Source: Candidatus Proruminimicrobium quisquiliarum
Lineage (GTDB): Bacteria; Elusimicrobiota; Endomicrobiia; Endomicrobiales; Endomicrobiaceae
Direction: 5' to 3'
Length of the DNA stretch: 64,000 bases
Assembly: GCA_018433245.1 (NCBI GenBank)
Contig: JAHDRN010000001.1
Coordinates: forward strand, 248,001-312,000
Part shown: positions 1 through 64,000 of the stretch, one piece after another
Layout: the number at the start of each line of letters is the position of its first letter
How positions within the stretch are numbered: the stretch's first letter is position 1
Translations under genes and position numbers: made by a program
The notes under the pieces: model-generated
Database searches by the model: none
Told to the model about the DNA's origin: nothing
The model's input: the letters and a program-made list of their open reading frames with translations, nothing else

Positions 1-1707
1 AGGCGTAAAATTCCAGCGGATATGATGATATAGAAAGAAATCGTGAAGTTCGTAAGGCCCTATAATATCTTCAGTTTTTTGCGAAATGTCTCCTTTTTCA
101 TCAGGAGGAAGAAGTTCCGGTGAAATGGCGGTATTGCAGATTGATTCAAGAGTCTGTCTGCATGATTTAAATTCATCCCATAAACTTGCCTGATGCACCA
201 AATATTTTACAAGCGTTTTAGGGACCGAGCAATTCACGTTGTACATGCTCATATGATCTGCATTATACGTGCAAAAACCTAGAGCAAGTTCGGACAAATC
301 TCCGGTTCCCAGAACAATTTTATTTGTTTTATTGGCATAATCCATAAGAATCTGCGTTCGTTCTCTCGCCTGAGAGTTTTCATAAGTGACTGAACGGTCG
401 TTTTCCGGCAATCCTATATCTTTAAAATGCTGAATGCAGGCTGCCGCAATAGATATTTCCTGCTTATCAATGCCGAGTTCATCCATAAGTTTAACTGCGT
501 TATTTTTTGTTCTGTTTGTTGTCCCGAATCCCGGCATTGTAATGCCTGTTATAGTTTTTCTGTCCCAGCCGAGTTTATCAACAGCTATTACTGCAACAAC
601 AAGCGCAAGAGTCGAATCAAGTCCGCCGGATACTCCTATTACGATTCCTTTTGTTTTGCTTGTTTCAAGACGCGTCATAAGCCCGTTAACCTGAATATTT
701 AAAATTTCTTCGGCGCGTTCTTTCATTTTATCGTCTGTTTTAGGCACAAAAGGAGCAGAATCAATATAACGGTTTAATTCTTTAGGCTGTTGAGCGGAAT
801 CAAGATTTATTTCTATTGTTTTTATTTTTCCGTTTAAAACGTCGTAAAAATGATCAGCCTGATCTCCGAAAGACGTAAATTTGCGGCGCTCGTTTTCTAA
901 TTTATTTATATCAAAATCTGCAAAAATTTTTGTTCCTTCACGCTGATACAGTTCTGTTTCGGCAAGCATAATTCCGTATTCAAAAGCCAGACAATGCCCT
1001 GAAAATACGACATCGGAAGTTGATTCCGTCGGGCCTGACGCTGCGTAAAGATATGCGCAGACGTTTCTTGATGAGTTTTGGCTGACAAGTTCACGGCGGT
1101 ATGCGGCTTTTCCGACTGTCTCGGTAGAAGCTGACGGATTTAAAATAAGAGTCGCTCCCATAATGCTCAGACGCGAAGAGGGGGGAATAGGCATCCATAA
1201 ATCTTCGCATATTTCAAGTCCGGTTTTAAAAGATAAGTCTCCGATTGAAACGTTAAATATCAAATTAGGATTAAAAGGTATTTTTTTATATTGTGAATCT
1301 ATATTAAATCCGGAATGAAACCATCTGCGTTCATAATATTCTTTGTATGAAGGAAGATACGATTTGGGGATAAATGCTTTTATTTTTCCGTTTGCAATTA
1401 CTGCCGCAACATTCCAAAGCCTGGATTGGTGATAAAGAGGAAGCCCGACAACGGCTATTATGTCTTTTGTCTCGTTAGCTATTTTATCAAGAGCTTCTTC
1501 TGATTTTTTTAATAAAATATCCTGCTGAAACAGGTCTCCGCATGTATATCCCGTCAAAGAAAGTTCCGGAAATAATACGATTGACGCATTTTGTTTTTTC
1601 GCGGATTTTATATCGACAATAATCTGATTTGTATTAAATTCAATATCGGCAATTTTAATTCTGGGAGAGCACGCGCATGTTCTGATAAAACCGTACTTGC
1701 TGATCAT
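1..1707 (-). CDS. nadE: Glutamine-dependent NAD+ synthetase (3' end beyond window)
   Basis: Final step of NAD+ synthesis: ATP-dependent amidation of deamido-NAD+ with ammonia released from glutamine. The reading frame starts at the ATG at 1707, preceded by GGAGA. The N-terminal nitrilase-type glutaminase domain shows FPELSLTGYTCGDLF near residues 50-65. The C-terminal synthetase domain shows GTGDLSELALGFCTYNADHM near the left edge. 569 codons are inside the window; the fused two-domain enzyme is usually about 640-680 residues, so the missing part is probably short. It lies upstream of the integrated element and is probably a normal chromosomal gene. Family assignment is secure from the two conserved blocks. 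Confidence 0.93.
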   Translation of the reverse strand, partial: MISKYGFIRTCACSPRIKIADIEFNTNQIIVDIKSAKKQNASIVLFPELSLTGYTCGDLFQQDILLKKSEEALDKIANETKDIIAVVGLPLYHQSRLWNVAAVIANGKIKAFIPKSYLPSYKEYYERRWFHSGFNIDSQYKKIPFNPNLIFNVSIGDLSFKTGLEICEDLWMPIPPSSRLSIMGATLILNPSASTETVGKAAYRRELVSQNSSRNVCAYLYAASGPTESTSDVVFSGHCLAFEYGIMLAETELYQREGTKIFADFDINKLENERRKFTSFGDQADHFYDVLNGKIKTIEINLDSAQQPKELNRYIDSAPFVPKTDDKMKERAEEILNIQVNGLMTRLETSKTKGIVIGVSGGLDSTLALVVAVIAVDKLGWDRKTITGITMPGFGTTNRTKNNAVKLMDELGIDKQEISIAAACIQHFKDIGLPENDRSVTYENSQARERTQILMDYANKTNKIVLGTGDLSELALGFCTYNADHMSMYNVNCSVPKTLVKYLVHQASLWDEFKSCRQTLESICNTAISPELLPPDEKGDISQKTEDIIGPYELHDFFLYHHIRWNFTP

Positions 1708-2187
1708 ATCTTCTCCGGCAAATAAAATTTTGTATAAAAATTAACTTTAATAAGACACATTATAGAATATTATTATCATTATATAAATAATTTTATACAG
1801 TTTTAGTTTTTTTAATAAACATAAAAATGACCAGTTTATTAGTAAATATTTTTTATAAGTTAAAAAGAATTCAGATATTTGATTGTTGTTTATATTGCTT
1901 TTATCATTTGCTATTAAAAATTTATTAGTTTGTGTGAATTGAAATAATTTTAAAACGATGTGTACGTAAGCAAGATTACAAAGGATAGCAAATAAATTTT
2001 CAAAAGTGTTTTGTTGATTATTTTTATTTTAGACGAGGCAACAAAATATAATATCTGTTTTCGAAGTATTTTGTGAAGATTTTTAATTTTATTTTGGACG
2101 AGGTATACCTAGCAAAGCCGAGCGGTAGCGAGAGGGGTATCCGAAGTTCAAAAAAAATTAAAAAGAACACAAAAGACAAAGAAAAAT
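1708..2187. other. Intergenic region between nadE and the left element end
   Basis: No gene is visible in these 480 bases. Reading leftwards, TATAAT at 1764-1759 with TTTATA 17 bases upstream is a plausible nadE promoter. The motif TTTTATTTT(A/G)GACGAGG occurs twice, at 2022-2038 and 2087-2103, followed by an unusually GC-rich patch at 2101-2155 in otherwise AT-rich DNA. Its function is unknown. Confidence 0.4.
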
Positions 2188-2202
2188 AACGCGCCCAAGA
2201 GG
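2188..2202. repeat. Left attachment-site direct repeat
   Basis: AACGCGCCCAAGAGG, identical to 15765-15779. It is a detached copy of the tRNA-Arg 3' end (T-stem 3' side plus acceptor 3' strand). After GG the sequence (CGACTC...) no longer matches the tRNA, which marks the edge of identity. Confidence 0.85.
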
Positions 2203-2696
2203 CGACTCGTATATTATATATAAATAATACTGTAAATTAAATACTCTGCTGTTTTATCGACGGTAGACTTTTGTTTGTGATTGTTGTTATTTGTTTTATT
2301 TTTGTAACTTTTATTCATCAAATCTACCACAAAATCTCCCACAAAAACTATGTATAAAACAATCATTGTCTAGCAGTTTAGTACATCGCACTCTCAATAC
2401 TGTCCATATATAAAATTCAGTTTTTTAAAATTTATTAAAAGCCCTTCACCTTTTATGTTTTTATAACGACAACTCATATAATTATCATTTCCGTGTATTT
2501 CTGCCTATTTCTGCAAATTACCGATATGTACTAGACAACTTTTAGACAAACTGTTAGTTTATTTATCTATGACTTTTAAAGTTTTTTTAATTTAATGTAT
2601 AATTAAAAACAAATAAATTACAAAAACTAATCAAACTTATTTTGCTTAATCTTTGTTTAATGTAATTAAATCATTTTTGGGAAAAAGGAATTAATT
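2203..2696. other. Left subterminal non-coding region of the element
   Basis: No ORF of note. It contains a 19-bp copy of a motif found next to the right end (2325-2343), TATCGACGGTA at 2255-2265, and three copies of TAGACAA (2532-2538, 2543-2549, and inverted at 2366-2372). Such short repeats near an att site fit recombinase or accessory-factor binding, by inference only. TATAAT at 2598-2603 with a weak -35 may drive the gene at 2697, which has AAAAAGGAA upstream of its ATG. Confidence 0.45.
2325..2343 (+). repeat. Subterminal 19-bp repeat, left copy
   Basis: TACCACAAAATCTCCCACA, identical and in the same orientation to 15732-15750. Each copy contains CCACAAAATCT followed by CCCACA, itself a near-duplication. 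Presence at both element ends suggests integrase arm-type or excision-factor binding sites; this role is inferred. Confidence 0.6.
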
Positions 2697-4490
2697 ATGC
2701 CTGGTATGGGAACCCATTCAGATGTTTCATTTAATGAATCTAATGCTAATGCCATACTTGAACAAAAGATAGAATCACAAAAAAATATTAAAGCTTTTTT
2801 TAGTAAAAATGATAAAACTCCTAATTATGATGGTTTCATTGAACTCGTAAATATCAATACAAGAGAACCAAAAAAACAGTTTGTTGTTCAAATAAAGAAA
2901 GTGGCTAAAATGCGTAAAAATAAGGATAATTCATTTAGTTACGAGTTTGAGACAAAATTTTTGTATTATGTAAAAGCAAAAGTTGCAGAAAGTCCTGCTA
3001 TAGTTTTTGTTATAGAGTTTGAAACGCAAATATGTTACTACAAGTATCTTTCAGATGAATATTTAGCAAGTTTGGATTTTGAAGGAAAAGAAAACGTTAC
3101 ACTTAGATTATCAGAGGCTGATCAAATAAGTGATATTGCAGTATTTTATAATACGCTTGATAGGATCGCCTCTGAGAGAAATTTGCGATTTATTGATAAA
3201 TCTCCAGAGCAAATTGCTGAGATACAAACTGCAATGGAGTGGCTGAACAAAACAATGGAAGAACTTTCTTTCTTAAAAGATATGCTTCCGGGCTTTTGGA
3301 AATTTGGAATTGCCAATTCAAATAGTATTTCAATGAATTTATCCCTTATTGAAAAAGGACATAAAACAATAATTGCAGGTGGAGCATCAGGAGCGAATGC
3401 ATTTGGTCTATATTTACAGACTAAGGGAGTTCTAGATACTGGCATTAGAGAATTTCGTAGTGATCCTTATTTTAATACAAAAATTGATTTTACGAATACA
3501 ACAACACCGCAAATATATGTTAAAGAGGTTATTAGGGACTTGTTAGAGGCGTATTTTAATAAAGGAATTCTAAATGTTTCTTTTTTATCTGACAAAGTTC
3601 TTTCTGAGATACTCTTCTCATTCCTTGATAAAATAGCTGTTAACGCTAATGCAATAAACAGTATATGTCACAAAAACATAATAACAGCAGATTATAAGCA
3701 AGAAGAAACTGTTGCACATGCAAAGGAAATATTACTTTATGTTGTTGCTTTATTTATTGATATTATGGAAAGTAAAGATGATAATGTATTAAAACAAATA
3801 TTTAACAATATGTTAAAACGTTCGTTATATTATGATTTTAAAGGTATAGATATAATAGATATTTTAGGTATGCATAGGCTTTTTATAGCTAAAGAAAAAT
3901 ACAATATAACAGAGATTACATTTGATACTTTTTTAAAAAAACTTATTTTTCTAACAAAAGATTATAGATTATATGCAATGGTTATTCTTGAACTTGAAAA
4001 AAGAAAAGTAACAACCATTAAAAGAATTTGGGATATTAGCACTAGTGGACATGATGGCAACAAACTTGAAAGAGCAATTGATTTGTGGTTGGCTGAATTG
4101 CCAATGGAATATGATAGTTATTATCATGGACAATTTAAAAAGAATGACAATTACAAATTTAGTACAAATATCAAATACAATATTATGTTGAAAGAAGAAA
4201 GCTTTGGTTGTTATATGAGTATGGTATATCATAGATATGAAAATAATAAATCAATACAGATAATTCGTGACAAAGATATTAAGTTTCAAATTGATTATTC
4301 AAAACAAGAAAGAATAATATCAAGATGTTTGGGCGCATTTCCAATTGAATTTCTTAACAGTAAAGTCCCATTATATAATGGTATCAAGATTTTTTTATGG
4401 CAAGGGATTGCTGAGTATTATAATATTGATATGAGATGTGATGGAGTTGTTATAGAAAATATGAAACATACTTTATTTAAAAATAAATGA
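2697..4490 (+). CDS. DUF4365-like nuclease-fold protein of unknown function
   Basis: A 597-residue protein without signal peptide or clear membrane span. Residues about 20-140 resemble the DUF4365 domain, a restriction-endonuclease-like fold: an N-terminal helix, then YDGFIEL (D45, E49) and VVQIKK (Q65, K67), followed by a strand-rich stretch ending in FVIEFETQICYYKYL. D45...Q65-x-K67 would be the PD-(D/E)XK-type catalytic set. The remaining 450 residues are mostly helical-looking and not recognised. DUF4365 domains are often the N-terminal module of anti-phage effectors, so a defence role for this first cargo gene is reasonable but inferred. The start codon has an AAAAAGGAA site. Coding is very AT-rich like the rest of the element. 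Confidence 0.55.
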   Translation: MPGMGTHSDVSFNESNANAILEQKIESQKNIKAFFSKNDKTPNYDGFIELVNINTREPKKQFVVQIKKVAKMRKNKDNSFSYEFETKFLYYVKAKVAESPAIVFVIEFETQICYYKYLSDEYLASLDFEGKENVTLRLSEADQISDIAVFYNTLDRIASERNLRFIDKSPEQIAEIQTAMEWLNKTMEELSFLKDMLPGFWKFGIANSNSISMNLSLIEKGHKTIIAGGASGANAFGLYLQTKGVLDTGIREFRSDPYFNTKIDFTNTTTPQIYVKEVIRDLLEAYFNKGILNVSFLSDKVLSEILFSFLDKIAVNANAINSICHKNIITADYKQEETVAHAKEILLYVVALFIDIMESKDDNVLKQIFNNMLKRSLYYDFKGIDIIDILGMHRLFIAKEKYNITEITFDTFLKKLIFLTKDYRLYAMVILELEKRKVTTIKRIWDISTSGHDGNKLERAIDLWLAELPMEYDSYYHGQFKKNDNYKFSTNIKYNIMLKEESFGCYMSMVYHRYENNKSIQIIRDKDIKFQIDYSKQERIISRCLGAFPIEFLNSKVPLYNGIKIFLWQGIAEYYNIDMRCDGVVIENMKHTLFKNK

Positions 4491-4628
4491 TTCAATGTAT
4501 GATGGCTAAGAGAAATATTTCTTCAGATTATGTTTGAAAGTTTTTATTTAAACTCCTATGGGTGTTATAAATTGAATTTGCTATATGTATTTATTAGAAT
4601 TCTAAATGATATAGTTACAGGAGATAAA

Positions 4629-5549
4629 ATGAAAAAAAGTTTTTTAATTGTTATTGTATTATGTTTTTTGTTCACTATATCGTGTTCTAATGATTTGAAT
4701 TCTAGAAGATATGAAGATTCTAATAAATTTAATGATGTATCTATTCCAGTTGAAGAAATAGAAAAAGCAACGAGCACAGGTTCTACTGATGCTGAATTAA
4801 TTTTCACTATATTATCTCCATTTTCAATGCTTTTTGCAAATCCTGATTGTGCAGAAAGATATGAAACTATTAATCAATTAGCAGAAAAAGGGAATCTTGA
4901 TGCAAAAGTAGTATTGTTTTTAGAAAAAAAACATATGCGTCAATTAATAGAATACCAATACGCACATCTAGATCTTTTTAATGCGAAATCTATGCAAGCA
5001 TTAAGAATTTCTTCTTATGCAAATAAATGTATTGATTCCAAATATGATAATCTTGAAATATTACAGGAATTTTACAAAAAGGGGAATTTTAGATTGGATT
5101 TTGTAATAGTAAGGGAAAAATTTATACAATCTGATGCAAAAGAACTTGAGCAATTAGCAGTACATTATCCTTTTGCCAAACTTTTTTTAGCAAGATTATA
5201 TTTACAAGGATCTAATATATTGAAAGAAAATCCGGAAAAAGGGATAACGCTTTTAAAAGAGGTGGCAAAAGAATGGAATCCTGGGTATATTGAACTTACA
5301 GAAAGTACTTTTTTTCTATATGATGATATGGAAATATTTAGCGGTGGTATTGAAGCTTACCCATATCGCTTATTAGCTTTAATATATATGAATGGATACT
5401 GTGGAATTGAACAAAATTATGAAGAAGCCTTAAAGTGGTATAAACTGGCACGTAATGCGTCATATAAGATTATTCATACTAATGAGTATGAAAAAGAAAT
5501 TACAACGTTAAAAAATTTAATAAAAGAAAAATCTGGTAAAAATTTATGA
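4629..5549 (+). CDS. Sel1-repeat lipoprotein
   Basis: 306 residues starting at the ATG at 4629, chosen because ACAGGAG lies just upstream and the start gives a clean lipoprotein signal (MKKSFLIVIVLCFLFTISC, lipid Cys about residue 19). An in-frame ATG at 4530 would bury this signal. The C-terminal part shows Sel1-type helical repeats, for example ENPEKGITLLKEVAKEWNPG and EQNYEEALKWYKLARNAS. Probably a membrane-anchored periplasmic scaffold for protein-protein contacts. It follows the DUF4365-like gene by about 140 bp on the same strand. The partner is unknown; a relation to the larger Sel1 protein at 8833 is possible. Confidence 0.65.
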   Translation: MKKSFLIVIVLCFLFTISCSNDLNSRRYEDSNKFNDVSIPVEEIEKATSTGSTDAELIFTILSPFSMLFANPDCAERYETINQLAEKGNLDAKVVLFLEKKHMRQLIEYQYAHLDLFNAKSMQALRISSYANKCIDSKYDNLEILQEFYKKGNFRLDFVIVREKFIQSDAKELEQLAVHYPFAKLFLARLYLQGSNILKENPEKGITLLKEVAKEWNPGYIELTESTFFLYDDMEIFSGGIEAYPYRLLALIYMNGYCGIEQNYEEALKWYKLARNASYKIIHTNEYEKEITTLKNLIKEKSGKNL

Positions 5550-5676
5550 TTTAACACCACAATAGCATATTAACATTGCTATAAATGCAATTATTCAAAA
5601 TAATAAAGATGAACCTTATAAAATTATAAATCTTTGAAAGATATAAAATAAATTTAAGTTTATACAATGCTTTTAT

Positions 5677-6053
5677 TCAATTCCAACTGTGTTTCTTATC
5701 ACCATAATACTCTATAGCAAATCCTTGTTTTATCAAAGCAGTACTCAATTCTAATTCTTTACCATCCGGAGTAATTATAAATACTTTCGCCTTTATAGAA
5801 ATTCTTTTGAGAACTGTCTGGCTTTTAGTGCTAAAAGCCTCTCTTTTGCTGTTTTGCCTTTGATTTCAGGTGTATCAATACCAAACACCCTAACTGAAAT
5901 ATTCTTTCCAAAAACATCATATTTGCTGTCTAAAATACTAATCTTAAACGTATCGCCATCATATACGGATACTAGTTTAATATTTGTTATATCTTCCGCA
6001 TAAGCACAAAAAGCATATGCAAATAAAAATAAAGCGATATATATTGTTTTCAT
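5677..6053 (-). pseudogene. Frameshifted secreted staphylococcal-type nuclease
   Basis: The frame from the ATG at 6053 encodes a signal peptide (MKTIYIALFLFAYAFCAYA) and the first half of an SNase domain: VYDGDTFKI and VRVFGIDTPEIKGKTA, with DGDT and GIDTPE being the nuclease Ca2+/catalytic region. It stops at 5793. A second frame continues immediately with IKAKVFIITPDGKELELSTALIKQG...YYGDKKHSWN and stops at 5677, which is exactly the missing second half. A one-base deletion (or two-base insertion) around 5793-5802, next to a T-run in the coding strand, joins the two. It is either inactivated cargo or a sequencing error. The gene is oriented opposite to its element neighbours. Confidence 0.85.
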
Positions 6054-6140
6054 AAAATTAAGTTATATGGATTCTACAATAAAAACAAGATAAAAACCAT
6101 AATTTATAATGGGAACAGAATGAATATAACAATACGACTT

Positions 6141-6165
6141 CTAGGTATGCCTGAAGCATACCTAG
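6141..6165. repeat. Perfect inverted repeat hairpin
   Basis: CTAGGTATGC at 6141-6150 and GCATACCTAG at 6156-6165 form a perfect 10-bp stem around the 5-base loop CTGAA. No T-run follows, so it is not an ordinary intrinsic terminator. Role unknown; it could be a replication or transfer hairpin. Confidence 0.7.
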
Positions 6166-6409
6166 TCTGTTAAATAGAAAAGCATTTATGATGTACATTA
6201 AACAGCTTAGTATGTAGCTTATTAACTTATAAATGTAGTTAATTACTGATGTATATATGGGATATATATCAGCCTATGTTGTTATATTAATTTAGTATGT
6301 TGTTGTAATATATAATATGTTATTACACCTATAATATTCAAAATTTTCAGCATAAAATCTACAAACATATTGAAAAATTAATTATATTTTAAATTTATTC
6401 TTTAATCTA

Positions 6410-6426
6410 AAAAGTGGTCCACTTTT
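6410..6426. promoter_or_regulatory. Operator-like palindrome
   Basis: AAAAGTGG-T-CCACTTTT, an 8-bp perfect inverted repeat around one base. The size and symmetry fit a dimeric repressor site. No regulator for it is recognised nearby. Confidence 0.4.
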
Positions 6427-6649
6427 ATATGTTTTTTTAATGAAAGAAGATTAACAAAAACTCTACAATAACCCCATTTAAACCTGCGAAGCTCTCATCT
6501 CTTTTCAAAGTTATACAAAGTTAAAAATCCATAATTGTATGTATTTACTGTCTTAATATCCTAGTGGGGATATAACTCTGTATTTATACATATATTTGTT
6601 TTTGCCCAGGTGGGTATAAGTTATTAAATTAAAATAAAAATATTTTTAA

Positions 6650-6682
6650 GCTATTTATTCTTCGGAATAAATGGCTTTTTTT
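6650..6682 (+). terminator. Intrinsic terminator with UUCG loop
   Basis: GCTATTTATTC and GAATAAATGGC form an 11-bp stem (one G-U wobble) closed by a C(UUCG)G tetraloop and followed by TTTTTTT. It sits 40 bp upstream of the RadC-like start codon and has no ORF directly upstream, so it may end a non-coding transcript or attenuate the downstream genes. Confidence 0.75.
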
Positions 6683-6724
6683 ATTTTCATCAAATTTAAA
6701 ATCAAAAATAAAGGAGGTATTAAA

Positions 6725-7324
6725 ATGGAAAAACTAGAATTCCATGAAGTTGTAGAACAAATCTGTAAGGTAGCAAGAGTAAAGTACGGTAGTAAAACAA
6801 TTAAAGATTTAAAAGGCAATTACAAAAATCTTTATACGCTTTTTAACTCTGAAGATTTAAGCCTAGTAAAAAATCAAAAGTTAAAGGAGGTTATTAGTAT
6901 GGTTAAGCGGTTCGCTATCTTGTATGAACAAACGAAAATACAAGATATGGAGAAAATTAGTAGCTCAGGAGAGGTAGTTAATTTTTTAAGAACAAGTATA
7001 GGAAACAATAGAGATGAGGAGTTTATTGTAATATTTTTGAATTCTATGAATAAAATATTAGCAATAGAAAGTATGTCAAAAGGAATTGTAAATAGGTCTG
7101 CTGTATATCCAAGAAAGGTAGCAAGATTATGTCTTCAATATTATGCTGTTTCTGTAATATTAGCACATAATCATCCAGGCGGAAGTTTAAAGCCAAGTCA
7201 AAACGATATACTTGCAACAGAGGCAATACATAAAGCATTAAAGACTATAGAAGGTTATTTGTTAGACCATATTATAATAGCAGATAACGACTATTATTCA
7301 TTCAAAGATAATGGTTTGATTTAA
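6725..7324 (+). CDS. RadC-family JAMM (MPN+) domain protein
   Basis: 199 residues from the ATG at 6725, preceded by AAAGGAGG at 6713-6719; the longer frame from 6671 would start inside a terminator and is rejected. The C-terminal half carries a complete JAMM metal motif, H148-x-H150-x7-S158-x2-D161 (HNHPGG...SQND). RadC-family proteins are common on mobile elements and plasmids. Despite the name a DNA-repair role is not established; an anti-restriction or peptidase-like role has been suggested for some relatives. The N-terminal 80 residues replace the usual HhH region and end in helices. It starts a row of small plus-strand genes with strong ribosome sites. Confidence 0.82.
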   Translation: MEKLEFHEVVEQICKVARVKYGSKTIKDLKGNYKNLYTLFNSEDLSLVKNQKLKEVISMVKRFAILYEQTKIQDMEKISSSGEVVNFLRTSIGNNRDEEFIVIFLNSMNKILAIESMSKGIVNRSAVYPRKVARLCLQYYAVSVILAHNHPGGSLKPSQNDILATEAIHKALKTIEGYLLDHIIIADNDYYSFKDNGLI

Positions 7325-7349
7325 AAATATAAAAAAGGAGGTGTTTATT

Positions 7350-7715
7350 ATGTTAATAATATTTCTAGTATTTCTGTTCGTTATGTCTGTTATTCAAATA
7401 GGAATGTTTCTATCATTTCCTAAATGGATAAGGTTAATATTCTGTTTGAACCAGTTTATAGGTATGATAGTAAATTTTGGATTAAGTTCTATTATAGTTC
7501 TTTTTACCGGTGTGGCGGTTTATGCAGGAATATCTAATCTGTTTGCCAGTATTATATTTGGTATTTTCTTACACTTTTATACTAAAGTTATAGGAAAAAT
7601 AACTTATAATTTGCAAATACCATTCATTAGAATTACAAACGAAAACAATAAATTGACAGTAGATACAAAAAGTCTTTCATTCCATGCAAGTATCAAAGCA
7701 GAAAATCTAAAATAA
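7350..7715 (+). CDS. Small integral membrane protein, unknown
   Basis: 121 residues. The ATG at 7350 is preferred over the in-frame GTG at 7341 because AAAAGGAGG immediately abuts the GTG but is correctly spaced for the ATG. Residues 1-90 contain about three hydrophobic segments (LIIFLVFLFVMSVIQIGMF; a central stretch; IVLFTGVAVYAGI...FGIFLHF), followed by a polar tail of about 30 residues. No family recognised. It lies 25 bp after the RadC-like gene, probably co-transcribed. A phage-holin or coat-like role cannot be argued from the sequence. Confidence 0.6.
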   Translation: MLIIFLVFLFVMSVIQIGMFLSFPKWIRLIFCLNQFIGMIVNFGLSSIIVLFTGVAVYAGISNLFASIIFGIFLHFYTKVIGKITYNLQIPFIRITNENNKLTVDTKSLSFHASIKAENLK

Positions 7716-7752
7716 TAAATCAAATAAATAATAAACAATAGGGGGAATATAA

Positions 7753-7893
7753 ATGAAATTTATATTGAAAGTATTTTATTTTTGTCGTATAGATAGAATA
7801 ATAGTTGCAGTAGTCAGTAAAGTGCTAGTTATTATAATATTTAACGGTCTAAATAAATATAAAAATAGATATAGAAAGAAAGATTCAGAATAA
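7753..7893 (+). CDS. 46-residue putative membrane peptide
   Basis: ATG at 7753 preceded by GGGGGAAT; ends in TAA at 7891-7893. The peptide has one hydrophobic stretch (RIIVAVVSKVLVIIIF, residues 15-30) and a strongly basic C-terminus (YKNRYRKK). The good ribosome site and position in a tight row of genes argue for a real gene, but the length gives no family match. The layout (hydrophobic core, basic tail) is compatible with a small membrane or coat-type peptide; that is only a possibility. Confidence 0.45.
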   Translation: MKFILKVFYFCRIDRIIVAVVSKVLVIIIFNGLNKYKNRYRKKDSE

Positions 7894-7963
7894 AAAAGCT
7901 GGATTAAATGTTAAAAAATTTAATATAATCAGCCGTATAAGTTGTATATACAAAAGATATTTT

Positions 7964-8167
7964 ATGAGAAAAATATTTATTATAACTTTATGTTTAAGTT
8001 CTAGTTCTAGTTTGACTTTCTTTTGTTACAATTCTTAATCTAATCAGAAGTTTTTGTTATATTACAAAACTAAAAAAATAGAGCAAAATATCAAAAAATC
8101 AATTGAAGTATTTATAAAAGTAGCAGAGCAAGAATATGCTAATAATCATGGTCATATAACAGTTTGA
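7964..8167 (+). pseudogene. Putative lipoprotein gene with in-frame stop
   Basis: ATG at 7964 opens MRKIFIITLCLSSSSSLTFFC, a typical lipoprotein signal with lipobox Cys, then YNS and a TAA at 8036-8038. The same frame continues without another stop for 42 codons (SNQKFLLYYKTKKIEQNIKK... to ITV) and ends at TGA 8165-8167. A single nonsense change in a 68-codon gene is the simplest reading. Alternatives are a 24-residue peptide gene or chance. No clear ribosome site is seen. Confidence 0.4.
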
Positions 8168-8210
8168 ATGGTAAGTAAATATATTTTATTTAATAACTGG
8201 GAGGTTCCGT

Positions 8211-8816
8211 ATGGATATTTTATCAGAAGGTTGCAAGAAAACGTTTAATGATAAAAAGTTTATCTGTCCAAAATGTCTTTCATTTTTTGGTTCGGAGGCT
8301 GTTCCAATTACAATGCTAAAGAAAAAATCCTTTACTTTTGGTTCTGCAATTCGCTGGTCAATATTTCTAAGTGTTTTGATTTTGGTATTTAATTTATTCC
8401 GTGTATTTCTAGTTTATGGGAGAGTTATCCCTTCGACTACAACTGTAGGTTTCGGTCATCTTGCATTTAATGGTCAGTCGTATTATCATCTTAATAATCC
8501 TTTACCAGTTGTTTTTGCAATTTCTATTTATTTATTTATTATTTTGTCAATAATTCTTGGTTTTATTTCGTTGCTGATTCCTGACACAGAACAAAAATGT
8601 CCAATTTGTAAAAGAACTGGAAAATTTGTTTTAGCCAATTCAAAACTTGGTATGGAGTATGTTAACAAGAAAGTAATAAATGATTTATCAAACAAAGAAA
8701 GTAATTCTCAAATAGAAAATAAAACTAGAATTCAAAATACTTTGCATAATAATCAGAGTCAGGCAGATAGCAAAATAAAAGATGCTTATACAAATTGGAG
8801 ACAAAACAGAAAATAA
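8211..8816 (+). CDS. Membrane protein with CxxC zinc-ribbon-like ends
   Basis: 201 residues, with GGGAGG well placed before the ATG. An N-terminal CPKC (residues 19-22) and a second CPIC (about 131-134) flank two membrane spans (SIFLSVLILVFNLFRVFLVY; VVFAISIYLFIILSIILGFISLL), so the two cysteine pairs, both cytoplasmic by topology, could form one zinc ribbon. The C-terminal 50 residues are polar and Asn/Gln/Lys-rich. No known family is recognised. It ends 16 bp before the large Sel1 gene and may be its membrane partner. Confidence 0.55.
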   Translation: MDILSEGCKKTFNDKKFICPKCLSFFGSEAVPITMLKKKSFTFGSAIRWSIFLSVLILVFNLFRVFLVYGRVIPSTTTVGFGHLAFNGQSYYHLNNPLPVVFAISIYLFIILSIILGFISLLIPDTEQKCPICKRTGKFVLANSKLGMEYVNKKVINDLSNKESNSQIENKTRIQNTLHNNQSQADSKIKDAYTNWRQNRK

Positions 8817-8832
8817 TATATAAGGATTTAAA

Positions 8833-11334
8833 ATGGTTAATCAAGATAAAATAACAGAATTAAAAATACTTGCAGAGAAAAATGATAAAAATGCTCAATT
8901 TGAACTAGCGCAGATTTATTTTTATGGCAGAGATAGCATTAAAGAAGATGAATCGGAGGCTTTTTATTGGTTTAGAAAAGCAGCGATTAACGGACATATA
9001 GAAGCTTTTGAATTTTTGCAATGCAAAGCAACAAACCACCCTATTATTCCTATAGCTTCTGTAGAGTTTGTATATTGTTTGTTTATGTTGTCTGATAATG
9101 AAGAACATAAAAATAAATTAATAAAAATAGCAAGTTCAGAGAGTGACTTATCTCCGATGGCTGAATTATATTTAGGACAATTTGAATTTAAAAAACAAAA
9201 TTATAAAGAAGCATTTTCATATCTTAAACAAGCTATAAGCAAAGGTTATGCTGAGGCACTGGATTTTATAAAGGAACAAGCTGAAAAAAACAATCTATAC
9301 TCACAAGAAACTCTTGGAGAAATATACCTTGATGGATTAGGAATAGAAACAGATAGAAGAGAAGCTTTTAAATGGTATGCACAAGCAGTTAAGAATGGAA
9401 GCGAAAAAGCTTTTGATATAATAAACAAGTATGCAAATCGTGAAGATGATATAGCTAAATATGAGTTAGCAAATATATATTATGTAGGCACACAGAAGAT
9501 AAAACAAAATTATAAAGAAGCATTTTCTTTGTATCTGCAAATAGCAAGTCATAATTACCAAGATAGTGAAAATATTATTAATTCTGCAATATCAAATAAC
9601 GACCAATATGCACAATATGTTTTAGGAAAATTCTATGAGGAAAATAATAAAATTTGTGAAGCATTTGACTTATTGATAAAATCTGCCAATCAAGGAAATA
9701 CTGATGCAATAAAATATCTTAAAAATTTTGCAGAAAATGGTAGTCCTAGCAAACAATATGAAGTAGCAAAATTAATAGAAAACAACAATTTATTAAAACA
9801 AGAATATCTACAATATTTGGAGTTGTATAAAAAAAGTGCAGAAAATGGCAATATTTTGTCAATTCAACGCCTTGCAGAATATTATCATGATAATGATAAA
9901 AATTTGTCAATTGCATGGTATTTGAAACTTGGAAAAGAAAGTGTAGAACAAAAGATCAATATCTCGGCTAATACGGCAAGAATCTTAGGTGAAATATATC
10001 TCAACGATACAACGAAACCTTGGCATAAAGCAAAGGGATTAATTTATTATCTTCAATCTGCAAAATCTGGTGATAAACAGGCAAAAAATTTTATAAAAAA
10101 TATTGATATAGAATCTTTAAATGATACTGAATTAAAGATTCTTGGTGAAAAATATTATTATGGTACAAACAATTTAAAAATATATTTATTTACAAAAAAA
10201 CACATAATAAAACGCATAATAAAACTGATAGGATTGACGATGCTCTTTCTTGTTATCATAGTACCATTATCAATATATATATACATTCCAAAAGGTACTG
10301 ATTTTGAAAAAGCCAAAATTTATTATAAAAGAGGCAATATAAACAAAGCAGAAATGTATTTTGTAAGATATTATGTATCAAAAGCTGAAAAGGGTAATGT
10401 ATTAGACCAATATAAATTAGGAATGAATTTTTATACTGGTAAAGATTCCGCAGCAGATCCTGGTAGAGATTCTGCAGCAGACATATTTCCACGAGACTAT
10501 CAAAAAGCAAGATATTGGTTTGAAAAAGCAGCAGAGCAAGGACATGCCCATGCTCAATTTCTCTTAGGTTATATGTATTATGAAGGACTAGGAGTAGAAC
10601 GAGACTATCAAAAAACATTATATTGGCTTGGGAGAGCCGCAGAAGGAGGAGACCTGGAAGCACAACATACCTTAGGTAAGATGTATTTTGTTGGAGAAGG
10701 AGTAGAACGAGACTATCAAAAAGCATTATATTGGTTTGAAAAAGCAGCTCAGCAAGGGGATGCTATTGGTCAATATAATTTAGGTTATATGTATTATAAC
10801 GGACTAGGAGTAGACAGAGATTATAAAAAGGCAATTGAATGGTTTGAAAAAGCGGCTCAGCAAGGCAATTCTGACTCTCAATATATATTGGGTGATATGT
10901 ATTATAACGGACTAGGTGAACAAGACTATCAAAAAGCATTATATTGGTTTGAAAAATTCGAAGAAAAACAAGATAATGTTGATGTACAGTATAATTTAGG
11001 TTATATGTATTACATAGGACTAGGGACAAAACAAGACTTCACAAAAGCATTATATTGGTTTGAAAAAGCAGCAGAGCAAGGACATTCCCATGCTAAATTT
11101 CTCTTAGGTATGATGTACTCTTTTGGAAAAGGAGTACAACCAAACAACCAAAACGCATTATATTGGATTATGGAAGCCGCAGCTGGAGGAGACTGGAACG
11201 CACAAAATGAATTGGCTTCTATGTATTTGTCTGGACTAGGAGTAGAACGAGACTTAAGAGAAGGACTATATTGGTTTGAGAAAGCCCAACAAAATACGAA
11301 CAGGAAATTTGCAAAGCATTTGATAGTAATTTAA
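8833..11334 (+). CDS. Large Sel1-repeat membrane protein
   Basis: 833 residues with Sel1-like repeats (36-residue alpha/alpha hairpins) on both sides of a single membrane span at about 455-480 (LIGLTMLFLVIIVPLSIYIYI). The N-terminal repeats are divergent (NAQFELAQIYFYGRD...EAFYWFRKAAINGH). The C-terminal set from about residue 550 to 820 has roughly eight regular copies of the type YQKALYWFEKAA-QG---AQ--LGYMYY-GLGVERD, near-identical even as DNA. Sel1 proteins are scaffolds or adaptors, often in envelope stress or host interaction. No signal peptide, so a likely topology is cytoplasmic N-half and periplasmic C-half. A weak AAGGATTT site precedes the start. Confidence 0.75.
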   Translation: MVNQDKITELKILAEKNDKNAQFELAQIYFYGRDSIKEDESEAFYWFRKAAINGHIEAFEFLQCKATNHPIIPIASVEFVYCLFMLSDNEEHKNKLIKIASSESDLSPMAELYLGQFEFKKQNYKEAFSYLKQAISKGYAEALDFIKEQAEKNNLYSQETLGEIYLDGLGIETDRREAFKWYAQAVKNGSEKAFDIINKYANREDDIAKYELANIYYVGTQKIKQNYKEAFSLYLQIASHNYQDSENIINSAISNNDQYAQYVLGKFYEENNKICEAFDLLIKSANQGNTDAIKYLKNFAENGSPSKQYEVAKLIENNNLLKQEYLQYLELYKKSAENGNILSIQRLAEYYHDNDKNLSIAWYLKLGKESVEQKINISANTARILGEIYLNDTTKPWHKAKGLIYYLQSAKSGDKQAKNFIKNIDIESLNDTELKILGEKYYYGTNNLKIYLFTKKHIIKRIIKLIGLTMLFLVIIVPLSIYIYIPKGTDFEKAKIYYKRGNINKAEMYFVRYYVSKAEKGNVLDQYKLGMNFYTGKDSAADPGRDSAADIFPRDYQKARYWFEKAAEQGHAHAQFLLGYMYYEGLGVERDYQKTLYWLGRAAEGGDLEAQHTLGKMYFVGEGVERDYQKALYWFEKAAQQGDAIGQYNLGYMYYNGLGVDRDYKKAIEWFEKAAQQGNSDSQYILGDMYYNGLGEQDYQKALYWFEKFEEKQDNVDVQYNLGYMYYIGLGTKQDFTKALYWFEKAAEQGHSHAKFLLGMMYSFGKGVQPNNQNALYWIMEAAAGGDWNAQNELASMYLSGLGVERDLREGLYWFEKAQQNTNRKFAKHLIVI
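10480..11290 (+). repeat. Near-identical Sel1 coding repeats (about 108 bp)
   Basis: Units containing GACTATCAAAAAGCATTATA followed by TTGGTTTGAAAAAGC recur across this segment with very few synonymous changes, in contrast to the diverged N-terminal repeats. This suggests recent in-frame duplication or ongoing homogenisation. Confidence 0.65.
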
Positions 11335-11586
11335 TTGTAGTTAATAGGCAGGCAAATCAATCACTTGCTCAATATGTTTAATTATGAGACTCAACTCTTT
11401 GTTAGATTTTTAATGACCATTTTATAGGACTTAAAGTATTTAACAAATGAAATAACCAGATTTAATTATATATATCATTGATTTTAAAGTATATACTTAT
11501 TGTGACTTTAATAACTTACTGACAATGCTAATTTTATTGACAAAATCAATCTTATAAATTCTCTTAATTATGCTTTATTTATTTAG

Positions 11587-11615
11587 TTGTTGACAATACT
11601 GTATTTTGATAAAAT
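11587..11615 (+). promoter_or_regulatory. Promoter abutting the start codon at 11622
   Basis: TTGTTG (11587-11592), 17-base spacer, TAAAAT (11610-11615), then only six bases to the ATG at 11622. An overlapping TTGACA lies at 11590-11595. No Shine-Dalgarno sequence is visible, so a leaderless or near-leaderless message is likely. Confidence 0.5.
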
Positions 11616-11621
11616 ATAAAC

Positions 11622-13040
11622 ATGGAACATAAAATATCTGTTAAAATGAAGTTTTCAGTCCCTCCAAGTTCATTAATGTTATGTATATATCCCCAAAAAA
11701 TAAATGAAAATGGCGAACGCATAAAATTAGTTCAAAACAAATCCGTACAATCAAATAAAATAAAAATTTTACATCAAGTTACCTTAGAATTTTTAGTTTT
11801 TTTTAATCATAATTTATCACATCGAATGTATGCTAAAAAACCTTATAAATATTTTAATGGAGAATGTGCTAATTATAATGATGATTATGATATTAGAATT
11901 GGAACTTTTGCTGATAAAAATAACATTAAGGATCTAATTGATGATTTGCAGATGTTAGGGCTTCAGGATTGTTTTTATGTAGGTAACACTTTTTTAGAAG
12001 ATGAAGGGATATTTATAGAATCCGATTTAAGCCAACTTTTTAATAATCCGTATTATCAAGTTTTTGATGATGCTAAAGATGATTCATTGAAACGAAATCC
12101 AAATTTTTACAATAAAGTTGAAGTGGTTGAAGAATGTATAAAATATGTATCTAATGATAAAATTATTAATAAATTTATAAATAAAAAGAAATTTACTAAA
12201 AAAAGAATTGAATATGACATGGTATTATCGGATAAAATTCTAAAGCTTACAAAACCAAAAGTCAGTATATGGATAGAAGATTTTTTAGATTTTCAATTTA
12301 TAGAAATAGATTACGATAAGATTAATTGGGTACTAGAAAATTATTTAGAATTATTTGAAACTAATCAATTAATGCCTAAAAATGAAAATTTTTATTCATA
12401 TGAAAAACTCAAAAAAAATAGTAATGAGATTTTAGGTGACTTATATGAATCTGTCAGTAAAGATATATTGATAAATAAAAAAATAATTGATGGATTGAAT
12501 AATAATGGCAAACTACAATTAAACAAAATTAGATTTTTTGAATATTTATTATTGTTATATAAAAGAAATTGGATAATTATAAAAGATGTAGAAATGATTG
12601 ATTCAAATATAACTTTGAAAATAACTTTTAAAATGCCACCTTTGCAAATTTCTGAAGAAAACTCATCCGTATTACAATGTAAAAATCTTTCTATTGTTGA
12701 AAAAACAGGAGATGTGTTCTATGAAGGGAAATATATATGTAAATTAAAAGTCAGTTCTAAACCTTTCATATTTTTACGTCAAGTACTAACTTATTATAAA
12801 ACAGGTGTTAATGAAGGAGCTTCATTTGAAGATGTATATAGACATATGTTTTTTCCTACAATGCGCTTAAAACAATACAAGCAAATTGCAAAAAATAAAG
12901 TATCGCTAAAAAATGAATATAAAATAAGTAAACTTGAAGGAGATATAAAAAATTATTTTAAACCATTACGGAAACATTTTAATCAAAAAGAAAAAAAGTT
13001 TCCGTTAGGCATATCAAAGCAAAAAATCATAATAAAATAG
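11622..13040 (+). CDS. Uncharacterised element protein
   Basis: 472 residues, soluble-looking, Lys/Asn/Ile-rich; no signal peptide, no membrane span and no motif I recognise. Acidic clusters and a basic C-terminus (HFNQKEKKFPLGISKQKIIIK) would fit a nucleic-acid-associated protein. It sits directly upstream of the putative replication origin and the gene II/X-type initiator, on the same strand, which hints at a replication or regulatory job (inference). The promoter lies so close to the ATG that the message may be leaderless. Codon use is as AT-rich as the rest of the element. Confidence 0.5.
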   Translation: MEHKISVKMKFSVPPSSLMLCIYPQKINENGERIKLVQNKSVQSNKIKILHQVTLEFLVFFNHNLSHRMYAKKPYKYFNGECANYNDDYDIRIGTFADKNNIKDLIDDLQMLGLQDCFYVGNTFLEDEGIFIESDLSQLFNNPYYQVFDDAKDDSLKRNPNFYNKVEVVEECIKYVSNDKIINKFINKKKFTKKRIEYDMVLSDKILKLTKPKVSIWIEDFLDFQFIEIDYDKINWVLENYLELFETNQLMPKNENFYSYEKLKKNSNEILGDLYESVSKDILINKKIIDGLNNNGKLQLNKIRFFEYLLLLYKRNWIIIKDVEMIDSNITLKITFKMPPLQISEENSSVLQCKNLSIVEKTGDVFYEGKYICKLKVSSKPFIFLRQVLTYYKTGVNEGASFEDVYRHMFFPTMRLKQYKQIAKNKVSLKNEYKISKLEGDIKNYFKPLRKHFNQKEKKFPLGISKQKIIIK

Positions 13041-13318
13041 TCGTTTTTTTTATATGTTTTTTTTAAAAAAAAGAGTAAATTTTTTTTACACTTTGCCGTT
13101 TTTTGTATATTAAAGGAATTATTGAAAATCTCAGTCGATAAAACGTAGTTAAGTTTTAAGGCTGTTTTTTTTGATCTATATAAAAACAATATTTATGAAA
13201 AAACTACCCTAAAATTGCATATGTAAATTACCCTAAAACAGCCAAAAAATACCCTTTTTTTACCGTCGATGTGAAAGTGAAATATTGGTCTAATACTACC
13301 AAAAAAGGAGGTAGTATT
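13041..13318. other. Candidate replication origin / control region
   Basis: Non-coding 278 bases before the replication initiator. Three TACCCT motifs at 13205, 13229 and 13250 are spaced 24 and 21 bp; an inverted pair GGCTGTTTT (13160-13168) and AAAACAGCC (13235-13243) brackets two of them; GTCGATAAAAC (13135-13145) and ACCGTCGAT (13262-13270) share a motif with both element ends. Iteron-like spacing and location suggest an origin or initiator-binding region. Not demonstrated. Confidence 0.45.
13205..13255 (+). repeat. Three TACCCT iteron-like repeats
   Basis: TACCCT at 13205-13210, 13229-13234 and 13250-13255, each preceded by an A-rich run (AAAC, AAAT, AAAAA), spaced about two helical turns apart on the same face of the DNA. 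Confidence 0.5.
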
Positions 13319-13319
13319 A
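13291..13319 (+). promoter_or_regulatory. Stem-loop over the rep ribosome-binding site
   Basis: TAATACTACC (13291-13300) pairs perfectly with GGTAGTATTA (13310-13319). The loop AAAAAAGGA plus the first stem bases hold the Shine-Dalgarno AAGGAGG, and the stem ends on the A of the ATG. The hairpin would mask the initiator start site, giving a translational switch. Confidence 0.65.
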
Positions 13320-14428
13320 TGTCAGTATTAGGTGTAGACACAGTAAAATTTGGGTTAACAGATTTTGAAATACAAGCTGTTAACAGTTTTAATCGTCCAA
13401 CAGTATGTGATTTTATGGAGAATCCTTGGAATTATATAAATGAGGATAATTCATACAGGGCTAAGGCTGTTTATAGTAGAGATGAGCAAAACCTTATTCA
13501 TTTGTTTTTATTTTGCAATTGCTATATGTATCGCCCTGTTCTCTATGTTCAAGTTTACTCACTGCCAAAACTTATTTTTGGCAACAATGTAGAAGAACTT
13601 GATGAAACCCATTTTGAAACACTTGTTTCTTTTATAAGAGAAGCACTCTTGGCTTGTGGAGTGGAGTGTTCAGAAGAGGCTATAAAGGAATCTGAAGTCA
13701 GAGAAATTCATTACTCAAGAAATTTTCATTTAGCCGAAAATATTACATGCAAAGGAGTTATGGATATTATCGCAAAATCGAACGTTAGATGTTCACACGT
13801 ACGTAGAATAGAAGACGGTGTAAAATTTGAATCTAAATGTATAGAGATTTCATGGTATGATAAAAATAAGGAAATTCAAGAACGTCATACAAACAATGTA
13901 GATACAGTTCAAGGCAATCTCTTAAGATATGAAGTAAAATTACGAAAACCTCGACGTATTAAAAGAAACTTTATAAATCAAATTTTCAGGGTGCCTGAAA
14001 ATAGAAAATTTAAAAATGCAGTTAATGGTGCTTTTAGTTCATATATATTGCTTAGTTTCTTAAGACAGCTAAAAACCAATATGCCCCAATGTATTCCTAT
14101 AGAACTTCCATTGACCAATCCAGAGTCATCAATTCAAAAAATTAAACAGGATAATGAAGAATATAGGGTACAAAGAAGACAAATGCAAGACACATTATTA
14201 GAGCTATATTCTGCTTCTAGAAATTATAAATGCAAAGACAAGATATATAAGACGTTAATTTTTAATTATTTTTTAGACGATGAAAAATCTATTAATTTTT
14301 TAAAAGAAAGAAATTTATATGAAAAAGCATTTAGAAATATTTTTTTAATTACTCCGAGATATGAAAATATACTTGATACTTTAATAGCAAAGATTGAAGC
14401 TAGAGATGAAAATGCTAATGAAGAATAA
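13319..14428 (+). CDS. Phage/plasmid replication initiator, gene II/X family
   Basis: 369 residues from the ATG at 13319, chosen for its AAGGAGG; the upstream in-frame GTG at 13271 has no site. The block LPKLIFGNNVEELDETHFETLVSFIREALLACGV, followed by AEN..CKGV, ISWYDKNKEIQERHT and LLRYEVKLRKPRRIKR, matches the architecture of the filamentous-phage gene II/X (G2P, Phage_CRI) rolling-circle initiators. These nick the plus-strand origin through a tyrosine and are also found on small plasmids and integrated elements. It precedes xis- and int-like genes, suggesting that the excised circle replicates by rolling circle. Assignment rests on pattern memory of the family; the catalytic Tyr is not assigned with certainty. 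Confidence 0.72.
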   Translation: MSVLGVDTVKFGLTDFEIQAVNSFNRPTVCDFMENPWNYINEDNSYRAKAVYSRDEQNLIHLFLFCNCYMYRPVLYVQVYSLPKLIFGNNVEELDETHFETLVSFIREALLACGVECSEEAIKESEVREIHYSRNFHLAENITCKGVMDIIAKSNVRCSHVRRIEDGVKFESKCIEISWYDKNKEIQERHTNNVDTVQGNLLRYEVKLRKPRRIKRNFINQIFRVPENRKFKNAVNGAFSSYILLSFLRQLKTNMPQCIPIELPLTNPESSIQKIKQDNEEYRVQRRQMQDTLLELYSASRNYKCKDKIYKTLIFNYFLDDEKSINFLKERNLYEKAFRNIFLITPRYENILDTLIAKIEARDENANEE

Positions 14429-14681
14429 ACGAAAATATATTACAAACAATCTTTTTATAGATTTTGATGGAGAAGAAGTTTGTACAAGAGCAGGAATTAG
14501 TTCTCTAATTCCTTCAGTAAGAGGTTCAAGAATAGCAGTATCTACACTTTATCATTGGCATGTTGAAGGTATGCCTTACAAGAGATTTCAAAGTGGAGTG
14601 TATATCTATTCTGTTGAAAAAGTAAAAGAATGGTTATCTCATAGGGATAAACCAAGATGTATCAAAATATTAAAACAATAA
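14406..14681 (+). CDS. AlpA/excisionase-like helix-turn-helix protein
   Basis: About 91 residues. The start is uncertain: ATG codons at 14406, 14412 and 14418 all lie inside the end of the initiator gene (overlap about 20 bp) and none has a good ribosome site, so translation is probably coupled. The core ISSLIPSVRGSRIAVSTLYHWHVEGMPYKRF followed by GVYIYSVEKVKEWLSH is the winged-helix pattern of the MerR/AlpA/Xis group: helix, TLYHW recognition region, wing, then EVxxWL. Its location between rep and int supports an excision-directionality or regulatory role. Confidence 0.7.
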   Translation: MKMLMKNKRKYITNNLFIDFDGEEVCTRAGISSLIPSVRGSRIAVSTLYHWHVEGMPYKRFQSGVYIYSVEKVKEWLSHRDKPRCIKILKQ

Positions 14682-14693
14682 AAGGAGAAAATT

Positions 14694-15707
14694 ATGAAAA
14701 AGAAAGATGCGTATCTAGAAAAAAGAGGAAATGTTTATTGGTGCGATTTCACTTATAAAGGGACACGCCATAGGGAAGGACTGCATAGTAATAAAACAAT
14801 TGCATTAGAACGACTTAAATTATGGAAACATGAATTAAAAAATTCTAAATATACTCCTACAGACTGGAATGGGTTTAAAGAAAAATATCTTGAATATTGT
14901 AAAACAAACAAAAAAGAAAAGACTTTTTTAAGAGATGAATTATCTATCAGATATTTTGATGAATTTACCAAAATAAAAGATTTACATGAAATCACACCTG
15001 AGATGTTAAATCTTTTTAAACATTATTTAATAAAACAAGGGAAAAAAGCCAATAATCTCAATAGGATAATCAGTTCTATTAAGGCTATGCTAAGGAAAGC
15101 TGAAGATGATGATATTATAGAATCTCATAAATGGAGTAAAGTTAAGAAACTACCTGTAGCCAAAGGTAAAATCGATTTTTATACATCAGAAGAATTAAAA
15201 ATTTTACTGGAAAATATAAATGATACATGGAAACTAATTGTTTTATTAGGAGCCAGAGCAGGACTTAGAAGAGGGGAAATCTTTAATTTGCAGTGGAGCG
15301 ATATAGATTTTAATAGGAATTTAATTTCAATTGTTCAAAAAAACGATTGGAGTCCTAAAACATATCAATCTAGATATGTGCCAATTTCTGAAGATTTATT
15401 AATTTTATTAAAAAAATATGCGGATAATAAAAAAGAAGAGTATATCATTAAAAATAAGTCAGGTCACAAATTTGATCTTGATGTTGCTACCGCATACTTT
15501 ATTAAGATTATTAAAAAATTAAATCTGAGAGGTTCATTACATACTTTGAGACATACTTTTGCCAGTCATTTAGCTCAAGCTGGAGAAAGTTTATATACAA
15601 TATCAAAATTATTAGGACATACATCAATTCAAACTACAGAAATATATGCTCACCTCTGTCAAAATACATATCAAACAGCCATTAACAAACTGCCAGAAAT
15701 TAAATAA
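14694..15707 (+). CDS. int: Tyrosine recombinase (integrase)
   Basis: 337 residues; AAAGGAG precedes the ATG. The N-terminal arm-binding-like region (GNVYWCDFTYKGTRHREGL) leads to a SAM-like core-binding domain at about 60-155 and the catalytic domain from about 165. The catalytic set is visible: R192 in GLRRGE, the Lys region PKTYQSRYVPI, H283 and R286 in HTLRH, H309 in LLGHTS and nucleophile Y318 in TEIYAHL. It would catalyse integration into, and with the Xis-like protein excision from, the tRNA-Arg gene 60 bp downstream. The gene appears intact, so the element may still move. Confidence 0.95.
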   Translation: MKKKDAYLEKRGNVYWCDFTYKGTRHREGLHSNKTIALERLKLWKHELKNSKYTPTDWNGFKEKYLEYCKTNKKEKTFLRDELSIRYFDEFTKIKDLHEITPEMLNLFKHYLIKQGKKANNLNRIISSIKAMLRKAEDDDIIESHKWSKVKKLPVAKGKIDFYTSEELKILLENINDTWKLIVLLGARAGLRRGEIFNLQWSDIDFNRNLISIVQKNDWSPKTYQSRYVPISEDLLILLKKYADNKKEEYIIKNKSGHKFDLDVATAYFIKIIKKLNLRGSLHTLRHTFASHLAQAGESLYTISKLLGHTSIQTTEIYAHLCQNTYQTAINKLPEIK

Positions 15708-15731
15708 TAAACAAATAAAAATAGGAGATTT

Positions 15732-15750
15732 TACCACAAAATCTCCCACA
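15732..15750 (+). repeat. Subterminal 19-bp repeat, right copy
   Basis: TACCACAAAATCTCCCACA, identical to 2325-2343, lying between the int stop codon and the right att repeat. It is followed at once by TATCGACGATA, sharing TATCGACG with 2255-2262. Confidence 0.6.
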
Positions 15751-15764
15751 TATCGACGATAAAA

Positions 15765-15779
15765 AACGCGCCCAAGAGG
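15765..15779. repeat. Right attachment-site direct repeat (tRNA side)
   Basis: AACGCGCCCAAGAGG, the copy that overlaps the tRNA-Arg 3' end and keeps the tRNA intact after integration. Confidence 0.87.
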
Positions 15780-15840
15780 AGTTGAACCTCTAACCTTTTG
15801 ATTCGTAGTCAAACGCTCTATCCAATTGAGCTATGGGCGC
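15767..15840 (-). tRNA. tRNA-Arg(ACG)
   Basis: Read on the minus strand the cloverleaf is complete: acceptor GCGCCCA/TGGGCGC with discriminator G, D-arm AGCTCAATTGGATAGAGC, anticodon stem TTTGA/TCAAA with loop CTACGAA (anticodon ACG), T-arm GAGGTTCAACTCCTC. The 3' CCA is not encoded. Its 3' end is the integration site of the element at 2188-15779. Confidence 0.95.
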
Positions 15841-15899
15841 AAAATAAAACATAAGTATTTTATCATATTTTTGCTGTAATAATGAATTTGTTTATAAAA

Positions 15900-15928
15900 A
15901 ATAAAATCCCGCCGGAAAAACCGGCGGG
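15900..15928 (-). terminator. Terminator of the mscS-like gene
   Basis: Perfect 10-bp stem ATCCCGCCGG/CCGGCGGGAT (15906-15928) with a five-base loop; on the minus strand it is followed by TTTATTTTTT. It lies 22 bp after the stop of the channel gene. Confidence 0.85.
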
Positions 15929-15950
15929 ATAAAATAAGAAAAATTTTTGA

Positions 15951-17006
15951 TTAATTTGTTTTATTTATAAAAAGAGTCTGTGTCGGATGCGCAAATTTAA
16001 TATTGTGTTTTTCAAATTCTTCTTTAATTTTAAAATTAATATCCTGTTGTATATCCATATATCTGTTGTAGTCGCTGGTTAAAACATTATATACAACTTC
16101 ATAAATAAGAGCCGAATCTCCGTAAGCAAAAAAGTGAGCTCTGTCAAAGACAGCATCATTTTCGGTGTCAAGAATGTTTTTTATAATTTCCGGAATTTGT
16201 TTCATTTTTTCCAAAGAAGTTCCGTAAGTGACGGACAATTTAAAAACAACACGGCGACGCGCCATTCTTTTATAATTTCTTACACGGGCATTTGTAAGAG
16301 CTGTGTTGGAAAAAATAAGTTCTTCTCCTCCTAAGCTGCGCAAACGAGTTGTTTTAATGCCTATGCGTTCAACCGTGCCCATCATATCATCTACCACAAT
16401 AAAATCGCCTTTTTCAAATGGACGGTCAAACATAATTACAAAAAAACTGAATAAATCGCCGAGAATAGCCTGTGAAGCAAGAGCGACGGCAACACCGCCT
16501 ATGCCGAGTCCTGCGACAAGCGTTGATATTTTAATGCCCAGATTATCAAGCAAAACTACAACCGCTATCCCGATAAGAGAAGTTTTTATTGCGGCCGAAA
16601 TCCATTTAAGCGTTCTTTGGCGGGTTTCAGTTGTATTATTCTTTTTAAAATAAGTGTCAAGAAAATAATCAAAAAATGACATAAGAAATTTCAAACTCAT
16701 AAATATAAAGAATAATATTCCGCCTATGTGTATTATTTGAGTTACAGTTTCATTGGCTTTAAGATTGTCTATGCTTAAAATAAAAGCACCTACAATAACA
16801 AGCGGAATTATAGTTTTTCTTACATGCATTACTATAAAATCATCAATTTTTGTTTTTGTTGCAGATGCCCATTTTTCAAGACGCTTGACTAGTATTATTT
16901 TTACAATCCAAATAACGGCAAATAAAAATAAAAAAGCACATAGTGAAAAAAGATATTCTCCCACGGTATTTTGAAAAATGTTTTGTGAAATTAGATTTTT
17001 AAGCAT
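15951..17006 (-). CDS. MscS-family small-conductance mechanosensitive channel
   Basis: 351 residues with GGAG before the ATG. About four hydrophobic helices occupy residues 15-160, then the characteristic pore helix and beta-domain: STLVAGLGIGGVAVALASQ (Ala/Gly packing face), ILGDLFSFFVIMFDRPFEKGDFIVV, and a C-terminal alpha/beta vestibule. Releases solutes on hypo-osmotic shock, in the inner membrane. It has one or two more N-terminal helices than minimal MscS. It is followed by a strong terminator and appears monocistronic. Confidence 0.9.
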   Translation of the reverse strand: MLKNLISQNIFQNTVGEYLFSLCAFLFLFAVIWIVKIILVKRLEKWASATKTKIDDFIVMHVRKTIIPLVIVGAFILSIDNLKANETVTQIIHIGGILFFIFMSLKFLMSFFDYFLDTYFKKNNTTETRQRTLKWISAAIKTSLIGIAVVVLLDNLGIKISTLVAGLGIGGVAVALASQAILGDLFSFFVIMFDRPFEKGDFIVVDDMMGTVERIGIKTTRLRSLGGEELIFSNTALTNARVRNYKRMARRRVVFKLSVTYGTSLEKMKQIPEIIKNILDTENDAVFDRAHFFAYGDSALIYEVVYNVLTSDYNRYMDIQQDINFKIKEEFEKHNIKFAHPTQTLFINKTN

Positions 17007-17093
17007 TTTTAATTCTCCGTAATTTTAAATTATTAATTTGAATTTATTATATTAAAGGATTTATTGTTAATCAAGAACCTTATTGAATTTATT

Positions 17094-18698
17094 TTATTTT
17101 TCAAGTTCTTTATGATACTCTGAAAAATTCTCTTTGTAATTATTAAAATTAAAATTTTCGCAAAGAAGCAGGTTTTCGTTTAAAGGAGTTATTTTTTCAA
17201 ACAAATTGTTTTTTTTCACTGACGATAAAATATTTGTATTGTAATTTACAATAACCGCGTTAAGCCCGTTTAAGTTTTTCAGCCGCTGATTCCAGTAGCG
17301 GTGGTACAAACCTATATTATTATCCAAAGCCAGAAATATTACGTTTACTTTGCCGTCGCAATTTTTCGTGTAATAATTAAATTTATGAGCGTCTATTTTA
17401 TTTGTGCAGACTATAAAAGAAATATTTTTATCAATATCGTTTATAGCAGTAACGGTCTTTTTAATGTAAGGCATGTTCTTTTTTATATATCTGTTTGCGT
17501 CAAAATCCATTCCGTAAAGAAAATATACCGGATTTATAAACGACAGAAATATGCCAGATATTATAAATATCGCAAGAATCAATTTTAATATTCTGGTTTT
17601 TAAACACAGAAAAGATATGTATGCGCATAAAATAATTACGGCTGTTTTTGCGCAGTATTCAACTTGGAAAGAATAAAGAGACATTCCCAAACAGACTGAC
17701 AATATTACCGCCGAAAAAATAATTATAACCAAAAATCCTGATTGTTTTGTTTTTACATATGTTCTGACGAGACTGTAATATATGAATATTGTAAACGAAA
17801 TTCCAAAAAGACCGTAAATCCAGATATACGGGACATATTTAAAAATTATATCTACAACCTCGTTTCTGTACAGATATGAAAGAATCGGATTGTAGTAAAT
17901 TATTTGAGAACCTATAAACTGCAATAATACGTCTAAACTGTTATAAACGGCATCAACATGAAATCTTATATTGAAATTATAATTATGATGATAAACAAGC
18001 GTCGCAAAATCATTTTGGAAGTTCCAGATAATTACCGGAATAAACATTAATAAAGAAATGATAAAAGAAAAGTATAATTCTTTTGTTTTAAATAAATAAC
18101 GGTCTTTTTTTGAAATAAGCAAAAATAATATGACCGAAGGAAAAATTAAAAAAGTCTGGTATTTGCTTAACAGCCCCAACCCGACCGTTATTCCGAATAT
18201 ATATAAATATTTAATCTTATTTTCAGATATGATTATATAAAATATATATACTGACAAAATGTAAAACATTATGTATAAAATGTCGGACACCGTTTCCAAA
18301 GTGTAAAGCATAGGCAGAGAATACATTAAGAGAACAGCCGCAAGGGCCGTGTATGAATTAAATATTTTTTTTGCAAAACAATAAACAATGTATGCCGTAA
18401 AAAATAGCACAATAGTTGAAAGAATTCTCGGACTGACGTCGTTGTACCCGAAAAATATCATAAAAATCCGGTTCATTAACGCCAGAAGAGGGGGATGTTC
18501 AACATAAGAAAGATTAAGATTGCAGGCCTGCGCGCATTGCCCGAGTTCGTCCATAGTAAGATCTATTCTTGAACAAACCAAAAGTTTTACGGCTGATAAA
18601 AATAAGGTTATTAAAATAAACAGTCTGTCGTGTATTTGCTTAAAACTAATTTTAAAAAAAGAAAAGAAACCGTTATTGTTAGAAGGAAAAATTTTCAT
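17094..18698 (-). CDS. GT39/ArnT-like membrane glycosyltransferase
   Basis: 534 residues, polytopic. The N-terminal loop carries the GT-C hallmark: an acidic pair in TMDELGQCAQ (about 50-55) followed by VEHPPLLALMNRIFM (HPPL). About ten hydrophobic segments follow, then a soluble C-terminal domain of about 130 residues (CTNKIDAHKFNYYTKNCDGK...). Such enzymes transfer sugars from polyprenyl-phosphate donors to protein, lipid A or other envelope glycans on the outer face of the inner membrane. The acceptor is unknown. No clear ribosome-binding site precedes the ATG. Confidence 0.82.
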   Translation of the reverse strand: MKIFPSNNNGFFSFFKISFKQIHDRLFILITLFLSAVKLLVCSRIDLTMDELGQCAQACNLNLSYVEHPPLLALMNRIFMIFFGYNDVSPRILSTIVLFFTAYIVYCFAKKIFNSYTALAAVLLMYSLPMLYTLETVSDILYIMFYILSVYIFYIIISENKIKYLYIFGITVGLGLLSKYQTFLIFPSVILFLLISKKDRYLFKTKELYFSFIISLLMFIPVIIWNFQNDFATLVYHHNYNFNIRFHVDAVYNSLDVLLQFIGSQIIYYNPILSYLYRNEVVDIIFKYVPYIWIYGLFGISFTIFIYYSLVRTYVKTKQSGFLVIIIFSAVILSVCLGMSLYSFQVEYCAKTAVIILCAYISFLCLKTRILKLILAIFIISGIFLSFINPVYFLYGMDFDANRYIKKNMPYIKKTVTAINDIDKNISFIVCTNKIDAHKFNYYTKNCDGKVNVIFLALDNNIGLYHRYWNQRLKNLNGLNAVIVNYNTNILSSVKKNNLFEKITPLNENLLLCENFNFNNYKENFSEYHKELEK

Positions 18699-19104
18699 AT
18701 GCTTAAACAGATTATATTAAAAGCATTAATTAATAATCAAGAAATAAAAATTTAACATAGCAGATAAATTCAGGTAAAAATGGAAGAGATAATATATGTG
18801 GTTTGAGAAATAATGTAAATGATATTTTATAATTTAATGTTATAATAAATTTTTAGAAAATGAATGGAAAGATTAGCAAAAATAGTTTGAAATGATCAAT
18901 CTTTTGCAAGAATCTTTATTTTTTCAAAATATTAAATTATTATAATGGTGTTGACTTATAGGTATTTTTTTAATATTTTATATATAGAACCTATCAATTT
19001 TGATAGATATTGATATATTTTGATTTATGTTTGTTTTTTCAATAGTTTATATATGAAACCTATCAATTTTAATAGATATTGATAGATGTTAATAGGAGAA
19101 TCAT
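18699..19104. other. Intergenic region upstream of fic
   Basis: About 400 AT-rich bases with no ORF of note. The left half is featureless. The right half holds a fic promoter and the duplicated operator-like repeat described separately. Confidence 0.5.
18951..19092 (+). promoter_or_regulatory. fic promoter with duplicated operator-like repeats
   Basis: TTGACT (18951-18956), 17-base spacer, TATTTT (18974-18979). Two imperfect direct repeats of 47 bp, at 18977-19023 and 19046-19092, start with TTTATATAT and contain ACCTATCAATTTT(G/A)ATAG followed by ATATTGATA. The first has the inverted pair CTATCAA/TTGATAG. The repeats are 69 bp apart, overlap the start of transcription and end just before the ribosome site (AGGAGA) of fic. 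Confidence 0.7.
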
Positions 19105-20445
19105 ATGAAAGTACCTGAAAAGTCACCCAAATTAAAAGATATATTAACCAAATCCGGACTGGAAGAATTTCAAAAATCATATACTAATCCAAACTTTGAC
19201 ATAAAAAAAATTATAAATGATTATGATTATTGGACTGAATTTAAACAGAAAAAATATGGAGTAAAACCTGAAACTGCCTGGGCAAGAAGAGAAGTGGAAT
19301 CCTTATCAAATAGGAAAGAACTTCCTTTTTCAGATAAAGACGGAAAAAAATTTTCTTTTTGGTTAACGCCAAAAACACAACCTATTCTGCATTTTATAGA
19401 CAGAGATGCATTATCTTTTCCTATTTTGGATATGCGTAATGAAGCGGAAAAAACAAAATATTTAATTTCTTCTTTAGTGGAAGAAGCGATAGCTTCAAGC
19501 CAAATAGAAGGCGCCGCTACAACACGCCGCGTTGCAAAAGAAATGTTGGCAGTAAACAGGGTGCCAAAAAATAAATCGGAATGGATGATATACAATAATT
19601 ATAAAGCGATAAATCATATTAAAGAAAAAGATTGTAAAAATCCATTAAGCGAAGATATGTTATTAAATTTACACAAAATACTTACCGAAAATACTTTTGA
19701 AGAAAAAGAGAAAGATTGTATAGGGAGATTTCGGCTTCCGGTTCAAGATGACGATATCGGCGTTTACGATATTGACGAGACTTTGTTGTATAAGCCTTAT
19801 CCTGCCGAACAAATTCCGGCAGAAATAAAAAAGCTTATTGATTTTGCAAATACAAATCATGACGGCGTGCAAAGTGAATTTATACATCCGGTTGTAAAAG
19901 CAATTATTCTTCATTTTTGGATACCGTATATTCATCCTTTTACGGATGGGAACGGCAGAACCGCAAGGGCTTTGTTTTATTGGTTTATGTTAAAAAACGG
20001 TTATTGGATTTTTGAATATATTTCTATTTCCAAATTAGTATTAAAAATGTCAGGACAATATAAAAAATCTTTTTTATATTCGGAATGTTCGGATAATGAT
20101 ATGACTTATTTTGTCTTATTTAATCTTGAAATTATTGAAAAATCTATAAAAGACCTCATACTTCTTATAAATAAAAAAGAAGCTTTACAACGCAAAAATC
20201 GGTTTATTTTAGACAAATATCCCGGCCTTAATCATCGTCAGAGGGATATTTTAATCAATGCGTTAAAAAATCCGAATAAAGAATATGAAATATCTTTACA
20301 TAAAGGGTTACATCAAATAAGTTATGGGACGGCAAGATCTGACTTTATGGATTTAGCAAAACTCGGACTTATGGAAGTACACTTGATAGGTAAAAAAAAT
20401 ATTTTTATCCCCGCTAAAGACATACTTTTAAAATTACAATCTTAA
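19105..20445 (+). CDS. Fic-domain AMPylase with C-terminal winged helix
   Basis: 446 residues. The Fic core motif HPFTDGNGRTAR starts at H277 (catalytic His, phosphate-binding GNGR), so it should transfer AMP or another nucleotide moiety to protein side chains. The autoinhibitory motif (S/T)xxxE(G/N) is present N-terminally at S131-E135-G136 in SSQIEGAAT, making it a self-inhibited class II Fic protein. The last 70 residues (LNHRQRDILINAL...ISYGTARSDFMDLAKLGL..VHLIGKKNIFIPA) look like a winged helix, which with the repeats upstream suggests autoregulation. Its target is unknown. No separate antitoxin gene is adjacent. Confidence 0.93.
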   Translation: MKVPEKSPKLKDILTKSGLEEFQKSYTNPNFDIKKIINDYDYWTEFKQKKYGVKPETAWARREVESLSNRKELPFSDKDGKKFSFWLTPKTQPILHFIDRDALSFPILDMRNEAEKTKYLISSLVEEAIASSQIEGAATTRRVAKEMLAVNRVPKNKSEWMIYNNYKAINHIKEKDCKNPLSEDMLLNLHKILTENTFEEKEKDCIGRFRLPVQDDDIGVYDIDETLLYKPYPAEQIPAEIKKLIDFANTNHDGVQSEFIHPVVKAIILHFWIPYIHPFTDGNGRTARALFYWFMLKNGYWIFEYISISKLVLKMSGQYKKSFLYSECSDNDMTYFVLFNLEIIEKSIKDLILLINKKEALQRKNRFILDKYPGLNHRQRDILINALKNPNKEYEISLHKGLHQISYGTARSDFMDLAKLGLMEVHLIGKKNIFIPAKDILLKLQS

Positions 20446-20744
20446 TTTCTTATATTTTAATATTTAATTTTATTTTACAAAATATAAACCAAAATCAGAC
20501 GATAGGATTGGTTATTTAATATGGACTGGAAAAATGTAATAATGTAGATGCTGTACCAAATATAGTTTTAAAAAATTATAAGTATTGGGATAAAAAATAT
20601 CCTATGCAATTAAATCTTTAAGCATTTCAAGACTCCATTAATTATTAAAATTTTGTAACAATTAATTATATGAAAAGGTCTAATTAATAATCAAGCAAAT
20701 ATATAGAGTTCTTTGAAAAATAAAAAAGTGGGGAAAAAGAAAAC
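20446..20744. other. Intergenic region with possible gene remnant
   Basis: No intact gene. On the plus strand a stop-free run of about 33 codons ending at TAA 20619-20621 reads GLEKCNNVDAVPNIVLKNYK then YWDKKYPMQL, protein-like but with no start codon. It may be the tail of a deleted gene. No known family was recognised. Confidence 0.3.
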
Positions 20745-20815
20745 TGCCCGACCTGGGCTCGAACCAGGAGACTTCTGCTCCAGAGGCAGACGTGTTACCA
20801 ATTACACCATCGGGC
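20745..20815 (-). tRNA. tRNA-Gln(CTG)
   Basis: Minus-strand cloverleaf: acceptor GCCCGAT/GTCGGGC, discriminator A, D-arm TGGTGTAATTGGTAACA, anticodon stem TCTGC/GCAGA with loop CTCTGGA (anticodon CTG), T-arm CCTGGTTCGAGCCCAGG. CCA is not encoded. Confidence 0.93.
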
Positions 20816-20909
20816 AAACAAACAAATGATAAATATTTCTTTGAAACGTTGTTAGATTTTACAAAAACTTATTTTTTAAATCAATATCAAATTTTATTAT
20901 TTGGGAAAA

Positions 20910-20938
20910 TTGACAATAAAGAAATAAAATGTTAAACT
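20910..20938 (+). promoter_or_regulatory. Promoter of tRNA-Val
   Basis: TTGACA (20910-20915), 17-base spacer, TAAACT (20933-20938), about 16 bases before the tRNA. Because the next gene starts only 49 bp after the tRNA, it may also read into the glycoside hydrolase pair. Confidence 0.6.
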
Positions 20939-20954
20939 CAATAACGTTTTATGT

Positions 20955-21027
20955 GGGCAGTTAGCTCAGCTGGGAGAGCATCTCCCTTACAAGGAGGAGG
21001 TCGCAGGTTCAATCCCTGCACTGCCCA
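20955..21027 (+). tRNA. tRNA-Val(TAC)
   Basis: Acceptor GGGCAGT/ACTGCCC with discriminator A, D-arm AGCTCAGCTGGGAGAGC, anticodon stem TCTCC/GGAGG (last pair C-G partly wobble) with loop CTTACAA (anticodon TAC), T-arm GCAGGTTCAATCCCTGC. CCA is not encoded. Confidence 0.94.
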
Positions 21028-21076
21028 TTCAGAAATCTCTCCGAAAAAAAGATTAATAAAAATTAGGGGGCTGCAC

Positions 21077-23032
21077 ATGCTTAAAAAAACTTGGATTATA
21101 TTTTTGCTGATGACTCTGATTACTTCCGGCACAACCTCATTACATGCAGTTTCTAAAAAAGAAAAAAAACCAGTTCATACTCAAATTAATATATTCACTC
21201 CCGGTACCGATGATTTTATTGATTATGCAAAATACGGCGTATTTGAAAATCTCGGGACAGACAAATATAAGTACACAATTAAAGACCACGTAGGTTTAAA
21301 AGAAGCATCCGGCGAAGGTGTTTTTCCCAACGTAGCGGATATTTACAAAAGTCCTGATTTTAAAAAACTTAAACGTGAAAAAAAATTGGAAGGCGATAAA
21401 TGGGCGTTTGTAAATACTCTTGATTCACAGGCTAATTATTATAAATGGGCTACGGCTCAGGAAGAACCCGGCGTTAAACAATATTATACGGCTTTGGCTT
21501 TGGAACAGTCAGGAGACTATAAACGCGCCGTAAAAGCCTATCATGCGATAACGGTATTTTTTCCTAAATCAACCGGAGTCACGTTTTGGAAAACTCCGTG
21601 GTATGTGGCGCCCGTAGCCATAGAAAAAATCAAATATTTGACAAGAGAACATAAAGAATTAGGAGTCAAACTAGTTGACGCCGATATTGACATTATAGGC
21701 AAGTATGACGATGAAAAATCAAACGATGTTTTTATAATAAATCCCGGCAAAATCGTTCCCGCAACATCGGAAGACTGGATTTTGAAAAAAGCGGATTTGG
21801 AGTCAATAGGAGTAAAGAAAGTAACCGGAAAAGAAAAAGTTAAACTTGTAGAATACAACAATAACCATTTTCAGCTTATGGTTGATGACAAGCCTTATAT
21901 AATGAGAGCTATCGCCTATTCTCCGACTCCCGTCGGACTCAGCCCTGATAACGGAAGCGTTAATGTTTCAAAAGACTGGTCTTGGATGGATTACAATAAA
22001 AATAAAAAAATAGACGGTCCTTATGAAGCGTGGGTTGATGAAAACAAAAATAATAAAAAGGACAGAAAAGAAAAAGTCATAGGCGATTTTCAGCTTATGA
22101 AAGACATGGGAATAAATACCATAAGAATTTATAATTTTCCTGAATTAAATAAAGAACTTTTAAAAGACGGTTATGAAAAATATGATTTTATGTACATGAT
22201 AGGAAATTTCTTGGGAATGTACGGATTTCATTCCGGAGCCGAATGGTTTGAAGGAACCGATTATACAAATCCGAAACACCGTGAAAATATGTTAAACAGC
22301 GTAAGAGAAATGGTTGAAGAATACAAAAATGAACCTTATGTTTTAATGTGGGTTCTCGGAAATGAGAATAATTACGGTACGGTCGGAGTTCCGGGAGTAA
22401 GCGCAGGAACATCGTGCAATGTAAGAAAAGATCCGGCAGCATATTACAAATTTATCAACGAATGCGCTAAATTAATTAAAGAACTTGATCCTCAGCAAAG
22501 ACCGGTTGCTATATGCAACGGCGATTTGCTTTTTATGGATATCTGCGCTCAAAATGCTCCTGATTTGGATATATACGGCGCAAACGCGTACAGAGGAAAA
22601 GAAGGATTCGGAACTCTTTGGAGAGACGTCTTAAAATTATACGGAAAACCTGTTATTATAACCGAATACGGATGTCCGGCATACAGCAAATATATTACGT
22701 TTGAAAACAACGAAACAGAACAGGCTGAATACCATAGGGGAAGCTGGCTGAGCATGGAAGAAAATTTTGCCGGATACGGTTCCGGAAACGCTTTGGGCGG
22801 AGTAATATTTGAATGGACTGACGAATGGTGGAAAGCGGGACCGCCTCCTGAATTTGACCAGCATAAACAGGATATTATAGGCCAGTGGATGGGACCTTTC
22901 ATAGACGGATGGTCATATGAAGAATGGTTCGGATTATGTTCCATAGGCGACGGTAAGCACGGTCCGTTTAAGAGGCAGTTAAGAAAATCTTATTTTACAT
23001 ATAAAGAACTATGGGAAAAATACAGAAAATAA
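21077..23032 (+). CDS. Secreted glycoside hydrolase, clan GH-A (GH2-like)
   Basis: 651 residues from the ATG at 21077 (AGGGGG upstream); the longer frame would start inside tRNA-Val. A signal peptide (MLKKTWIIFLLMTLITSGTTSLHA) is followed by about 220 residues with TPR-like character (YYTALALEQSGDYKRAVKAY), then a TIM-barrel region. Acid/base E430 is seen in WVLGNENN and nucleophile E530 in ITEYGCPAY, the clan GH-A pair; the GH2 C-terminal barrel is the closest pattern. Between barrel strand 1 and GINTIRIYN sits DYNKNKKIDGPYE...DENKNNKKDRKEK, two EF-hand/dockerin-like acidic loops likely to bind Ca2+. Substrate unknown; paralogous to the next gene. Confidence 0.78.
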   Translation: MLKKTWIIFLLMTLITSGTTSLHAVSKKEKKPVHTQINIFTPGTDDFIDYAKYGVFENLGTDKYKYTIKDHVGLKEASGEGVFPNVADIYKSPDFKKLKREKKLEGDKWAFVNTLDSQANYYKWATAQEEPGVKQYYTALALEQSGDYKRAVKAYHAITVFFPKSTGVTFWKTPWYVAPVAIEKIKYLTREHKELGVKLVDADIDIIGKYDDEKSNDVFIINPGKIVPATSEDWILKKADLESIGVKKVTGKEKVKLVEYNNNHFQLMVDDKPYIMRAIAYSPTPVGLSPDNGSVNVSKDWSWMDYNKNKKIDGPYEAWVDENKNNKKDRKEKVIGDFQLMKDMGINTIRIYNFPELNKELLKDGYEKYDFMYMIGNFLGMYGFHSGAEWFEGTDYTNPKHRENMLNSVREMVEEYKNEPYVLMWVLGNENNYGTVGVPGVSAGTSCNVRKDPAAYYKFINECAKLIKELDPQQRPVAICNGDLLFMDICAQNAPDLDIYGANAYRGKEGFGTLWRDVLKLYGKPVIITEYGCPAYSKYITFENNETEQAEYHRGSWLSMEENFAGYGSGNALGGVIFEWTDEWWKAGPPPEFDQHKQDIIGQWMGPFIDGWSYEEWFGLCSIGDGKHGPFKRQLRKSYFTYKELWEKYRK

Positions 23033-24294
23033 TACTTGCGAAATTAATTATCTCGTTTTTTCTTGTAGTTTTTGTTTTTTCTTTCGTTTATCCGCAGGAA
23101 CAAACCGAAAAAAAACTTGGCAGCGGCACCGTTCAGCTTATACAAGATGAAGACGGCATGTGGAGAATAACCGTTAACGGACAGTTATATTTTATCAAAG
23201 GCATTGAATATTCAGCTGATACCGTAGGCAAAAGACCGGACGTCAACGACTGGATGTGGTCGGATTTAAACGACAACGGGAAAATAGACGGACCTTACGA
23301 TTCATGGATTGATTTTAACAGAAACGATTATCAGGATCTTGATGAAAATTCAATCGGTGATTTTGCTTTGCTTAAGGCTATGGGCTGCAATACCATCAGA
23401 ATATACCATTCGGACAATATCAATAAAGAACTTCTCAGAGATTTATACAACAAATACGGAATCAGGGTAATAATGGGCAATTATCTCGGGGCTTATACCA
23501 AAGGAAGCGGAGCCAACTGGGATAAAGGCACTGATTACACCGATGAAGACCAGCTTAAAAATATGCGTGAAAGCGTAAGAAAAATGGTTGAAGAAAATAA
23601 AAACGAGCCTTATATTTTAATGTGGATGCTGGGCAATGAAAACGACGTCGCCGGCGCGCACGATAATTCAACAAAAACAAATACGAACGCCAATTTATAT
23701 CCCGTTGAATTTGCAAAATTTCTTGAACAGACATGCCGGATGATAAAAGAAATGGATCCTAATCATCCCGTGGGTGTTTGTAACGCTACGACGAGATTTG
23801 TAAAATATTATGCAAAATATGCGCCCAGCATAGACGTTTTGGGCTTTAACCAGTATTCCGGACCTTACGGATTCGGAATTTTGTGGAGAAAAATAAAACA
23901 GGAATTTGACAGACCGGTTTTAATTACGGAATACGGCTGCGACGCTTACAATCAAAATAAACAGACTACCGACGAACAGTTTCAAGTCCAATATCACAGA
24001 AAAGCATGGAAAGACATAGAACAAAACGGTTATTGGGGCAAAGGCGTAGGAAATGCAATAGGCGGGTTTGTTTACTGCTGGCTTGACAAATGGTGGCTTA
24101 TAGGTTCAAACAAAGACCACGATACGACGCTTGGAGCGTGGAAAGGGCCAAAAAACGATAATTTTTTTCATGACGAATGGCTTGGCGTTGCCGATCAGGG
24201 AAAAGGAATGCACAGTCCGTTTAAAAGATACCTGAGAAATATATATTTTTTATATCAGGAAGAACTTTGGGATTGGGATCCTGCGCTTTATTAA
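23011..24294 (+). CDS. Secreted glycoside hydrolase, paralog of the preceding gene
   Basis: 427 residues; start overlaps the end of the preceding gene by 22 bp, so translation is probably coupled. Signal peptide in the first 30 residues (IILAKLIISFFLVVFVFSFVYPQE). It lacks the N-terminal helical region of its paralog and begins directly with the beta-sheet entry VNGQLYFIKGIEYSADTVG, then the same double Ca2+-loop-like insert (DLNDNGKIDGPYDSWIDFNRND) and barrel. Catalytic pair E210 (MLGNEND) and E307 (ITEYGCDAY). The pair probably arose by duplication and acts on the same extracellular or periplasmic glycan. GH2 versus another GH-A family is not settled. Confidence 0.78.
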   Translation: MGKIQKIILAKLIISFFLVVFVFSFVYPQEQTEKKLGSGTVQLIQDEDGMWRITVNGQLYFIKGIEYSADTVGKRPDVNDWMWSDLNDNGKIDGPYDSWIDFNRNDYQDLDENSIGDFALLKAMGCNTIRIYHSDNINKELLRDLYNKYGIRVIMGNYLGAYTKGSGANWDKGTDYTDEDQLKNMRESVRKMVEENKNEPYILMWMLGNENDVAGAHDNSTKTNTNANLYPVEFAKFLEQTCRMIKEMDPNHPVGVCNATTRFVKYYAKYAPSIDVLGFNQYSGPYGFGILWRKIKQEFDRPVLITEYGCDAYNQNKQTTDEQFQVQYHRKAWKDIEQNGYWGKGVGNAIGGFVYCWLDKWWLIGSNKDHDTTLGAWKGPKNDNFFHDEWLGVADQGKGMHSPFKRYLRNIYFLYQEELWDWDPALY

Positions 24295-24301
24295 AAAAAT
24301 A

Positions 24302-24351
24302 TTGTTTTCATAACAAGAATATGTTATAATCCGCGTATAAGTTCTTGTTAT
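24302..24351 (+). promoter_or_regulatory. Promoter and operator of the kinase/surface operon
   Basis: TTGTTT (24302-24307), 17-base spacer, TATAAT (24325-24330). The perfect inverted repeat ATAACAAGAA (24310-24319) / TTCTTGTTAT (24342-24351) straddles the -10 box with centres about 32 bp apart, an arrangement suited to repression. It is the only clear promoter seen for the long downstream gene run. Confidence 0.7.
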
Positions 24352-24366
24352 TTCAAGGAGTGGGTA

Positions 24367-27303
24367 ATGTCAGAAAACGAGCAATCTAAGCAAGTGGCAG
24401 GATCTGACGGACTTGATTTCGGTTTATTTATAAACAGACAGTATGTTACCGTAAAGCGTATAGGAGTCGGCGGTTTCGGTACGGTATGGCAGGCTTACGA
24501 TTTCAGTTTAAGAAATTTCATAGCGATAAAAGAACTTTTACCCGAATATGCAGAGCCTAAATTTGTGGAGATGTTCTACAAAGAAGCTCTTATCGCAAAA
24601 AACATAATCCACGACAATATAGTCAGAGTTCAGCATTTTTGGAAAGGGTCAAACGGCACTTTTTACGTAGTTCTTGATTATGTAAGAGGCGTTGATCTTG
24701 AAACTTTAATAAGAAAATGCAATCAGGATAAAGTCGTCATTCCGTGGCAGTTGTCAACTTTAATATGCATTAACGTTTTAAAAGCGATAGATTACGCAAA
24801 CAGAATAGCGAGAGATTCCATTACCGGAAATCCTTACGGAATAGTTTATAGAGATATATCGCCGGGAAACGTTCTGTTGTCTTTTGACGGCAATGTTAAG
24901 CTCAGCGATTTCGGTATCGCAAAAACGGCGGATGAAATAAAAGATTCCATACCGCAAAAAGTCATTACCGGCAAATATCCTTATATGTCGCCCGAACAGA
25001 TTAAGGGTCAATCAGACATAGACCACAGAACCGATATTTTTTCTGTTGCCGTTTTGTTTTATGAAATGCTGACGGGACATCAGCTTTATCAGGGAACTAA
25101 CGAAGAAATAAAAGCGCAGGTTCTCGGCAAAAAATTTGATACCGAAGGACTAAACGCTCCCGGCGTTCCGCACGAAATGTTTGAAGTTATATCCAAAGCT
25201 TTGGAAAAAGACAGAAACGTCCGTTATGAAAAAGCCATAGAAATGTACAGAGATATAAGACGCATTTTAAAAGGCGTTGATACGGATGATTTATCTATTG
25301 AACTTTCGGAATTTGTCGTTAAGATAATGAAAGAAAATGTTATCAAATCCGAAAAATTAATAGAAAACGTCAAATCGCTTACGGTAACTGAGCTTGAACG
25401 CAATTCAAAAATACCTAAAATTCAGTGTGTTGATTTTATAGTCGGTCAGGCAAATACCCAGACTCCCGGAGTAAGTCCGGAACAATCCCAGTATTTTCAG
25501 CAGCAGCCGAGCCAGCCCGGTATGCCGCCGATACAGCAGCCTCAAATTAAAGTTGAAGAAAGAAGACAGCCTTCGTTAAGAGTTGAAGCAAAAGGCAAAA
25601 CGGTTTTTGAGGAAGTAGGCGACTGGTTATTTAAGAAATTTGACGAAATGAAAAAAACGATATTAAAAATCGTTATAGCGGTATTTTTGGCTGTTCTTGT
25701 ACTTGCGGTTGCTGACGTCTTTACGCAGATTACTCCGTTCGGAAAGAAAGTTTATGACAGAATGAATCCTCCCGACGTAGTTATTTCAACGGTTCCGTCC
25801 GGCGCCGTGGTAAGCATGAAAACAAAAGACGGCGAAGTTATATTAAACAATATTTCTTCGGCCGCTGAAATTCCGGTAAGAAAGGTTAAACCCGGCTCAT
25901 ATATTGTTACGGCTTTAAAGGACGGATTCAGACCGGTCCAAAGAGTGGTTCAGATAGAAGGTCTTAAAAAAGCGAAAGGCGGCAGAGAAAAAATAGAAAT
26001 AATGTTTGATTTTGTGCTAAACGTTGAATCTGTTCCGTCGGGAGCAGGCGTTTATGTGGACGGCAATAAGTTCGGCACAACGCCGTGCAAAGCCCAGCTT
26101 TTGGCGGCGCCTCACACAATAAGGCTTGCAATGGAAGGATTTGAAGATTTAGGCTCAAATGCGAAAGAAAGAAAAGAAGGACAGTGCAACGTTGATTTTA
26201 CAATGGCGTCAGTTGATGAGATTTTTGCTGAAGTTGACAAAAGATTTTGGGAATGCGAACTTAAAAATGTTGACGGCGAAAATATTTTCAGCGTTAAAGG
26301 TAATTTGTTTAAGAAAATGAATATAACGTCGGAACCGAAAGGAATGATGATACATGTCCAGGGCGAGTCGCAGCCCAGAGGAAATACTCCTTTAAATACG
26401 TCGTTTAAACTTGGCAATTATAATATAAGATTTTTAGATCCGTCAGCCAGATACGGCGAATACGTCAAAGAAGTCAAAGTTGACGCTCAGTCCGATCCGA
26501 ATGTTTTCGTTAAAATGAATAAGTTTGTTACATTTAAAGTGAGATCAAAAGATAATCCCGGCGATACGTTTATAACAAAGGTAAAAATTTCAAATCAAAA
26601 AATGACGGTTACAAAGGATATTTCAACATCAAAACCTATACGCATTGCATTGCCGGTAGAGACTTTTGACGTTGTTTTTTACGGAGACGCCGAATATAAA
26701 AGCTGTAAAATTTCTAATGTGAATGTTGATAATGTCAGCACGGTTACAGGTGAATTGGAATACGCAAAGGTAGATTTTACGATATCGGTTAAATCTGCCG
26801 CTGATTCACAGCCGCAGGAAGCATATATATGGCAGGGTAAAAAATTATTGGGCAAAACCGAAACCGGAGGTATATTTAATGGAAGTCTTTTGCCCGGCAA
26901 ATATGAATTAAAAATTATTTCAAAAGGTTTTGAAGATCAGGTAATAAATATGGAGTTGACTGCCAAAGGCAAAAATTCAATGGATGTGTTTGTGCTTGAA
27001 CCTCAGCCTGAAGTCGCTTCATCTACAGGCACCGCAACAACAACAGCCGAATCGGCTTCAAACAGCGTTTTAGTTGATAATTTTAAAAAAACACGGAAAG
27101 AAGAGCAGCCAAAACCAAAACGCGAAACTAAAAAAGAAGATACGTCCAGGAAACCCGCAAAGCAGGAATCGAGTCAGGAACAGCAGAATTCTTCAGTTGA
27201 AGAGCAGCAGGTTGTGGTTTGTATGTATTGCGGATATGTTAATACTGTGCCTAAAGGAAAGAGATTAAGATTTTGTGTAAATTGCGCAAAGCCACTGAAG
27301 TAA
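24367..27303 (+). CDS. Transmembrane Ser/Thr protein kinase with PEGA domains
   Basis: 978 residues; CAAGGAG precedes the ATG. Hanks-type kinase domain at about 20-300: Gly loop VGGFGTVW, K55 in IAIKE, catalytic D163 in YRDISPGNV, DFG at 181-183, MSPEQIKG. A Pro/Gln-rich linker is followed by one membrane span at about 430-455 (KIVIAVFLAVLVLAVADVF). The extracytoplasmic part has PEGA-type repeats (STVPSGAVVSM..., VESVPSGAGVYVDGNKFGTTP..., TSEPKGMMIHVQGE...), which bind surface or wall ligands. The C-terminus is Glu/Gln-rich and ends in a four-Cys zinc ribbon (CMYCGY...FCVNCAKP), odd on the outer side of a membrane. It heads the operon with the FHA and PP2C partners. Confidence 0.92.
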   Translation: MSENEQSKQVAGSDGLDFGLFINRQYVTVKRIGVGGFGTVWQAYDFSLRNFIAIKELLPEYAEPKFVEMFYKEALIAKNIIHDNIVRVQHFWKGSNGTFYVVLDYVRGVDLETLIRKCNQDKVVIPWQLSTLICINVLKAIDYANRIARDSITGNPYGIVYRDISPGNVLLSFDGNVKLSDFGIAKTADEIKDSIPQKVITGKYPYMSPEQIKGQSDIDHRTDIFSVAVLFYEMLTGHQLYQGTNEEIKAQVLGKKFDTEGLNAPGVPHEMFEVISKALEKDRNVRYEKAIEMYRDIRRILKGVDTDDLSIELSEFVVKIMKENVIKSEKLIENVKSLTVTELERNSKIPKIQCVDFIVGQANTQTPGVSPEQSQYFQQQPSQPGMPPIQQPQIKVEERRQPSLRVEAKGKTVFEEVGDWLFKKFDEMKKTILKIVIAVFLAVLVLAVADVFTQITPFGKKVYDRMNPPDVVISTVPSGAVVSMKTKDGEVILNNISSAAEIPVRKVKPGSYIVTALKDGFRPVQRVVQIEGLKKAKGGREKIEIMFDFVLNVESVPSGAGVYVDGNKFGTTPCKAQLLAAPHTIRLAMEGFEDLGSNAKERKEGQCNVDFTMASVDEIFAEVDKRFWECELKNVDGENIFSVKGNLFKKMNITSEPKGMMIHVQGESQPRGNTPLNTSFKLGNYNIRFLDPSARYGEYVKEVKVDAQSDPNVFVKMNKFVTFKVRSKDNPGDTFITKVKISNQKMTVTKDISTSKPIRIALPVETFDVVFYGDAEYKSCKISNVNVDNVSTVTGELEYAKVDFTISVKSAADSQPQEAYIWQGKKLLGKTETGGIFNGSLLPGKYELKIISKGFEDQVINMELTAKGKNSMDVFVLEPQPEVASSTGTATTTAESASNSVLVDNFKKTRKEEQPKPKRETKKEDTSRKPAKQESSQEQQNSSVEEQQVVVCMYCGYVNTVPKGKRLRFCVNCAKPLK

Positions 27304-27319
27304 ATTTATGGAGAATACA

Positions 27320-29290
27320 ATGAAAAAATTATTGTTTTTTTTGTCTTTGTTATTGGTTTGCGGAGTACAAATTTATGCCGATGTTCCTAAAAAGTTAAAC
27401 ATTCAGGGAAAATTAACTTCTGATTCGGGACAAGTTTTGGCGGAAAAAGCTTTTTCCGCCGCTTTACATCTCAGACCGGCCGGTTCTTCCGTATCTGATA
27501 ATTTGATTGATACAAAAACAGGCAAAACTGACAGTAACGGATTGTATAATGCCAATTTTGACGTAACGAATTTTAATTATTCCGAAGGAGCCGATTTCAA
27601 AGTTGTCATTACGGTTGAATCTCAGGTAATATCAACGGCTTGGTCTTCAATTGCTTCTAACCCGTATACTTTTTATGCGTCAACAGCCTCATATGCAAAA
27701 ATTCTGGATCCCAACCAAACCGATAAATTGGTAGACGGGAACTTTAATCCTTCAGTTATATATAAAATAAACGTAACCACGGCGGTTGCGGTTTCCACGG
27801 CTTCATATACGCCCGGAAACGCTTACGTATGGGGAATAGGCACTAACGGAGTTCAGCAATGGACTAATGATATACAGGTTTCAACAGCGGCATATGCTTT
27901 AAATGCTGGAACGGCGACATACGCAGTAGAAATGTCAGAAGTTCCGGTTTTGCCTGTAGGAGAGGCTCAAGTTTGGACGGTAACAAACAACGGCGGAACT
28001 ATTTCTCAATCATGGGATACAGTTGTAAACGGTTTAAGAGCCGGAGACGGATTAAAACTTACCGGAAAAACTATAAGCGTTTCAGCAGGTTCTGCGATTG
28101 GATTTGATGGTTCAAGCAATCTTATTGTTTCAGATACCGGAATTACACCGGCAAAACTGCAGCAAGGCGGAGGCGTTCTATATAATATTTTGGTTTCAAC
28201 GGCAAATAATTTAAATGAAAATTTTAAATTAGCTGATACTAATTTTACGACAAATCACGTATATACGGCAACGACATCATATGCGACGACAGCAGGTACG
28301 GCCGTCACGGCAGCAACGGCAAATGCTTTAAGCGGTTCTTTTAAACTTGTTGATAGCAATTTTACGACAAATCACGTATATACGGCAACGACATCATATG
28401 CGACGACAGCAGGTACGTCCGTCACGGCAGCAACGGCAAATGCTTTAAGCGGTTCTTTTAAACTTGTTGATAGCAATTTTACGACAAATCACGTATATAC
28501 GACAACGGCAGCATATGCAACAGGAGCCGGTATGGCCGTCACGGCAGCAACGGCAGATGCTTTAAGCGGTTCTTTTAAACTTGTTGATAGCAATTTTACG
28601 ACAAATCACGTATATACGACAACGGCAGCATATGCGACAGGAGCCGGTACGGCAAGTACAGTAGTTAACGGAGCCATAACTGCAGATAAAATAGGACCGG
28701 GTGCTGTGACGTTAGCAAAAATAGCGGCTGATGCGGTAGACGCAACAAAAATTGCAAATAATGCAGTGACAGAATCAAAAATAGCAGCAAATTCAATAGA
28801 TACTGATCATTTTAAATATACAGGCGGAACATATTCAACAAAATATAATATCAAGGTTTCATCCGCCGAATATGCAGATGTAGCCTATTATGCGGAAACA
28901 GGTGGTGCTGACCTTGCAGAAATATATGCTTCAACTGAATTGTTGACCCCAGGTGATGTTGTATCGATTGATACAACAAAAGACAATGCAATAGTAAAAA
29001 CAAAGACGGCTGAAGATACTTTAGTGGCGGGCGTTATTTCAACAAAGCCCGGTTTATTGATGAATAAAACCGAGAAAGGATATGAATTGGCGCTTGTCGG
29101 AAAAGTTCCTACAAAAGTTTGTAATGAAGGCGGCAGCATAAAAAGAGGAGATATGTTGGTTTCGGCTTCAATGGCAGGTTATGCAAAGAAAGCAGGTGAT
29201 AATCCTAAAACAGGGACCGTTATAGGAAAAGCGCTTGAGAATTTTGATTCCGTGACAGGAACAATTTTGGTATTGGTGAATTTACAATGA
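27320..29290 (+). CDS. Secreted fibre-like repeat protein with C-terminal domain
   Basis: 656 residues; the ATG at 27320 is preferred over 27308 because GGAG (27310-27313) fits only the former. Signal peptide MKKLLFFLSLLLVCGVQIYA. An N-terminal beta domain (KLNIQGKLTSDSGQVLAEKAF...) leads into Ala/Thr/Tyr-rich segments and four near-identical 39-residue repeats (SFKLVDSNFTTNHVYT..., about 303-445). A stretch of KI-type short repeats follows (GAVTLAKIAADAVDATKIANN), as in phage tail or surface fibres. The last 150 residues (GGADLAEIY...PGDVVSID...VAGVISTKPGLLM...GTVIGKALE...ILVLVNL) match a C-terminal domain typical of such fibres. Likely displayed at the cell surface. Confidence 0.7.
   Translation: MKKLLFFLSLLLVCGVQIYADVPKKLNIQGKLTSDSGQVLAEKAFSAALHLRPAGSSVSDNLIDTKTGKTDSNGLYNANFDVTNFNYSEGADFKVVITVESQVISTAWSSIASNPYTFYASTASYAKILDPNQTDKLVDGNFNPSVIYKINVTTAVAVSTASYTPGNAYVWGIGTNGVQQWTNDIQVSTAAYALNAGTATYAVEMSEVPVLPVGEAQVWTVTNNGGTISQSWDTVVNGLRAGDGLKLTGKTISVSAGSAIGFDGSSNLIVSDTGITPAKLQQGGGVLYNILVSTANNLNENFKLADTNFTTNHVYTATTSYATTAGTAVTAATANALSGSFKLVDSNFTTNHVYTATTSYATTAGTSVTAATANALSGSFKLVDSNFTTNHVYTTTAAYATGAGMAVTAATADALSGSFKLVDSNFTTNHVYTTTAAYATGAGTASTVVNGAITADKIGPGAVTLAKIAADAVDATKIANNAVTESKIAANSIDTDHFKYTGGTYSTKYNIKVSSAEYADVAYYAETGGADLAEIYASTELLTPGDVVSIDTTKDNAIVKTKTAEDTLVAGVISTKPGLLMNKTEKGYELALVGKVPTKVCNEGGSIKRGDMLVSASMAGYAKKAGDNPKTGTVIGKALENFDSVTGTILVLVNLQ
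28226..28655 (+). repeat. 117-bp tandem repeat inside the fibre-like gene
   Basis: Unit starts at 28226, 28343, 28460 and 28577 (period exactly 117 bp, 39 codons). Copies 2-4 share long identical DNA such as AAACTTGTTGATAGCAATTT; copy 1 is slightly diverged and the last copy fades after about 78 bp. Copy number could vary by slippage or recombination. Confidence 0.9.
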
Positions 29291-30468
29291 AAAAAATAAA
29301 ATTCATTTTAATAACTGTACTTCTGTTTATTGTCGCAGTTTTCGGGCTCTCGGAAGCTGCAAAGAATTTTTCGGCCATTGCCGCAGGGCAGTCGTCCGGA
29401 GATACGTCTTCGGCTAAAGCTTATGCTTTTACGGGTCAGTCTGCGCTTATATTTTCAGAAGCAAGAACTAAAGACTTGGTTTTACGGGCGGGAATGCCTT
29501 CTGTCATAACAAAAGCGCCGAATGTAAATATAACGTTTACGAATTTAACAGGATCTGAAACATTTCCTACTCAGACAGTAACAGTTCAGGTTAGAGTAGA
29601 AAGCACAAACGGATACAATATCAACAAGGTCAGATATGCTGTTGCTGAAGGACAGAATGCAGATTTCGGCGATCAGATTGATTATACAGTTACGCCGAGT
29701 ACTGCCGTTATGTTTACTCAGGAAATTAATTTCAGCAAAGGGCAGTCAGTAAATAAGGTTTACGTTTATGCACAGGATGATTCTACAAATGTTTTCGGCA
29801 ACGACACACAAATTATTGTAAATACGGCAGGAAGTTTGGGAGAGGTTTCATTTATATCGCCTGATTCAGTTTCCGGATTTTCAACGTTAAATCCGTTGAT
29901 AAAAACAACAATGTTTTCTCTCGGCGTTTCAAGCGCCACGGTAAGATTATACAACGGGCCTGCCGCAAGCGGCGTTCCGATATATGACGTTCAGGTAACT
30001 AACGAAATAGTCAACGCTGCCGGTCAAATAGAATACTATAATTCGGAATTGATGCCTGATAATGAAAATCTTACTCCTAATTCGCAATATACGCTTGCAG
30101 TTTATTTTGATAATACTTATCCGTCGCCTGTTACGATAACATTTACGGCTCTTTCGGGCGGAGTTGCAAATATTTTAACTTATCCGTCTCCGTTTAATCC
30201 TAACAATAATGAAAAAATTAAAATAAGATATTTACTTGCAAGCAATGGACAACAAGTTACAATTAATTTGTACAATAAAGCCGGTAAAATTGTAAGAAAA
30301 TTGGTAACCTCAGTCAGCAGAAATGCCGGCACTAATGAGGAAGAGTGGGATGGAAGAAATTATGCGGGAGAAATTCTCGCAACTGGTCCATATATCTGTG
30401 AAATTATAACAAGAGGTGCAGACGGAGAAGCTAGAAGATATACTGCACTTGCTATAGTGGGTAAATAA
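29287..30468 (+). CDS. Exported protein with FlgD-Ig-like C-terminal domain
   Basis: 393 residues; start overlaps the preceding stop by four bases (ATGA). Signal peptide in the first 25 residues (FILITVLLFIVAVFGLSEAA). Middle part of beta-rich, Ig-like segments (NVNITFTNLTGSETFPTQTVTVQVRVEST...). The last 100 residues (LTYPSPFNPNNNEKIKIRYLL...VTINLYNKAGKIVRKL...EEEWDGRNYAGEILATGPYICEI) are the FlgD Ig-like fold, which in several phyla serves as a C-terminal sorting or attachment module of secreted surface proteins. Located between the fibre-like protein and a PorV/PorQ-like protein, suggesting surface delivery. Confidence 0.75.
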   Translation: MKKIKFILITVLLFIVAVFGLSEAAKNFSAIAAGQSSGDTSSAKAYAFTGQSALIFSEARTKDLVLRAGMPSVITKAPNVNITFTNLTGSETFPTQTVTVQVRVESTNGYNINKVRYAVAEGQNADFGDQIDYTVTPSTAVMFTQEINFSKGQSVNKVYVYAQDDSTNVFGNDTQIIVNTAGSLGEVSFISPDSVSGFSTLNPLIKTTMFSLGVSSATVRLYNGPAASGVPIYDVQVTNEIVNAAGQIEYYNSELMPDNENLTPNSQYTLAVYFDNTYPSPVTITFTALSGGVANILTYPSPFNPNNNEKIKIRYLLASNGQQVTINLYNKAGKIVRKLVTSVSRNAGTNEEEWDGRNYAGEILATGPYICEIITRGADGEARRYTALAIVGK

Positions 30469-30470
30469 CT

Positions 30471-31487
30471 ATGATAAAAATAAAAAAATTATTTATTGCA
30501 GTACAGATTGCATTAATTGTTTTTTGTTCTTCTAATCTTTTCGCAGGTGTTGATTTGGCTCCGTTTCTAAAAAAAGGAATAGGTGCGAAGGCAATTGCTA
30601 TGGGCGGTGCATTTACATCTGTAGCCGATGACCCGAGTGCCATTTATTGGAATCCGGCAGGATTAACAAAAATACAAATGTACTCAATTTCTACTATGGG
30701 GGCTATGGGATCATCAGATAAATACCCGGGCTTAAAGGATATTATCCCGACACACCAGTTTTTTGCGGCAACGCTTCCGCTTGCAAATGTTACCGATATT
30801 TTCGGAAAAGCCGTATTCGGTATCGGTTATATTTCTTCAACAATGGGTGGTATCCAACATAACAGAGATGTTCCTAATCATTTGGATAGTCATACAGATA
30901 ATGCAATCTACTTATCAGCAGGATATCCAGTTTTTACAGGCTATAACAGTTTAAGTGTTGGAGCTTCTCTTAAATATATTACTTATGATTTTTCAGATAT
31001 AACTAGTGCTGGAAGCGGTATGGATTTAGATGCCGGTGTTATTTATTCAATGGGGATGTTGAATTTTGGCGCAATGATAACAAAAGGTGTTGAAATAGGT
31101 AATGATAAAGCGCCGATGACGACAAAATTTGGGGTATCTAATAAATTTAAAGTCGGTAAAAAGTTTCATATATTAGGTGCAATGGATCTTATTCAAAGAC
31201 AGCAGGAACCTTTGACTACGAATATAGGCGCCGAATTTGGAATAAGAGAACCTTTAACGTTTGATAATTTCGGAATTAATGCCGTAAATTTAAGATTTGG
31301 TGTGGAAGGTTATGCTATAGAAAACAGATACGATATTTCTTCGGCGTTAAATGAGACAGCCGGATATAATTGTGGATTGGGAATAGACATATATGTGGCA
31401 AAAACATATTTGCAGTTTGACATTGCATTATTAAGCGGGAATATGTTTGAACAAAGCACAAAATTTTCGGTTAATTTTTATTTCTAG
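30471..31487 (+). CDS. PorV/PorQ-family outer-membrane protein
   Basis: 338 residues, two bases after the preceding stop. Signal peptide (IKKLFIAVQIALIVFCSSNLFA), then the hallmark FLKKGIGAKAIAMGGAFTSVADDPSAIYWNPAGLTK. Beta-strand-rich remainder ending in aromatic-terminal KFSVNFYF, as expected for an outer-membrane barrel. The family is related to FadL-type barrels and includes PorV/PorQ, which shuttle or attach type IX secretion substrates. No other type IX component is visible in the window, so the exact role is open; neighbours with FlgD-Ig tails make an export or assembly role attractive. Confidence 0.82.
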   Translation: MIKIKKLFIAVQIALIVFCSSNLFAGVDLAPFLKKGIGAKAIAMGGAFTSVADDPSAIYWNPAGLTKIQMYSISTMGAMGSSDKYPGLKDIIPTHQFFAATLPLANVTDIFGKAVFGIGYISSTMGGIQHNRDVPNHLDSHTDNAIYLSAGYPVFTGYNSLSVGASLKYITYDFSDITSAGSGMDLDAGVIYSMGMLNFGAMITKGVEIGNDKAPMTTKFGVSNKFKVGKKFHILGAMDLIQRQQEPLTTNIGAEFGIREPLTFDNFGINAVNLRFGVEGYAIENRYDISSALNETAGYNCGLGIDIYVAKTYLQFDIALLSGNMFEQSTKFSVNFYF

Positions 31488-31497
31488 AGGTTAAAAA

Positions 31498-32505
31498 ATG
31501 AATAAAAAACACATTAGTATTGTCTTATCCTTGACTGTTATGTTGCTTAACTGTACGCCTTTGTTTTCTGCGGATAAAAAAGATGTTGCCGATCCGGTTC
31601 TTAAAGAAGTAATAAATGAACTTTCTCCGAAAATGCCCCGTTTTATAGATAAATACGGACCGAGTATTTTTGTTTCCGACGAACAGGTTACAAGAGCCGC
31701 TTTATTGCTGGCTCTTTACGAATATGACAAAAGAAATTCGGCAGCAAGTCTGGCAGCAAATTTCGCTTCAAAAAAAGACTTTGATCTGTTAAGCACAAGA
31801 TTATCAGTGATTGAAAAATCAGGCACCTCAGGCAAATCGTCAGCTGCGGCAGGCTCAAGCGTTGATATGATAAAACTTATGAATGATTTAGATCCTAATA
31901 TGCCTATGCTGTTAGATAATAATCTTGCCAATTCAAAAGTATTTAAAGATTTGCAGAAAAAAGTTGATATGATGGGGATGACGGCTTCTTCGGCTTCAGG
32001 ACAGCAGTCGGTTCCAAACGTCGCAATGGTAAATATGAAAACGGATATAAGCAATTTAAACAAGAGAATAGAAGCTTTTGAAATGAGTTCCAAAAATTCA
32101 GGCTCTAATATAAAACCATCAAAAGAACTGGATGATTTAAAACTTTCTTTTGCGCAAATTCAAAAAAGTTATGTAAATATCGCAAAAAGGATTGATGAAT
32201 TGGAAAACAGACCCGTAATGACAGCTTCTTCAAAAGACGGGAAAATAAGCGATGCGCAGATAGAAGCGTTAAACGCTAAGATAAACTCAATAAAAAATAC
32301 GGTTTCAGATATTCCTACGAATAATTACGTGAAATCGGAAATAAATAAAACGTCGGCAGACGTAAAAAGGCTTGAACAGAAAATAAACGAGCTTGAAAGT
32401 TCTGGTGTTTCGTCAGGCGCAGGCGAATCAAAATCGTCAACCGGTACTTTTGCTAAAATAAGTTTGGGATTAACAATGGTGGCGGCATTATTTATAGCAA
32501 GATAG
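31498..32505 (+). CDS. Envelope coiled-coil protein, unknown
   Basis: 335 residues; AGAGG precedes the ATG. Signal peptide with possible lipobox-like Cys (SLTVMLLNCTPLFSA), then a conserved-looking head (LKEVINELSPKMPRFIDKYGPSIFVSDEQVTRAALLLALYEYD). It continues with a Ser/Ala-rich linker and coiled coil at about 190-310 (DLNKRIEAFE, IAKRIDELENRP, VKRLEQKINELESS). A C-terminal hydrophobic segment (KISLGLTMVAALFIAR) could insert in a membrane. The two-ended anchoring and coiled coil suggest a periplasmic tether or spacer. No family recognised. Placed between the outer-membrane PorV-like protein and the FHA protein. Confidence 0.6.
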   Translation: MNKKHISIVLSLTVMLLNCTPLFSADKKDVADPVLKEVINELSPKMPRFIDKYGPSIFVSDEQVTRAALLLALYEYDKRNSAASLAANFASKKDFDLLSTRLSVIEKSGTSGKSSAAAGSSVDMIKLMNDLDPNMPMLLDNNLANSKVFKDLQKKVDMMGMTASSASGQQSVPNVAMVNMKTDISNLNKRIEAFEMSSKNSGSNIKPSKELDDLKLSFAQIQKSYVNIAKRIDELENRPVMTASSKDGKISDAQIEALNAKINSIKNTVSDIPTNNYVKSEINKTSADVKRLEQKINELESSGVSSGAGESKSSTGTFAKISLGLTMVAALFIAR

Positions 32506-32536
32506 TTTTTTTAATAATCATAACGGGAGTTTTTAT

Positions 32537-34753
32537 ATGCCGAGGATATTGGTAAAGAAAAGAGAAGAAATAATTTCTGAATATGTGGCAAGAAAAACAA
32601 AAGTAAGAGTTTTAATAGGAAGTAAAAAAGGCAACGATATAGTAATAGCCGATAAAAACGTATCCGAACAGCACTGCGTAGTTTCTTTGGAAGCTTCCGG
32701 ACAATACTCCGTCAAAGATTTGAATACTATTGCCGGTACGCAGCTTAATTCCAGACTTATATCTGAATCGCCTCTTAAATTCGGAGATGAAATTCTGCTC
32801 GGCGACTATAAAATCGTTTTTTTAGATGATATGGCCGCAAATAAATACGACGTTGTGGTTCAGCAGTATTATCTTATAGGCATTTACGGCAAATTTTACG
32901 GCAAAAAATATTTTATAAAACAGCAGGGCGATACTTTCATCGGCAGAGAGAATCTCTCTCCCAGAGGAATTGAAAACGACATAGTCCTTTCAGGAGACAT
33001 GACTGTTTCAAAAGGCCACGCAAAAATTACGGCGCACGGCGACAAACATACAATAACCGATATAGGAAGCACAGGAGGCGTTGCGGTAAACGGCGCTAAA
33101 GTCGGACAGCTTAATACAATACAATTGTCTTTAAACGATGAAATATCAATAGGCAGAACTATTTTCAGATTTGTTGATTATTTCAGCGAGAATTACGCGC
33201 TGCCGTCAAAGCAAAAAGTAGTTATAATGAAGGTTTTTAATTATTTTCAGATTGCCGTTACGGCAATAGCTTTAATTTTAGGCTGTCTTTCAATCTGGAA
33301 CGGTTACAGCGGAATTTCAATATTAAACGATAATCAGGGCAAAGTTAATTTGTCTATAAGCCAGGAATGGAATAAAACGATGCCGTTAAGCTCGCCGGAA
33401 TCTTATGACGTAACGGCGACGCCAGTAATAGCAAGTCTTAACGGTTCGCAAAATAATGTTGCTATGCTGACAAGCTCGGGATTGCTGAATGCGTGGGATT
33501 TTAAAACCGGAGATCCGTTATGGAAACCGTTTGAAATTTATAATTCGGGCGTTGCTTCGTTGGTTTCAGCAGATATAAATAATGACGGATATGACGATAT
33601 AATATCGGTATCCGAAACGTCAATGGTTTATATTGTTGACGGACAAACCGGAAATATTATAAGAAAAGAAATACTCGGCGGCGATATTTCAAAATTAACG
33701 CCTGTTGTATGCGATTTGGATTCCGACGGTAAAAAAGATATTGTTGTTGCTTCGGAAGACGGAACGCTGCATTTTATGTATTCTCCCGGATTTGATACCA
33801 CATATGCAAAACAAACGGAATTTATAGACGGGCCGATATACGGCAGCCCTATAATAATGTCAAGAAAGAATTTTTCGCCTTTTGTCGTAATAGCCAATTA
33901 TGACAGCAAAGTTTATTTCCTTGACGGCAAAACAAGAACTAAAAAAATAGTTAATCTTTTGGAATTGTCCGGCAAGGCCCATCTTGTAGCCGGAGCTCCG
34001 GCTTTGGGCGATATAAACGGAGACGGCATTGACGAAGTTATAGTTCAGTCAAGCGTTCCCCAGTACATATCGGCGATAGACACAACAAAATTTTCCGTTA
34101 TATGGACTTATTTTGTTGAACCGACTCCGCCTGGCAATATGAAAAATACAACCCCGATAGTGGCTGATTTCAGCGGAGACAAAATCGGAGACGTCGCTTT
34201 TGTTTCGGCCAACGGCACAATTCAGATATTAAAAGGGAATACATCATTTCCTACGGGCGAATTACTTTGGAATTTTACAATACCCGGAGCCGGAAAAATT
34301 ATTTCTTCTCCGTCGGCTTATGATTTTGACAAAGACGGAATTCCTGATTTGGTCTTCGGAACGGAAGACGGGCGCATAATAATCGCAAAAAGCAATACGA
34401 AAAGGAAAGAAATAGAAATACTTGCCGATTTAAAAGCAAGCAATTCCGCAATAACCTCAACGCCGCTGATTGCGGATTTAAACGGCGATAAATATATTGA
34501 AATTTTATATACGAATGTTCAGGATGCCATTCAGGTTTTGAACACAAACTGCAAAACTTTAAAGAATTTAAAAATATGGCCGATGTTTTTATGCAACGCC
34601 GAACATAACGCAAAATTTTCTTTAAAACAGTATAAAGATAAATATGTTAAAATGTTCGGGTTTGGAGTCGTTTTGTTTATTCTTATATTGTTTTTAAAGG
34701 TCAGAGGAATTATTAAAAAAGCAAAGAAAAAAGTTAAGGTTATATATCTATGA
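32537..34753 (+). CDS. Double-FHA membrane protein with extracytoplasmic beta-propeller
   Basis: 738 residues; GGGAG upstream of the ATG. Two FHA domains face the cytoplasm: about 20-100 (VLIGSKKGNDIVIADKNVSEQHC) and 125-220 (TFIGRENL...DMTVSKGHAKITAHG...DIGSTGGVAVNG), which bind phosphothreonine. A membrane span lies at about 232-255 (FQIAVTAIALILGCLSIW). Residues about 280-690 form a propeller of FG-GAP/PQQ-like blades with DxDxDG-type Ca2+ loops (DINNDGYDDI, DLDSDGKKDIVV, DINGDGIDEVIV, DFDKDGIPDLVF, DLNGDKYIEILY). A second span lies near the end (VVLFILILFLKV). It would couple kinase output to an outside sensor or scaffold. Confidence 0.88.
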   Translation: MPRILVKKREEIISEYVARKTKVRVLIGSKKGNDIVIADKNVSEQHCVVSLEASGQYSVKDLNTIAGTQLNSRLISESPLKFGDEILLGDYKIVFLDDMAANKYDVVVQQYYLIGIYGKFYGKKYFIKQQGDTFIGRENLSPRGIENDIVLSGDMTVSKGHAKITAHGDKHTITDIGSTGGVAVNGAKVGQLNTIQLSLNDEISIGRTIFRFVDYFSENYALPSKQKVVIMKVFNYFQIAVTAIALILGCLSIWNGYSGISILNDNQGKVNLSISQEWNKTMPLSSPESYDVTATPVIASLNGSQNNVAMLTSSGLLNAWDFKTGDPLWKPFEIYNSGVASLVSADINNDGYDDIISVSETSMVYIVDGQTGNIIRKEILGGDISKLTPVVCDLDSDGKKDIVVASEDGTLHFMYSPGFDTTYAKQTEFIDGPIYGSPIIMSRKNFSPFVVIANYDSKVYFLDGKTRTKKIVNLLELSGKAHLVAGAPALGDINGDGIDEVIVQSSVPQYISAIDTTKFSVIWTYFVEPTPPGNMKNTTPIVADFSGDKIGDVAFVSANGTIQILKGNTSFPTGELLWNFTIPGAGKIISSPSAYDFDKDGIPDLVFGTEDGRIIIAKSNTKRKEIEILADLKASNSAITSTPLIADLNGDKYIEILYTNVQDAIQVLNTNCKTLKNLKIWPMFLCNAEHNAKFSLKQYKDKYVKMFGFGVVLFILILFLKVRGIIKKAKKKVKVIYL

Positions 34754-36177
34754 TTTTATTGAGCGGATACTGCACTGATAAGGGATTGTTGAGAACTGAA
34801 AATCAGGATTCTTACGGAATTTCAGAAGAAACGAATTTGTTTTTTGTATGCGACGGAATGGGCGGCGGAGTAGCGGGAGATTTTGCCAGCCGTTACGCCA
34901 GAGACATTATACTGACGGCCTATAAACGCCTTAACGACGCAGAAATTATTGACGTCGTTGACAATTATAAAGAATTTGAAATAGATATATCGCGGGCTGT
35001 TGCCGCCGTAAGACTGGCAAACAGAGGTCTTTATAACCTGCAGATAAAATATCCTCTTTTAGCCGGCATGGGAACTACTTTTACCGGCGTGGTCTTTGAA
35101 AAAGAAAAAAATTTGCTTCATATTTATAATGTCGGAGACAGCAGAATATACAGAATAAGAAACGGCAATATAAAACTTTTGACTGCAGACCATTCAAAAA
35201 TCAAAGAACTTATAGATGACGGAAAAATGACGGAAGAAGAATCAAAAACCGCGGAAATCCAAAGCATGATTACAAGAGCTCTCGGTACGGCTCCGACAGT
35301 TAAAGTTGATTATAAATCCGAAATAGTAAAATCCGGAGATATTTATGTTCTTTGTTCGGACGGGCTTAACGGAGAATTGGAAGATTATACGATAAGAGAT
35401 ATAGTTCTAACTCATAAGCCGAATGCCGTTTCAATTTCAAACGAACTTGTTTTGGCGGCAAACAATTCCGGAGGCAGGGATAATACGACAGTCATAACGT
35501 TATACGCCCAGGATGAAATTAATTTAACTTCCGTCAAAGAAGTGTATCCGCATGAAGACATAGTAACCTTTGAATCCGAAATAAGCAGGGAAACCGAAAA
35601 AGAGGATGTTTTAATTCAAAAACTTGAAAAGCAAACCGGCGTTGATATTCCGAAACTGGCAAAGAAAAAAAATATTTTTACCAGTCCGTTTTTTTTAAGC
35701 ATTTTCTTGATATTATTTGCGGTGGGAATTTTCTTTTTATATTCTCATTTTATTAATATAGAAGAGAAAAAGAGTATAGTTGAGCTTACAGGAAGTATTT
35801 CCGGCATAAATATTGAGATAAAGACTCTTGCCGATTCTAAAATTCAGGAAATACGCAAAATACACGACAGAATTTTCAGAATGCAGGTTATACAGGAATC
35901 TTTGAAAGATAAAAATTTCTTGATTCCTATGGCTAATGTTACTATAATGCTTGAAAAAGACGGACAAAATAAATTTATGGGGTTGTCAAGCGCGGCGCCG
36001 TTGGAGATTAAACTTCCGAACGCTCAGTATAAAATGACTCTGACTTATCCGGAATATAAAATTTTAGATAAAGATTTTAAATTAAAGGATTTTATATTTG
36101 TGAATTTTGAAAATTCAAGTTTTCTTTCAAATTTAACGGTTATTATGATTCCAAAAGATATAGGGGATATTTCATGA
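34750..36177 (+). CDS. PP2C-type Ser/Thr phosphatase with membrane span
   Basis: 475 residues; overlaps the FHA gene by four bases. PP2C domain at about 5-250 with metal-binding motifs FVCDGMGGGVAGD, AGMGTTFTGVVF, NVGDSRIYRI, LCSDGLNGEL and GGRDNTTVI. It should reverse phosphorylation by the linked kinase. After an acidic linker a membrane span (FFLSIFLILFAVGIFFLYSHF, about 315-335) leads to an extracytoplasmic domain of about 140 residues with a PEGA-like end (ANVTIMLEKDGQNKFMGLSSAAPLEIKLPNAQYKMTLTYPEYK). The membrane anchoring mirrors that of the kinase. Confidence 0.93.
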   Translation: MILLSGYCTDKGLLRTENQDSYGISEETNLFFVCDGMGGGVAGDFASRYARDIILTAYKRLNDAEIIDVVDNYKEFEIDISRAVAAVRLANRGLYNLQIKYPLLAGMGTTFTGVVFEKEKNLLHIYNVGDSRIYRIRNGNIKLLTADHSKIKELIDDGKMTEEESKTAEIQSMITRALGTAPTVKVDYKSEIVKSGDIYVLCSDGLNGELEDYTIRDIVLTHKPNAVSISNELVLAANNSGGRDNTTVITLYAQDEINLTSVKEVYPHEDIVTFESEISRETEKEDVLIQKLEKQTGVDIPKLAKKKNIFTSPFFLSIFLILFAVGIFFLYSHFINIEEKKSIVELTGSISGINIEIKTLADSKIQEIRKIHDRIFRMQVIQESLKDKNFLIPMANVTIMLEKDGQNKFMGLSSAAPLEIKLPNAQYKMTLTYPEYKILDKDFKLKDFIFVNFENSSFLSNLTVIMIPKDIGDIS

Positions 36178-36551
36178 ACAATAACGGACAGAGAAAGATA
36201 TTGATAATAGATGACGATAAAGTTTTTCTTGATTCAATAGGAGAGATTTTCAGAATTCATAATTTTGACGTTTTTGAGGCGCAGACGGCCGAAACCGGAT
36301 ATGAGGCTCTCGTTGATATTGTTCCTGATGTTGTTCTTTTGGATATAAATCTTCCGGATAAAAACGGTTTTGATGTTTTAAAAACAATAAGAGCAAGCAA
36401 AAATTTTTCGGATATGATAGTTATTTTGATAACCGGCGATTCGGCCGTAGACATAGACAATGCTTTTGACAGTGGAGCCGATGACTGCGTATTTAAGCCG
36501 ATAGACGTTGAAAAATTTATATTAAGGATAGAAAAATTATTAAAAAAATGA
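36174..36551 (+). CDS. Single-domain response regulator
   Basis: 125 residues, a receiver domain with no output domain. Acidic pocket D13-D15, phospho-acceptor D57 in VVLLDINLP, switch Thr in ILITGD, Lys in VFKPID. It overlaps both neighbours by four bases, so it is made in step with the PP2C phosphatase and the PorV/TPR protein. No histidine kinase is in the window. It may take its phosphate from a distant kinase and act by protein contact, linking two-component and Ser/Thr signalling. Confidence 0.92.
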   Translation: MNNNGQRKILIIDDDKVFLDSIGEIFRIHNFDVFEAQTAETGYEALVDIVPDVVLLDINLPDKNGFDVLKTIRASKNFSDMIVILITGDSAVDIDNAFDSGADDCVFKPIDVEKFILRIEKLLKK

Positions 36552-38713
36552 AAAAAATAACATTGCCGGTTTTTATATTATTGTTTGCAGTAACTGTTTT
36601 TGCTCATGCTGATTTTACAAGCGGAGATTTATCTGTATTAAACCCGGATCCTTCTTCGGAAGCGGCAGGGGCAAGCATTCTTGCCATGTCGCCTAATATT
36701 GCGGGATTTTTTAACAGTCCGGCGAATAATTTCAGGAATTTTTCAAAAGAATTTCAGGTTTCTTATATTCTTTTCGGACAAAACATACGCGGTGAAAACG
36801 CGGCATTTTTGCTGCCCGTAAAAAATATCGGCAATTTTTCATTTATGGTCTCGCATTTTGAATACGGCGATACTAATCCGAATCTGGATTTTAAAAGTTC
36901 GGTTATGTTTGCTTTGAATTATGTTTATCCTTTAGCGCAAAAATATCCGGTATACAGCGAAAAAGGAGCTGTTGGATTGACGCTAAAAGCATACCAGCTT
37001 AAAAATAAACTGCAGGATGAAAGCGATTTTATTTTATACAGCTGCGATTTAGGTCTTATTCATTCTCTTGCTTTTATTGATTCCGATTTGACCGGAGGGC
37101 TGGCTTTAAAAAATTTCGGCAACAATATTGAATTTAACGGCGTTACGCAAAAACAGGCTTACAATATTGATGCTGCGGCAAGATATTTTCTGTCAGACAA
37201 AGGAAAAGTTTCAATTATGGCGGATATGATAAAAAATTCAGAAGCCGATGAAATAGGATTTTCAGGCGGACTTGAAACTTTTCCCATATATCCTTTATCC
37301 GTAAGAATCGGATGGAGAGATTACAGGGATGATTTTAACAGAGGCGTTACGGCGGGATTTGCATTGAATTTCAGCCGTGTGAATATAGGATATGCGTTTA
37401 CCGATTTATTGGACGATAACAGCGACAAGCATACATTTACTCTGGGTTTTTATTTCGGAGCTGTTTCAGACCCCGATAAAGCATACGGGCATTATCTTGA
37501 ATATCATTTAAAAAAAGCCCGGCAGTCTTATGATGACAAGGATTATATTTCGGCAAGAAGACAGTTTGAGGATATACTTGCCATTTATCCGGACGAACCT
37601 ACAGCAAGACGCTATATAAAACTTCTGTCGGAAGATTTGGAACAGGTTGACCAAAATACAGCAGGAAATATAAATAAATATCTTGCAAAAGCCGAAGTAG
37701 CTCTTATGAAAAATAATCTTATAAAAGCGCAACAGTATTATTCAAAAGCTTTACAGATTGATAACGATAATCAGGAAGCGGCGGAGGGTCTTAAAAAAGT
37801 TGAAGACCAGATAAGAGAACGCGATATTTTTAAAAACAGAAAAAAATATGAAAAAGAAATAACGCAGTCGTGGCTTCTTGCAATGAAATATTACGATAAA
37901 GGCGATTTTATTTACGCAAAAGAAGAATTAAACAAAATAATTGAAATTGACCCGGAAAACGCCGGAGCATTGCAGTATCTTGACAACATTCAGAAAAAAA
38001 TTGACAGAGTCAACGTAATACAGTCTCACAATGTTTTTAAACAGGGTTTGGATGCTTATGAAAAAGGCGATTACGAGAGCGCATTGTCTTATTTTAACGC
38101 GGCTTACATAGCAAATCCGCAAAGAGAAGATATAAAGGAATACATCAATCAGTGCAATATCAAAATAAACGCCGCCGCGACGGTTAAAACTCAGCCGGAT
38201 TCGTTAAATGCGGCGGAAAGTTCTTCGTTGTCAGGGTCAGCCAAATCAAATAAACAAGTTAAAGAAGAAATGAAAAAATTATATAATTCGGCATTGGAAC
38301 AGTTCAGCCGTGAAAATTATCCGGAGGCTCTTAAAAAATTTGAAATTTTGAAAAATACGGCGGCGAAATATAAATTTTATGATTACCGCGAACAAACTAA
38401 TTTATATATTGCAAAATCACGTAACGCGATAGCCGACGATTTGTACAAACAGGGCGAGGATCTTGAGTTGAGAGAAGAATTTGAACAGGCGTACGCTAAA
38501 TATAAAGAGTCATTGACCTACGTCAAAAACCATAAAGACTCGCTCAAAGGCTTGCAAAAACTGAATTCAATAATAGCTCAGCAGTACTATGACCAGGGAT
38601 TAAAAGCTTTTTCTGCCGGCAACCGTGAAAACGCCATAAAACTTTTGGAAGAATCTTTAAAATACGACGGAAACAAAATAGAAGCCAAAAGAGCTTTGGA
38701 AAGAATAAAATAA
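36548..38713 (+). CDS. PorV/PorQ-like barrel fused to TPR domain
   Basis: 721 residues. Signal peptide (KKITLPVFILLFAVTVFAHA). Residues about 20-310 resemble the PorV/PorQ barrel (EAAGASILAMSPNIAGFFNSPANNF, ending VNIGYAFTDLLDDNSDKHTFTLGFYFGA). Then about 400 residues of TPR and TPR-like repeats (ARRQFEDILAIYPDEPTARRYI, AQQYYSKALQIDNDNQEAAEGL, AKEELNKIIEIDPENAGALQYL, ALSYFNAAYIANPQREDIKEYI, AIKLLEESLKYDGNKIEAKRAL). The fusion would put a TPR scaffold in the periplasm attached to an outer-membrane barrel. Last gene of the 4-nt-overlap block with the FHA, PP2C and receiver genes. Confidence 0.8.
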   Translation: MKKITLPVFILLFAVTVFAHADFTSGDLSVLNPDPSSEAAGASILAMSPNIAGFFNSPANNFRNFSKEFQVSYILFGQNIRGENAAFLLPVKNIGNFSFMVSHFEYGDTNPNLDFKSSVMFALNYVYPLAQKYPVYSEKGAVGLTLKAYQLKNKLQDESDFILYSCDLGLIHSLAFIDSDLTGGLALKNFGNNIEFNGVTQKQAYNIDAAARYFLSDKGKVSIMADMIKNSEADEIGFSGGLETFPIYPLSVRIGWRDYRDDFNRGVTAGFALNFSRVNIGYAFTDLLDDNSDKHTFTLGFYFGAVSDPDKAYGHYLEYHLKKARQSYDDKDYISARRQFEDILAIYPDEPTARRYIKLLSEDLEQVDQNTAGNINKYLAKAEVALMKNNLIKAQQYYSKALQIDNDNQEAAEGLKKVEDQIRERDIFKNRKKYEKEITQSWLLAMKYYDKGDFIYAKEELNKIIEIDPENAGALQYLDNIQKKIDRVNVIQSHNVFKQGLDAYEKGDYESALSYFNAAYIANPQREDIKEYINQCNIKINAAATVKTQPDSLNAAESSSLSGSAKSNKQVKEEMKKLYNSALEQFSRENYPEALKKFEILKNTAAKYKFYDYREQTNLYIAKSRNAIADDLYKQGEDLELREEFEQAYAKYKESLTYVKNHKDSLKGLQKLNSIIAQQYYDQGLKAFSAGNRENAIKLLEESLKYDGNKIEAKRALERIK

Positions 38714-38716
38714 AAC

Positions 38717-39712
38717 ATGGTTGAATTAAGAAAAGATCCCATATCATCCGGCTGGGTTATTGTAAATAAAAACAGAGATTTAAACTGTTTTTCAAAAACG
38801 GAAATTCATCTGCACGATGACAAACGCTGTCCTTTCTGTTCAGGAAACGAAAAATTAACGCCTCCTCAGATACTCGCTTACGATAAATCAAAAAGGAAAA
38901 CAAACGACAAAGACTGGAATATAAGGGTAATTCCGAATAATAAACCCATACTTGCCATAGAAGGTTCTTTGTTGAAAAAAGCCGAAGGCATTTTTGACAA
39001 GATGAACGGCATAGGAGCCCATGAAATAATTATAGAAACTCCTTCTCACAATAAATCGGCGCATTCATTTACGGTTGAAGAATATTCTCAGATAATTTTA
39101 ACGGTTCAGGAAAGAATAAGAGATTTAAAAAACGATTTAAGATTTGAATACATTCTTGTTTTTAAAAATTACGGTATAAATGCCGGAGAAACTATTTCAC
39201 ATTCACACTTGCAGCTTGTGGCGATGCCGGTTATTCCTAAAACCGTAAAGGAAGAGATATTATCAGGATTCAAATATTTTGAATACAAGGAAAGATGTTT
39301 ATTCTGCGATATAATATCTCAGGAAATTTCTTCCGGAACGAGAATAATAACAGAAAACGATTCTTTTATCGCTTTTGTCCCGTTTGCGTCAAGATATCCT
39401 TTTGAGGTTTGGATACTGCCAAAAGAGCATTCAAGCGATTTCAGAACTATAAACGATTACAGGTTAATAACTGAATTTTCTTCAATAAACACAAGCATTT
39501 TAAGACGTTTGCATAAAGTTTTGGATAATCCTTCGTATAATTTATTTTTACATTCTCTTCCGCTTAAAGAAAATTTTATGCAGCATTACCACTGGCATGT
39601 TGAAATAATTCCGCAGATTGTAAAAACAACCGGTTTTGAATTAGGCACAGGATTATATGTCAATCCCATTTTACCGGAAGAATCCGCAAAATTTTTAAGA
39701 GAAGCCGAATAA
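38717..39712 (+). CDS. galT: Galactose-1-phosphate uridylyltransferase
   Basis: 331 residues. Begins VELRKDPISSGWVIV, as in GalT-family enzymes, with zinc-ligand CPFCSGN (about 32-38), conserved HSHLQLVA in the middle, a second CxxC (CLFCDI) and HYHWHVEIIP near the end (HIT-type HxHxH catalytic region). It exchanges UMP between UDP-glucose and galactose-1-phosphate in the Leloir pathway. Related ADP-glucose-type enzymes share these motifs, so the nucleotide specificity is not certain. Lies three bases before glgA, implying a link to glucan metabolism. No clear Shine-Dalgarno site. Confidence 0.88.
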   Translation: MVELRKDPISSGWVIVNKNRDLNCFSKTEIHLHDDKRCPFCSGNEKLTPPQILAYDKSKRKTNDKDWNIRVIPNNKPILAIEGSLLKKAEGIFDKMNGIGAHEIIIETPSHNKSAHSFTVEEYSQIILTVQERIRDLKNDLRFEYILVFKNYGINAGETISHSHLQLVAMPVIPKTVKEEILSGFKYFEYKERCLFCDIISQEISSGTRIITENDSFIAFVPFASRYPFEVWILPKEHSSDFRTINDYRLITEFSSINTSILRRLHKVLDNPSYNLFLHSLPLKENFMQHYHWHVEIIPQIVKTTGFELGTGLYVNPILPEESAKFLREAE

Positions 39713-39714
39713 TT

Positions 39715-41193
39715 ATGAATATTTTAATGATTGCATCAGAATGCGTTCCGTATGTTAAAGTCGGCGGTCTTGCCGATGTGGTAGGAACGCTGCCTAAATA
39801 TCTGAAAAAACAGGGACACGACGTCAGAATTATAATACCCAAATACAAAACAATAGACGGCGTAAAATATAATCTTGAAACTCTTCCTTACAGATTAAGA
39901 GTAAAAGTAGGCAAAGAAGAAGAAAGTTTCAGGCTTAAAACCTGCATGCTTGACGGCGATATACCGGTTTATTTCATAGAAAATATGAGATATTTTAACA
40001 GACTCGGTATATACGGCGACGAGGCCGGAATAGGATACGGAGACAACAGAGAAAGATATATTTTCTTTTCAAAGGCCGCGATAGAATCGGTAAAAGCTTT
40101 AATGTTCAGACCGGACATAGTTCATTGCCATGACTGGCATACCGGAATAATACCGGCATATTTAAAAACAACGCATGCCGACGACGGATTTTTTTGGAGA
40201 ACTTCTTCAATATATACGATACACAATATAGCTTTTCAGGGCAGTTTTGATGCGGAAACTACGGTTCCTATGGCCGGATTTTTATGGGAAGATTATAAAA
40301 GCGACAAGCTGGAATTTTATAATACTTTCAATTTTATGAAAGCCGGGCTTGCCTATGCCGATATAATTTCAACCGTCAGTCCGACGTATGCAAACGAAAT
40401 ACAAACGCCGGCCGCCGGAAACGGAATGGAAGTCGTGCTGCAGACAAGAAAGGATGACGTTTACGGAATTTTAAACGGAATAGATTATTCTTACTGGAAT
40501 CCTCAGACTGATAAAAATTTAGCGGCAAATTATTCAAAAAATGACTTCTCAGGAAAGATATTGTGCAAAAAAGATTTGCAAAGCAGATGCGGATTTAATT
40601 TATCCGAAAATACTTTTGTCGTGGGATGCGTTTCCCGTTTTGACAATCAGAAAGGTTTTGACCTTATAATGGACGTCATAAGAAAAACGCAGCATCTTGA
40701 CATACAGTTTGCGGTTTTGGGATCAGGAGACAGGTATATAAGAGATGCAATGTTATATTTAAAAAGCATTTATCCTTCCAAAGTAAATGTTTTTAACGAT
40801 TATAACGAGGCTTTGGCTCATCAGATATATGCCGGTTCGGACGCATTTTTAATGCCGTCGTTATTTGAGCCTTGCGGTTTAAGCCAGATTATAGCGCTTG
40901 CATACGGCGCGGTGCCTATAGTAAATAAAACCGGCGGCCTTGCGGATACAATAAAGGATTTTACATCATCTTCTTCGAGCGGAAACGGTTTTGTCTTTAA
41001 TTTATATACAGGCGAAAATTTATTTGATAAAATTAATACGGCGTATAATATTTTCCGAAATAAAAATTTGTGGAGCAAGGTTGTTAAAAATGCGTTTGCA
41101 AGCAATTTTTCCTGGGATAACTCCGTAACGGAATATGAAAATATGTATAATACCGCATTAAACAGACGTATAGCGTACACCATATATAAATAA
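39715..41193 (+). CDS. glgA: Glycogen synthase (ADP-glucose, GT5)
   Basis: 492 residues, usual length. The N-terminal ADP-glucose-binding motif KVGGLADVVGTLPK is at about residue 15. Other conserved blocks are HCHDWHTGIIPAYL, TIHNIAFQG, TVSPTYANEI, GILNGIDYSYWNP, and C-terminal EPCGLSQIIALAYGAVPIVNKTGGLADTI. It extends alpha-1,4-glucan chains from ADP-glucose in the cytoplasm. It follows galT by two bases, and the pair points to storage-glucan or sugar-nucleotide metabolism within an otherwise envelope-directed operon. Confidence 0.97.
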   Translation: MNILMIASECVPYVKVGGLADVVGTLPKYLKKQGHDVRIIIPKYKTIDGVKYNLETLPYRLRVKVGKEEESFRLKTCMLDGDIPVYFIENMRYFNRLGIYGDEAGIGYGDNRERYIFFSKAAIESVKALMFRPDIVHCHDWHTGIIPAYLKTTHADDGFFWRTSSIYTIHNIAFQGSFDAETTVPMAGFLWEDYKSDKLEFYNTFNFMKAGLAYADIISTVSPTYANEIQTPAAGNGMEVVLQTRKDDVYGILNGIDYSYWNPQTDKNLAANYSKNDFSGKILCKKDLQSRCGFNLSENTFVVGCVSRFDNQKGFDLIMDVIRKTQHLDIQFAVLGSGDRYIRDAMLYLKSIYPSKVNVFNDYNEALAHQIYAGSDAFLMPSLFEPCGLSQIIALAYGAVPIVNKTGGLADTIKDFTSSSSSGNGFVFNLYTGENLFDKINTAYNIFRNKNLWSKVVKNAFASNFSWDNSVTEYENMYNTALNRRIAYTIYK

Positions 41194-41194
41194 T

Positions 41195-41929
41195 ATGAAA
41201 ATACAAAAAATTAAAATATCATTGGTTATAAAAATTCTTTTTATTTGTATCTTTACGGTTTTTGCAGCTTTGTTTATCAAATATTACAATGACATTAAAT
41301 TAGATTTAAGTCAAACTTCGCGCGAATTAAATTTCATAATATTTTTAAACGATAAAGTTGAAAGCAAAGAGGTTTTAATATCAGGCCTTGAAAGCCTTAA
41401 TTTTTTCAACGTATCCGAATACGTTGATAAAGAAAAGGCGTATCAAAAAGCCCTGGCGTTAAATCCGGAGCTGTTAAAAGATATTGAACTTGAAAGCAAA
41501 TATTATCCGGCTTACGCGGTAGCGAACGAACTTAAAATAAAAGACAGAGGGCAGTTTAACGACATAATCGTAAAAGTTTCCGGACTTGAATACGTAAGCG
41601 AAATAGGGTACGACCAAAAAGCTTTTGATTTATTTATAAAAACCGTTGAAACTCTTTCAATGTATGAAAAAATTTTTATAAATCTCGTGTTTATTGTTTT
41701 GGTTTTGTTTATAATAAAGGCTACATTGTATGTTATTTACGGTAAAGTTTTGATAACTTTAACCGAGCTGCTTTACGGAACGCTTGCGGCGTTAACAGGT
41801 TACTCCTCAATTGCTATGGTCGCGTCAATTTCAAACCGGCAGTTTTTTGTGCTTGACTGGCATATGCTGTTTGTATTAATTCCTCTCGGATGCGTCTTAT
41901 CATTTATGACAAAAGAATCAAATGTTTAA
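41195..41929 (+). CDS. ftsX: FtsX-like cell-division membrane protein
   Basis: 244 residues, shorter than typical FtsX (about 290-300). One N-terminal span (LVIKILFICIFTVFAALFIKY), a periplasmic domain of about 120 residues with the FtsX-type LNDKVESKEVLISGLESL...VSEYVDKEKAYQKAL, then three more spans (about 155-240). FtsX with the ATPase FtsE relays division signals to periplasmic EnvC and amidases. An envC-like gene follows with an 8-bp overlap, supporting the call, but no ftsE is next to it. The sequence is divergent, so the name rests partly on context. Confidence 0.7.
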   Translation: MKIQKIKISLVIKILFICIFTVFAALFIKYYNDIKLDLSQTSRELNFIIFLNDKVESKEVLISGLESLNFFNVSEYVDKEKAYQKALALNPELLKDIELESKYYPAYAVANELKIKDRGQFNDIIVKVSGLEYVSEIGYDQKAFDLFIKTVETLSMYEKIFINLVFIVLVLFIIKATLYVIYGKVLITLTELLYGTLAALTGYSSIAMVASISNRQFFVLDWHMLFVLIPLGCVLSFMTKESNV

Positions 41930-43067
41930 ATTCGCAAATATTTTATTAATCATATTGTTTTTAAGCGCAGCCGCCGGCATAAATGCCGACGTTAAAGACG
42001 ATATAAAAATAAAAAATGACGAATTGTCGCAGATTAAACAGGATCTAAACAAAAAAAAATCAGAAAAAGAAAAACTCCAAAAGCAGGAAAGAAAATTTAA
42101 AAAAGAATTAAACAGGATTACCAAAGCCATATCATCCACCGAAAAACAGCTGAAAAAGATAAACAATGAGATTGTCTTCGCTGAAAAAAAACTCGCCGCC
42201 GCCTCGGAGCAGTATATGTGCGCCGATCGTGAAAAAAATTCGGTCAATTCAAGAATACAAAGACAGTATTGCGAATACGCGAAAAGAAAACTTGTATCTT
42301 ATTATGACAGTCCTCTTGAATTTAAAATGAGAGAATTATTAATCAGAGACGATTCTGATAAATACAGAGACGCAAAAAACAGAGAAAACGCGGCGCAGAA
42401 AGACGTTGAAAAATATAATAAGGCAAAAAAAGAACTTACAAATTTAAAAAATAAACAGCAGAATCTGGTTTCTAAAAACAAAAAGCTTCAGAAAGAAAAA
42501 AATGAGCTGCTTAAAACTACCGAAGGCAAAAGAATGGAAGCGGAAAGAGAAATACAGGCTCTCAAAGAATCCGCGCGCGCATTGTCAAAATTAATAGAAA
42601 AATTATCAGCCGTAAGCAAAAAAGTTGAAATTGCGGCTTCAAAGAAAAAACATACGTCAATTAGGTCTGCCTCAAATACCCGTAAAAATAATCTGCCGTG
42701 GCCGGCTGCGGGTTCTGTTATACTGAATTACGGCAAAAACAAACATCCCGAACTTGATACCAACATAATAAGCAATGGAATAAAAATTAAGACTCAAAAT
42801 AATGCTATAATACAGTCTGTTGAAGGCGGGAAAGTAGCTTTTGTCGGAGAATTCAGAAGTTACGGCAAAATGATAATTATAGATCATAAAGGCGAGTTTT
42901 TCAGCGTTTACGCCCAATTATCCGAAATCCTTGTAAAAGAAGAGGATACGGTTACAAGAGGCAAGACTATAGCGAAAACAGGCGAGGGAGATTCGTCGGT
43001 TTTGTATTTTGAAATAAGACAGGGCAATATACCGGAAGATCCAAGATTATGGCTGAAAGAAAAATAA
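41922..43067 (+). CDS. envC: EnvC-like murein hydrolase activator (degenerate LytM)
   Basis: 381 residues with signal peptide (FANILLIILFLSAAAGINA). A long coiled coil at about 22-250 is followed by a LytM/M23 domain at about 262-378 (GKVAFVGEFRSYGKMIIIDHKGEFFSVYAQL...GDSSVLYFEIRQGNIPEDPRLWL). The zinc-ligand positions are lost: NGIKI instead of H-x-G-x-D and LYFEI instead of H-x-H-F. This matches EnvC, which activates amidases rather than cutting peptidoglycan itself. It overlaps the FtsX-like gene by 8 bp; FtsX and EnvC work as a pair in septal splitting. Confidence 0.85.
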   Translation: MFKFANILLIILFLSAAAGINADVKDDIKIKNDELSQIKQDLNKKKSEKEKLQKQERKFKKELNRITKAISSTEKQLKKINNEIVFAEKKLAAASEQYMCADREKNSVNSRIQRQYCEYAKRKLVSYYDSPLEFKMRELLIRDDSDKYRDAKNRENAAQKDVEKYNKAKKELTNLKNKQQNLVSKNKKLQKEKNELLKTTEGKRMEAEREIQALKESARALSKLIEKLSAVSKKVEIAASKKKHTSIRSASNTRKNNLPWPAAGSVILNYGKNKHPELDTNIISNGIKIKTQNNAIIQSVEGGKVAFVGEFRSYGKMIIIDHKGEFFSVYAQLSEILVKEEDTVTRGKTIAKTGEGDSSVLYFEIRQGNIPEDPRLWLKEK

Positions 43068-43094
43068 TAAAATTTCTGCTTAAGGGGCGAGTAA

Positions 43095-44465
43095 ATGTCA
43101 AAGTTTAAGAAGTTTTTGATTGCTGCGTTGTTTATAATATCAATATCGTCGTCAAATTTATATTCAAAATCAGACGAAACTTATGATTCTTTAAGAATGA
43201 TGATAGATATTATGGAAATAATAGACGTCAATTATGTGGACGAAACAAAACCGAAAGATTTAGTTGTCGGGGCGATAAACGGAGTGGTAAGAACGCTTGA
43301 CCCTTATTCCCAGTTTATGGATGAAAAGGCTTACAAAGAAGTAAAAACCGAAACTCAGGGGTCATACGGCGGAATAGGATTGAGAATAACTATGCAGGAC
43401 AACGTTTTAACGGTTTTAACGCCTATGGCTGATACGCCCGCGTATTTTGCCGGAATACTTCCCGACGATAAAATAGTAAAAATAGACAGCACCGCTACGG
43501 AAGGTATGTCAAGCGACGAGGCCGTTAAATTGATGAGGGGAAACCCCGGTACAAAAGTGGTTTTAACTATTTTTCGCCCGGCCACCAAACAGGAATTGGT
43601 TTTTGAATTAAAAAGAAAAGACATAAAAATAGAAACCGTAAAAAAACAAATGATTGAAAATAATATAGGATATATAAGACTTTCCGAATTTAACGCGCAA
43701 AGCGCAGGCGATATTACCAAAATGTTAAAAGATCTTAGTAAAGACGGAATGACTTCTCTGATACTTGATTTAAGAAATAATCCGGGCGGACTTCTTGATT
43801 CCGCCATTGAAATATGCAGTTTGTTTATACCTGAAGAAAGTCTGGTTGTTTCAACAAAAGGAAGAGACAAAATTCAAGAACAGCATTACATTACAAAGAA
43901 AAAACCGCTCTATCCGAATATGCCGGTGATTATTTTAATAAATAGAGGCTCGGCTTCGGCTTCCGAAATTGTCGCCGGAACTTTACAGGATTACAAAAGA
44001 GCCCTGGTAATAGGCGGAAATTCTTTCGGCAAGGGAAGCGTTCAGACGATTATTCCTCTTTCCGACGGCAATGCTTTAAGACTGACAATAGCAAAATATT
44101 ATCTTCCTTCCGGAAGAACAATAGCCCAAAGAACCGAAAAAAAAGATATAAAAAGAGGTTTGGATCCGGATATTAAAATAGAAGTTTCTCCCGAAACGGA
44201 GGGAAAATTATATATTCAGTCCGAAAAGATAAAATTAAAAGATTCGGATAAAAAAGAAGAAGAAACAAAAATAACAGACGAGGCTCTTGAAACGGCTGTT
44301 TTAGTCATAAAATCACAAAAAACCGAAGAATATATCAAACATCCGGATAAGTATTTGCAGGATAATCCTAAACCGGAAATGGAACCTGAAAATAATAAAT
44401 CCGGCGATGTTTCTAAAGAGGAAAAAAAAATAACAGATGAGCAAAAAACAGAGAAAACAAAGTAG
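43095..44465 (+). CDS. ctpA: C-terminal processing protease, S41 family
   Basis: 456 residues; AGGGGCGA upstream. Signal peptide (FKKFLIAALFIISISSSNLYS), N-terminal helical region with GVVRTLDPYSQFMDEKAYKE, PDZ domain about 95-180 (GGIGLRI...TPAYFAGILPDDKIVKIDS), then protease core with GSASASEIVAG and GGNSFGKGSVQTIIPL (Ser/Lys dyad). C-terminus Lys/Glu-rich. In other bacteria it trims or degrades periplasmic proteins including peptidoglycan hydrolases. Being next to the EnvC-like gene fits control of cell-wall cleavage. Confidence 0.95.
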   Translation: MSKFKKFLIAALFIISISSSNLYSKSDETYDSLRMMIDIMEIIDVNYVDETKPKDLVVGAINGVVRTLDPYSQFMDEKAYKEVKTETQGSYGGIGLRITMQDNVLTVLTPMADTPAYFAGILPDDKIVKIDSTATEGMSSDEAVKLMRGNPGTKVVLTIFRPATKQELVFELKRKDIKIETVKKQMIENNIGYIRLSEFNAQSAGDITKMLKDLSKDGMTSLILDLRNNPGGLLDSAIEICSLFIPEESLVVSTKGRDKIQEQHYITKKKPLYPNMPVIILINRGSASASEIVAGTLQDYKRALVIGGNSFGKGSVQTIIPLSDGNALRLTIAKYYLPSGRTIAQRTEKKDIKRGLDPDIKIEVSPETEGKLYIQSEKIKLKDSDKKEEETKITDEALETAVLVIKSQKTEEYIKHPDKYLQDNPKPEMEPENNKSGDVSKEEKKITDEQKTEKTK

Positions 44466-44868
44466 TATTATCGTAAAAATATACATACTGATACTTTTTA
44501 TATGCGGTGTTATACTCGGGTTATCTTTTATAAACGCCGGTAAAGACAGCCGCGGTAATATTGACGCCAGGCTGGATAATGATCTTGTAACTATTCTTGT
44601 TTCAAACGGTATAAAACAGGAAAATGTGATTGCGCAATACGTCAGAGAAAAAAAATTCGGGGATTCTGTTTATAATCAGTATTATAAAAACATATTTTTG
44701 CCGGATAATAAAAAAATAAAAAGTTTTGAACTTCAGTTTAAAACTTTGGCGAGAAATTTTAAAATTGACATTTCAAAAAATGTTGAGCCGGATAAATCAA
44801 ATAAATATGTTTTTTATGATAAAAAAAGAATATATTCCACTGTTATTTTTACAAAAATCAAAGGATAA
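44437..44868 (+). CDS. Small inner-membrane anchored protein, unknown
   Basis: 143 residues; starts within the 3' end of the protease gene (29-bp overlap). One N-terminal span (IIVKIYILILFICGVILGLSFI) after a basic start (KKQRKQ), then a soluble domain (LDNDLVTILVSNGIKQENVIAQYVREKK...LQFKTLARNFKIDISK). The position behind ctp is where several bacteria carry a divergent polysaccharide deacetylase, and this resembles only the N-terminal region of such proteins; no catalytic domain follows. It could be a stand-alone domain or a truncated relic. Function not assigned. Confidence 0.6.
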   Translation: MSKKQRKQSSIIVKIYILILFICGVILGLSFINAGKDSRGNIDARLDNDLVTILVSNGIKQENVIAQYVREKKFGDSVYNQYYKNIFLPDNKKIKSFELQFKTLARNFKIDISKNVEPDKSNKYVFYDKKRIYSTVIFTKIKG

Positions 44869-44871
44869 AGT

Positions 44872-46401
44872 ATGAACAGCAATCCCAATGAATTCTTTGA
44901 AAAAGCCAAAGATTTTTCAAAAAACAAAGAATATGAAAAAGCATTGGAATATCTTGACATTTGTTACAGATACGGATATGTCAGAGAAAAAGTTTTGATT
45001 GAAAAAATAAAAATATTCTTTGAATTGAAAAAATGGCAGGAAGCAGAAAGGTGTTGTTTGGAATATATTAAAAATCCCGATGATAAATATTTAGAATCAG
45101 AAGTCAGGCTTAGCTTATCAAAAATATATAAATTAACTGACAGGATGGATAAAGCCGTTGAAGTATTTGATTCAATTAATAAAAATTTTATAAAAGAAAC
45201 AAATGCTTTTTATATAGAAAGACTTGATTTGAGTTACAGCAGATACAAAGATTACTTTCTTGTGCATCAGTTTTCGGGCAATAAAAATGAACTGTATAAT
45301 GAATTCAATATAATAAAAAATATACCACCTTTTGATTCGCAAACTTTATTTTTTTTGGCAAGGGTGGCAAATTTCCTTCATGATTATGACTATACGAAAA
45401 AATTAATTGAAAAGTACGGCGTTTTGGCTGAAAATAATGTTTTTTATAAAAATGCCGTTCTTAATGAAAATGAAATTGCAACAGGTTCTGTTATACTTAA
45501 ATCTTTTCCAAGAGGTTTGTGGCTTGCGGTAAGCAGCAAATGCAATGTTTCATGCATTATGTGCCGTTCAAACGAAACGAATTTTGAATTATCGGAAAAC
45601 AATATGCAAAAAATATCAACATATTTCAAATATTTGGAGCATATTTCATGGTGGGGCGGAGAGCCTACTATTTCTCCGAAATTTTATAAATTATTGGAAA
45701 AAGCGTTAGAGTATAAAAATATTAAACACACTATTATCACGAACGGGCAGTACATGCCGGATGAGCTCGTTGATATTATAGTCAAAAATAATATAGAGAT
45801 CGTTTTATCAATAGATGCGGCTGAAAAAGAAAAATATGAATCAATACGCAGAGGCGCAAGTTTTGATAAATTATTAAATACTATAGAAAAATTAGCTCCC
45901 GTAAGAGAAAAAGGGTTGGTAAGAATAAATTATGTTGTAATGAATATGAATAAGGGTGAGCTAAATAAAGTTTTTGATTTCGCAGGCAAATATAAAATAT
46001 CAAAAATAAATTTTATTCCCGGATGCGGCAATAATACCGAAAAAAACGATTTTGAAATTTCAAACGTCGATATTAATGATATATCCGCCAAATTAGCAGA
46101 TGCAAAAAATATGGATGTTTTTAACTCTTGCGGAATAATAAAAAATGACGGCAGGCAAATAAATTGCGTAAGAAATAACTTTTGCCATACGCCGTGGACA
46201 TATATGACTTTTTCATATAAAGGAACAATCATTCCCGATAATTTATGCAAATTTTTTAATGATAAAGAATTTGTATTGAACGAAACAAATCTGTTGGAAT
46301 ACTGGAACAGCGCATACGTTCAGGATTTAAGAAAATCGGTATTGCAAAAACACGCATGTAATTACAATTGTCCTCAGGCTAATATAAATAAACTTTTATG
46401 A
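44872..46401 (+). CDS. Radical SAM protein with TPR N-terminus
   Basis: 509 residues; AAAGTATG with a weak GGATAAAG upstream. Residues 1-180 are TPR-like helical pairs (AKDFSKNKEYEKALEYLDICYRYG, SLSKIYKLTDRMDKAVEVFDSI). The radical SAM core starts at about 215 with C224-x3-C228-x2-C231 (CNVSCIMC), followed by WWGGEPTI, ITNGQYMPDEL and LSIDAAEKEKYE. A C-terminal Cys-rich part (CVRNNFCHTPW, LCKFF, ACNYNCPQA) looks like a SPASM-type auxiliary cluster region. This group modifies peptides or sugars; substrate unknown. It sits between the envelope genes and tsaD with a 4-bp overlap. Confidence 0.87.
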   Translation: MNSNPNEFFEKAKDFSKNKEYEKALEYLDICYRYGYVREKVLIEKIKIFFELKKWQEAERCCLEYIKNPDDKYLESEVRLSLSKIYKLTDRMDKAVEVFDSINKNFIKETNAFYIERLDLSYSRYKDYFLVHQFSGNKNELYNEFNIIKNIPPFDSQTLFFLARVANFLHDYDYTKKLIEKYGVLAENNVFYKNAVLNENEIATGSVILKSFPRGLWLAVSSKCNVSCIMCRSNETNFELSENNMQKISTYFKYLEHISWWGGEPTISPKFYKLLEKALEYKNIKHTIITNGQYMPDELVDIIVKNNIEIVLSIDAAEKEKYESIRRGASFDKLLNTIEKLAPVREKGLVRINYVVMNMNKGELNKVFDFAGKYKISKINFIPGCGNNTEKNDFEISNVDINDISAKLADAKNMDVFNSCGIIKNDGRQINCVRNNFCHTPWTYMTFSYKGTIIPDNLCKFFNDKEFVLNETNLLEYWNSAYVQDLRKSVLQKHACNYNCPQANINKLL

Positions 46402-47420
46402 AAATACTTGCAATAGAAACCTCATGCGACGAAACGTCGGCATCTGTTGTTGAAAACGGCAGAAATATTTTATCAAACGTAATTTCTTCGCAAATTCCTA
46501 TTCATGCCTTATATAACGGCGTTGTTCCGGAGCTTGCAAGCAGGGCTCATATAAAAAATATAAATATCGTAATAGAAGAATCTCTAAACAAAGCAGGCAT
46601 AAGTTTTAAAAACTTTGATAAAAAAATAGACGCCGTCGCATGCACTTACGGTCCGGGGCTTGCAGGTTCGCTTCTTGTAGGCATAATGTCCGCAAAAACT
46701 CTGGCTTATATTTACGATAAACCGTTAATACCGGTAAATCATATTGAAGGGCATATGTATTCAGCCGGTATAGAAAATTCTTCTTTAAAACCGCCTTTTT
46801 TAAGCGTAATTATTTCAGGAGGGCATACCGAATTAATTATAGTGAAAGATTACGGCAAATATGTTTTTTTGGGCGGAACTAGAGACGACGCCGTCGGCGA
46901 AGCTTTTGATAAAGTCGCAAAAATACTCGGACTTGCTTATCCGGGAGGCCCGGTGATAGACAAACTTGCAGAATTCGGCGACGCCAAAAAAGTATATTTT
47001 ACAAGACCTTTACTTAAAGGCAGCTGGGATTTTTCGTTTTCGGGAATAAAAACTGCGGTTTTAAACTATTCTAAAAAAGTTGACATAAAAAATAGAAAGA
47101 CGGTAAACGATATATGCGCCGGTTTCCGCCGGGCGGTATGCGAAACCGTAGTTTACAAAGCATTTCAAGCCGTTGAAAAATATAATTTAAAAACGCTTGC
47201 ATTGGGCGGCGGAGTCGCAAGTAATTCGTTAATGAGAAAAATGTTTAAAGAAATCGGAAAAAATAAGAAGATAAAAGTTTTTATTCCGTCTCCGGTTTAT
47301 TGCACGGATAACGCTTCAATGATAGGTATTGCGGCTTATTATAAACATAAAAAATCGGCATACGGGAAAAATAATGCATCTTTAAATCCAAAACCGTCGC
47401 TTGATTTGCAAAATTGGTAA
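46398..47420 (+). CDS. tsaD: tRNA threonylcarbamoyladenosine transferase TsaD
   Basis: 340 residues, standard length. N-terminal ILAIETSCDETSASVV, the metal-binding HIEGHMYS, IISGGHTELI, DDAVGEAFDKVAKILGLAYPGG and C-terminal GGGVASNSLMR with CTDNASMIGIAAY are all in place. With TsaB/TsaE it adds the threonylcarbamoyl group to A37 of ANN-decoding tRNAs in the cytoplasm. It overlaps the radical SAM gene by four bases. An ordinary housekeeping gene inside the long run. Confidence 0.98.
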   Translation: MKILAIETSCDETSASVVENGRNILSNVISSQIPIHALYNGVVPELASRAHIKNINIVIEESLNKAGISFKNFDKKIDAVACTYGPGLAGSLLVGIMSAKTLAYIYDKPLIPVNHIEGHMYSAGIENSSLKPPFLSVIISGGHTELIIVKDYGKYVFLGGTRDDAVGEAFDKVAKILGLAYPGGPVIDKLAEFGDAKKVYFTRPLLKGSWDFSFSGIKTAVLNYSKKVDIKNRKTVNDICAGFRRAVCETVVYKAFQAVEKYNLKTLALGGGVASNSLMRKMFKEIGKNKKIKVFIPSPVYCTDNASMIGIAAYYKHKKSAYGKNNASLNPKPSLDLQNW

Positions 47421-47426
47421 CCGTAC

Positions 47427-48425
47427 ATGATAAAACTCCCCGAATTGAAAATAGGAAATATTAAATTAAAAAACTCTCTTATGCTTGCTCCTATGGCGGG
47501 CATTACGGATATGCCTTTAAGAGAACTGGCGGTTGAAGGAGGGGCGGGACTTGTTTTTACCGAAATGATATCCGCGACTGCTCTTTCATACGGAGACAGA
47601 AAAACATTAAAACTTTTACAGACTTCCGATAAAGAAAAAGATATGGTCGGAGCCCAGATTTTCGGCAACAGTCCTTCCGTTATGTCTGAAAGCGCAAAAA
47701 AAATACAGGATCTCGGTTATAATATAATAGACATAAATCTCGGATGTCCCGCAAAAAAAATAGCAAAAGCGGGGGCCGGCGCAAAACTTCTTGAATCTCC
47801 TAACAATATTGAAAGCATATTAAGCTCCGTAGTTAAAGCCGTTTCAGTTCCCGTAACGGCAAAAATAAGAATAGGTTTGTTTAAAGGCCAAAATATTGCT
47901 CCTGAAATAATAGAAATAGCCCAAAACAGCGGGATAAAAATGGTTTCGGTTCACGCAAGGCCGGCTGAAAACGGACACAGCGGTCCGCCTGATTTAAAAG
48001 CTTTTGAGGAAGCCGCTGCAAACGCCGAAATACCGGTTATCGCAAACGGCGGCATTATCGATATAAAAAGCGCGGAAAAGTTTTTAAAAATACCCAAATG
48101 CGGCGGTTTAATGATAGGAAGAGGGGCCATAGGCGATTATGATTTATTTAAAAGGATAGAATGGTTTTTTGATAAAAATGATGTTCTCCCACATCCGGAT
48201 ATAAATACTAAAATCAAATGGTTTAAAAAACATATTCTGGCATCAATAGATTTTTACGGAGAGGAAAAAGGAATTGTCGTGCTCAGAAAAATTGCTCCGT
48301 ATTATATAAAGGACATTCCTAACGCATGCCAAATAAGAGACAGATTCAACAAAATCACAACTCTTAAGGATTTCAATATACTTATGGATAACATAATGCA
48401 GTTTTCCAACAGTACAAACTTTTAA
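47427..48425 (+). CDS. dusB: tRNA-dihydrouridine synthase
   Basis: 332 residues. FMN-binding TIM barrel: LMLAPMAGITDMPLRELA near the N-terminus, DINLGCPAKKIAKAGAGAKLL (catalytic Cys at about 105), VTAKIRIGL, VHARPAENG, PVIANGGI and GLMIGRGAIGD. It reduces uridines in the tRNA D-loop with NADPH. The pattern fits the DusB subgroup, though subgroup choice is from memory of its motifs. Last gene of the long plus-strand run; convergent with the SGNH gene beyond a repeat-like spacer. Confidence 0.94.
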   Translation: MIKLPELKIGNIKLKNSLMLAPMAGITDMPLRELAVEGGAGLVFTEMISATALSYGDRKTLKLLQTSDKEKDMVGAQIFGNSPSVMSESAKKIQDLGYNIIDINLGCPAKKIAKAGAGAKLLESPNNIESILSSVVKAVSVPVTAKIRIGLFKGQNIAPEIIEIAQNSGIKMVSVHARPAENGHSGPPDLKAFEEAAANAEIPVIANGGIIDIKSAEKFLKIPKCGGLMIGRGAIGDYDLFKRIEWFFDKNDVLPHPDINTKIKWFKKHILASIDFYGEEKGIVVLRKIAPYYIKDIPNACQIRDRFNKITTLKDFNILMDNIMQFSNSTNF

Positions 48426-48434
48426 ATACGGAAA

Positions 48435-48523
48435 CTTGGAAGTTTGGAAGTGAGCAGCTTAGCAACTACAACAACGAATCAAGACAGAAGATTAGAAGTT
48501 TAGAGGCTTGGACGCTTAGCAAC
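48435..48523 (+). repeat. Degenerate intergenic duplication
   Basis: CTTGGAAGTTTGGAAGTGAG followed by CAGCTTAGCAAC at 48435-48466 recurs in altered form (ATTAGAAGTTTAGAGG..., ending CGCTTAGCAAC) at 48491-48523. Further GAAG/CTTC-type short words extend toward 48600. No T-run terminator is obvious between the two convergent genes here. Confidence 0.5.
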
Positions 48524-48612
48524 GGCTTTGTTGTTGTTAAAGTTTTTACTCAGCTTCTTTGCTTTGCAAATCCGCCCAACATCCAAACATCCCAGCTTCT
48601 ATTTGTTTGCAG

Positions 48613-49221
48613 TTATTGTTGTTTTTCCAAAAGAGGTTTAATTCTTTCATAAACTTTTTCGGCGACAATTTTATATCCGGCCGAATTAGGATGCAGATCA
48701 TCGGCGAATAAAGTTCTGTCTGTCCATATTTCATTAAGTATTCCGCTTAATATAGGAGCGTTTTTATCATTTGATATCTCAACAAGGATTCTGCGAAGTT
48801 CCGGAAGCTGGTTGTCTTCCGTGCATAATATTACCGCCGTTGCTCCGGAAGCCTGAATTTTATCAACGATTGATTCAATATTTTTTTTGGTTACCGCTGT
48901 CGGAATTTTTCTGAAAAAATCATTTGCGCCGAATTCAATAAGAACCATAAAAGGCTTAAATTGGAATATTTCGTCTATTCTATCCAACCCCTGCTGAGAC
49001 GTGTCACCGTGTACGCCGGCGTTTACGACCGTCAGATTTGTAAATTTTTGCAGAAAGTAAGGATAAGTTTCTCCGTTTGAAGCTCCGGTTCCGTGGGTCA
49101 AACTGTCGCCGAAACAGACTATGGTCTTTTCAAGTTTAGGCTGGATTGCGGCTTTTTGAGCGCATCCGGATACAATAAAAAAACAAACGGCTGCAGATAA
49201 AACAAAAAGTTTTTTAAACAT
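48613..49221 (-). CDS. SGNH/GDSL hydrolase lipoprotein
   Basis: 202 residues, AAGGATT upstream. Lipoprotein signal MFKKLFVLSAAVCFFIVSGC (lipid Cys 20). SGNH blocks: GDSLTHGTGAS (nucleophile Ser), GVHGDTSQQGLDR, LIEFGANDFFRK (Asn) and LFADDLHPNSAGYKIVAE (catalytic Asp-x-x-His). The pattern is that of TesA/arylesterase-type lysophospholipases and acyl esterases. Predicted to act on ester bonds in the periplasm; substrate unknown. It is 11 bp downstream of the amidohydrolase gene on the same strand. Confidence 0.92.
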   Translation of the reverse strand: MFKKLFVLSAAVCFFIVSGCAQKAAIQPKLEKTIVCFGDSLTHGTGASNGETYPYFLQKFTNLTVVNAGVHGDTSQQGLDRIDEIFQFKPFMVLIEFGANDFFRKIPTAVTKKNIESIVDKIQASGATAVILCTEDNQLPELRRILVEISNDKNAPILSGILNEIWTDRTLFADDLHPNSAGYKIVAEKVYERIKPLLEKQQ

Positions 49222-49232
49222 AGCGTTAATCC

Positions 49233-50024
49233 TTATTTTAAATTTAATAATTTTATTATATTTCCGCCGAATAATTTTATCTTTTTATCTTCTTCAATAT
49301 CAAGCGATTTCAAAAAAGCTATTTCGTTTTTTTGACTGCCTACCGGGAAATCCGTTCCGAATATAATTTTATCAATAGAGTGTTTTGACATAAACATATC
49401 CAATTGTTCTTTTTTCATGTAAGATATTGACGAAGACGTGTCAAAGTAAATATTTCTGCCGGTAAGTTTTTCAATAACTTCATCCCATATTTTAAATCCG
49501 CCCATATGCGCTCCGATAAACGTCATTTCAGGGAATTTATCCGTTATTTTTATTATTTTATCGGGAGAAACGTGTATTATGCCGGGCAGGCTCAGTTCTG
49601 TTCCGCAGTGGAAAAGCACCGGAATATTTAATTTTTGTATTTGCTCATATAGAGGAAATATCTTTTCGTCATCTATATAAAAGTCCTGAAATTCCGGCTG
49701 GAATTTTATTCCGTAGGCATTGTCTTTTATCCTTTTTAATTCTTCTTTCCAATTGTCATAAAAAGGGTGAATCGACGCAAAAGGAATAAATCTTTTTTTG
49801 TCCGTTTTAAAAAGCCAGTTGTTTATGGACTTTACCTGGTCGGGTCTTGAAGCTACCGATGCTATTACGCTTTTTGATATTTCATTTTCATCCATTATTT
49901 TAAGCAGGTTTTCCACGGTGGGAAAAACAGTAATCGGCATAGAAAACGATTTTTGCAGATATGCTCTTGCTTTTTCCGCTACTTTTTCGGGCCATACGTG
50001 AGTGTGAGAATCTATTATAATCAT
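49233..50024 (-). CDS. Amidohydrolase-family protein (amidohydrolase 2)
   Basis: 263 residues; GCAGG before the ATG. TIM-barrel metal hydrolase: N-terminal IIDSHTHVWPE (HxH), FASIHPFYDNW, VLFHCGTELS, FIGAHMGGFKIW and C-terminal IIFGTDFPVGSQKNEI (metal Asp). Members of this group include decarboxylases and hydrolases of cyclic or aromatic acids; the true substrate is not deducible. Divergently transcribed from ruvC. Confidence 0.87.
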   Translation of the reverse strand: MIIIDSHTHVWPEKVAEKARAYLQKSFSMPITVFPTVENLLKIMDENEISKSVIASVASRPDQVKSINNWLFKTDKKRFIPFASIHPFYDNWKEELKRIKDNAYGIKFQPEFQDFYIDDEKIFPLYEQIQKLNIPVLFHCGTELSLPGIIHVSPDKIIKITDKFPEMTFIGAHMGGFKIWDEVIEKLTGRNIYFDTSSSISYMKKEQLDMFMSKHSIDKIIFGTDFPVGSQKNEIAFLKSLDIEEDKKIKLFGGNIIKLLNLK

Positions 50025-50069
50025 AATGCCTGCAATTATATAACTATTGTCAAAAAATGTAAATGTTGT

Positions 50070-50098
50070 TTGATAAACAAATCAATATTATTTATAAT
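50070..50098 (+). promoter_or_regulatory. ruvC promoter
   Basis: TTGATA (50070-50075), 17-base spacer, TATAAT (50093-50098), 25 bases before the ATG. The small inverted repeat TTGTTT-GAT-AAACAA (50066-50080) overlaps the -35 box. Confidence 0.65.
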
Positions 50099-50123
50099 CG
50101 TTTTAATTGAAACGGGGGAATTT

Positions 50124-50609
50124 ATGATAGTTCTGGGAATAGATCCGGGTTTATCAATGGCCGGGTGGGGCGTGGTTGAAAAAGGAAATACCGATAAAAT
50201 AAAAATGCTGGAGTACGGATGCATAAAAACCGGTCCCGAGCAAAAACTTGCAGACAGATTGAAATATATTTACGATGAAATCCAGACGGTAATAAAAAAA
50301 TATAATCCGGAAGTTGTCGCGATAGAAGAATTGTTTTTTCTTAAAAGAGCAACAAGCGTAGCCGCGGTAGGACAGGCAAGAGGCGCGCTTCTTGTGGCAG
50401 TATGCAATAATAATATCCCCGTCTTTGAATATAATCCGAGGCACGTAAAAGTAGCTTTAACGGGGTACGGTTCGGCAGATAAACACCAGATGCAGCATAT
50501 GGTAAAGGCGGTTTTAGGCCTTAAGGATATTCCCAAACCTGATGATTCCGCGGATGCTCTTGCAATGGCTATATGCCATCTCAATACCAACCGGCTTTTT
50601 AAACCGTAA
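50124..50609 (+). CDS. ruvC: Holliday-junction resolvase RuvC
   Basis: 161 residues from the ATG at 50124 (GGGGGAA upstream), which gives the canonical start MIVLGIDPGLSMAGWGVV; the longer frame overlaps the divergent gene and is rejected. The four acidic catalytic residues are in IDPG (Asp), VAIEELFF (Glu), and the C-terminal KPDDSADALAMAICH (two Asp). It cleaves Holliday junctions with RuvAB, which are not in this window. Standard length and ordinary housekeeping function. Confidence 0.97.
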   Translation: MIVLGIDPGLSMAGWGVVEKGNTDKIKMLEYGCIKTGPEQKLADRLKYIYDEIQTVIKKYNPEVVAIEELFFLKRATSVAAVGQARGALLVAVCNNNIPVFEYNPRHVKVALTGYGSADKHQMQHMVKAVLGLKDIPKPDDSADALAMAICHLNTNRLFKP

Positions 50610-50623
50610 ATTATTATTTTTGT

Positions 50624-50652
50624 TTGACAAAGAATTGTTATAAATATACAAT
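50624..50652 (+). promoter_or_regulatory. hppA promoter
   Basis: TTGACA (50624-50629), 17-base spacer, TACAAT (50647-50652). A leader of about 70 bases follows with a small ACCTG-CAAT-CAGGT hairpin (50692-50705) before the AAAGGAGA ribosome site. A near-consensus promoter fits high expression. Confidence 0.75.
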
Positions 50653-50726
50653 CTATGACAAAATTTGTTAAAAATTCAGAAAAGATAAAATAACCTGCAA
50701 TCAGGTAGACCAAAGGAGAAAAAAGT

Positions 50727-53117
50727 ATGTTTTCTAAGTTGAGAAGTTTTATGTTTTCGTTAGTAATTACGGCTGCGGCTTCAGTATGCGCTTTTGCTTC
50801 AAGCGAAGCCAATCTTGTAATTCCGGATTTATCGTCTGTTTCTTTCTTGGGCGGTATTTCGGGACATTCGCTTTTGATGTTAGGTTTAATTATCTGTATT
50901 TTCGGATTGGCTTTCGGTTTTACTCAGTTTAATGCGATTAAAAATCTGCCGGTCCACAAATCCATGCTCAATGTTTCCGAGCTCATTTATGAAACATGCA
51001 AAACATACCTCATAACACAGGGCAAATTCATAATCATTCTTGAAATTCTTCTGGCAGCGATCATATTTATATATTTCTATTTTCTAAGCGATTTTACGCT
51101 TTTAAAAGTTTCCATAATAATATTGTGCAGCGTTATCGGTATTTTAGGAAGCTATGCGGTTGCATGGTTTGGTATGAGACTTAATACTTTCGCAAATTCC
51201 AGATCGGCGTTTGCAAGTTTAAAAGGCAAACCTTATCCGACTTTTGCAATACCGTTAAAATCAGGTATGTCAATCGGAATGCTTCTTATAAGCATAGAGC
51301 TTTTTATAATGCTTGTAATTCTTCTTTTTATACCGAGAGATTTCGCAGGACCTTGTTTTATCGGTTTTGCAATAGGTGAATCTTTGGGTGCTTCCGTATT
51401 GAGAATCGCAGGCGGTATTTTTACAAAAATAGCCGATATCGGCTCGGATTTGATGAAAATTGTTTTTAATATTAAGGAAGACGACGCAAGAAATCCCGGC
51501 GTTATAGCAGACTGTACCGGAGATAATGCAGGAGATTCAGTAGGTCCTACAGCCGACGGTTTTGAAACGTACGGGGTAACCGGTGTCGCTTTGATCACAT
51601 TTATTATGCTTGCAGTTCCTGAGGCTGATAATCAGGTCAAGCTTCTTGTATGGATATTCGTAATGAGGCTTATAATGATTATTGCAAGCGCAGCCGCTTA
51701 CTGGTTAAACGGTTCTATTGCTAAATCAAAATATGAAAAAGCTGATAAAATGAATTTTGAAGAACCTCTTACGTCTTTGGTTTGGATAACTTCAATAATA
51801 TCGGTAGTTTTAACATTTATAACATCTAACCTCATAATAGGCGATTTGGCAAACGGTTTGTGGTGGAAGCTTTCGGTAATTATAACATGCGGTACTATGG
51901 CCGGCGCAATAATACCGGAAGTTGTTAAAATATTTACCTCTACAAAAAGCGCTTTTGTTAAAAACGTTGTTAATTCTTCCAAAAACGGCGGAGCATCTTT
52001 GAATATTCTTGCCGGTCTTACTTCAGGTAATTTCAGCGCATATTGGATGGGGCTTGTTATAATAATTCTGATGGCTGTAGCGTACGGGGTAAGTTCTCTG
52101 GGATTTACCGAATTTATGCTGCATCCTGCAGTTTTTGCATTCGGGCTTGTTGCTTTCGGATTTTTGGGAATGGGACCTGTAACTATAGCTGTTGACTCTT
52201 ACGGTCCTGTTACCGATAACGCGCAGTCAGTTTACGAGCTTTCTCTTATTGAAAGCATACCCGGAGTAAAAGAAGAAATTAAAAAAGATTTCGGATTTGA
52301 ACCTAATTTTGACAAATCAAAATTGACTCTTGAAGAAAACGACGGAGCAGGAAATACGTTCAAAGCCACTGCGAAACCTGTTTTGATAGGTACTGCGGTA
52401 GTCGGCGCGACAACGATGATATTCTCAATTATATTTACTCTTATGGAAGTTAAGGGCGAAGACATTGTTCTTCAAGGTCTTTCTCTTCTCCATGCGCCTT
52501 TCCTTCTTGGTCTTATAGCCGGAGGGGCGGTAATATACTGGTTTACCGGCGCTTCAACTCATGCTGTTACAAGCGGAGCGTATAAAGCAGTTGAATTTAT
52601 TAAAGCGAATATTAAACTTGACGGTGCTTGCAATAAGGCTTCTACCGAAGACAGCAAAAAAGTCGTTGAAATATGTACAAAATATGCTCAAAAAGGAATG
52701 TTCAATTTGTTCTTGGTCATATTTTTTTCAACCATAGCCTTTGCTTTTATTGAACCTTATTTCTTCATAGGTTATTTGATATCTATAGCAATATTCGGTT
52801 TGTTTCAGGCAATATTTATGGCAAATGCCGGCGGCGCGTGGGATAATGCAAAGAAATTTGTTGAAGTGGATATGAGGGAAAAAGGAACAGAACTTCATAA
52901 AGCGACAGTAGTCGGCGATACCGTAGGCGATCCGTTTAAGGATACATCGTCAGTTGCATTAAATCCTATTATTAAATTTACGACTTTATTCGGGCTTTTG
53001 GCTCTTGAACTTGCATTGGTTATTCCTGCAGTTGTAAGCACGACTTTTGCCGTTGTATTTTTTGCAGTTTCAATAGTATTTGTAGTAAGGTCTTTTACAA
53101 GCATGCTTATAAAATAA
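50727..53117 (+). CDS. hppA: Membrane-bound proton-translocating pyrophosphatase
   Basis: 796 residues, about 16 hydrophobic segments. Pyrophosphate-site motifs are recognisable: ADIGSDLMKIVFNIKEDDARNPGVIADCTGDNAGDSVGPTADGFE, VDSYGPVTDNAQSVYEL, and C-terminal GGAWDNAKKFVE and VGDTVGDPFKDTSSVALNPIIK. The first of these departs from the usual DVGADLVGKVE wording. GAGNTFKATAKP places a Lys where K+-independent enzymes have one, suggesting the K+-independent class (inference). It uses pyrophosphate hydrolysis to pump H+ (or Na+) across the inner membrane, typical of energy-limited anaerobes. An N-terminal signal-like segment ends SVCAFASSEA. Confidence 0.95.
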   Translation: MFSKLRSFMFSLVITAAASVCAFASSEANLVIPDLSSVSFLGGISGHSLLMLGLIICIFGLAFGFTQFNAIKNLPVHKSMLNVSELIYETCKTYLITQGKFIIILEILLAAIIFIYFYFLSDFTLLKVSIIILCSVIGILGSYAVAWFGMRLNTFANSRSAFASLKGKPYPTFAIPLKSGMSIGMLLISIELFIMLVILLFIPRDFAGPCFIGFAIGESLGASVLRIAGGIFTKIADIGSDLMKIVFNIKEDDARNPGVIADCTGDNAGDSVGPTADGFETYGVTGVALITFIMLAVPEADNQVKLLVWIFVMRLIMIIASAAAYWLNGSIAKSKYEKADKMNFEEPLTSLVWITSIISVVLTFITSNLIIGDLANGLWWKLSVIITCGTMAGAIIPEVVKIFTSTKSAFVKNVVNSSKNGGASLNILAGLTSGNFSAYWMGLVIIILMAVAYGVSSLGFTEFMLHPAVFAFGLVAFGFLGMGPVTIAVDSYGPVTDNAQSVYELSLIESIPGVKEEIKKDFGFEPNFDKSKLTLEENDGAGNTFKATAKPVLIGTAVVGATTMIFSIIFTLMEVKGEDIVLQGLSLLHAPFLLGLIAGGAVIYWFTGASTHAVTSGAYKAVEFIKANIKLDGACNKASTEDSKKVVEICTKYAQKGMFNLFLVIFFSTIAFAFIEPYFFIGYLISIAIFGLFQAIFMANAGGAWDNAKKFVEVDMREKGTELHKATVVGDTVGDPFKDTSSVALNPIIKFTTLFGLLALELALVIPAVVSTTFAVVFFAVSIVFVVRSFTSMLIK

Positions 53118-53135
53118 AAAACAGTTATATTAAAA

Positions 53136-53174
53136 AACACAAGAGTGCGTTGAAAAACATCTCTTGTGTTTTTT
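53136..53174 (+). terminator. hppA terminator
   Basis: AACACAAGAG (53137-53146) pairs with CTCTTGTGTT (53161-53170) around a 14-base loop, extended by A/T pairs and followed by TTTTATTTT. It lies 20 bp after the hppA stop. Confidence 0.8.
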
Positions 53175-53251
53175 ATTTTCTATATAAAATTATGGCTAAA
53201 AAAATATTAAAATGCTATAATATTGACGAAAACGGCATAGAAGGAGTTTTT

Positions 53252-54415
53252 ATGAAGGCGTTCAGAATTGATAATTTTATATTTCTTTTGCTGTTGGCAT
53301 TATCGTTTTTTGCATGCAATAATGCGGATTTTAACAAAGGCGTGCGTTACCAACAGGAAGGCGAGTACGACAAAGCAATCAACAGTTACAACAAATCAAT
53401 AAAAAACAATCAAAACGTAGCGTTGTCTCAAAAAAATCTCGGTGATATTTATCTTCTGAGAAATGACTGCCGGAAAGGATTTGAATGCTATGTTTCGTCT
53501 ATAGAAGCAAATCCCGGGCTTGTGCTTGGCTATGTGTTAAAGTTTATTTCTGACAGCAATAATACTTTAAGACAGACTGCGATAGAGTATTTGCCGAAAG
53601 TTAAAAATGAGGAAGCAAGAAAAAATATGATTGCCAAACTTGCTTTGATGTTGAAATCGGATAAACTGCATGAAAAAATAGACGCTCTTGATTTGATTGC
53701 AAATTTGGGATGCGAAGGCGAATCTGTTTTTGAAGATATCGTATATTTATTGAAAGACGATAATCCTGTAGTAAAACAAAAAGCATTGTCAGTAATGCCG
53801 TTACTGCAGGACTGCGTAGTTAAATACGATGCGGTTAAACATATTGTAAGCGTTGTTCAGACCGATAGTAACGAACTTGTAAAACTGGCGGCAATAGACT
53901 GTCTGGGAAATCTTAATTTCAACGGAAGAACGGCTTTGCCCGTGCTTTTTGATATTGTTGAATCAGACAATAATTTCAGCCGGACGGCGTCAAAAGCAAT
54001 AGACAATATAGGCAGAACAGACAGAGAACATGTCAAAGAATTAAAAAAATATTTATCAAGCAGCAGAAACAGCGTTAAAATAAAAATTTTAAACATATTA
54101 TCCAATATGAAACAGGATGCCAACGATATGGTTCCTTATATAATTCCAATGTTAAAAGACGGTAATTCTGAAATACGTGAACTTGCAAGAACAACTTTAA
54201 GAAATATAGGAACGGCTTCCAAAGAATCCATCCCTGATTTGGTGCTTTTATTGAAAAATCAGGAATATGAAATCAGACTGATGTCATTAACCGAACTTAC
54301 TGATTTGGGAAAAGACGCGGTTTCGGCTTTACCGTCCATAGAAGCATTATTAAAAGATTCAAATGAAAACGTCAGAAAATACGCCGAATATGCGATATCT
54401 CAAATTAATAAATAA
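53252..54415 (+). CDS. TPR/HEAT-repeat lipoprotein
   Basis: 387 residues from the ATG at 53252 (AAGGAG upstream); the longer frame would begin inside the hppA terminator. Lipoprotein signal FIFLLLLALSFFAC. A short TPR pair follows (GVRYQQEGEYDKAINSYNKSIKNNQNVALSQKNLGDIYL), then HEAT-type repeats to the end (KDDNPVVKQKALSVMPLL, SNELVKLAAIDCLGNL, DGNSEIRELARTTLRNIG, DSNENVRKYAEYAISQI). A membrane-anchored periplasmic scaffold, partner unknown. Monocistronic between two terminators. Confidence 0.82.
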   Translation: MKAFRIDNFIFLLLLALSFFACNNADFNKGVRYQQEGEYDKAINSYNKSIKNNQNVALSQKNLGDIYLLRNDCRKGFECYVSSIEANPGLVLGYVLKFISDSNNTLRQTAIEYLPKVKNEEARKNMIAKLALMLKSDKLHEKIDALDLIANLGCEGESVFEDIVYLLKDDNPVVKQKALSVMPLLQDCVVKYDAVKHIVSVVQTDSNELVKLAAIDCLGNLNFNGRTALPVLFDIVESDNNFSRTASKAIDNIGRTDREHVKELKKYLSSSRNSVKIKILNILSNMKQDANDMVPYIIPMLKDGNSEIRELARTTLRNIGTASKESIPDLVLLLKNQEYEIRLMSLTELTDLGKDAVSALPSIEALLKDSNENVRKYAEYAISQINK

Positions 54416-54433
54416 ACAAGCCGGAATATACGG

Positions 54434-54464
54434 AAAGCTGTCAAGCGGCGCTGACGGCTTTTTA
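54434..54464 (+). terminator. Terminator after the HEAT lipoprotein gene
   Basis: AAAGCTGTCA (54434-54443) / TGACGGCTTT (54452-54461), one G-U pair, GC-rich eight-base loop, then TTTATATTTT. Confidence 0.75.
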
Positions 54465-54478
54465 TATTTTATAATAAA

Positions 54479-54694
54479 ATGTGCATAGCTAATATCTGTA
54501 AAATAAAAACAATTCTAAAAGATAATAAAGCCGATGCCGATTTCTGCGGTGTTGAAGATATTATTGACATAAGATTTATAGACGGCGTGTCAAAAGGCGA
54601 TTATGTTCTCGTTCATGCCGGCTTTGCCATACAAAAAATAGAAAGAGAACAGGCTCTTGAAATGATTAAAACTGCGAAAGAGGCCGGATTTTAA
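54479..54694 (+). CDS. hypC: Hydrogenase maturation chaperone HypC
   Basis: 71 residues starting MCIAN, where the invariant N-terminal Cys2 binds HypD and the hydrogenase large subunit; VSKGDYVLVHAGFAIQKI is the conserved core beta-barrel block. It shuttles the Fe(CN)2CO precursor during NiFe-hydrogenase maturation. No Shine-Dalgarno sequence is visible and an AT-rich TATATT/TATAAT stretch almost touches the start codon, so a very short leader is possible. First gene of hypC-LOG-hypD-hypE. Confidence 0.93.
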   Translation: MCIANICKIKTILKDNKADADFCGVEDIIDIRFIDGVSKGDYVLVHAGFAIQKIEREQALEMIKTAKEAGF

Positions 54695-54695
54695 T

Positions 54696-55262
54696 ATGGA
54701 TAAAAAAATCTGCGTGTTTTGCGGCTCAGGCTGCGGAAATAAAAAAATATATTCCGAAATAACCGAAAAATTTGCCGGTGAAATAGTAAAAAATAACCTT
54801 ACTCTCGTTTACGGCGGGGGAAATATAGGATTGATGGGCAAATTATCCGACGCGGTTTTAAAAAAAGGCGGACATGCAATAGGGGTTATCCCCGAATTTC
54901 TTTATAATTTAAATCTCGGCAATAAAAAAGCAAACGAATTAAAGATAGTAAAAAATATGCACGAAAGAAAAAAAACGATGTATGAATTGTCGGATTATTT
55001 CGTCGCTCTTCCGGGCGGTATAGGAACACTTGAAGAACTTCTTGAAATTTTTACTTGGCAGCAGCTTTCTCTGCATTCAAAACCGTGCGCCGTCGCAAAT
55101 ATTGAAGGATATTTTGACGGACTTTTGGATTTTCTTGATAAGTCGGTAAACAACGGATTTATGAAACATGAACATCTTGATAATCTTATAATTGAAGACA
55201 ATTATGATAAAATAATTCCAAAACTCATGTCTTATAAAATAACTCATGTCTCTAAAATTTAA
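54696..55262 (+). CDS. LOG-family nucleotide-ribose phosphoribohydrolase
   Basis: 188 residues, one base after hypC. Rossmann-type fold with CVFCGSGCGNKKIYSE, VYGGGNIGLMGKLSDAV, MHERKKTMYELSDYFVALPGGIGTLEELLEIFTW (PGGxGTxxE is the signature). Members hydrolyse cytokinin- or purine-ribotide monophosphates to free base and ribose-5-phosphate. Its location between hypC and hypD is unusual, and there is no known role for it in hydrogenase maturation. It overlaps the hypD start by 17 bp. Confidence 0.92.
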   Translation: MDKKICVFCGSGCGNKKIYSEITEKFAGEIVKNNLTLVYGGGNIGLMGKLSDAVLKKGGHAIGVIPEFLYNLNLGNKKANELKIVKNMHERKKTMYELSDYFVALPGGIGTLEELLEIFTWQQLSLHSKPCAVANIEGYFDGLLDFLDKSVNNGFMKHEHLDNLIIEDNYDKIIPKLMSYKITHVSKI

Positions 55263-56304
55263 AATTAACGTAAAAATTCAAAAAACCGCAAAATTTATGG
55301 AAGTATGCGGAACTCATACTTTTGCCATATCAAAATTCGGCTTAAAAAATTTTTACGCCGGCAAAATTGATTTTTTGTCAGGCCCGGGATGTCCGGTATG
55401 CGTTACCGACGGAGAAGATATTGATTATATAGCCGGCCTTGCTAAAAACGAAGACAATATAATAGTTTCATTCGGGGATATGCTCAGAGTTCCGTCAGGC
55501 GACGAGAACGTTTCACTTGAAAAACTTAAAAAAAACAACGTTAAAACGGTATATTCCGCGGTTGATGTTTTAAATATAGCCGAAAAAAATCCGGAAAAAA
55601 ACGTTATTTTTCTTGCGGCGGGTTTTGAAACAACCGCTCCTCTTGCGGCGGGGATTATTATTGACGCCTATAAAAGAAAAATCAAAAATTTCTATGTGTT
55701 TTCAGTTTTAAAAAAAATAATTCCTGCTTTAAACTCACTTTTGAAACAAAAAAAAATTAACGCCGACGGTTTTATACTTCCAGGGCATGTATGCACGGTA
55801 ACAGGGTATAAATCTTTTGAATTTATATCCGAAAACTATAAAATACCTTGCGTTGTCGCCGGTTTTGAATTTGCCGGTTTAAAAAATGCGGTTGATGTTT
55901 TATACGGACTTTACCGCGAGAAAAAAACTGAACTTGTGAATTGTTACGGAGCAGTGACCGCCGAAGGAAATGTAAAAGCCTTAAAAACAATTTCTGAAGT
56001 TTTTGAAGAAGACGACGTCAAATGGAGAGGACTCGGCAATATTTCAAAAAGCGGTTTAAAAATAAAAATGAGATATGAAAAGTTTGACGCGCTGCGCAAA
56101 TTTGTCCTTAAAAGTCCCTTAAAACCCTCTAAAAAAGCCGCAAAATGCATATGCGGCAAATTATTTACAGGCAGATATAAACCGTCTGACTGCCCGAGTT
56201 TTGCAAAAGAATGCACGCCTCTTACGCCGGTGGGACCGTGTATGGTTTCCGGAGAGGGAGTCTGCGCGAGTTATTATAAATACGGAGACAGAAATGAAAA
56301 ATAA
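55246..56304 (+). CDS. hypD: Hydrogenase maturation protein HypD
   Basis: 352 residues. Conserved MEVCGTHTFAISKFGL (catalytic-region Cys), SGPGCPVCVTDGEDIDY, FGDMLRVPSG, GFETTAPLAA, ILPGHVCTVTGY, and C-terminal cysteines of the 4Fe-4S cluster (CICGKLFTG, DCPSFAKECTP, VGPCMVSGEGVCASYYKYG). It assembles CN and CO ligands on iron with HypC and HypE. Its start lies within the LOG gene and no clear ribosome site is seen, so translation is probably coupled. Confidence 0.97.
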   Translation: MSLKFKINVKIQKTAKFMEVCGTHTFAISKFGLKNFYAGKIDFLSGPGCPVCVTDGEDIDYIAGLAKNEDNIIVSFGDMLRVPSGDENVSLEKLKKNNVKTVYSAVDVLNIAEKNPEKNVIFLAAGFETTAPLAAGIIIDAYKRKIKNFYVFSVLKKIIPALNSLLKQKKINADGFILPGHVCTVTGYKSFEFISENYKIPCVVAGFEFAGLKNAVDVLYGLYREKKTELVNCYGAVTAEGNVKALKTISEVFEEDDVKWRGLGNISKSGLKIKMRYEKFDALRKFVLKSPLKPSKKAAKCICGKLFTGRYKPSDCPSFAKECTPLTPVGPCMVSGEGVCASYYKYGDRNEK

Positions 56305-57298
56305 CACAGTTCTTCTGGCGCACGGCACCGGCGGAGACAAATCAAACGAACTTATAAGGCTTATTAAGAAAAACTTTAACAATAAAATTTTAAACAGAAT
56401 GGATGATGCCGGAGTAGCTGAATTTAGCGGCGTCAAAACGGCTTTTTCAACAGATTCTTTTGTGATAGATCCCATATTTTTTAACGGAGGCGATATCGGA
56501 AAACTGGCGGTATGCGGCACCGTAAACGATATCTGTATGATGGGGGCTAAACCACTGTTTATGTCTGTCGCGATGATAATAGAAGAAGGGTTTTCGCAAA
56601 AAGATCTTTTAAAAATATCCCAATCAATAGCAAAAACGGCAAAAGAAGCTAAAATAAGCATAATAACCGGCGACACTAAAGTGGTTGACAAAGGAAAAGC
56701 CGACAAAATTTTTATAAACACTTCCGCCGTAGGATTAATACCGGAAGGCGTTAATATTTCTTCGGTCAACGCATCCGAAGGCGACGATGTTATAATAAGC
56801 GGCAATATAGCTGAGCACGCCGCCGCGATTATGATGCAGAGAAACGATTTTAAATTTAAAACCAAAATCAAAAGCGACTGCGCGCATCTGGATTCTCTTG
56901 TTCAAACGATGCTTAAAGAATGTAAGGAAATACATGTTTTAAGAGATCCTACAAGAGGAGGTCTTGCTGCGGCGTTAAACGAGATATCAAAAAGTTCAAA
57001 TAAAGGCATTATAATAAACAATGACGAGATTCCGGTTTCCAAACAGGTAAGAGCTTTCTGTAAAATACTCGGACTTGATCCTTTGTATATGGCAAACGAG
57101 GGGAAACTTGTTTCAATACAGCCTTCAAAATATACGGCTAAAATTCTTAACGCAATGAGAAAACATCCTTCAGGTAAAAACGCAAAAGTCATCGGCAAAA
57201 TCGTAAATGATAAAAAAAACGTATGGATAAAATCAAAATCGGGAATTTTGAGAATTTTGGCAAATGCTGATGTCGAGCAGTATCCGCGAATCTGTTAA
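56294..57298 (+). CDS. hypE: Hydrogenase maturation protein HypE
   Basis: 334 residues from the ATG at 56294 (GGAG ten bases upstream), overlapping hypD by 11 bp; the longer upstream frame is rejected. N-terminal LLAHGTGGDKSNELI and the AIR-synthase-like ATP fold (GVKTAFSTDSFVI, GTVNDICMMGAKPLF, RDPTRGGLAAALNEI). The C-terminus VEQYPRIC carries the cysteine that receives a carbamoyl group and is dehydrated to thiocyanate. The carbamoyl donor HypF and the nickel proteins HypA/HypB are not in the window. Confidence 0.97.
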   Translation: MKNNTVLLAHGTGGDKSNELIRLIKKNFNNKILNRMDDAGVAEFSGVKTAFSTDSFVIDPIFFNGGDIGKLAVCGTVNDICMMGAKPLFMSVAMIIEEGFSQKDLLKISQSIAKTAKEAKISIITGDTKVVDKGKADKIFINTSAVGLIPEGVNISSVNASEGDDVIISGNIAEHAAAIMMQRNDFKFKTKIKSDCAHLDSLVQTMLKECKEIHVLRDPTRGGLAAALNEISKSSNKGIIINNDEIPVSKQVRAFCKILGLDPLYMANEGKLVSIQPSKYTAKILNAMRKHPSGKNAKVIGKIVNDKKNVWIKSKSGILRILANADVEQYPRIC

Positions 57299-57300
57299 TT

Positions 57301-58485
57301 TCAGTCTTTAAAATAATCAAAAACTTCTTTTAAAGTTATTCCGCAGTACGAGCGGGTTGCGTATTTTTCGTAAAGATTAATTTTTGATTCTTTAAGTTTA
57401 TCAGAACGTATACCGTGGTTAATAGATAAAGACGCTTCAATATACGCCGACAATTTATCGCATAATTCAATTATTCCGCCGTCAACGGGCGAAAATGAAT
57501 CATCGTTAAAATTTTCGTTTATTTCTGAGAGAGTTTTTATTTTACCGTTCTCAAGTATCTTGTTTGAAAATTCATTTTCTATAAAATACTGCATTTCAAA
57601 ACGCCAGGCTTCAGGCAAAAGAGGAAGGATTCTGTTGTCAACTTCGTGTTTTTCGTATTCTTTTATTATGTCTTCAAGCCCGGAAACGGAATATTTTATC
57701 GGGCTTATGATATCTTTTGTAAGTATTTCCGGCAAATCATGGAACAGTGCCGAGAAAAAATTGTTATAACATCTTTTAGGAGAAGCTCCTATTTTAAGCG
57801 AGCAGATATAAGCGAATATTGCTACCACGAACATATGTCCCAAAACAGTCGTCTGAGGCTGTCTGACCATCTGAGCCCATCTCTGCTGAAATCTCAGCTG
57901 TCCGCATAAATCAAGAAATCCGTAATATTTTTTGTTCATTATCAGTTTTTTTACGCCTACGAAATTTTGATATTTTACGACGCAGCTTTCAACCGTTTCT
58001 TTTGTTTTTTCTATTCCGTAAAGCATTTGATTCCACGGATAAATTATGCCGAATTCCCATTTTGTCGCAAATTCATGCGAAGCCGCCAAAATTTCTTTTT
58101 CATATTTTGCGTAAGAGTCGTCAAAAAGATATTGTTCAAATCTGTCTCTCAAATCCGGATTTATTTCAAAAATATCATTGTTCAAACGGTTTAAAACCCA
58201 TTTATTGAGCTCGTTTTTTTTCTTTGACATTATTTCATGGTAAACTTCAGGTTTTAAGTCGGTAAGCATCGTCCTGTGGAAAAATTCAAAAATTCCGCCT
58301 TCAATAAGTTTCATCCAGTCAACTTTGTTATTTTCTTCTTCATCAAATTTGGCGATGATATATGCGATAATCATTTTGTGGGATTGTTTGTCTATTTCAA
58401 AAAAATTGAAAGGCCTGATATGGTCGTTCCATCTCAGTATAGTTGCGGCAGAGAAGATTTGTTCTATTAAATTTTTTGTTATCAT
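57301..58485 (-). CDS. HD-domain protein, tandem half-sites
   Basis: 394 residues. The central HD block is MFVVAIFAYICSLKIGASPK followed by NNFFSALFHDLPEILTKDIISPIKY, of the YfbR/HD-hydrolase type, with the metal His upstream in TVLGHM and a later Asp in IELCDKLSAYIEA. The N-terminal half shows a second degenerate helical region (RWNDHIRPFNFFEIDKQSHKMIIAYII). Likely a metal-dependent nucleotide phosphohydrolase; substrate unknown. Its stop is two bases from the convergent hypE stop, with no terminator between. Confidence 0.8.
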   Translation of the reverse strand: MITKNLIEQIFSAATILRWNDHIRPFNFFEIDKQSHKMIIAYIIAKFDEEENNKVDWMKLIEGGIFEFFHRTMLTDLKPEVYHEIMSKKKNELNKWVLNRLNNDIFEINPDLRDRFEQYLFDDSYAKYEKEILAASHEFATKWEFGIIYPWNQMLYGIEKTKETVESCVVKYQNFVGVKKLIMNKKYYGFLDLCGQLRFQQRWAQMVRQPQTTVLGHMFVVAIFAYICSLKIGASPKRCYNNFFSALFHDLPEILTKDIISPIKYSVSGLEDIIKEYEKHEVDNRILPLLPEAWRFEMQYFIENEFSNKILENGKIKTLSEINENFNDDSFSPVDGGIIELCDKLSAYIEASLSINHGIRSDKLKESKINLYEKYATRSYCGITLKEVFDYFKD

Positions 58486-58497
58486 AAGGTATCCGGT

Positions 58498-58884
58498 TTA
58501 TTTAGGAGGCGTATTCCCGTAATCTTTTAAAACTCTGACGTTTTTTTTCAAAAAATAAGCGTCTACAATTATAGTTATTACGCTCAGCATAATAGCAGCA
58601 AGAAAGGCGTACCAAAAAGTGGCAACTTTAAAACCGGATACAAGGTTTGACGCAAAATAAAAAAGAAAAGCGTTTATAAACAGCGTAAAAATGCCCAGAG
58701 AAAACAAATTAAAAGGTATTGATACGAACATCAGAACCGGTTTTATAAAAACATGTATTAATGTAAGAAGCAAAGCCGAAATAATAAGCGTTTTTGAACC
58801 GTCTATTGAAACGCCGTCAAGAAGTTTTACGATTATAAACAACGCAAGAATGTTTACGAATACAGAAATAATAAAGTTTTTCAT
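58498..58884 (-). CDS. Phage-holin-family four-helix membrane protein (PF04020-like)
   Basis: 128 residues; AAGGAG upstream. Four hydrophobic helices: IISVFVNILALFIIVKLL, TLIISALLLTLIHVFIKPVL, PFNLFSLGIFTLFINAFLFYF, TFWYAFLAAIMLSVITIIV. The conserved L--HVFIKPVL---SIPFNLFSLGIFTLFINAF is the mark of the chromosomal mycobacterial-4TMS-holin-like family. Found widely in bacteria as a housekeeping membrane protein of uncertain job. Start overlaps the Smr gene stop by four bases. Confidence 0.85.
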   Translation of the reverse strand: MKNFIISVFVNILALFIIVKLLDGVSIDGSKTLIISALLLTLIHVFIKPVLMFVSIPFNLFSLGIFTLFINAFLFYFASNLVSGFKVATFWYAFLAAIMLSVITIIVDAYFLKKNVRVLKDYGNTPPK

Positions 58885-59150
58885 TTGTTATCTCCTTTTT
58901 TCTTTACGTATACAAACAGCCTGCCGAAATTGACAGGGTCAATTTTGTACCTAGTATACATTTTTTTTGTTTCTTTGTCATTTAGAAACCGCAGTACTTT
59001 TTTCTTTAACCGGCCGGAACCTTTTCCGGGAATTATTTCTATTTCCGAAATGCCTTTTTCAAGCGCTTCTTTCAATATTTCTTTTAAAGAAATGTCTATT
59101 TCTTTGCTTTTATTAAATATTTCATGTAAATCAAGTTTTAATTTTGACAT
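58881..59150 (-). CDS. Small Smr-domain protein
   Basis: 89 residues, essentially only an Smr domain: KLDLHEIFNKSKEIDISLKE (LDLHE motif), EIEIIPGKGSGRLKKKVLRFL (GxGxG region), with a basic tail. Smr domains are DNA- or RNA-binding nucleases found alone or at the end of MutS2. Stand-alone size and gene order give no more precise role. It lies three bases after an SGNH gene and overlaps the holin-like gene. Confidence 0.85.
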   Translation of the reverse strand: MSKLKLDLHEIFNKSKEIDISLKEILKEALEKGISEIEIIPGKGSGRLKKKVLRFLNDKETKKMYTRYKIDPVNFGRLFVYVKKKGDNK

Positions 59151-59153
59151 AGT

Positions 59154-60464
59154 TTAAATATCAATTATCTTTAAAATTACATCCCCTACATTTTTTGCTA
59201 TAAGTTTATTGCCGAAATTCGTGCAATGACCGAAAGTACCGGCAAAGTTATCTATAAATAAAGCAAAATACGGCATTTTAGCAAGTCTTTTTTTGAAATT
59301 ATATTCGTTTGAAACAAATATAATTTTATCTTCATATTTTGAATTTTTAAAGAAATCTTTAAAAGTTTCTATAGGCATTGTCGGGTAGCCCATGCATATA
59401 TAAATTATATTTTTTTCTATTATTTTTTCCGCAAAAGATAAATAGCTTTCTTTTATCTCTTTTGTACTGAAAAAAGGCGCAGAAACAATATTTTTAAATT
59501 TATTTTCATAGTCATATCTTTTAACCGGCTGTTTAAGTTTTTTTGACAGATAAATATAAAAATTATCTAAAATTTTTGTCTGAACTTTGTTTTCCAAAAG
59601 CATATTATATAGATTTAATTTTTTTTCATCGGGAGCGAATTTAATATAAGATTCAATAATTCTGCATATATAATCGTCTATAAATGTGTCTGTTATGGCT
59701 TTATCTGATATTATTTTTGATATTAATTTTTCGGCATTGGGGTATTTCTTTTGTTGTATATAAATATCAGTAAGAAAAAAAGGGACATCTGCGTCAAATT
59801 TTCCCAAATAATTTTCAATATATTGATTCGCATATTTTTCCGTACTTTCATAATCTTTTAAAATTCTGTATACAGAAATGAGAGCCGTTAGAATTTCAGG
59901 ATTATTTTTGTCTTTTTTTAGCATGGATTCCAGAATTACCGGAGGTTTTCCGGATTTTATGTATTCAAGCATAATATCGTTAATATTGTAATTCAAATTT
60001 TCAGCATATAAATCGGCCGTTATGTGTTTTTTTATAATTCTTAAGAGTTCCAAAGTTTTTAAACGGTATTTTTTATTGTATATTTTAACGTCTTGCCTTT
60101 GTGCGTCATTAATACCCATCATTGATATTACTATGTCGGGGTTATAGTCCGATATGTAATTATCAAGATTTTTTAGTGTATTATTTAAATTTGTGCCTGG
60201 AATTCCGCAGTCTATGACTTTGACTGATTTTTTGTCAAGATACAAGTCAAGATATCTTTGTAAATTTTTTGGATATTGCTCGTATGTAGTGGATTCGCCG
60301 ATACAAAGTATTGTTATTTCATTTTTATTCTTTGCAAGTTTAATTGTTTTATTAATATTTAATTTATTTATCCGTAAAATGATAAAAGAAGTTGTTTGCA
60401 GTACAATTTCCAAACTTATCAATGCGATAAGTATACCGCAAAATATTAAAAGCGTTTTTTTCAT
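59154..60464 (-). CDS. Membrane-anchored SGNH protein with helical insert (copy 2)
   Basis: 436 residues from the ATG at 60464 (AAAAAAGGAG upstream); an earlier in-frame ATG lacks a site. N-terminal signal anchor (TLLIFCGILIALISLEIVLQTTSF), then SGNH block I in ILCIGESTTYEQYPKNLQRYL (nucleophile Ser), VIDCGIPGTNLNN (Gly) and VISMMGINDAQ (Asn). About 200 residues of TPR-like helices follow (LISVYRILKDYESTEKYANQYI, IYIQQKKYPNAEKLI), then YICMGYPTMPI and the final block DNFAGTFGHCTNFGNKLIAKN (His). So a TPR-like domain is inserted inside the SGNH fold. A periplasmic esterase or O-acetyl-transfer role is possible. Paralog of the next upstream gene. Confidence 0.78.
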   Translation of the reverse strand: MKKTLLIFCGILIALISLEIVLQTTSFIILRINKLNINKTIKLAKNKNEITILCIGESTTYEQYPKNLQRYLDLYLDKKSVKVIDCGIPGTNLNNTLKNLDNYISDYNPDIVISMMGINDAQRQDVKIYNKKYRLKTLELLRIIKKHITADLYAENLNYNINDIMLEYIKSGKPPVILESMLKKDKNNPEILTALISVYRILKDYESTEKYANQYIENYLGKFDADVPFFLTDIYIQQKKYPNAEKLISKIISDKAITDTFIDDYICRIIESYIKFAPDEKKLNLYNMLLENKVQTKILDNFYIYLSKKLKQPVKRYDYENKFKNIVSAPFFSTKEIKESYLSFAEKIIEKNIIYICMGYPTMPIETFKDFFKNSKYEDKIIFVSNEYNFKKRLAKMPYFALFIDNFAGTFGHCTNFGNKLIAKNVGDVILKIIDI

Positions 60465-60490
60465 TAAGAACTCCTTTTTTCTCCAATATT

Positions 60491-61798
60491 TCAATTGACG
60501 ATTTTCAGTATATATTGCCCGACATTTTCGGCTATTAGCCTGTTTCCCGCATCGGTACAGTGCCCGAAAGCGCCGCCGAAATTGTCTCTGAATAATCCGT
60601 AGTACGGAGTTTTTTTAAGCTGTTCTTTAAAATTATTTTCGTTTGATACAAAAAGTATTTTGCTTTTTAAAGCCGTATCTTTAAAAAAATCTTCAAAATC
60701 TTTTATCGGCATAGCAGGATAACCCATACAGATGTAAACTGCTCCGGAATCAATCACTTTTTTTGCGAAAATCAAATAGGCGTTTTTGATTTTTTCAGTA
60801 TTTAAATTTACGGTTTTTATCGTATTTTTAAACTTGTTGGAGTAATCATAGTATTTTATGCTTATATTTTTAGATATAAGATATTTGTATAGATTATCAA
60901 GAATTGCGGTTTGAGTTTTTGTTTTTATTATAAGATTGTAATAATCCTTTAATTTTTCAGGATTTGAAAGATATATATACGATTCCACCGCTTTTGACAA
61001 ATAAATATTTTTATCTTCATCGCTTATGTCATTATCGTTTAGAACCGATAAAATCAGTTTTTGCGCATCATTGTCTTTTCCCATGCGTATATAAGCATCC
61101 GTCAGCATAAATAGCATATGCATATTGGGCGCGGCTGAATTAGCGCGATAGATACCTACGTATTTTTCAACGTTGACATAATCTTTTCGCATTCTGTAAA
61201 GAATTGAAATTGTCTCTATAGCTTTTAAATTTTTTGGATTTTTATCAATCAATTGCTCTAATTGAGTAAGTTCTTTGCGGTTGGCGGAATATTCATCCTG
61301 AAGTTTGGAATAATCAATATCTTTGTCATCTGCGTATAATTGATCTGCCGCGATTTGTTCAATATGTTTTTTTATAAGCATAAAAAGTTCTAAAATTTTT
61401 AATTTATGTTTTTTATATATTTCGGCGTTTTGAAACTCAGCGTCATTTATGCCCATCATTGAAATTACTATATCGGGTTTGTATGTTTCAAGCTGAGAGT
61501 CTATCCTTTCAACGATATTTTCAATATGCGTTGCGGAAATTCCGCAGTCTATAACCATGAAATCTTTTGTTATATGTTTATTAAGATAATCTACAAGCTG
61601 TTTTGGATATTGTGCGACGGTAGTAGATTCGCCTATGCAGAGTATTTTTATTAAGTCTTTGTTATCCGCCAGCTTTACTATTTTTTTGTTTGATAATTTA
61701 TTTGCCTGCTCTATTACAAACGAACTGGTTTGCAGTAAAATTTCCAAACTTGCCAAAGCTATCAGTATACCCAAAAACATTAAGAAAATATTTTTCAT
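60491..61798 (-). CDS. Membrane-anchored SGNH protein with helical insert (copy 1)
   Basis: 435 residues. The layout is the same as in the paralog: signal anchor (MFLGILIALASLEILLQTSSFVI), ILCIGESTTVAQYPKQLVDYL, VIDCGISATHIEN, VISMMGINDAEFQ, a long helical TPR-like insert (ISILYRMRKDYVNVEKYVGIY, LTDAYIRMGKDNDAQKLI), YICMGYPAMPIKDFE and DNFGGAFGHCTDAGNRLIAEN. Sequence identity between the two is high at both ends and lower in the insert. Start overlaps the U32 gene stop by four bases. Tandem duplication with divergence of the insert suggests different partners. Confidence 0.78.
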   Translation of the reverse strand: MKNIFLMFLGILIALASLEILLQTSSFVIEQANKLSNKKIVKLADNKDLIKILCIGESTTVAQYPKQLVDYLNKHITKDFMVIDCGISATHIENIVERIDSQLETYKPDIVISMMGINDAEFQNAEIYKKHKLKILELFMLIKKHIEQIAADQLYADDKDIDYSKLQDEYSANRKELTQLEQLIDKNPKNLKAIETISILYRMRKDYVNVEKYVGIYRANSAAPNMHMLFMLTDAYIRMGKDNDAQKLILSVLNDNDISDEDKNIYLSKAVESYIYLSNPEKLKDYYNLIIKTKTQTAILDNLYKYLISKNISIKYYDYSNKFKNTIKTVNLNTEKIKNAYLIFAKKVIDSGAVYICMGYPAMPIKDFEDFFKDTALKSKILFVSNENNFKEQLKKTPYYGLFRDNFGGAFGHCTDAGNRLIAENVGQYILKIVN

Positions 61799-63039
61799 TG
61801 TATTTTTATTCTCGCAACAGTAAGAACGGGCAAAAGTTTGATATTTTCGCCGTCTATTTTTATTTTTACGGCCTGATTTGCAACGCCGGGCGACAATGTT
61901 TCAACCGTTTTTTTTGAATTTGCCGGCTGTATATCGCCAAGTTTTAATTTATAAGGTTCAAAACGAAGGGGGGAAAGAAATTCAATTTTATCGCCTTTTG
62001 ACAATTTATGTCTTAATTCCAAAACTATTTCGCTGCCGTTATTTTCTCTTACAAAACCGCAGTTTCTGTAATCGCTTTTGCTTGAAGTGTCGTTGTAATC
62101 CTGTGCTTTGTCATCCGGTATTCCGTCAAAAAAGCCGGCAGTATAGCCTCTGTTCTGAAGAGTGTAAAGTTCGGCCATATATATTTTAGGATTCCATTTT
62201 TTAGGATTGTCATAGTAATCATCTATCGCCTGTCTGTAAACGCGTGCCGTTTGCGCCACATAATATTCAGTTTTATTTCTTCCTTCTATTTTTAAAGAGT
62301 CAATGCCGGCCGAAAGTATTTCGTTGAGTTTGGGCATAAGGCATAAGTCTTTTGAATTCAAAAGATAGGTGCCTCTTTCATCTTCTTCTATAGGGTACAT
62401 CTGGCCGGGACGCAATTCTTCTTCAACGTATGTTTTGTATTTCCACCTGCACGAGTGGGCGCAGGCACCCTGATTTGCGCTTCTTGACGCCATAAAAGAG
62501 GAAATAAGGCATCTTCCGGAATAGCTTATGCACATTGCTCCGTGTATAAACATTTCAAGTTTTATATCGGGGCATGCTTTTCTTATTTCTTTTATTTCGT
62601 TAAAACTTACTTCTCTGCCAAGCACGCAAAGAGAAGCACCCATTTTTTTCCAAAAATCAACTGTCAGCGCTGAACATACGTTTGCCTGCGTTGATATGTG
62701 TATGGGAATTTTAGGCAGTTTTGAATGTATAAAATCAAATACGCCGGGATCTGAAACTATCACGCCGTCCGGATTTAATTGTTTTACGGTTTTTATGAAA
62801 TTTGCAAGCTTTTCAATATCTTTGTTGCGGGAAAAAATATTTAGTGTTAAGTATATTTTTTTACCGGCGTTTCTTGCGTAATCAATTCCTTCCTGAAGTT
62901 CTTCCATCGGGAAAGACGATTTTGCCCTTAACGATAAATCGGGAGTTCCCGAATAAACGGCATCGGCACCGTATAAGACGGCCGTTTTAAGTCTTGAAAG
63001 CGAACCTGCGGGAAGCAGCAATTCCGGTTTTTTATTCAT
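61795..63039 (-). CDS. Peptidase U32 family protein
   Basis: 414 residues, starting KPELLLPAGSLSRLKTAVLYGADAVYSG, typical of U32. Signature block MFIHGAMCISYSGRCLISSFMASRSANQGACAHSCRWKY (Cys cluster for a 4Fe-4S centre) and DSLKIEGRNKTEYYVA. Relatives include collagenase-like PrtC and the RNA-hydroxylating TrhP/RlhA proteins; a tRNA or rRNA modification role is as likely as proteolysis. On the minus strand TATAAT at 63053-63048 ends eight bases before the start codon and no ribosome site is seen, so the message may be nearly leaderless. Confidence 0.92.
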   Translation of the reverse strand: MNKKPELLLPAGSLSRLKTAVLYGADAVYSGTPDLSLRAKSSFPMEELQEGIDYARNAGKKIYLTLNIFSRNKDIEKLANFIKTVKQLNPDGVIVSDPGVFDFIHSKLPKIPIHISTQANVCSALTVDFWKKMGASLCVLGREVSFNEIKEIRKACPDIKLEMFIHGAMCISYSGRCLISSFMASRSANQGACAHSCRWKYKTYVEEELRPGQMYPIEEDERGTYLLNSKDLCLMPKLNEILSAGIDSLKIEGRNKTEYYVAQTARVYRQAIDDYYDNPKKWNPKIYMAELYTLQNRGYTAGFFDGIPDDKAQDYNDTSSKSDYRNCGFVRENNGSEIVLELRHKLSKGDKIEFLSPLRFEPYKLKLGDIQPANSKKTVETLSPGVANQAVKIKIDGENIKLLPVLTVARIKIQ

Positions 63040-63070
63040 ACAGACAGATTATATAATAAATTACGGTTAT

Positions 63071-63099
63071 TTGACTACAAATAAATGTTTTGATATAAT
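63071..63099 (+). promoter_or_regulatory. Promoter of the tRNA-Arg/tRNA-His pair
   Basis: TTGACT (63071-63076), 17-base spacer, TATAAT (63094-63099), 18 bases before the first tRNA. Confidence 0.75.
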
Positions 63100-63117
63100 C
63101 TCGTGCTATAAACTCAT

Positions 63118-63191
63118 GTCTCCGTAGCTCAATTGGATAGAGCAACTGCCTTCTAAGCAGTAGGTTACGTGTTCAACTCACGTCGGAGACG
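63118..63191 (+). tRNA. tRNA-Arg(TCT)
   Basis: Acceptor GTCTCCG/CGGAGAC, discriminator G, D-arm AGCTCAATTGGATAGAGC, anticodon stem ACTGC/GCAGT with loop CTTCTAA (anticodon TCT), T-arm ACGTGTTCAACTCACGT. CCA is not encoded. Confidence 0.95.
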
Positions 63192-63222
63192 TTTATTTTT
63201 TACAATCTACTTCATGATTAAC

Positions 63223-63300
63223 GGTGGCTGTAGCTCAGTTGGTTAGAGCGTCGCTCTGTGGAAGCGAAGGTCGCGGGTTCAAATCTCGTCAGCCACCCCA
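63223..63300 (+). tRNA. tRNA-His(GTG)
   Basis: Acceptor GTGGCTG/CAGCCAC with an encoded extra G at -1 opposite C73, as required for tRNA-His. Anticodon stem TCGCT/AGCGA, loop CTGTGGA (anticodon GTG), T-arm with GGGTTCAAATCTC. CCA is encoded (63298-63300), unlike the other tRNAs here. Confidence 0.95.
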
Positions 63301-63357
63301 GTAGTTTTCTTCTTTAACAAATTTATATATCGACCGCAATGTTTTGGCTGCAGTTTT

Positions 63358-63423
63358 GTAATTTTAAAGCTCATTTACCAATCGCTTGCGCTTTCTTTTA
63401 TGTAAACTTCACTTTAAAATTAC
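63358..63423. repeat. Long inverted repeat downstream of tRNA-His
   Basis: GTAATTTTAAAG (63358-63369) and CTTTAAAATTAC (63412-63423) are perfect 12-bp complements. Inside them TTTAC (63374-63378) and GTAAA (63402-63406) pair again, so the 66 bases can fold into a long arm. No T-run follows directly. Role unknown. Confidence 0.6.
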
Positions 63424-63568
63424 TTCACTTCGCTCAAAATTTTGCTGGTCTTAAAAAAATAAAATAAAAACGACTTTAAATTTAAACTGTACTTTGGTAT
63501 TTTGGTTCATTATGTGCTATTTTTATTTGCAAATACAAATTAATATTAAAATTTTATAAAATCATAAA

Positions 63569-64000
63569 ATGAATATAGGTATAATAGATGCAGATCTCTT
63601 GGATAAGGGTACAAATTACCCTAATTTAGCATTGATGAAAATTAGTGCTTATAAAAAAGAACAAGGTCATTTTGTAAACTTGCTACAGTCATATAATCAG
63701 TTTTTTAATTTTGATCATGTTTATATTTCTAAAGTATTTAGTTTTACCAAAATTCCAGAGTATATTTTGGATAAAAAAAATATTACTATTGGTGGTACTG
63801 GTTTTTTTATTGATGGTGGAAAGAATCTTGATTGGAGATATGAACATCATATGCCCGATTATAACTTATATTTAGAATATGTTAATAATAAATTGGTAGA
63901 AGGCAGTTCATTACGTAATTTTGATTACTACACCAAGTATTCTCTTGGTTTTACAACAAGAGGTTGTTTTAGAAAATGTAATTTTTGTGTAAATAAAAAA
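63569..64000 (+). CDS. Radical SAM protein, 5' part only
   Basis: 144 codons from the ATG at 63569 to the window edge without stop. N-terminal region MNIGIIDADLLDKGTNYPNLALMKISAYKK resembles the cobalamin-binding-like fold seen before radical SAM domains of the B12-type. It ends in C133-x3-C137-x2-C140 (GCFRKCNFC), the 4Fe-4S SAM motif. Its coding is much more AT-rich than the neighbouring chromosomal genes and it lies just after a tRNA gene, so it may belong to another acquired segment. No clear ribosome site. Confidence 0.8.
   Translation, partial: MNIGIIDADLLDKGTNYPNLALMKISAYKKEQGHFVNLLQSYNQFFNFDHVYISKVFSFTKIPEYILDKKNITIGGTGFFIDGGKNLDWRYEHHMPDYNLYLEYVNNKLVEGSSLRNFDYYTKYSLGFTTRGCFRKCNFCVNKK

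Follow-up and report, generated by a model that had tools for sequence, protein, structure and literature searches.

The type IX secretion system (T9SS) of Bacteroidota and other FCB phyla, of which SprA/Sov, the PorV and PorP/SprF shuttles and CTD cargo are the parts relevant here, has been described as having its genes confined to the FCB group (PMC11285876), and in F. johnsoniae cargo and shuttle are encoded as gene pairs (PMC12618676). In the PpkA/PppA/Fha pathway of the type VI secretion system (T6SS), binding of phosphothreonine by the FHA protein activates secretion, as reported for A. tumefaciens (PMC3953482). Further points of reference are the PASTA-type PknB/Stp1 systems, and phage tail fibres and preneck appendages with Peptidase_G2.

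A nine-gene block of an Endomicrobiaceae genome (Elusimicrobiota, 1.94 Mb), located in the 64,000-nucleotide stretch analysed here (the window), shares features with all of these. As in T9SS, a SprA homologue is present in the genome as well as phylum-wide, and PorV-family barrels adjoin FlgD-Ig or type A CTD-like proteins, neighbours that resemble the F. johnsoniae pairs. However, Elusimicrobiota lie outside the FCB group, GldM and PorU were undetected and GldL only sub-threshold (in searches where no control responded), and the candidate cargo/shuttle pair is embedded in a Ser/Thr kinase operon. Similar to the T6SS pathway, a membrane Ser/Thr kinase, a PP2C phosphatase and an FHA protein (genes 1, 7 and 6) are encoded together with envelope proteins, yet the FHA protein carries a transmembrane FG-GAP propeller, the kinase has a PEGA sensor, PorV-type outer-membrane proteins share the operon, and T6SS core genes (TssB/C, TssL/M, Hcp) are not among the nine. 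The kinase and the phosphatase match PknB-type (1e-56) and Stp1-type (8.2e-60) models of NCBIfam, both below the equivalog cut-offs, but PEGA repeats replace PASTA and the operon includes outer-membrane partners. The likeness to phage fibres concerns the C-terminal domain of gene 2 (weak Peptidase_G2), whereas gene 2 is cellular, equipped with a signal peptide, and present as a single copy in a chromosomal operon in which no phage genes were found. All of the parts come from known families. Of their combination in this operon, and of SprA in Elusimicrobiota, we found no description in the open-access literature. Our favored reading, for which belief and doubt weigh about equally, is a lineage-specific Ser/Thr phospho-relay of PpkA/PppA/Fha-like build that controls a T9SS-like cargo/shuttle pair and a surface fibre.

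Gene content and predicted topology of the locus

Nine same-strand ORFs are arranged head to tail at 24367-38713 (+ strand), in the content and order of the original prediction, although the first ATG, at 24367, is found 65 bp past the start at 24302 given there. The spacings from gene 1 to gene 9 are 4, -4, 2, 10, 31, -4, -4 and -4 bp. Upstream, the neighbouring gene ends at 24294, leaving a gap of 72 bp, while 3' of gene 9 galT follows after 3 bp and glgA after a further 2 bp, so that the transcription unit probably extends past gene 9. A promoter scan recovered 71 promoter-like sites against 58.4 +/- 9.4 expected, which is background level, and the single promoter first proposed for the nine genes is therefore not demonstrated. 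Directly upstream, at 20951-24294, are two adjoining glycoside-hydrolase-like genes, judged from sequence, the first of which begins, as listed, at a tRNA-Val gene (20954-21028) and hence has its true start further downstream. The sister genome G001 shares the pair, and in other members of the family trpS-scpA-scpB-like genes occupy this position.

Gene 1 (24367..27303, +) encodes a transmembrane Ser/Thr kinase (Pfam Pkinase E=1.6e-38, PEGA 3.6e-28) with an RD-type kinase domain (YRD..N, DFG) that is predicted to be cytoplasmic, one TM helix at aa 431-449 by hydropathy, PEGA repeats on the extracytoplasmic side (26017-26202 and 26317-26523) and, at the C-terminus, a zinc-ribbon-like CxxC...CxxC tail (27210-27300). 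The tail is conserved in most orthologues and by predicted topology lies outside the inner membrane, an odd placement. Gene 6 (32537..34753, +) is a double-FHA FG-GAP beta-propeller protein of the inner membrane (Pfam, two FHA domains 1.9e-28, FG-GAP repeats 2.5e-22), for which hydropathy predicts two cytoplasmic FHA domains, a TM helix, an extracytoplasmic propeller and a second TM helix. Arg137, Ser158, His161 and Asn185 of FHA2 are invariant in an 11-sequence alignment, as expected for phosphothreonine binding, while FHA1 has Ser or Lys where the binding Arg is expected, and thus may not bind phosphopeptide. Gene 7 (34750..36177, +) encodes a PP2C phosphatase (Pfam PP2C_2 2.6e-8) that has catalytic motifs and, by hydropathy, a single TM helix as well as an extracytoplasmic tail. 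Across the copies recovered, the YRD/HRD and DFG motifs of the kinase are present and most family motifs of the PP2C are carried, the few pattern misses being substitutions or cut sequences. Judged by motif, the kinase, the PP2C and FHA2 look active, and the single TM helices are predicted to put both the catalytic domains and the reader on the cytoplasmic side.

Gene 8 (36174..36551, +) is a stand-alone response-regulator receiver (Pfam Response_reg 9.9e-23), present in two copies in order-level relatives and in G058, a genome of another class. Gene 9 (36548..38713, +) combines a signal peptide, a PorV/PorQ-like beta-rich N-terminus and a long TPR array. Its earlier designation as a PorV-TPR fusion holds for the TPR half (Pfam TPR 3.9e-15), but the barrel half is weaker than stated, with a PorQ match of only 5e-4 (NCBIfam); in the structure prediction (mean pLDDT 62.7) the TPR part is good and the barrel reaches about 30-60.

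Between the kinase and the FHA-propeller gene lie the genes of the surface proteins, and signal peptides are predicted by hydropathy for genes 2, 3, 4 and 5 as well as for gene 9. Gene 3 (29287..30468, +) encodes an exported protein with a C-terminal FlgD-Ig domain (30211-30396; Pfam, 8e-11, above cut-off), a candidate T9SS-type cargo. The window protein does not itself reach the T9SS sorting-domain models, being below cut-off for CHU_C (0.0028) and Por_Secre_tail (0.011) in Pfam, while its orthologues in G039 and G058 pass TIGR04183, the T9SS type A sorting domain, at 29.5 and 24.6 bits against 23. Gene 4 (30471..31487, +) is an outer-membrane barrel of the PorV/PorQ family (NCBIfam PorV_fam 1.2e-15, 57.9 bits against a cut-off of 90) and a candidate shuttle or anchor for gene 3; at least one other PorV-family copy in the same genome is above the PorV_fam cut-off. 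Pairs of FlgD-Ig followed by PorV were also detected at other loci in five genomes examined. At least three further FlgD-Ig genes of the window's own genome (L095, L099, L104) are each followed by a PorV-family gene, forming candidate cargo/shuttle pairs. In another genome, a FlgD-Ig domain (G038:C22 ~72011-72193, L092) is located inside an open frame with a reported length of 24,396 aa, a giant predicted protein.

Gene 5 (31498..32505, +) comprises a signal peptide, a coiled coil and a hydrophobic C-terminal anchor, and is a candidate envelope tether. The coiled coil varies from 214 to 810 aa among orthologues, the anchor is conserved (...ISLGLTMVAALFIAR), and a convincing Pfam family was not found. 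The Omp-alpha tether of Thermotoga has an SLH head. For gene 5 such a head was not confirmed, as no SLH is among the Pfam matches listed for the window protein and the G058 orthologue is sub-threshold (E=0.025).

Gene 2 (27308..29290, +) encodes an exported, fibre-like protein with a signal peptide, an N-terminal exported-protein domain, a repetitive middle and a conserved C-terminal domain; the window protein has no Pfam match. The stalk holds 3.7 copies of a 117-bp (39-aa) tandem repeat (28222..28653, +), and the middle is the fast-diverging part of a protein that overall is 54% identical to that of the sister genome. The last 128 residues (aa 533-660; 28904..29287, +), on the other hand, display 80-86% identity across several genera of the family. 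This domain matches an unnamed PHROG (6.9e-12) and a tail fibre PHROG (2.2e-7), is 34-37% identical to proteins of Campylobacter, Agrobacterium and Sinorhizobium phages, and gives a weak Peptidase_G2 match in 7 of 15 orthologues (best E=7e-4), though not in the window protein; its structure prediction reached a pLDDT of 34. Within the order each genome has a single such domain, and wherever the surroundings are readable it lies in this operon.

A signalling core and a surface module

A search with the FHA-propeller protein recovered relatives in Endomicrobiaceae and Elusimicrobia MAGs, including a 92% match on an Endomicrobiaceae STB_19 contig, and at E<=1e-60 the corresponding profile detected 41 of 341 phylum genomes. 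Of these, 36 belong to Endomicrobiaceae and four more to the rest of the order Endomicrobiales, with G058 as the sole member of another class. Across 29 operon loci the order is kinase, fibre, FlgD-Ig, PorV, coil, FHA-propeller, PP2C, receiver and PorV-TPR, in the family commonly followed by galT and glgA, and it is kept at identities as low as 31-47% in other families and the one other class. The G058 locus reads kinase, FlgD-Ig, PorV, coil, FHA-propeller, PP2C and two receivers. Compared to the sister genome, dN/dS is 0.03-0.15 in eight genes and 0.37 in the fibre gene. The conserved gene order together with the low dN/dS rules out chance as an explanation. The lack of conservation in relatives that would have refuted the original prediction was not observed, and its expectation of a conserved, undescribed envelope operon that joins phospho-signalling with surface and outer-membrane proteins is borne out.

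After the two receivers, the G058 operon has an FHA-GAF-nucleotide cyclase (L067:655-2265, - strand), a possible second-messenger link. Moreover, order- and class-level relatives (G040, G039, G041, G045 and G037; L071-L075) have a separate cluster of kinase, PP2C and single-FHA genes, possibly an ancestral trio.

The loci divide into two modules: a signalling core of kinase, FHA-propeller and PP2C, usually with receiver and PorV-TPR, and a surface module. Genes 2-5 are absent and the core is kept in genomes G017, G027 and G035 of genus g7 (some g7 copies of the FHA-propeller gene, in G298, G315 and G326, have stop codons), only the coil of genes 2-5 remains in G029 and G036, and G003 retains only kinase, FHA-propeller and PP2C. 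Among loci where this part is intact, 19 carry both FlgD-Ig and PorV, 7 carry neither, and none has one alone (Fisher p 1.5e-6, which is too optimistic owing to shared ancestry). The block is thus not one indivisible complex, since several lineages keep the core but have no surface module, and FlgD-Ig and PorV are gained or lost together.

The same pattern of loss makes plausible another explanation, namely that the core is a general circuit for envelope stress or cell-wall sensing in the manner of PASTA-type kinases, with the surface genes as inserted, co-transcribed passengers. Congruent with such a role, ftsX, a murein-hydrolase-like gene and ctpA adjoin the locus. However, many genera and a second class share one placement of the surface module, between kinase and FHA-propeller, which would not be expected of random co-transcription, and PorV-TPR, a member of the core, is itself an outer-membrane part. 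We regard this explanation as a tangible, but clearly less probable one than control of a cargo/shuttle pair and a fibre by the phospho-relay.

A SprA homologue and a probable type IX-like export route

A search for type IX genes, as recommended with the original prediction, yielded a SprA/Sov homologue in the same genome, a 1783-aa ORF (G000:C21:384662-390013, L076:8663-14014, - strand) that scores 150.6 bits with TIGR04189 (E=3.4e-44; equivalog cut-off 200). Using a profile of 11 SprA homologues, only F. johnsoniae SprA structures were matched in the PDB (E=1.1e-30). The homologue is present in 50 of 60 relatives sampled across Elusimicrobiota and is thereby much more widespread than the operon, and specific co-occurrence of the two was consequently rejected. 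G010, a single contig of 1,588,979 bp, has SprA without the FHA-propeller gene. Within the family, FlgD-Ig (p=3e-4) and PorV (p=3e-5) matches are fewer in genomes that lack an intact SprA, an association confounded by shared ancestry and genome reduction. G004 (99% complete, 280 contigs) has a FlgD-Ig/PorV pair and lacks a SprA match, and in G003 (99% complete) neither SprA nor FlgD-Ig was detected. The 1.1 Mb genome G023, of g7 and without the operon, holds only SprA fragments with stop codons (L086).

Among the matches listed for the window's own genome there is none to GldM, nor did any control genome give one, and none to Peptidase_C25 for PorU, where again no control responded. For GldL, one sub-threshold match was recovered there (G000:C31:149120-149470, 24.7 bits against 68.3) and none in the other relatives searched, also with no control responding; it is too weak to use. 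The export route thus appears incomplete by T9SS standards, and we do not claim a complete T9SS, rather a route that would work like T9SS at the outer membrane, with the surface proteins of the block probably leaving the cell via a type IX-like pore.

Proposed mechanism and biological meaning

Linking phosphorylation in the cytoplasm to the cell surface, we propose that two inner-membrane-anchored enzymes with sensor-like extracytoplasmic tails, the PEGA kinase and the PP2C, would determine whether a cytoplasmic target carries phosphothreonine, a state that FHA2 of the propeller protein would read. The propeller may then pass this state across the inner membrane, probably to the periplasmic TPR array of the PorV-TPR protein, with the receiver possibly taking part, and as the output, surface proteins would be assembled or retained. 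The FlgD-Ig protein would exit via the SprA-like translocon of the genome, handled by its dedicated PorV partner, and the tail-fibre-like protein would be displayed together with it, while the coiled-coil protein would tether the assembly in the envelope. The full circuit of the original prediction, in which phosphorylation controls export, is retained here as a proposal, as it is conserved co-location that links signalling and surface genes. As the core also occurs without the surface module, the ancestral core output may be something else. A bolder version, where in Endomicrobiales an inner-membrane complex of kinase and FHA-propeller, coupled to the outer-membrane PorV-TPR protein, substitutes for the GldLM motor and gates or drives the SprA-based route of Elusimicrobiota, a phylum beyond the FCB group, resulting in phosphorylation-controlled, type IX-like display of a phage-fibre-derived protein, appears improbable to us.

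It is similarly unlikely that the product of the genes is an organelle for adhesion or attachment, with phosphorylation acting on assembly of its base and SprA serving other substrates only, for although the single-copy, phage-tail-fibre-like domain, the repeats and fast evolution of the fibre middle (as expected of a surface-exposed binding part) and the wider occurrence of SprA would all suit such a structure, the operon has no ATPase, pilin, usher or baseplate component, and the FlgD-Ig/PorV pair resembles cargo plus shuttle.

If phospho-relay control of the pair and the fibre is true, the block would be an unusual case of Ser/Thr phosphorylation in one operon with a type IX-style cargo/shuttle pair. 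A type IX-like pore is, in the open-access literature, previously unrecognised in Elusimicrobiota, and the occurrence of a SprA homologue across the sampled phylum contradicts the stated absence of T9SS genes outside FCB phyla (PMC11285876). The Elusimicrobiota SprA provides an outgroup for asking which parts of T9SS came first, and the cultured isolate E. proavitum seems to offer a natural comparison, being operon-negative and SprA-positive. For the uncultured Endomicrobia of gut and sediment, the block may be a switch that links the cell interior to display on the outside.
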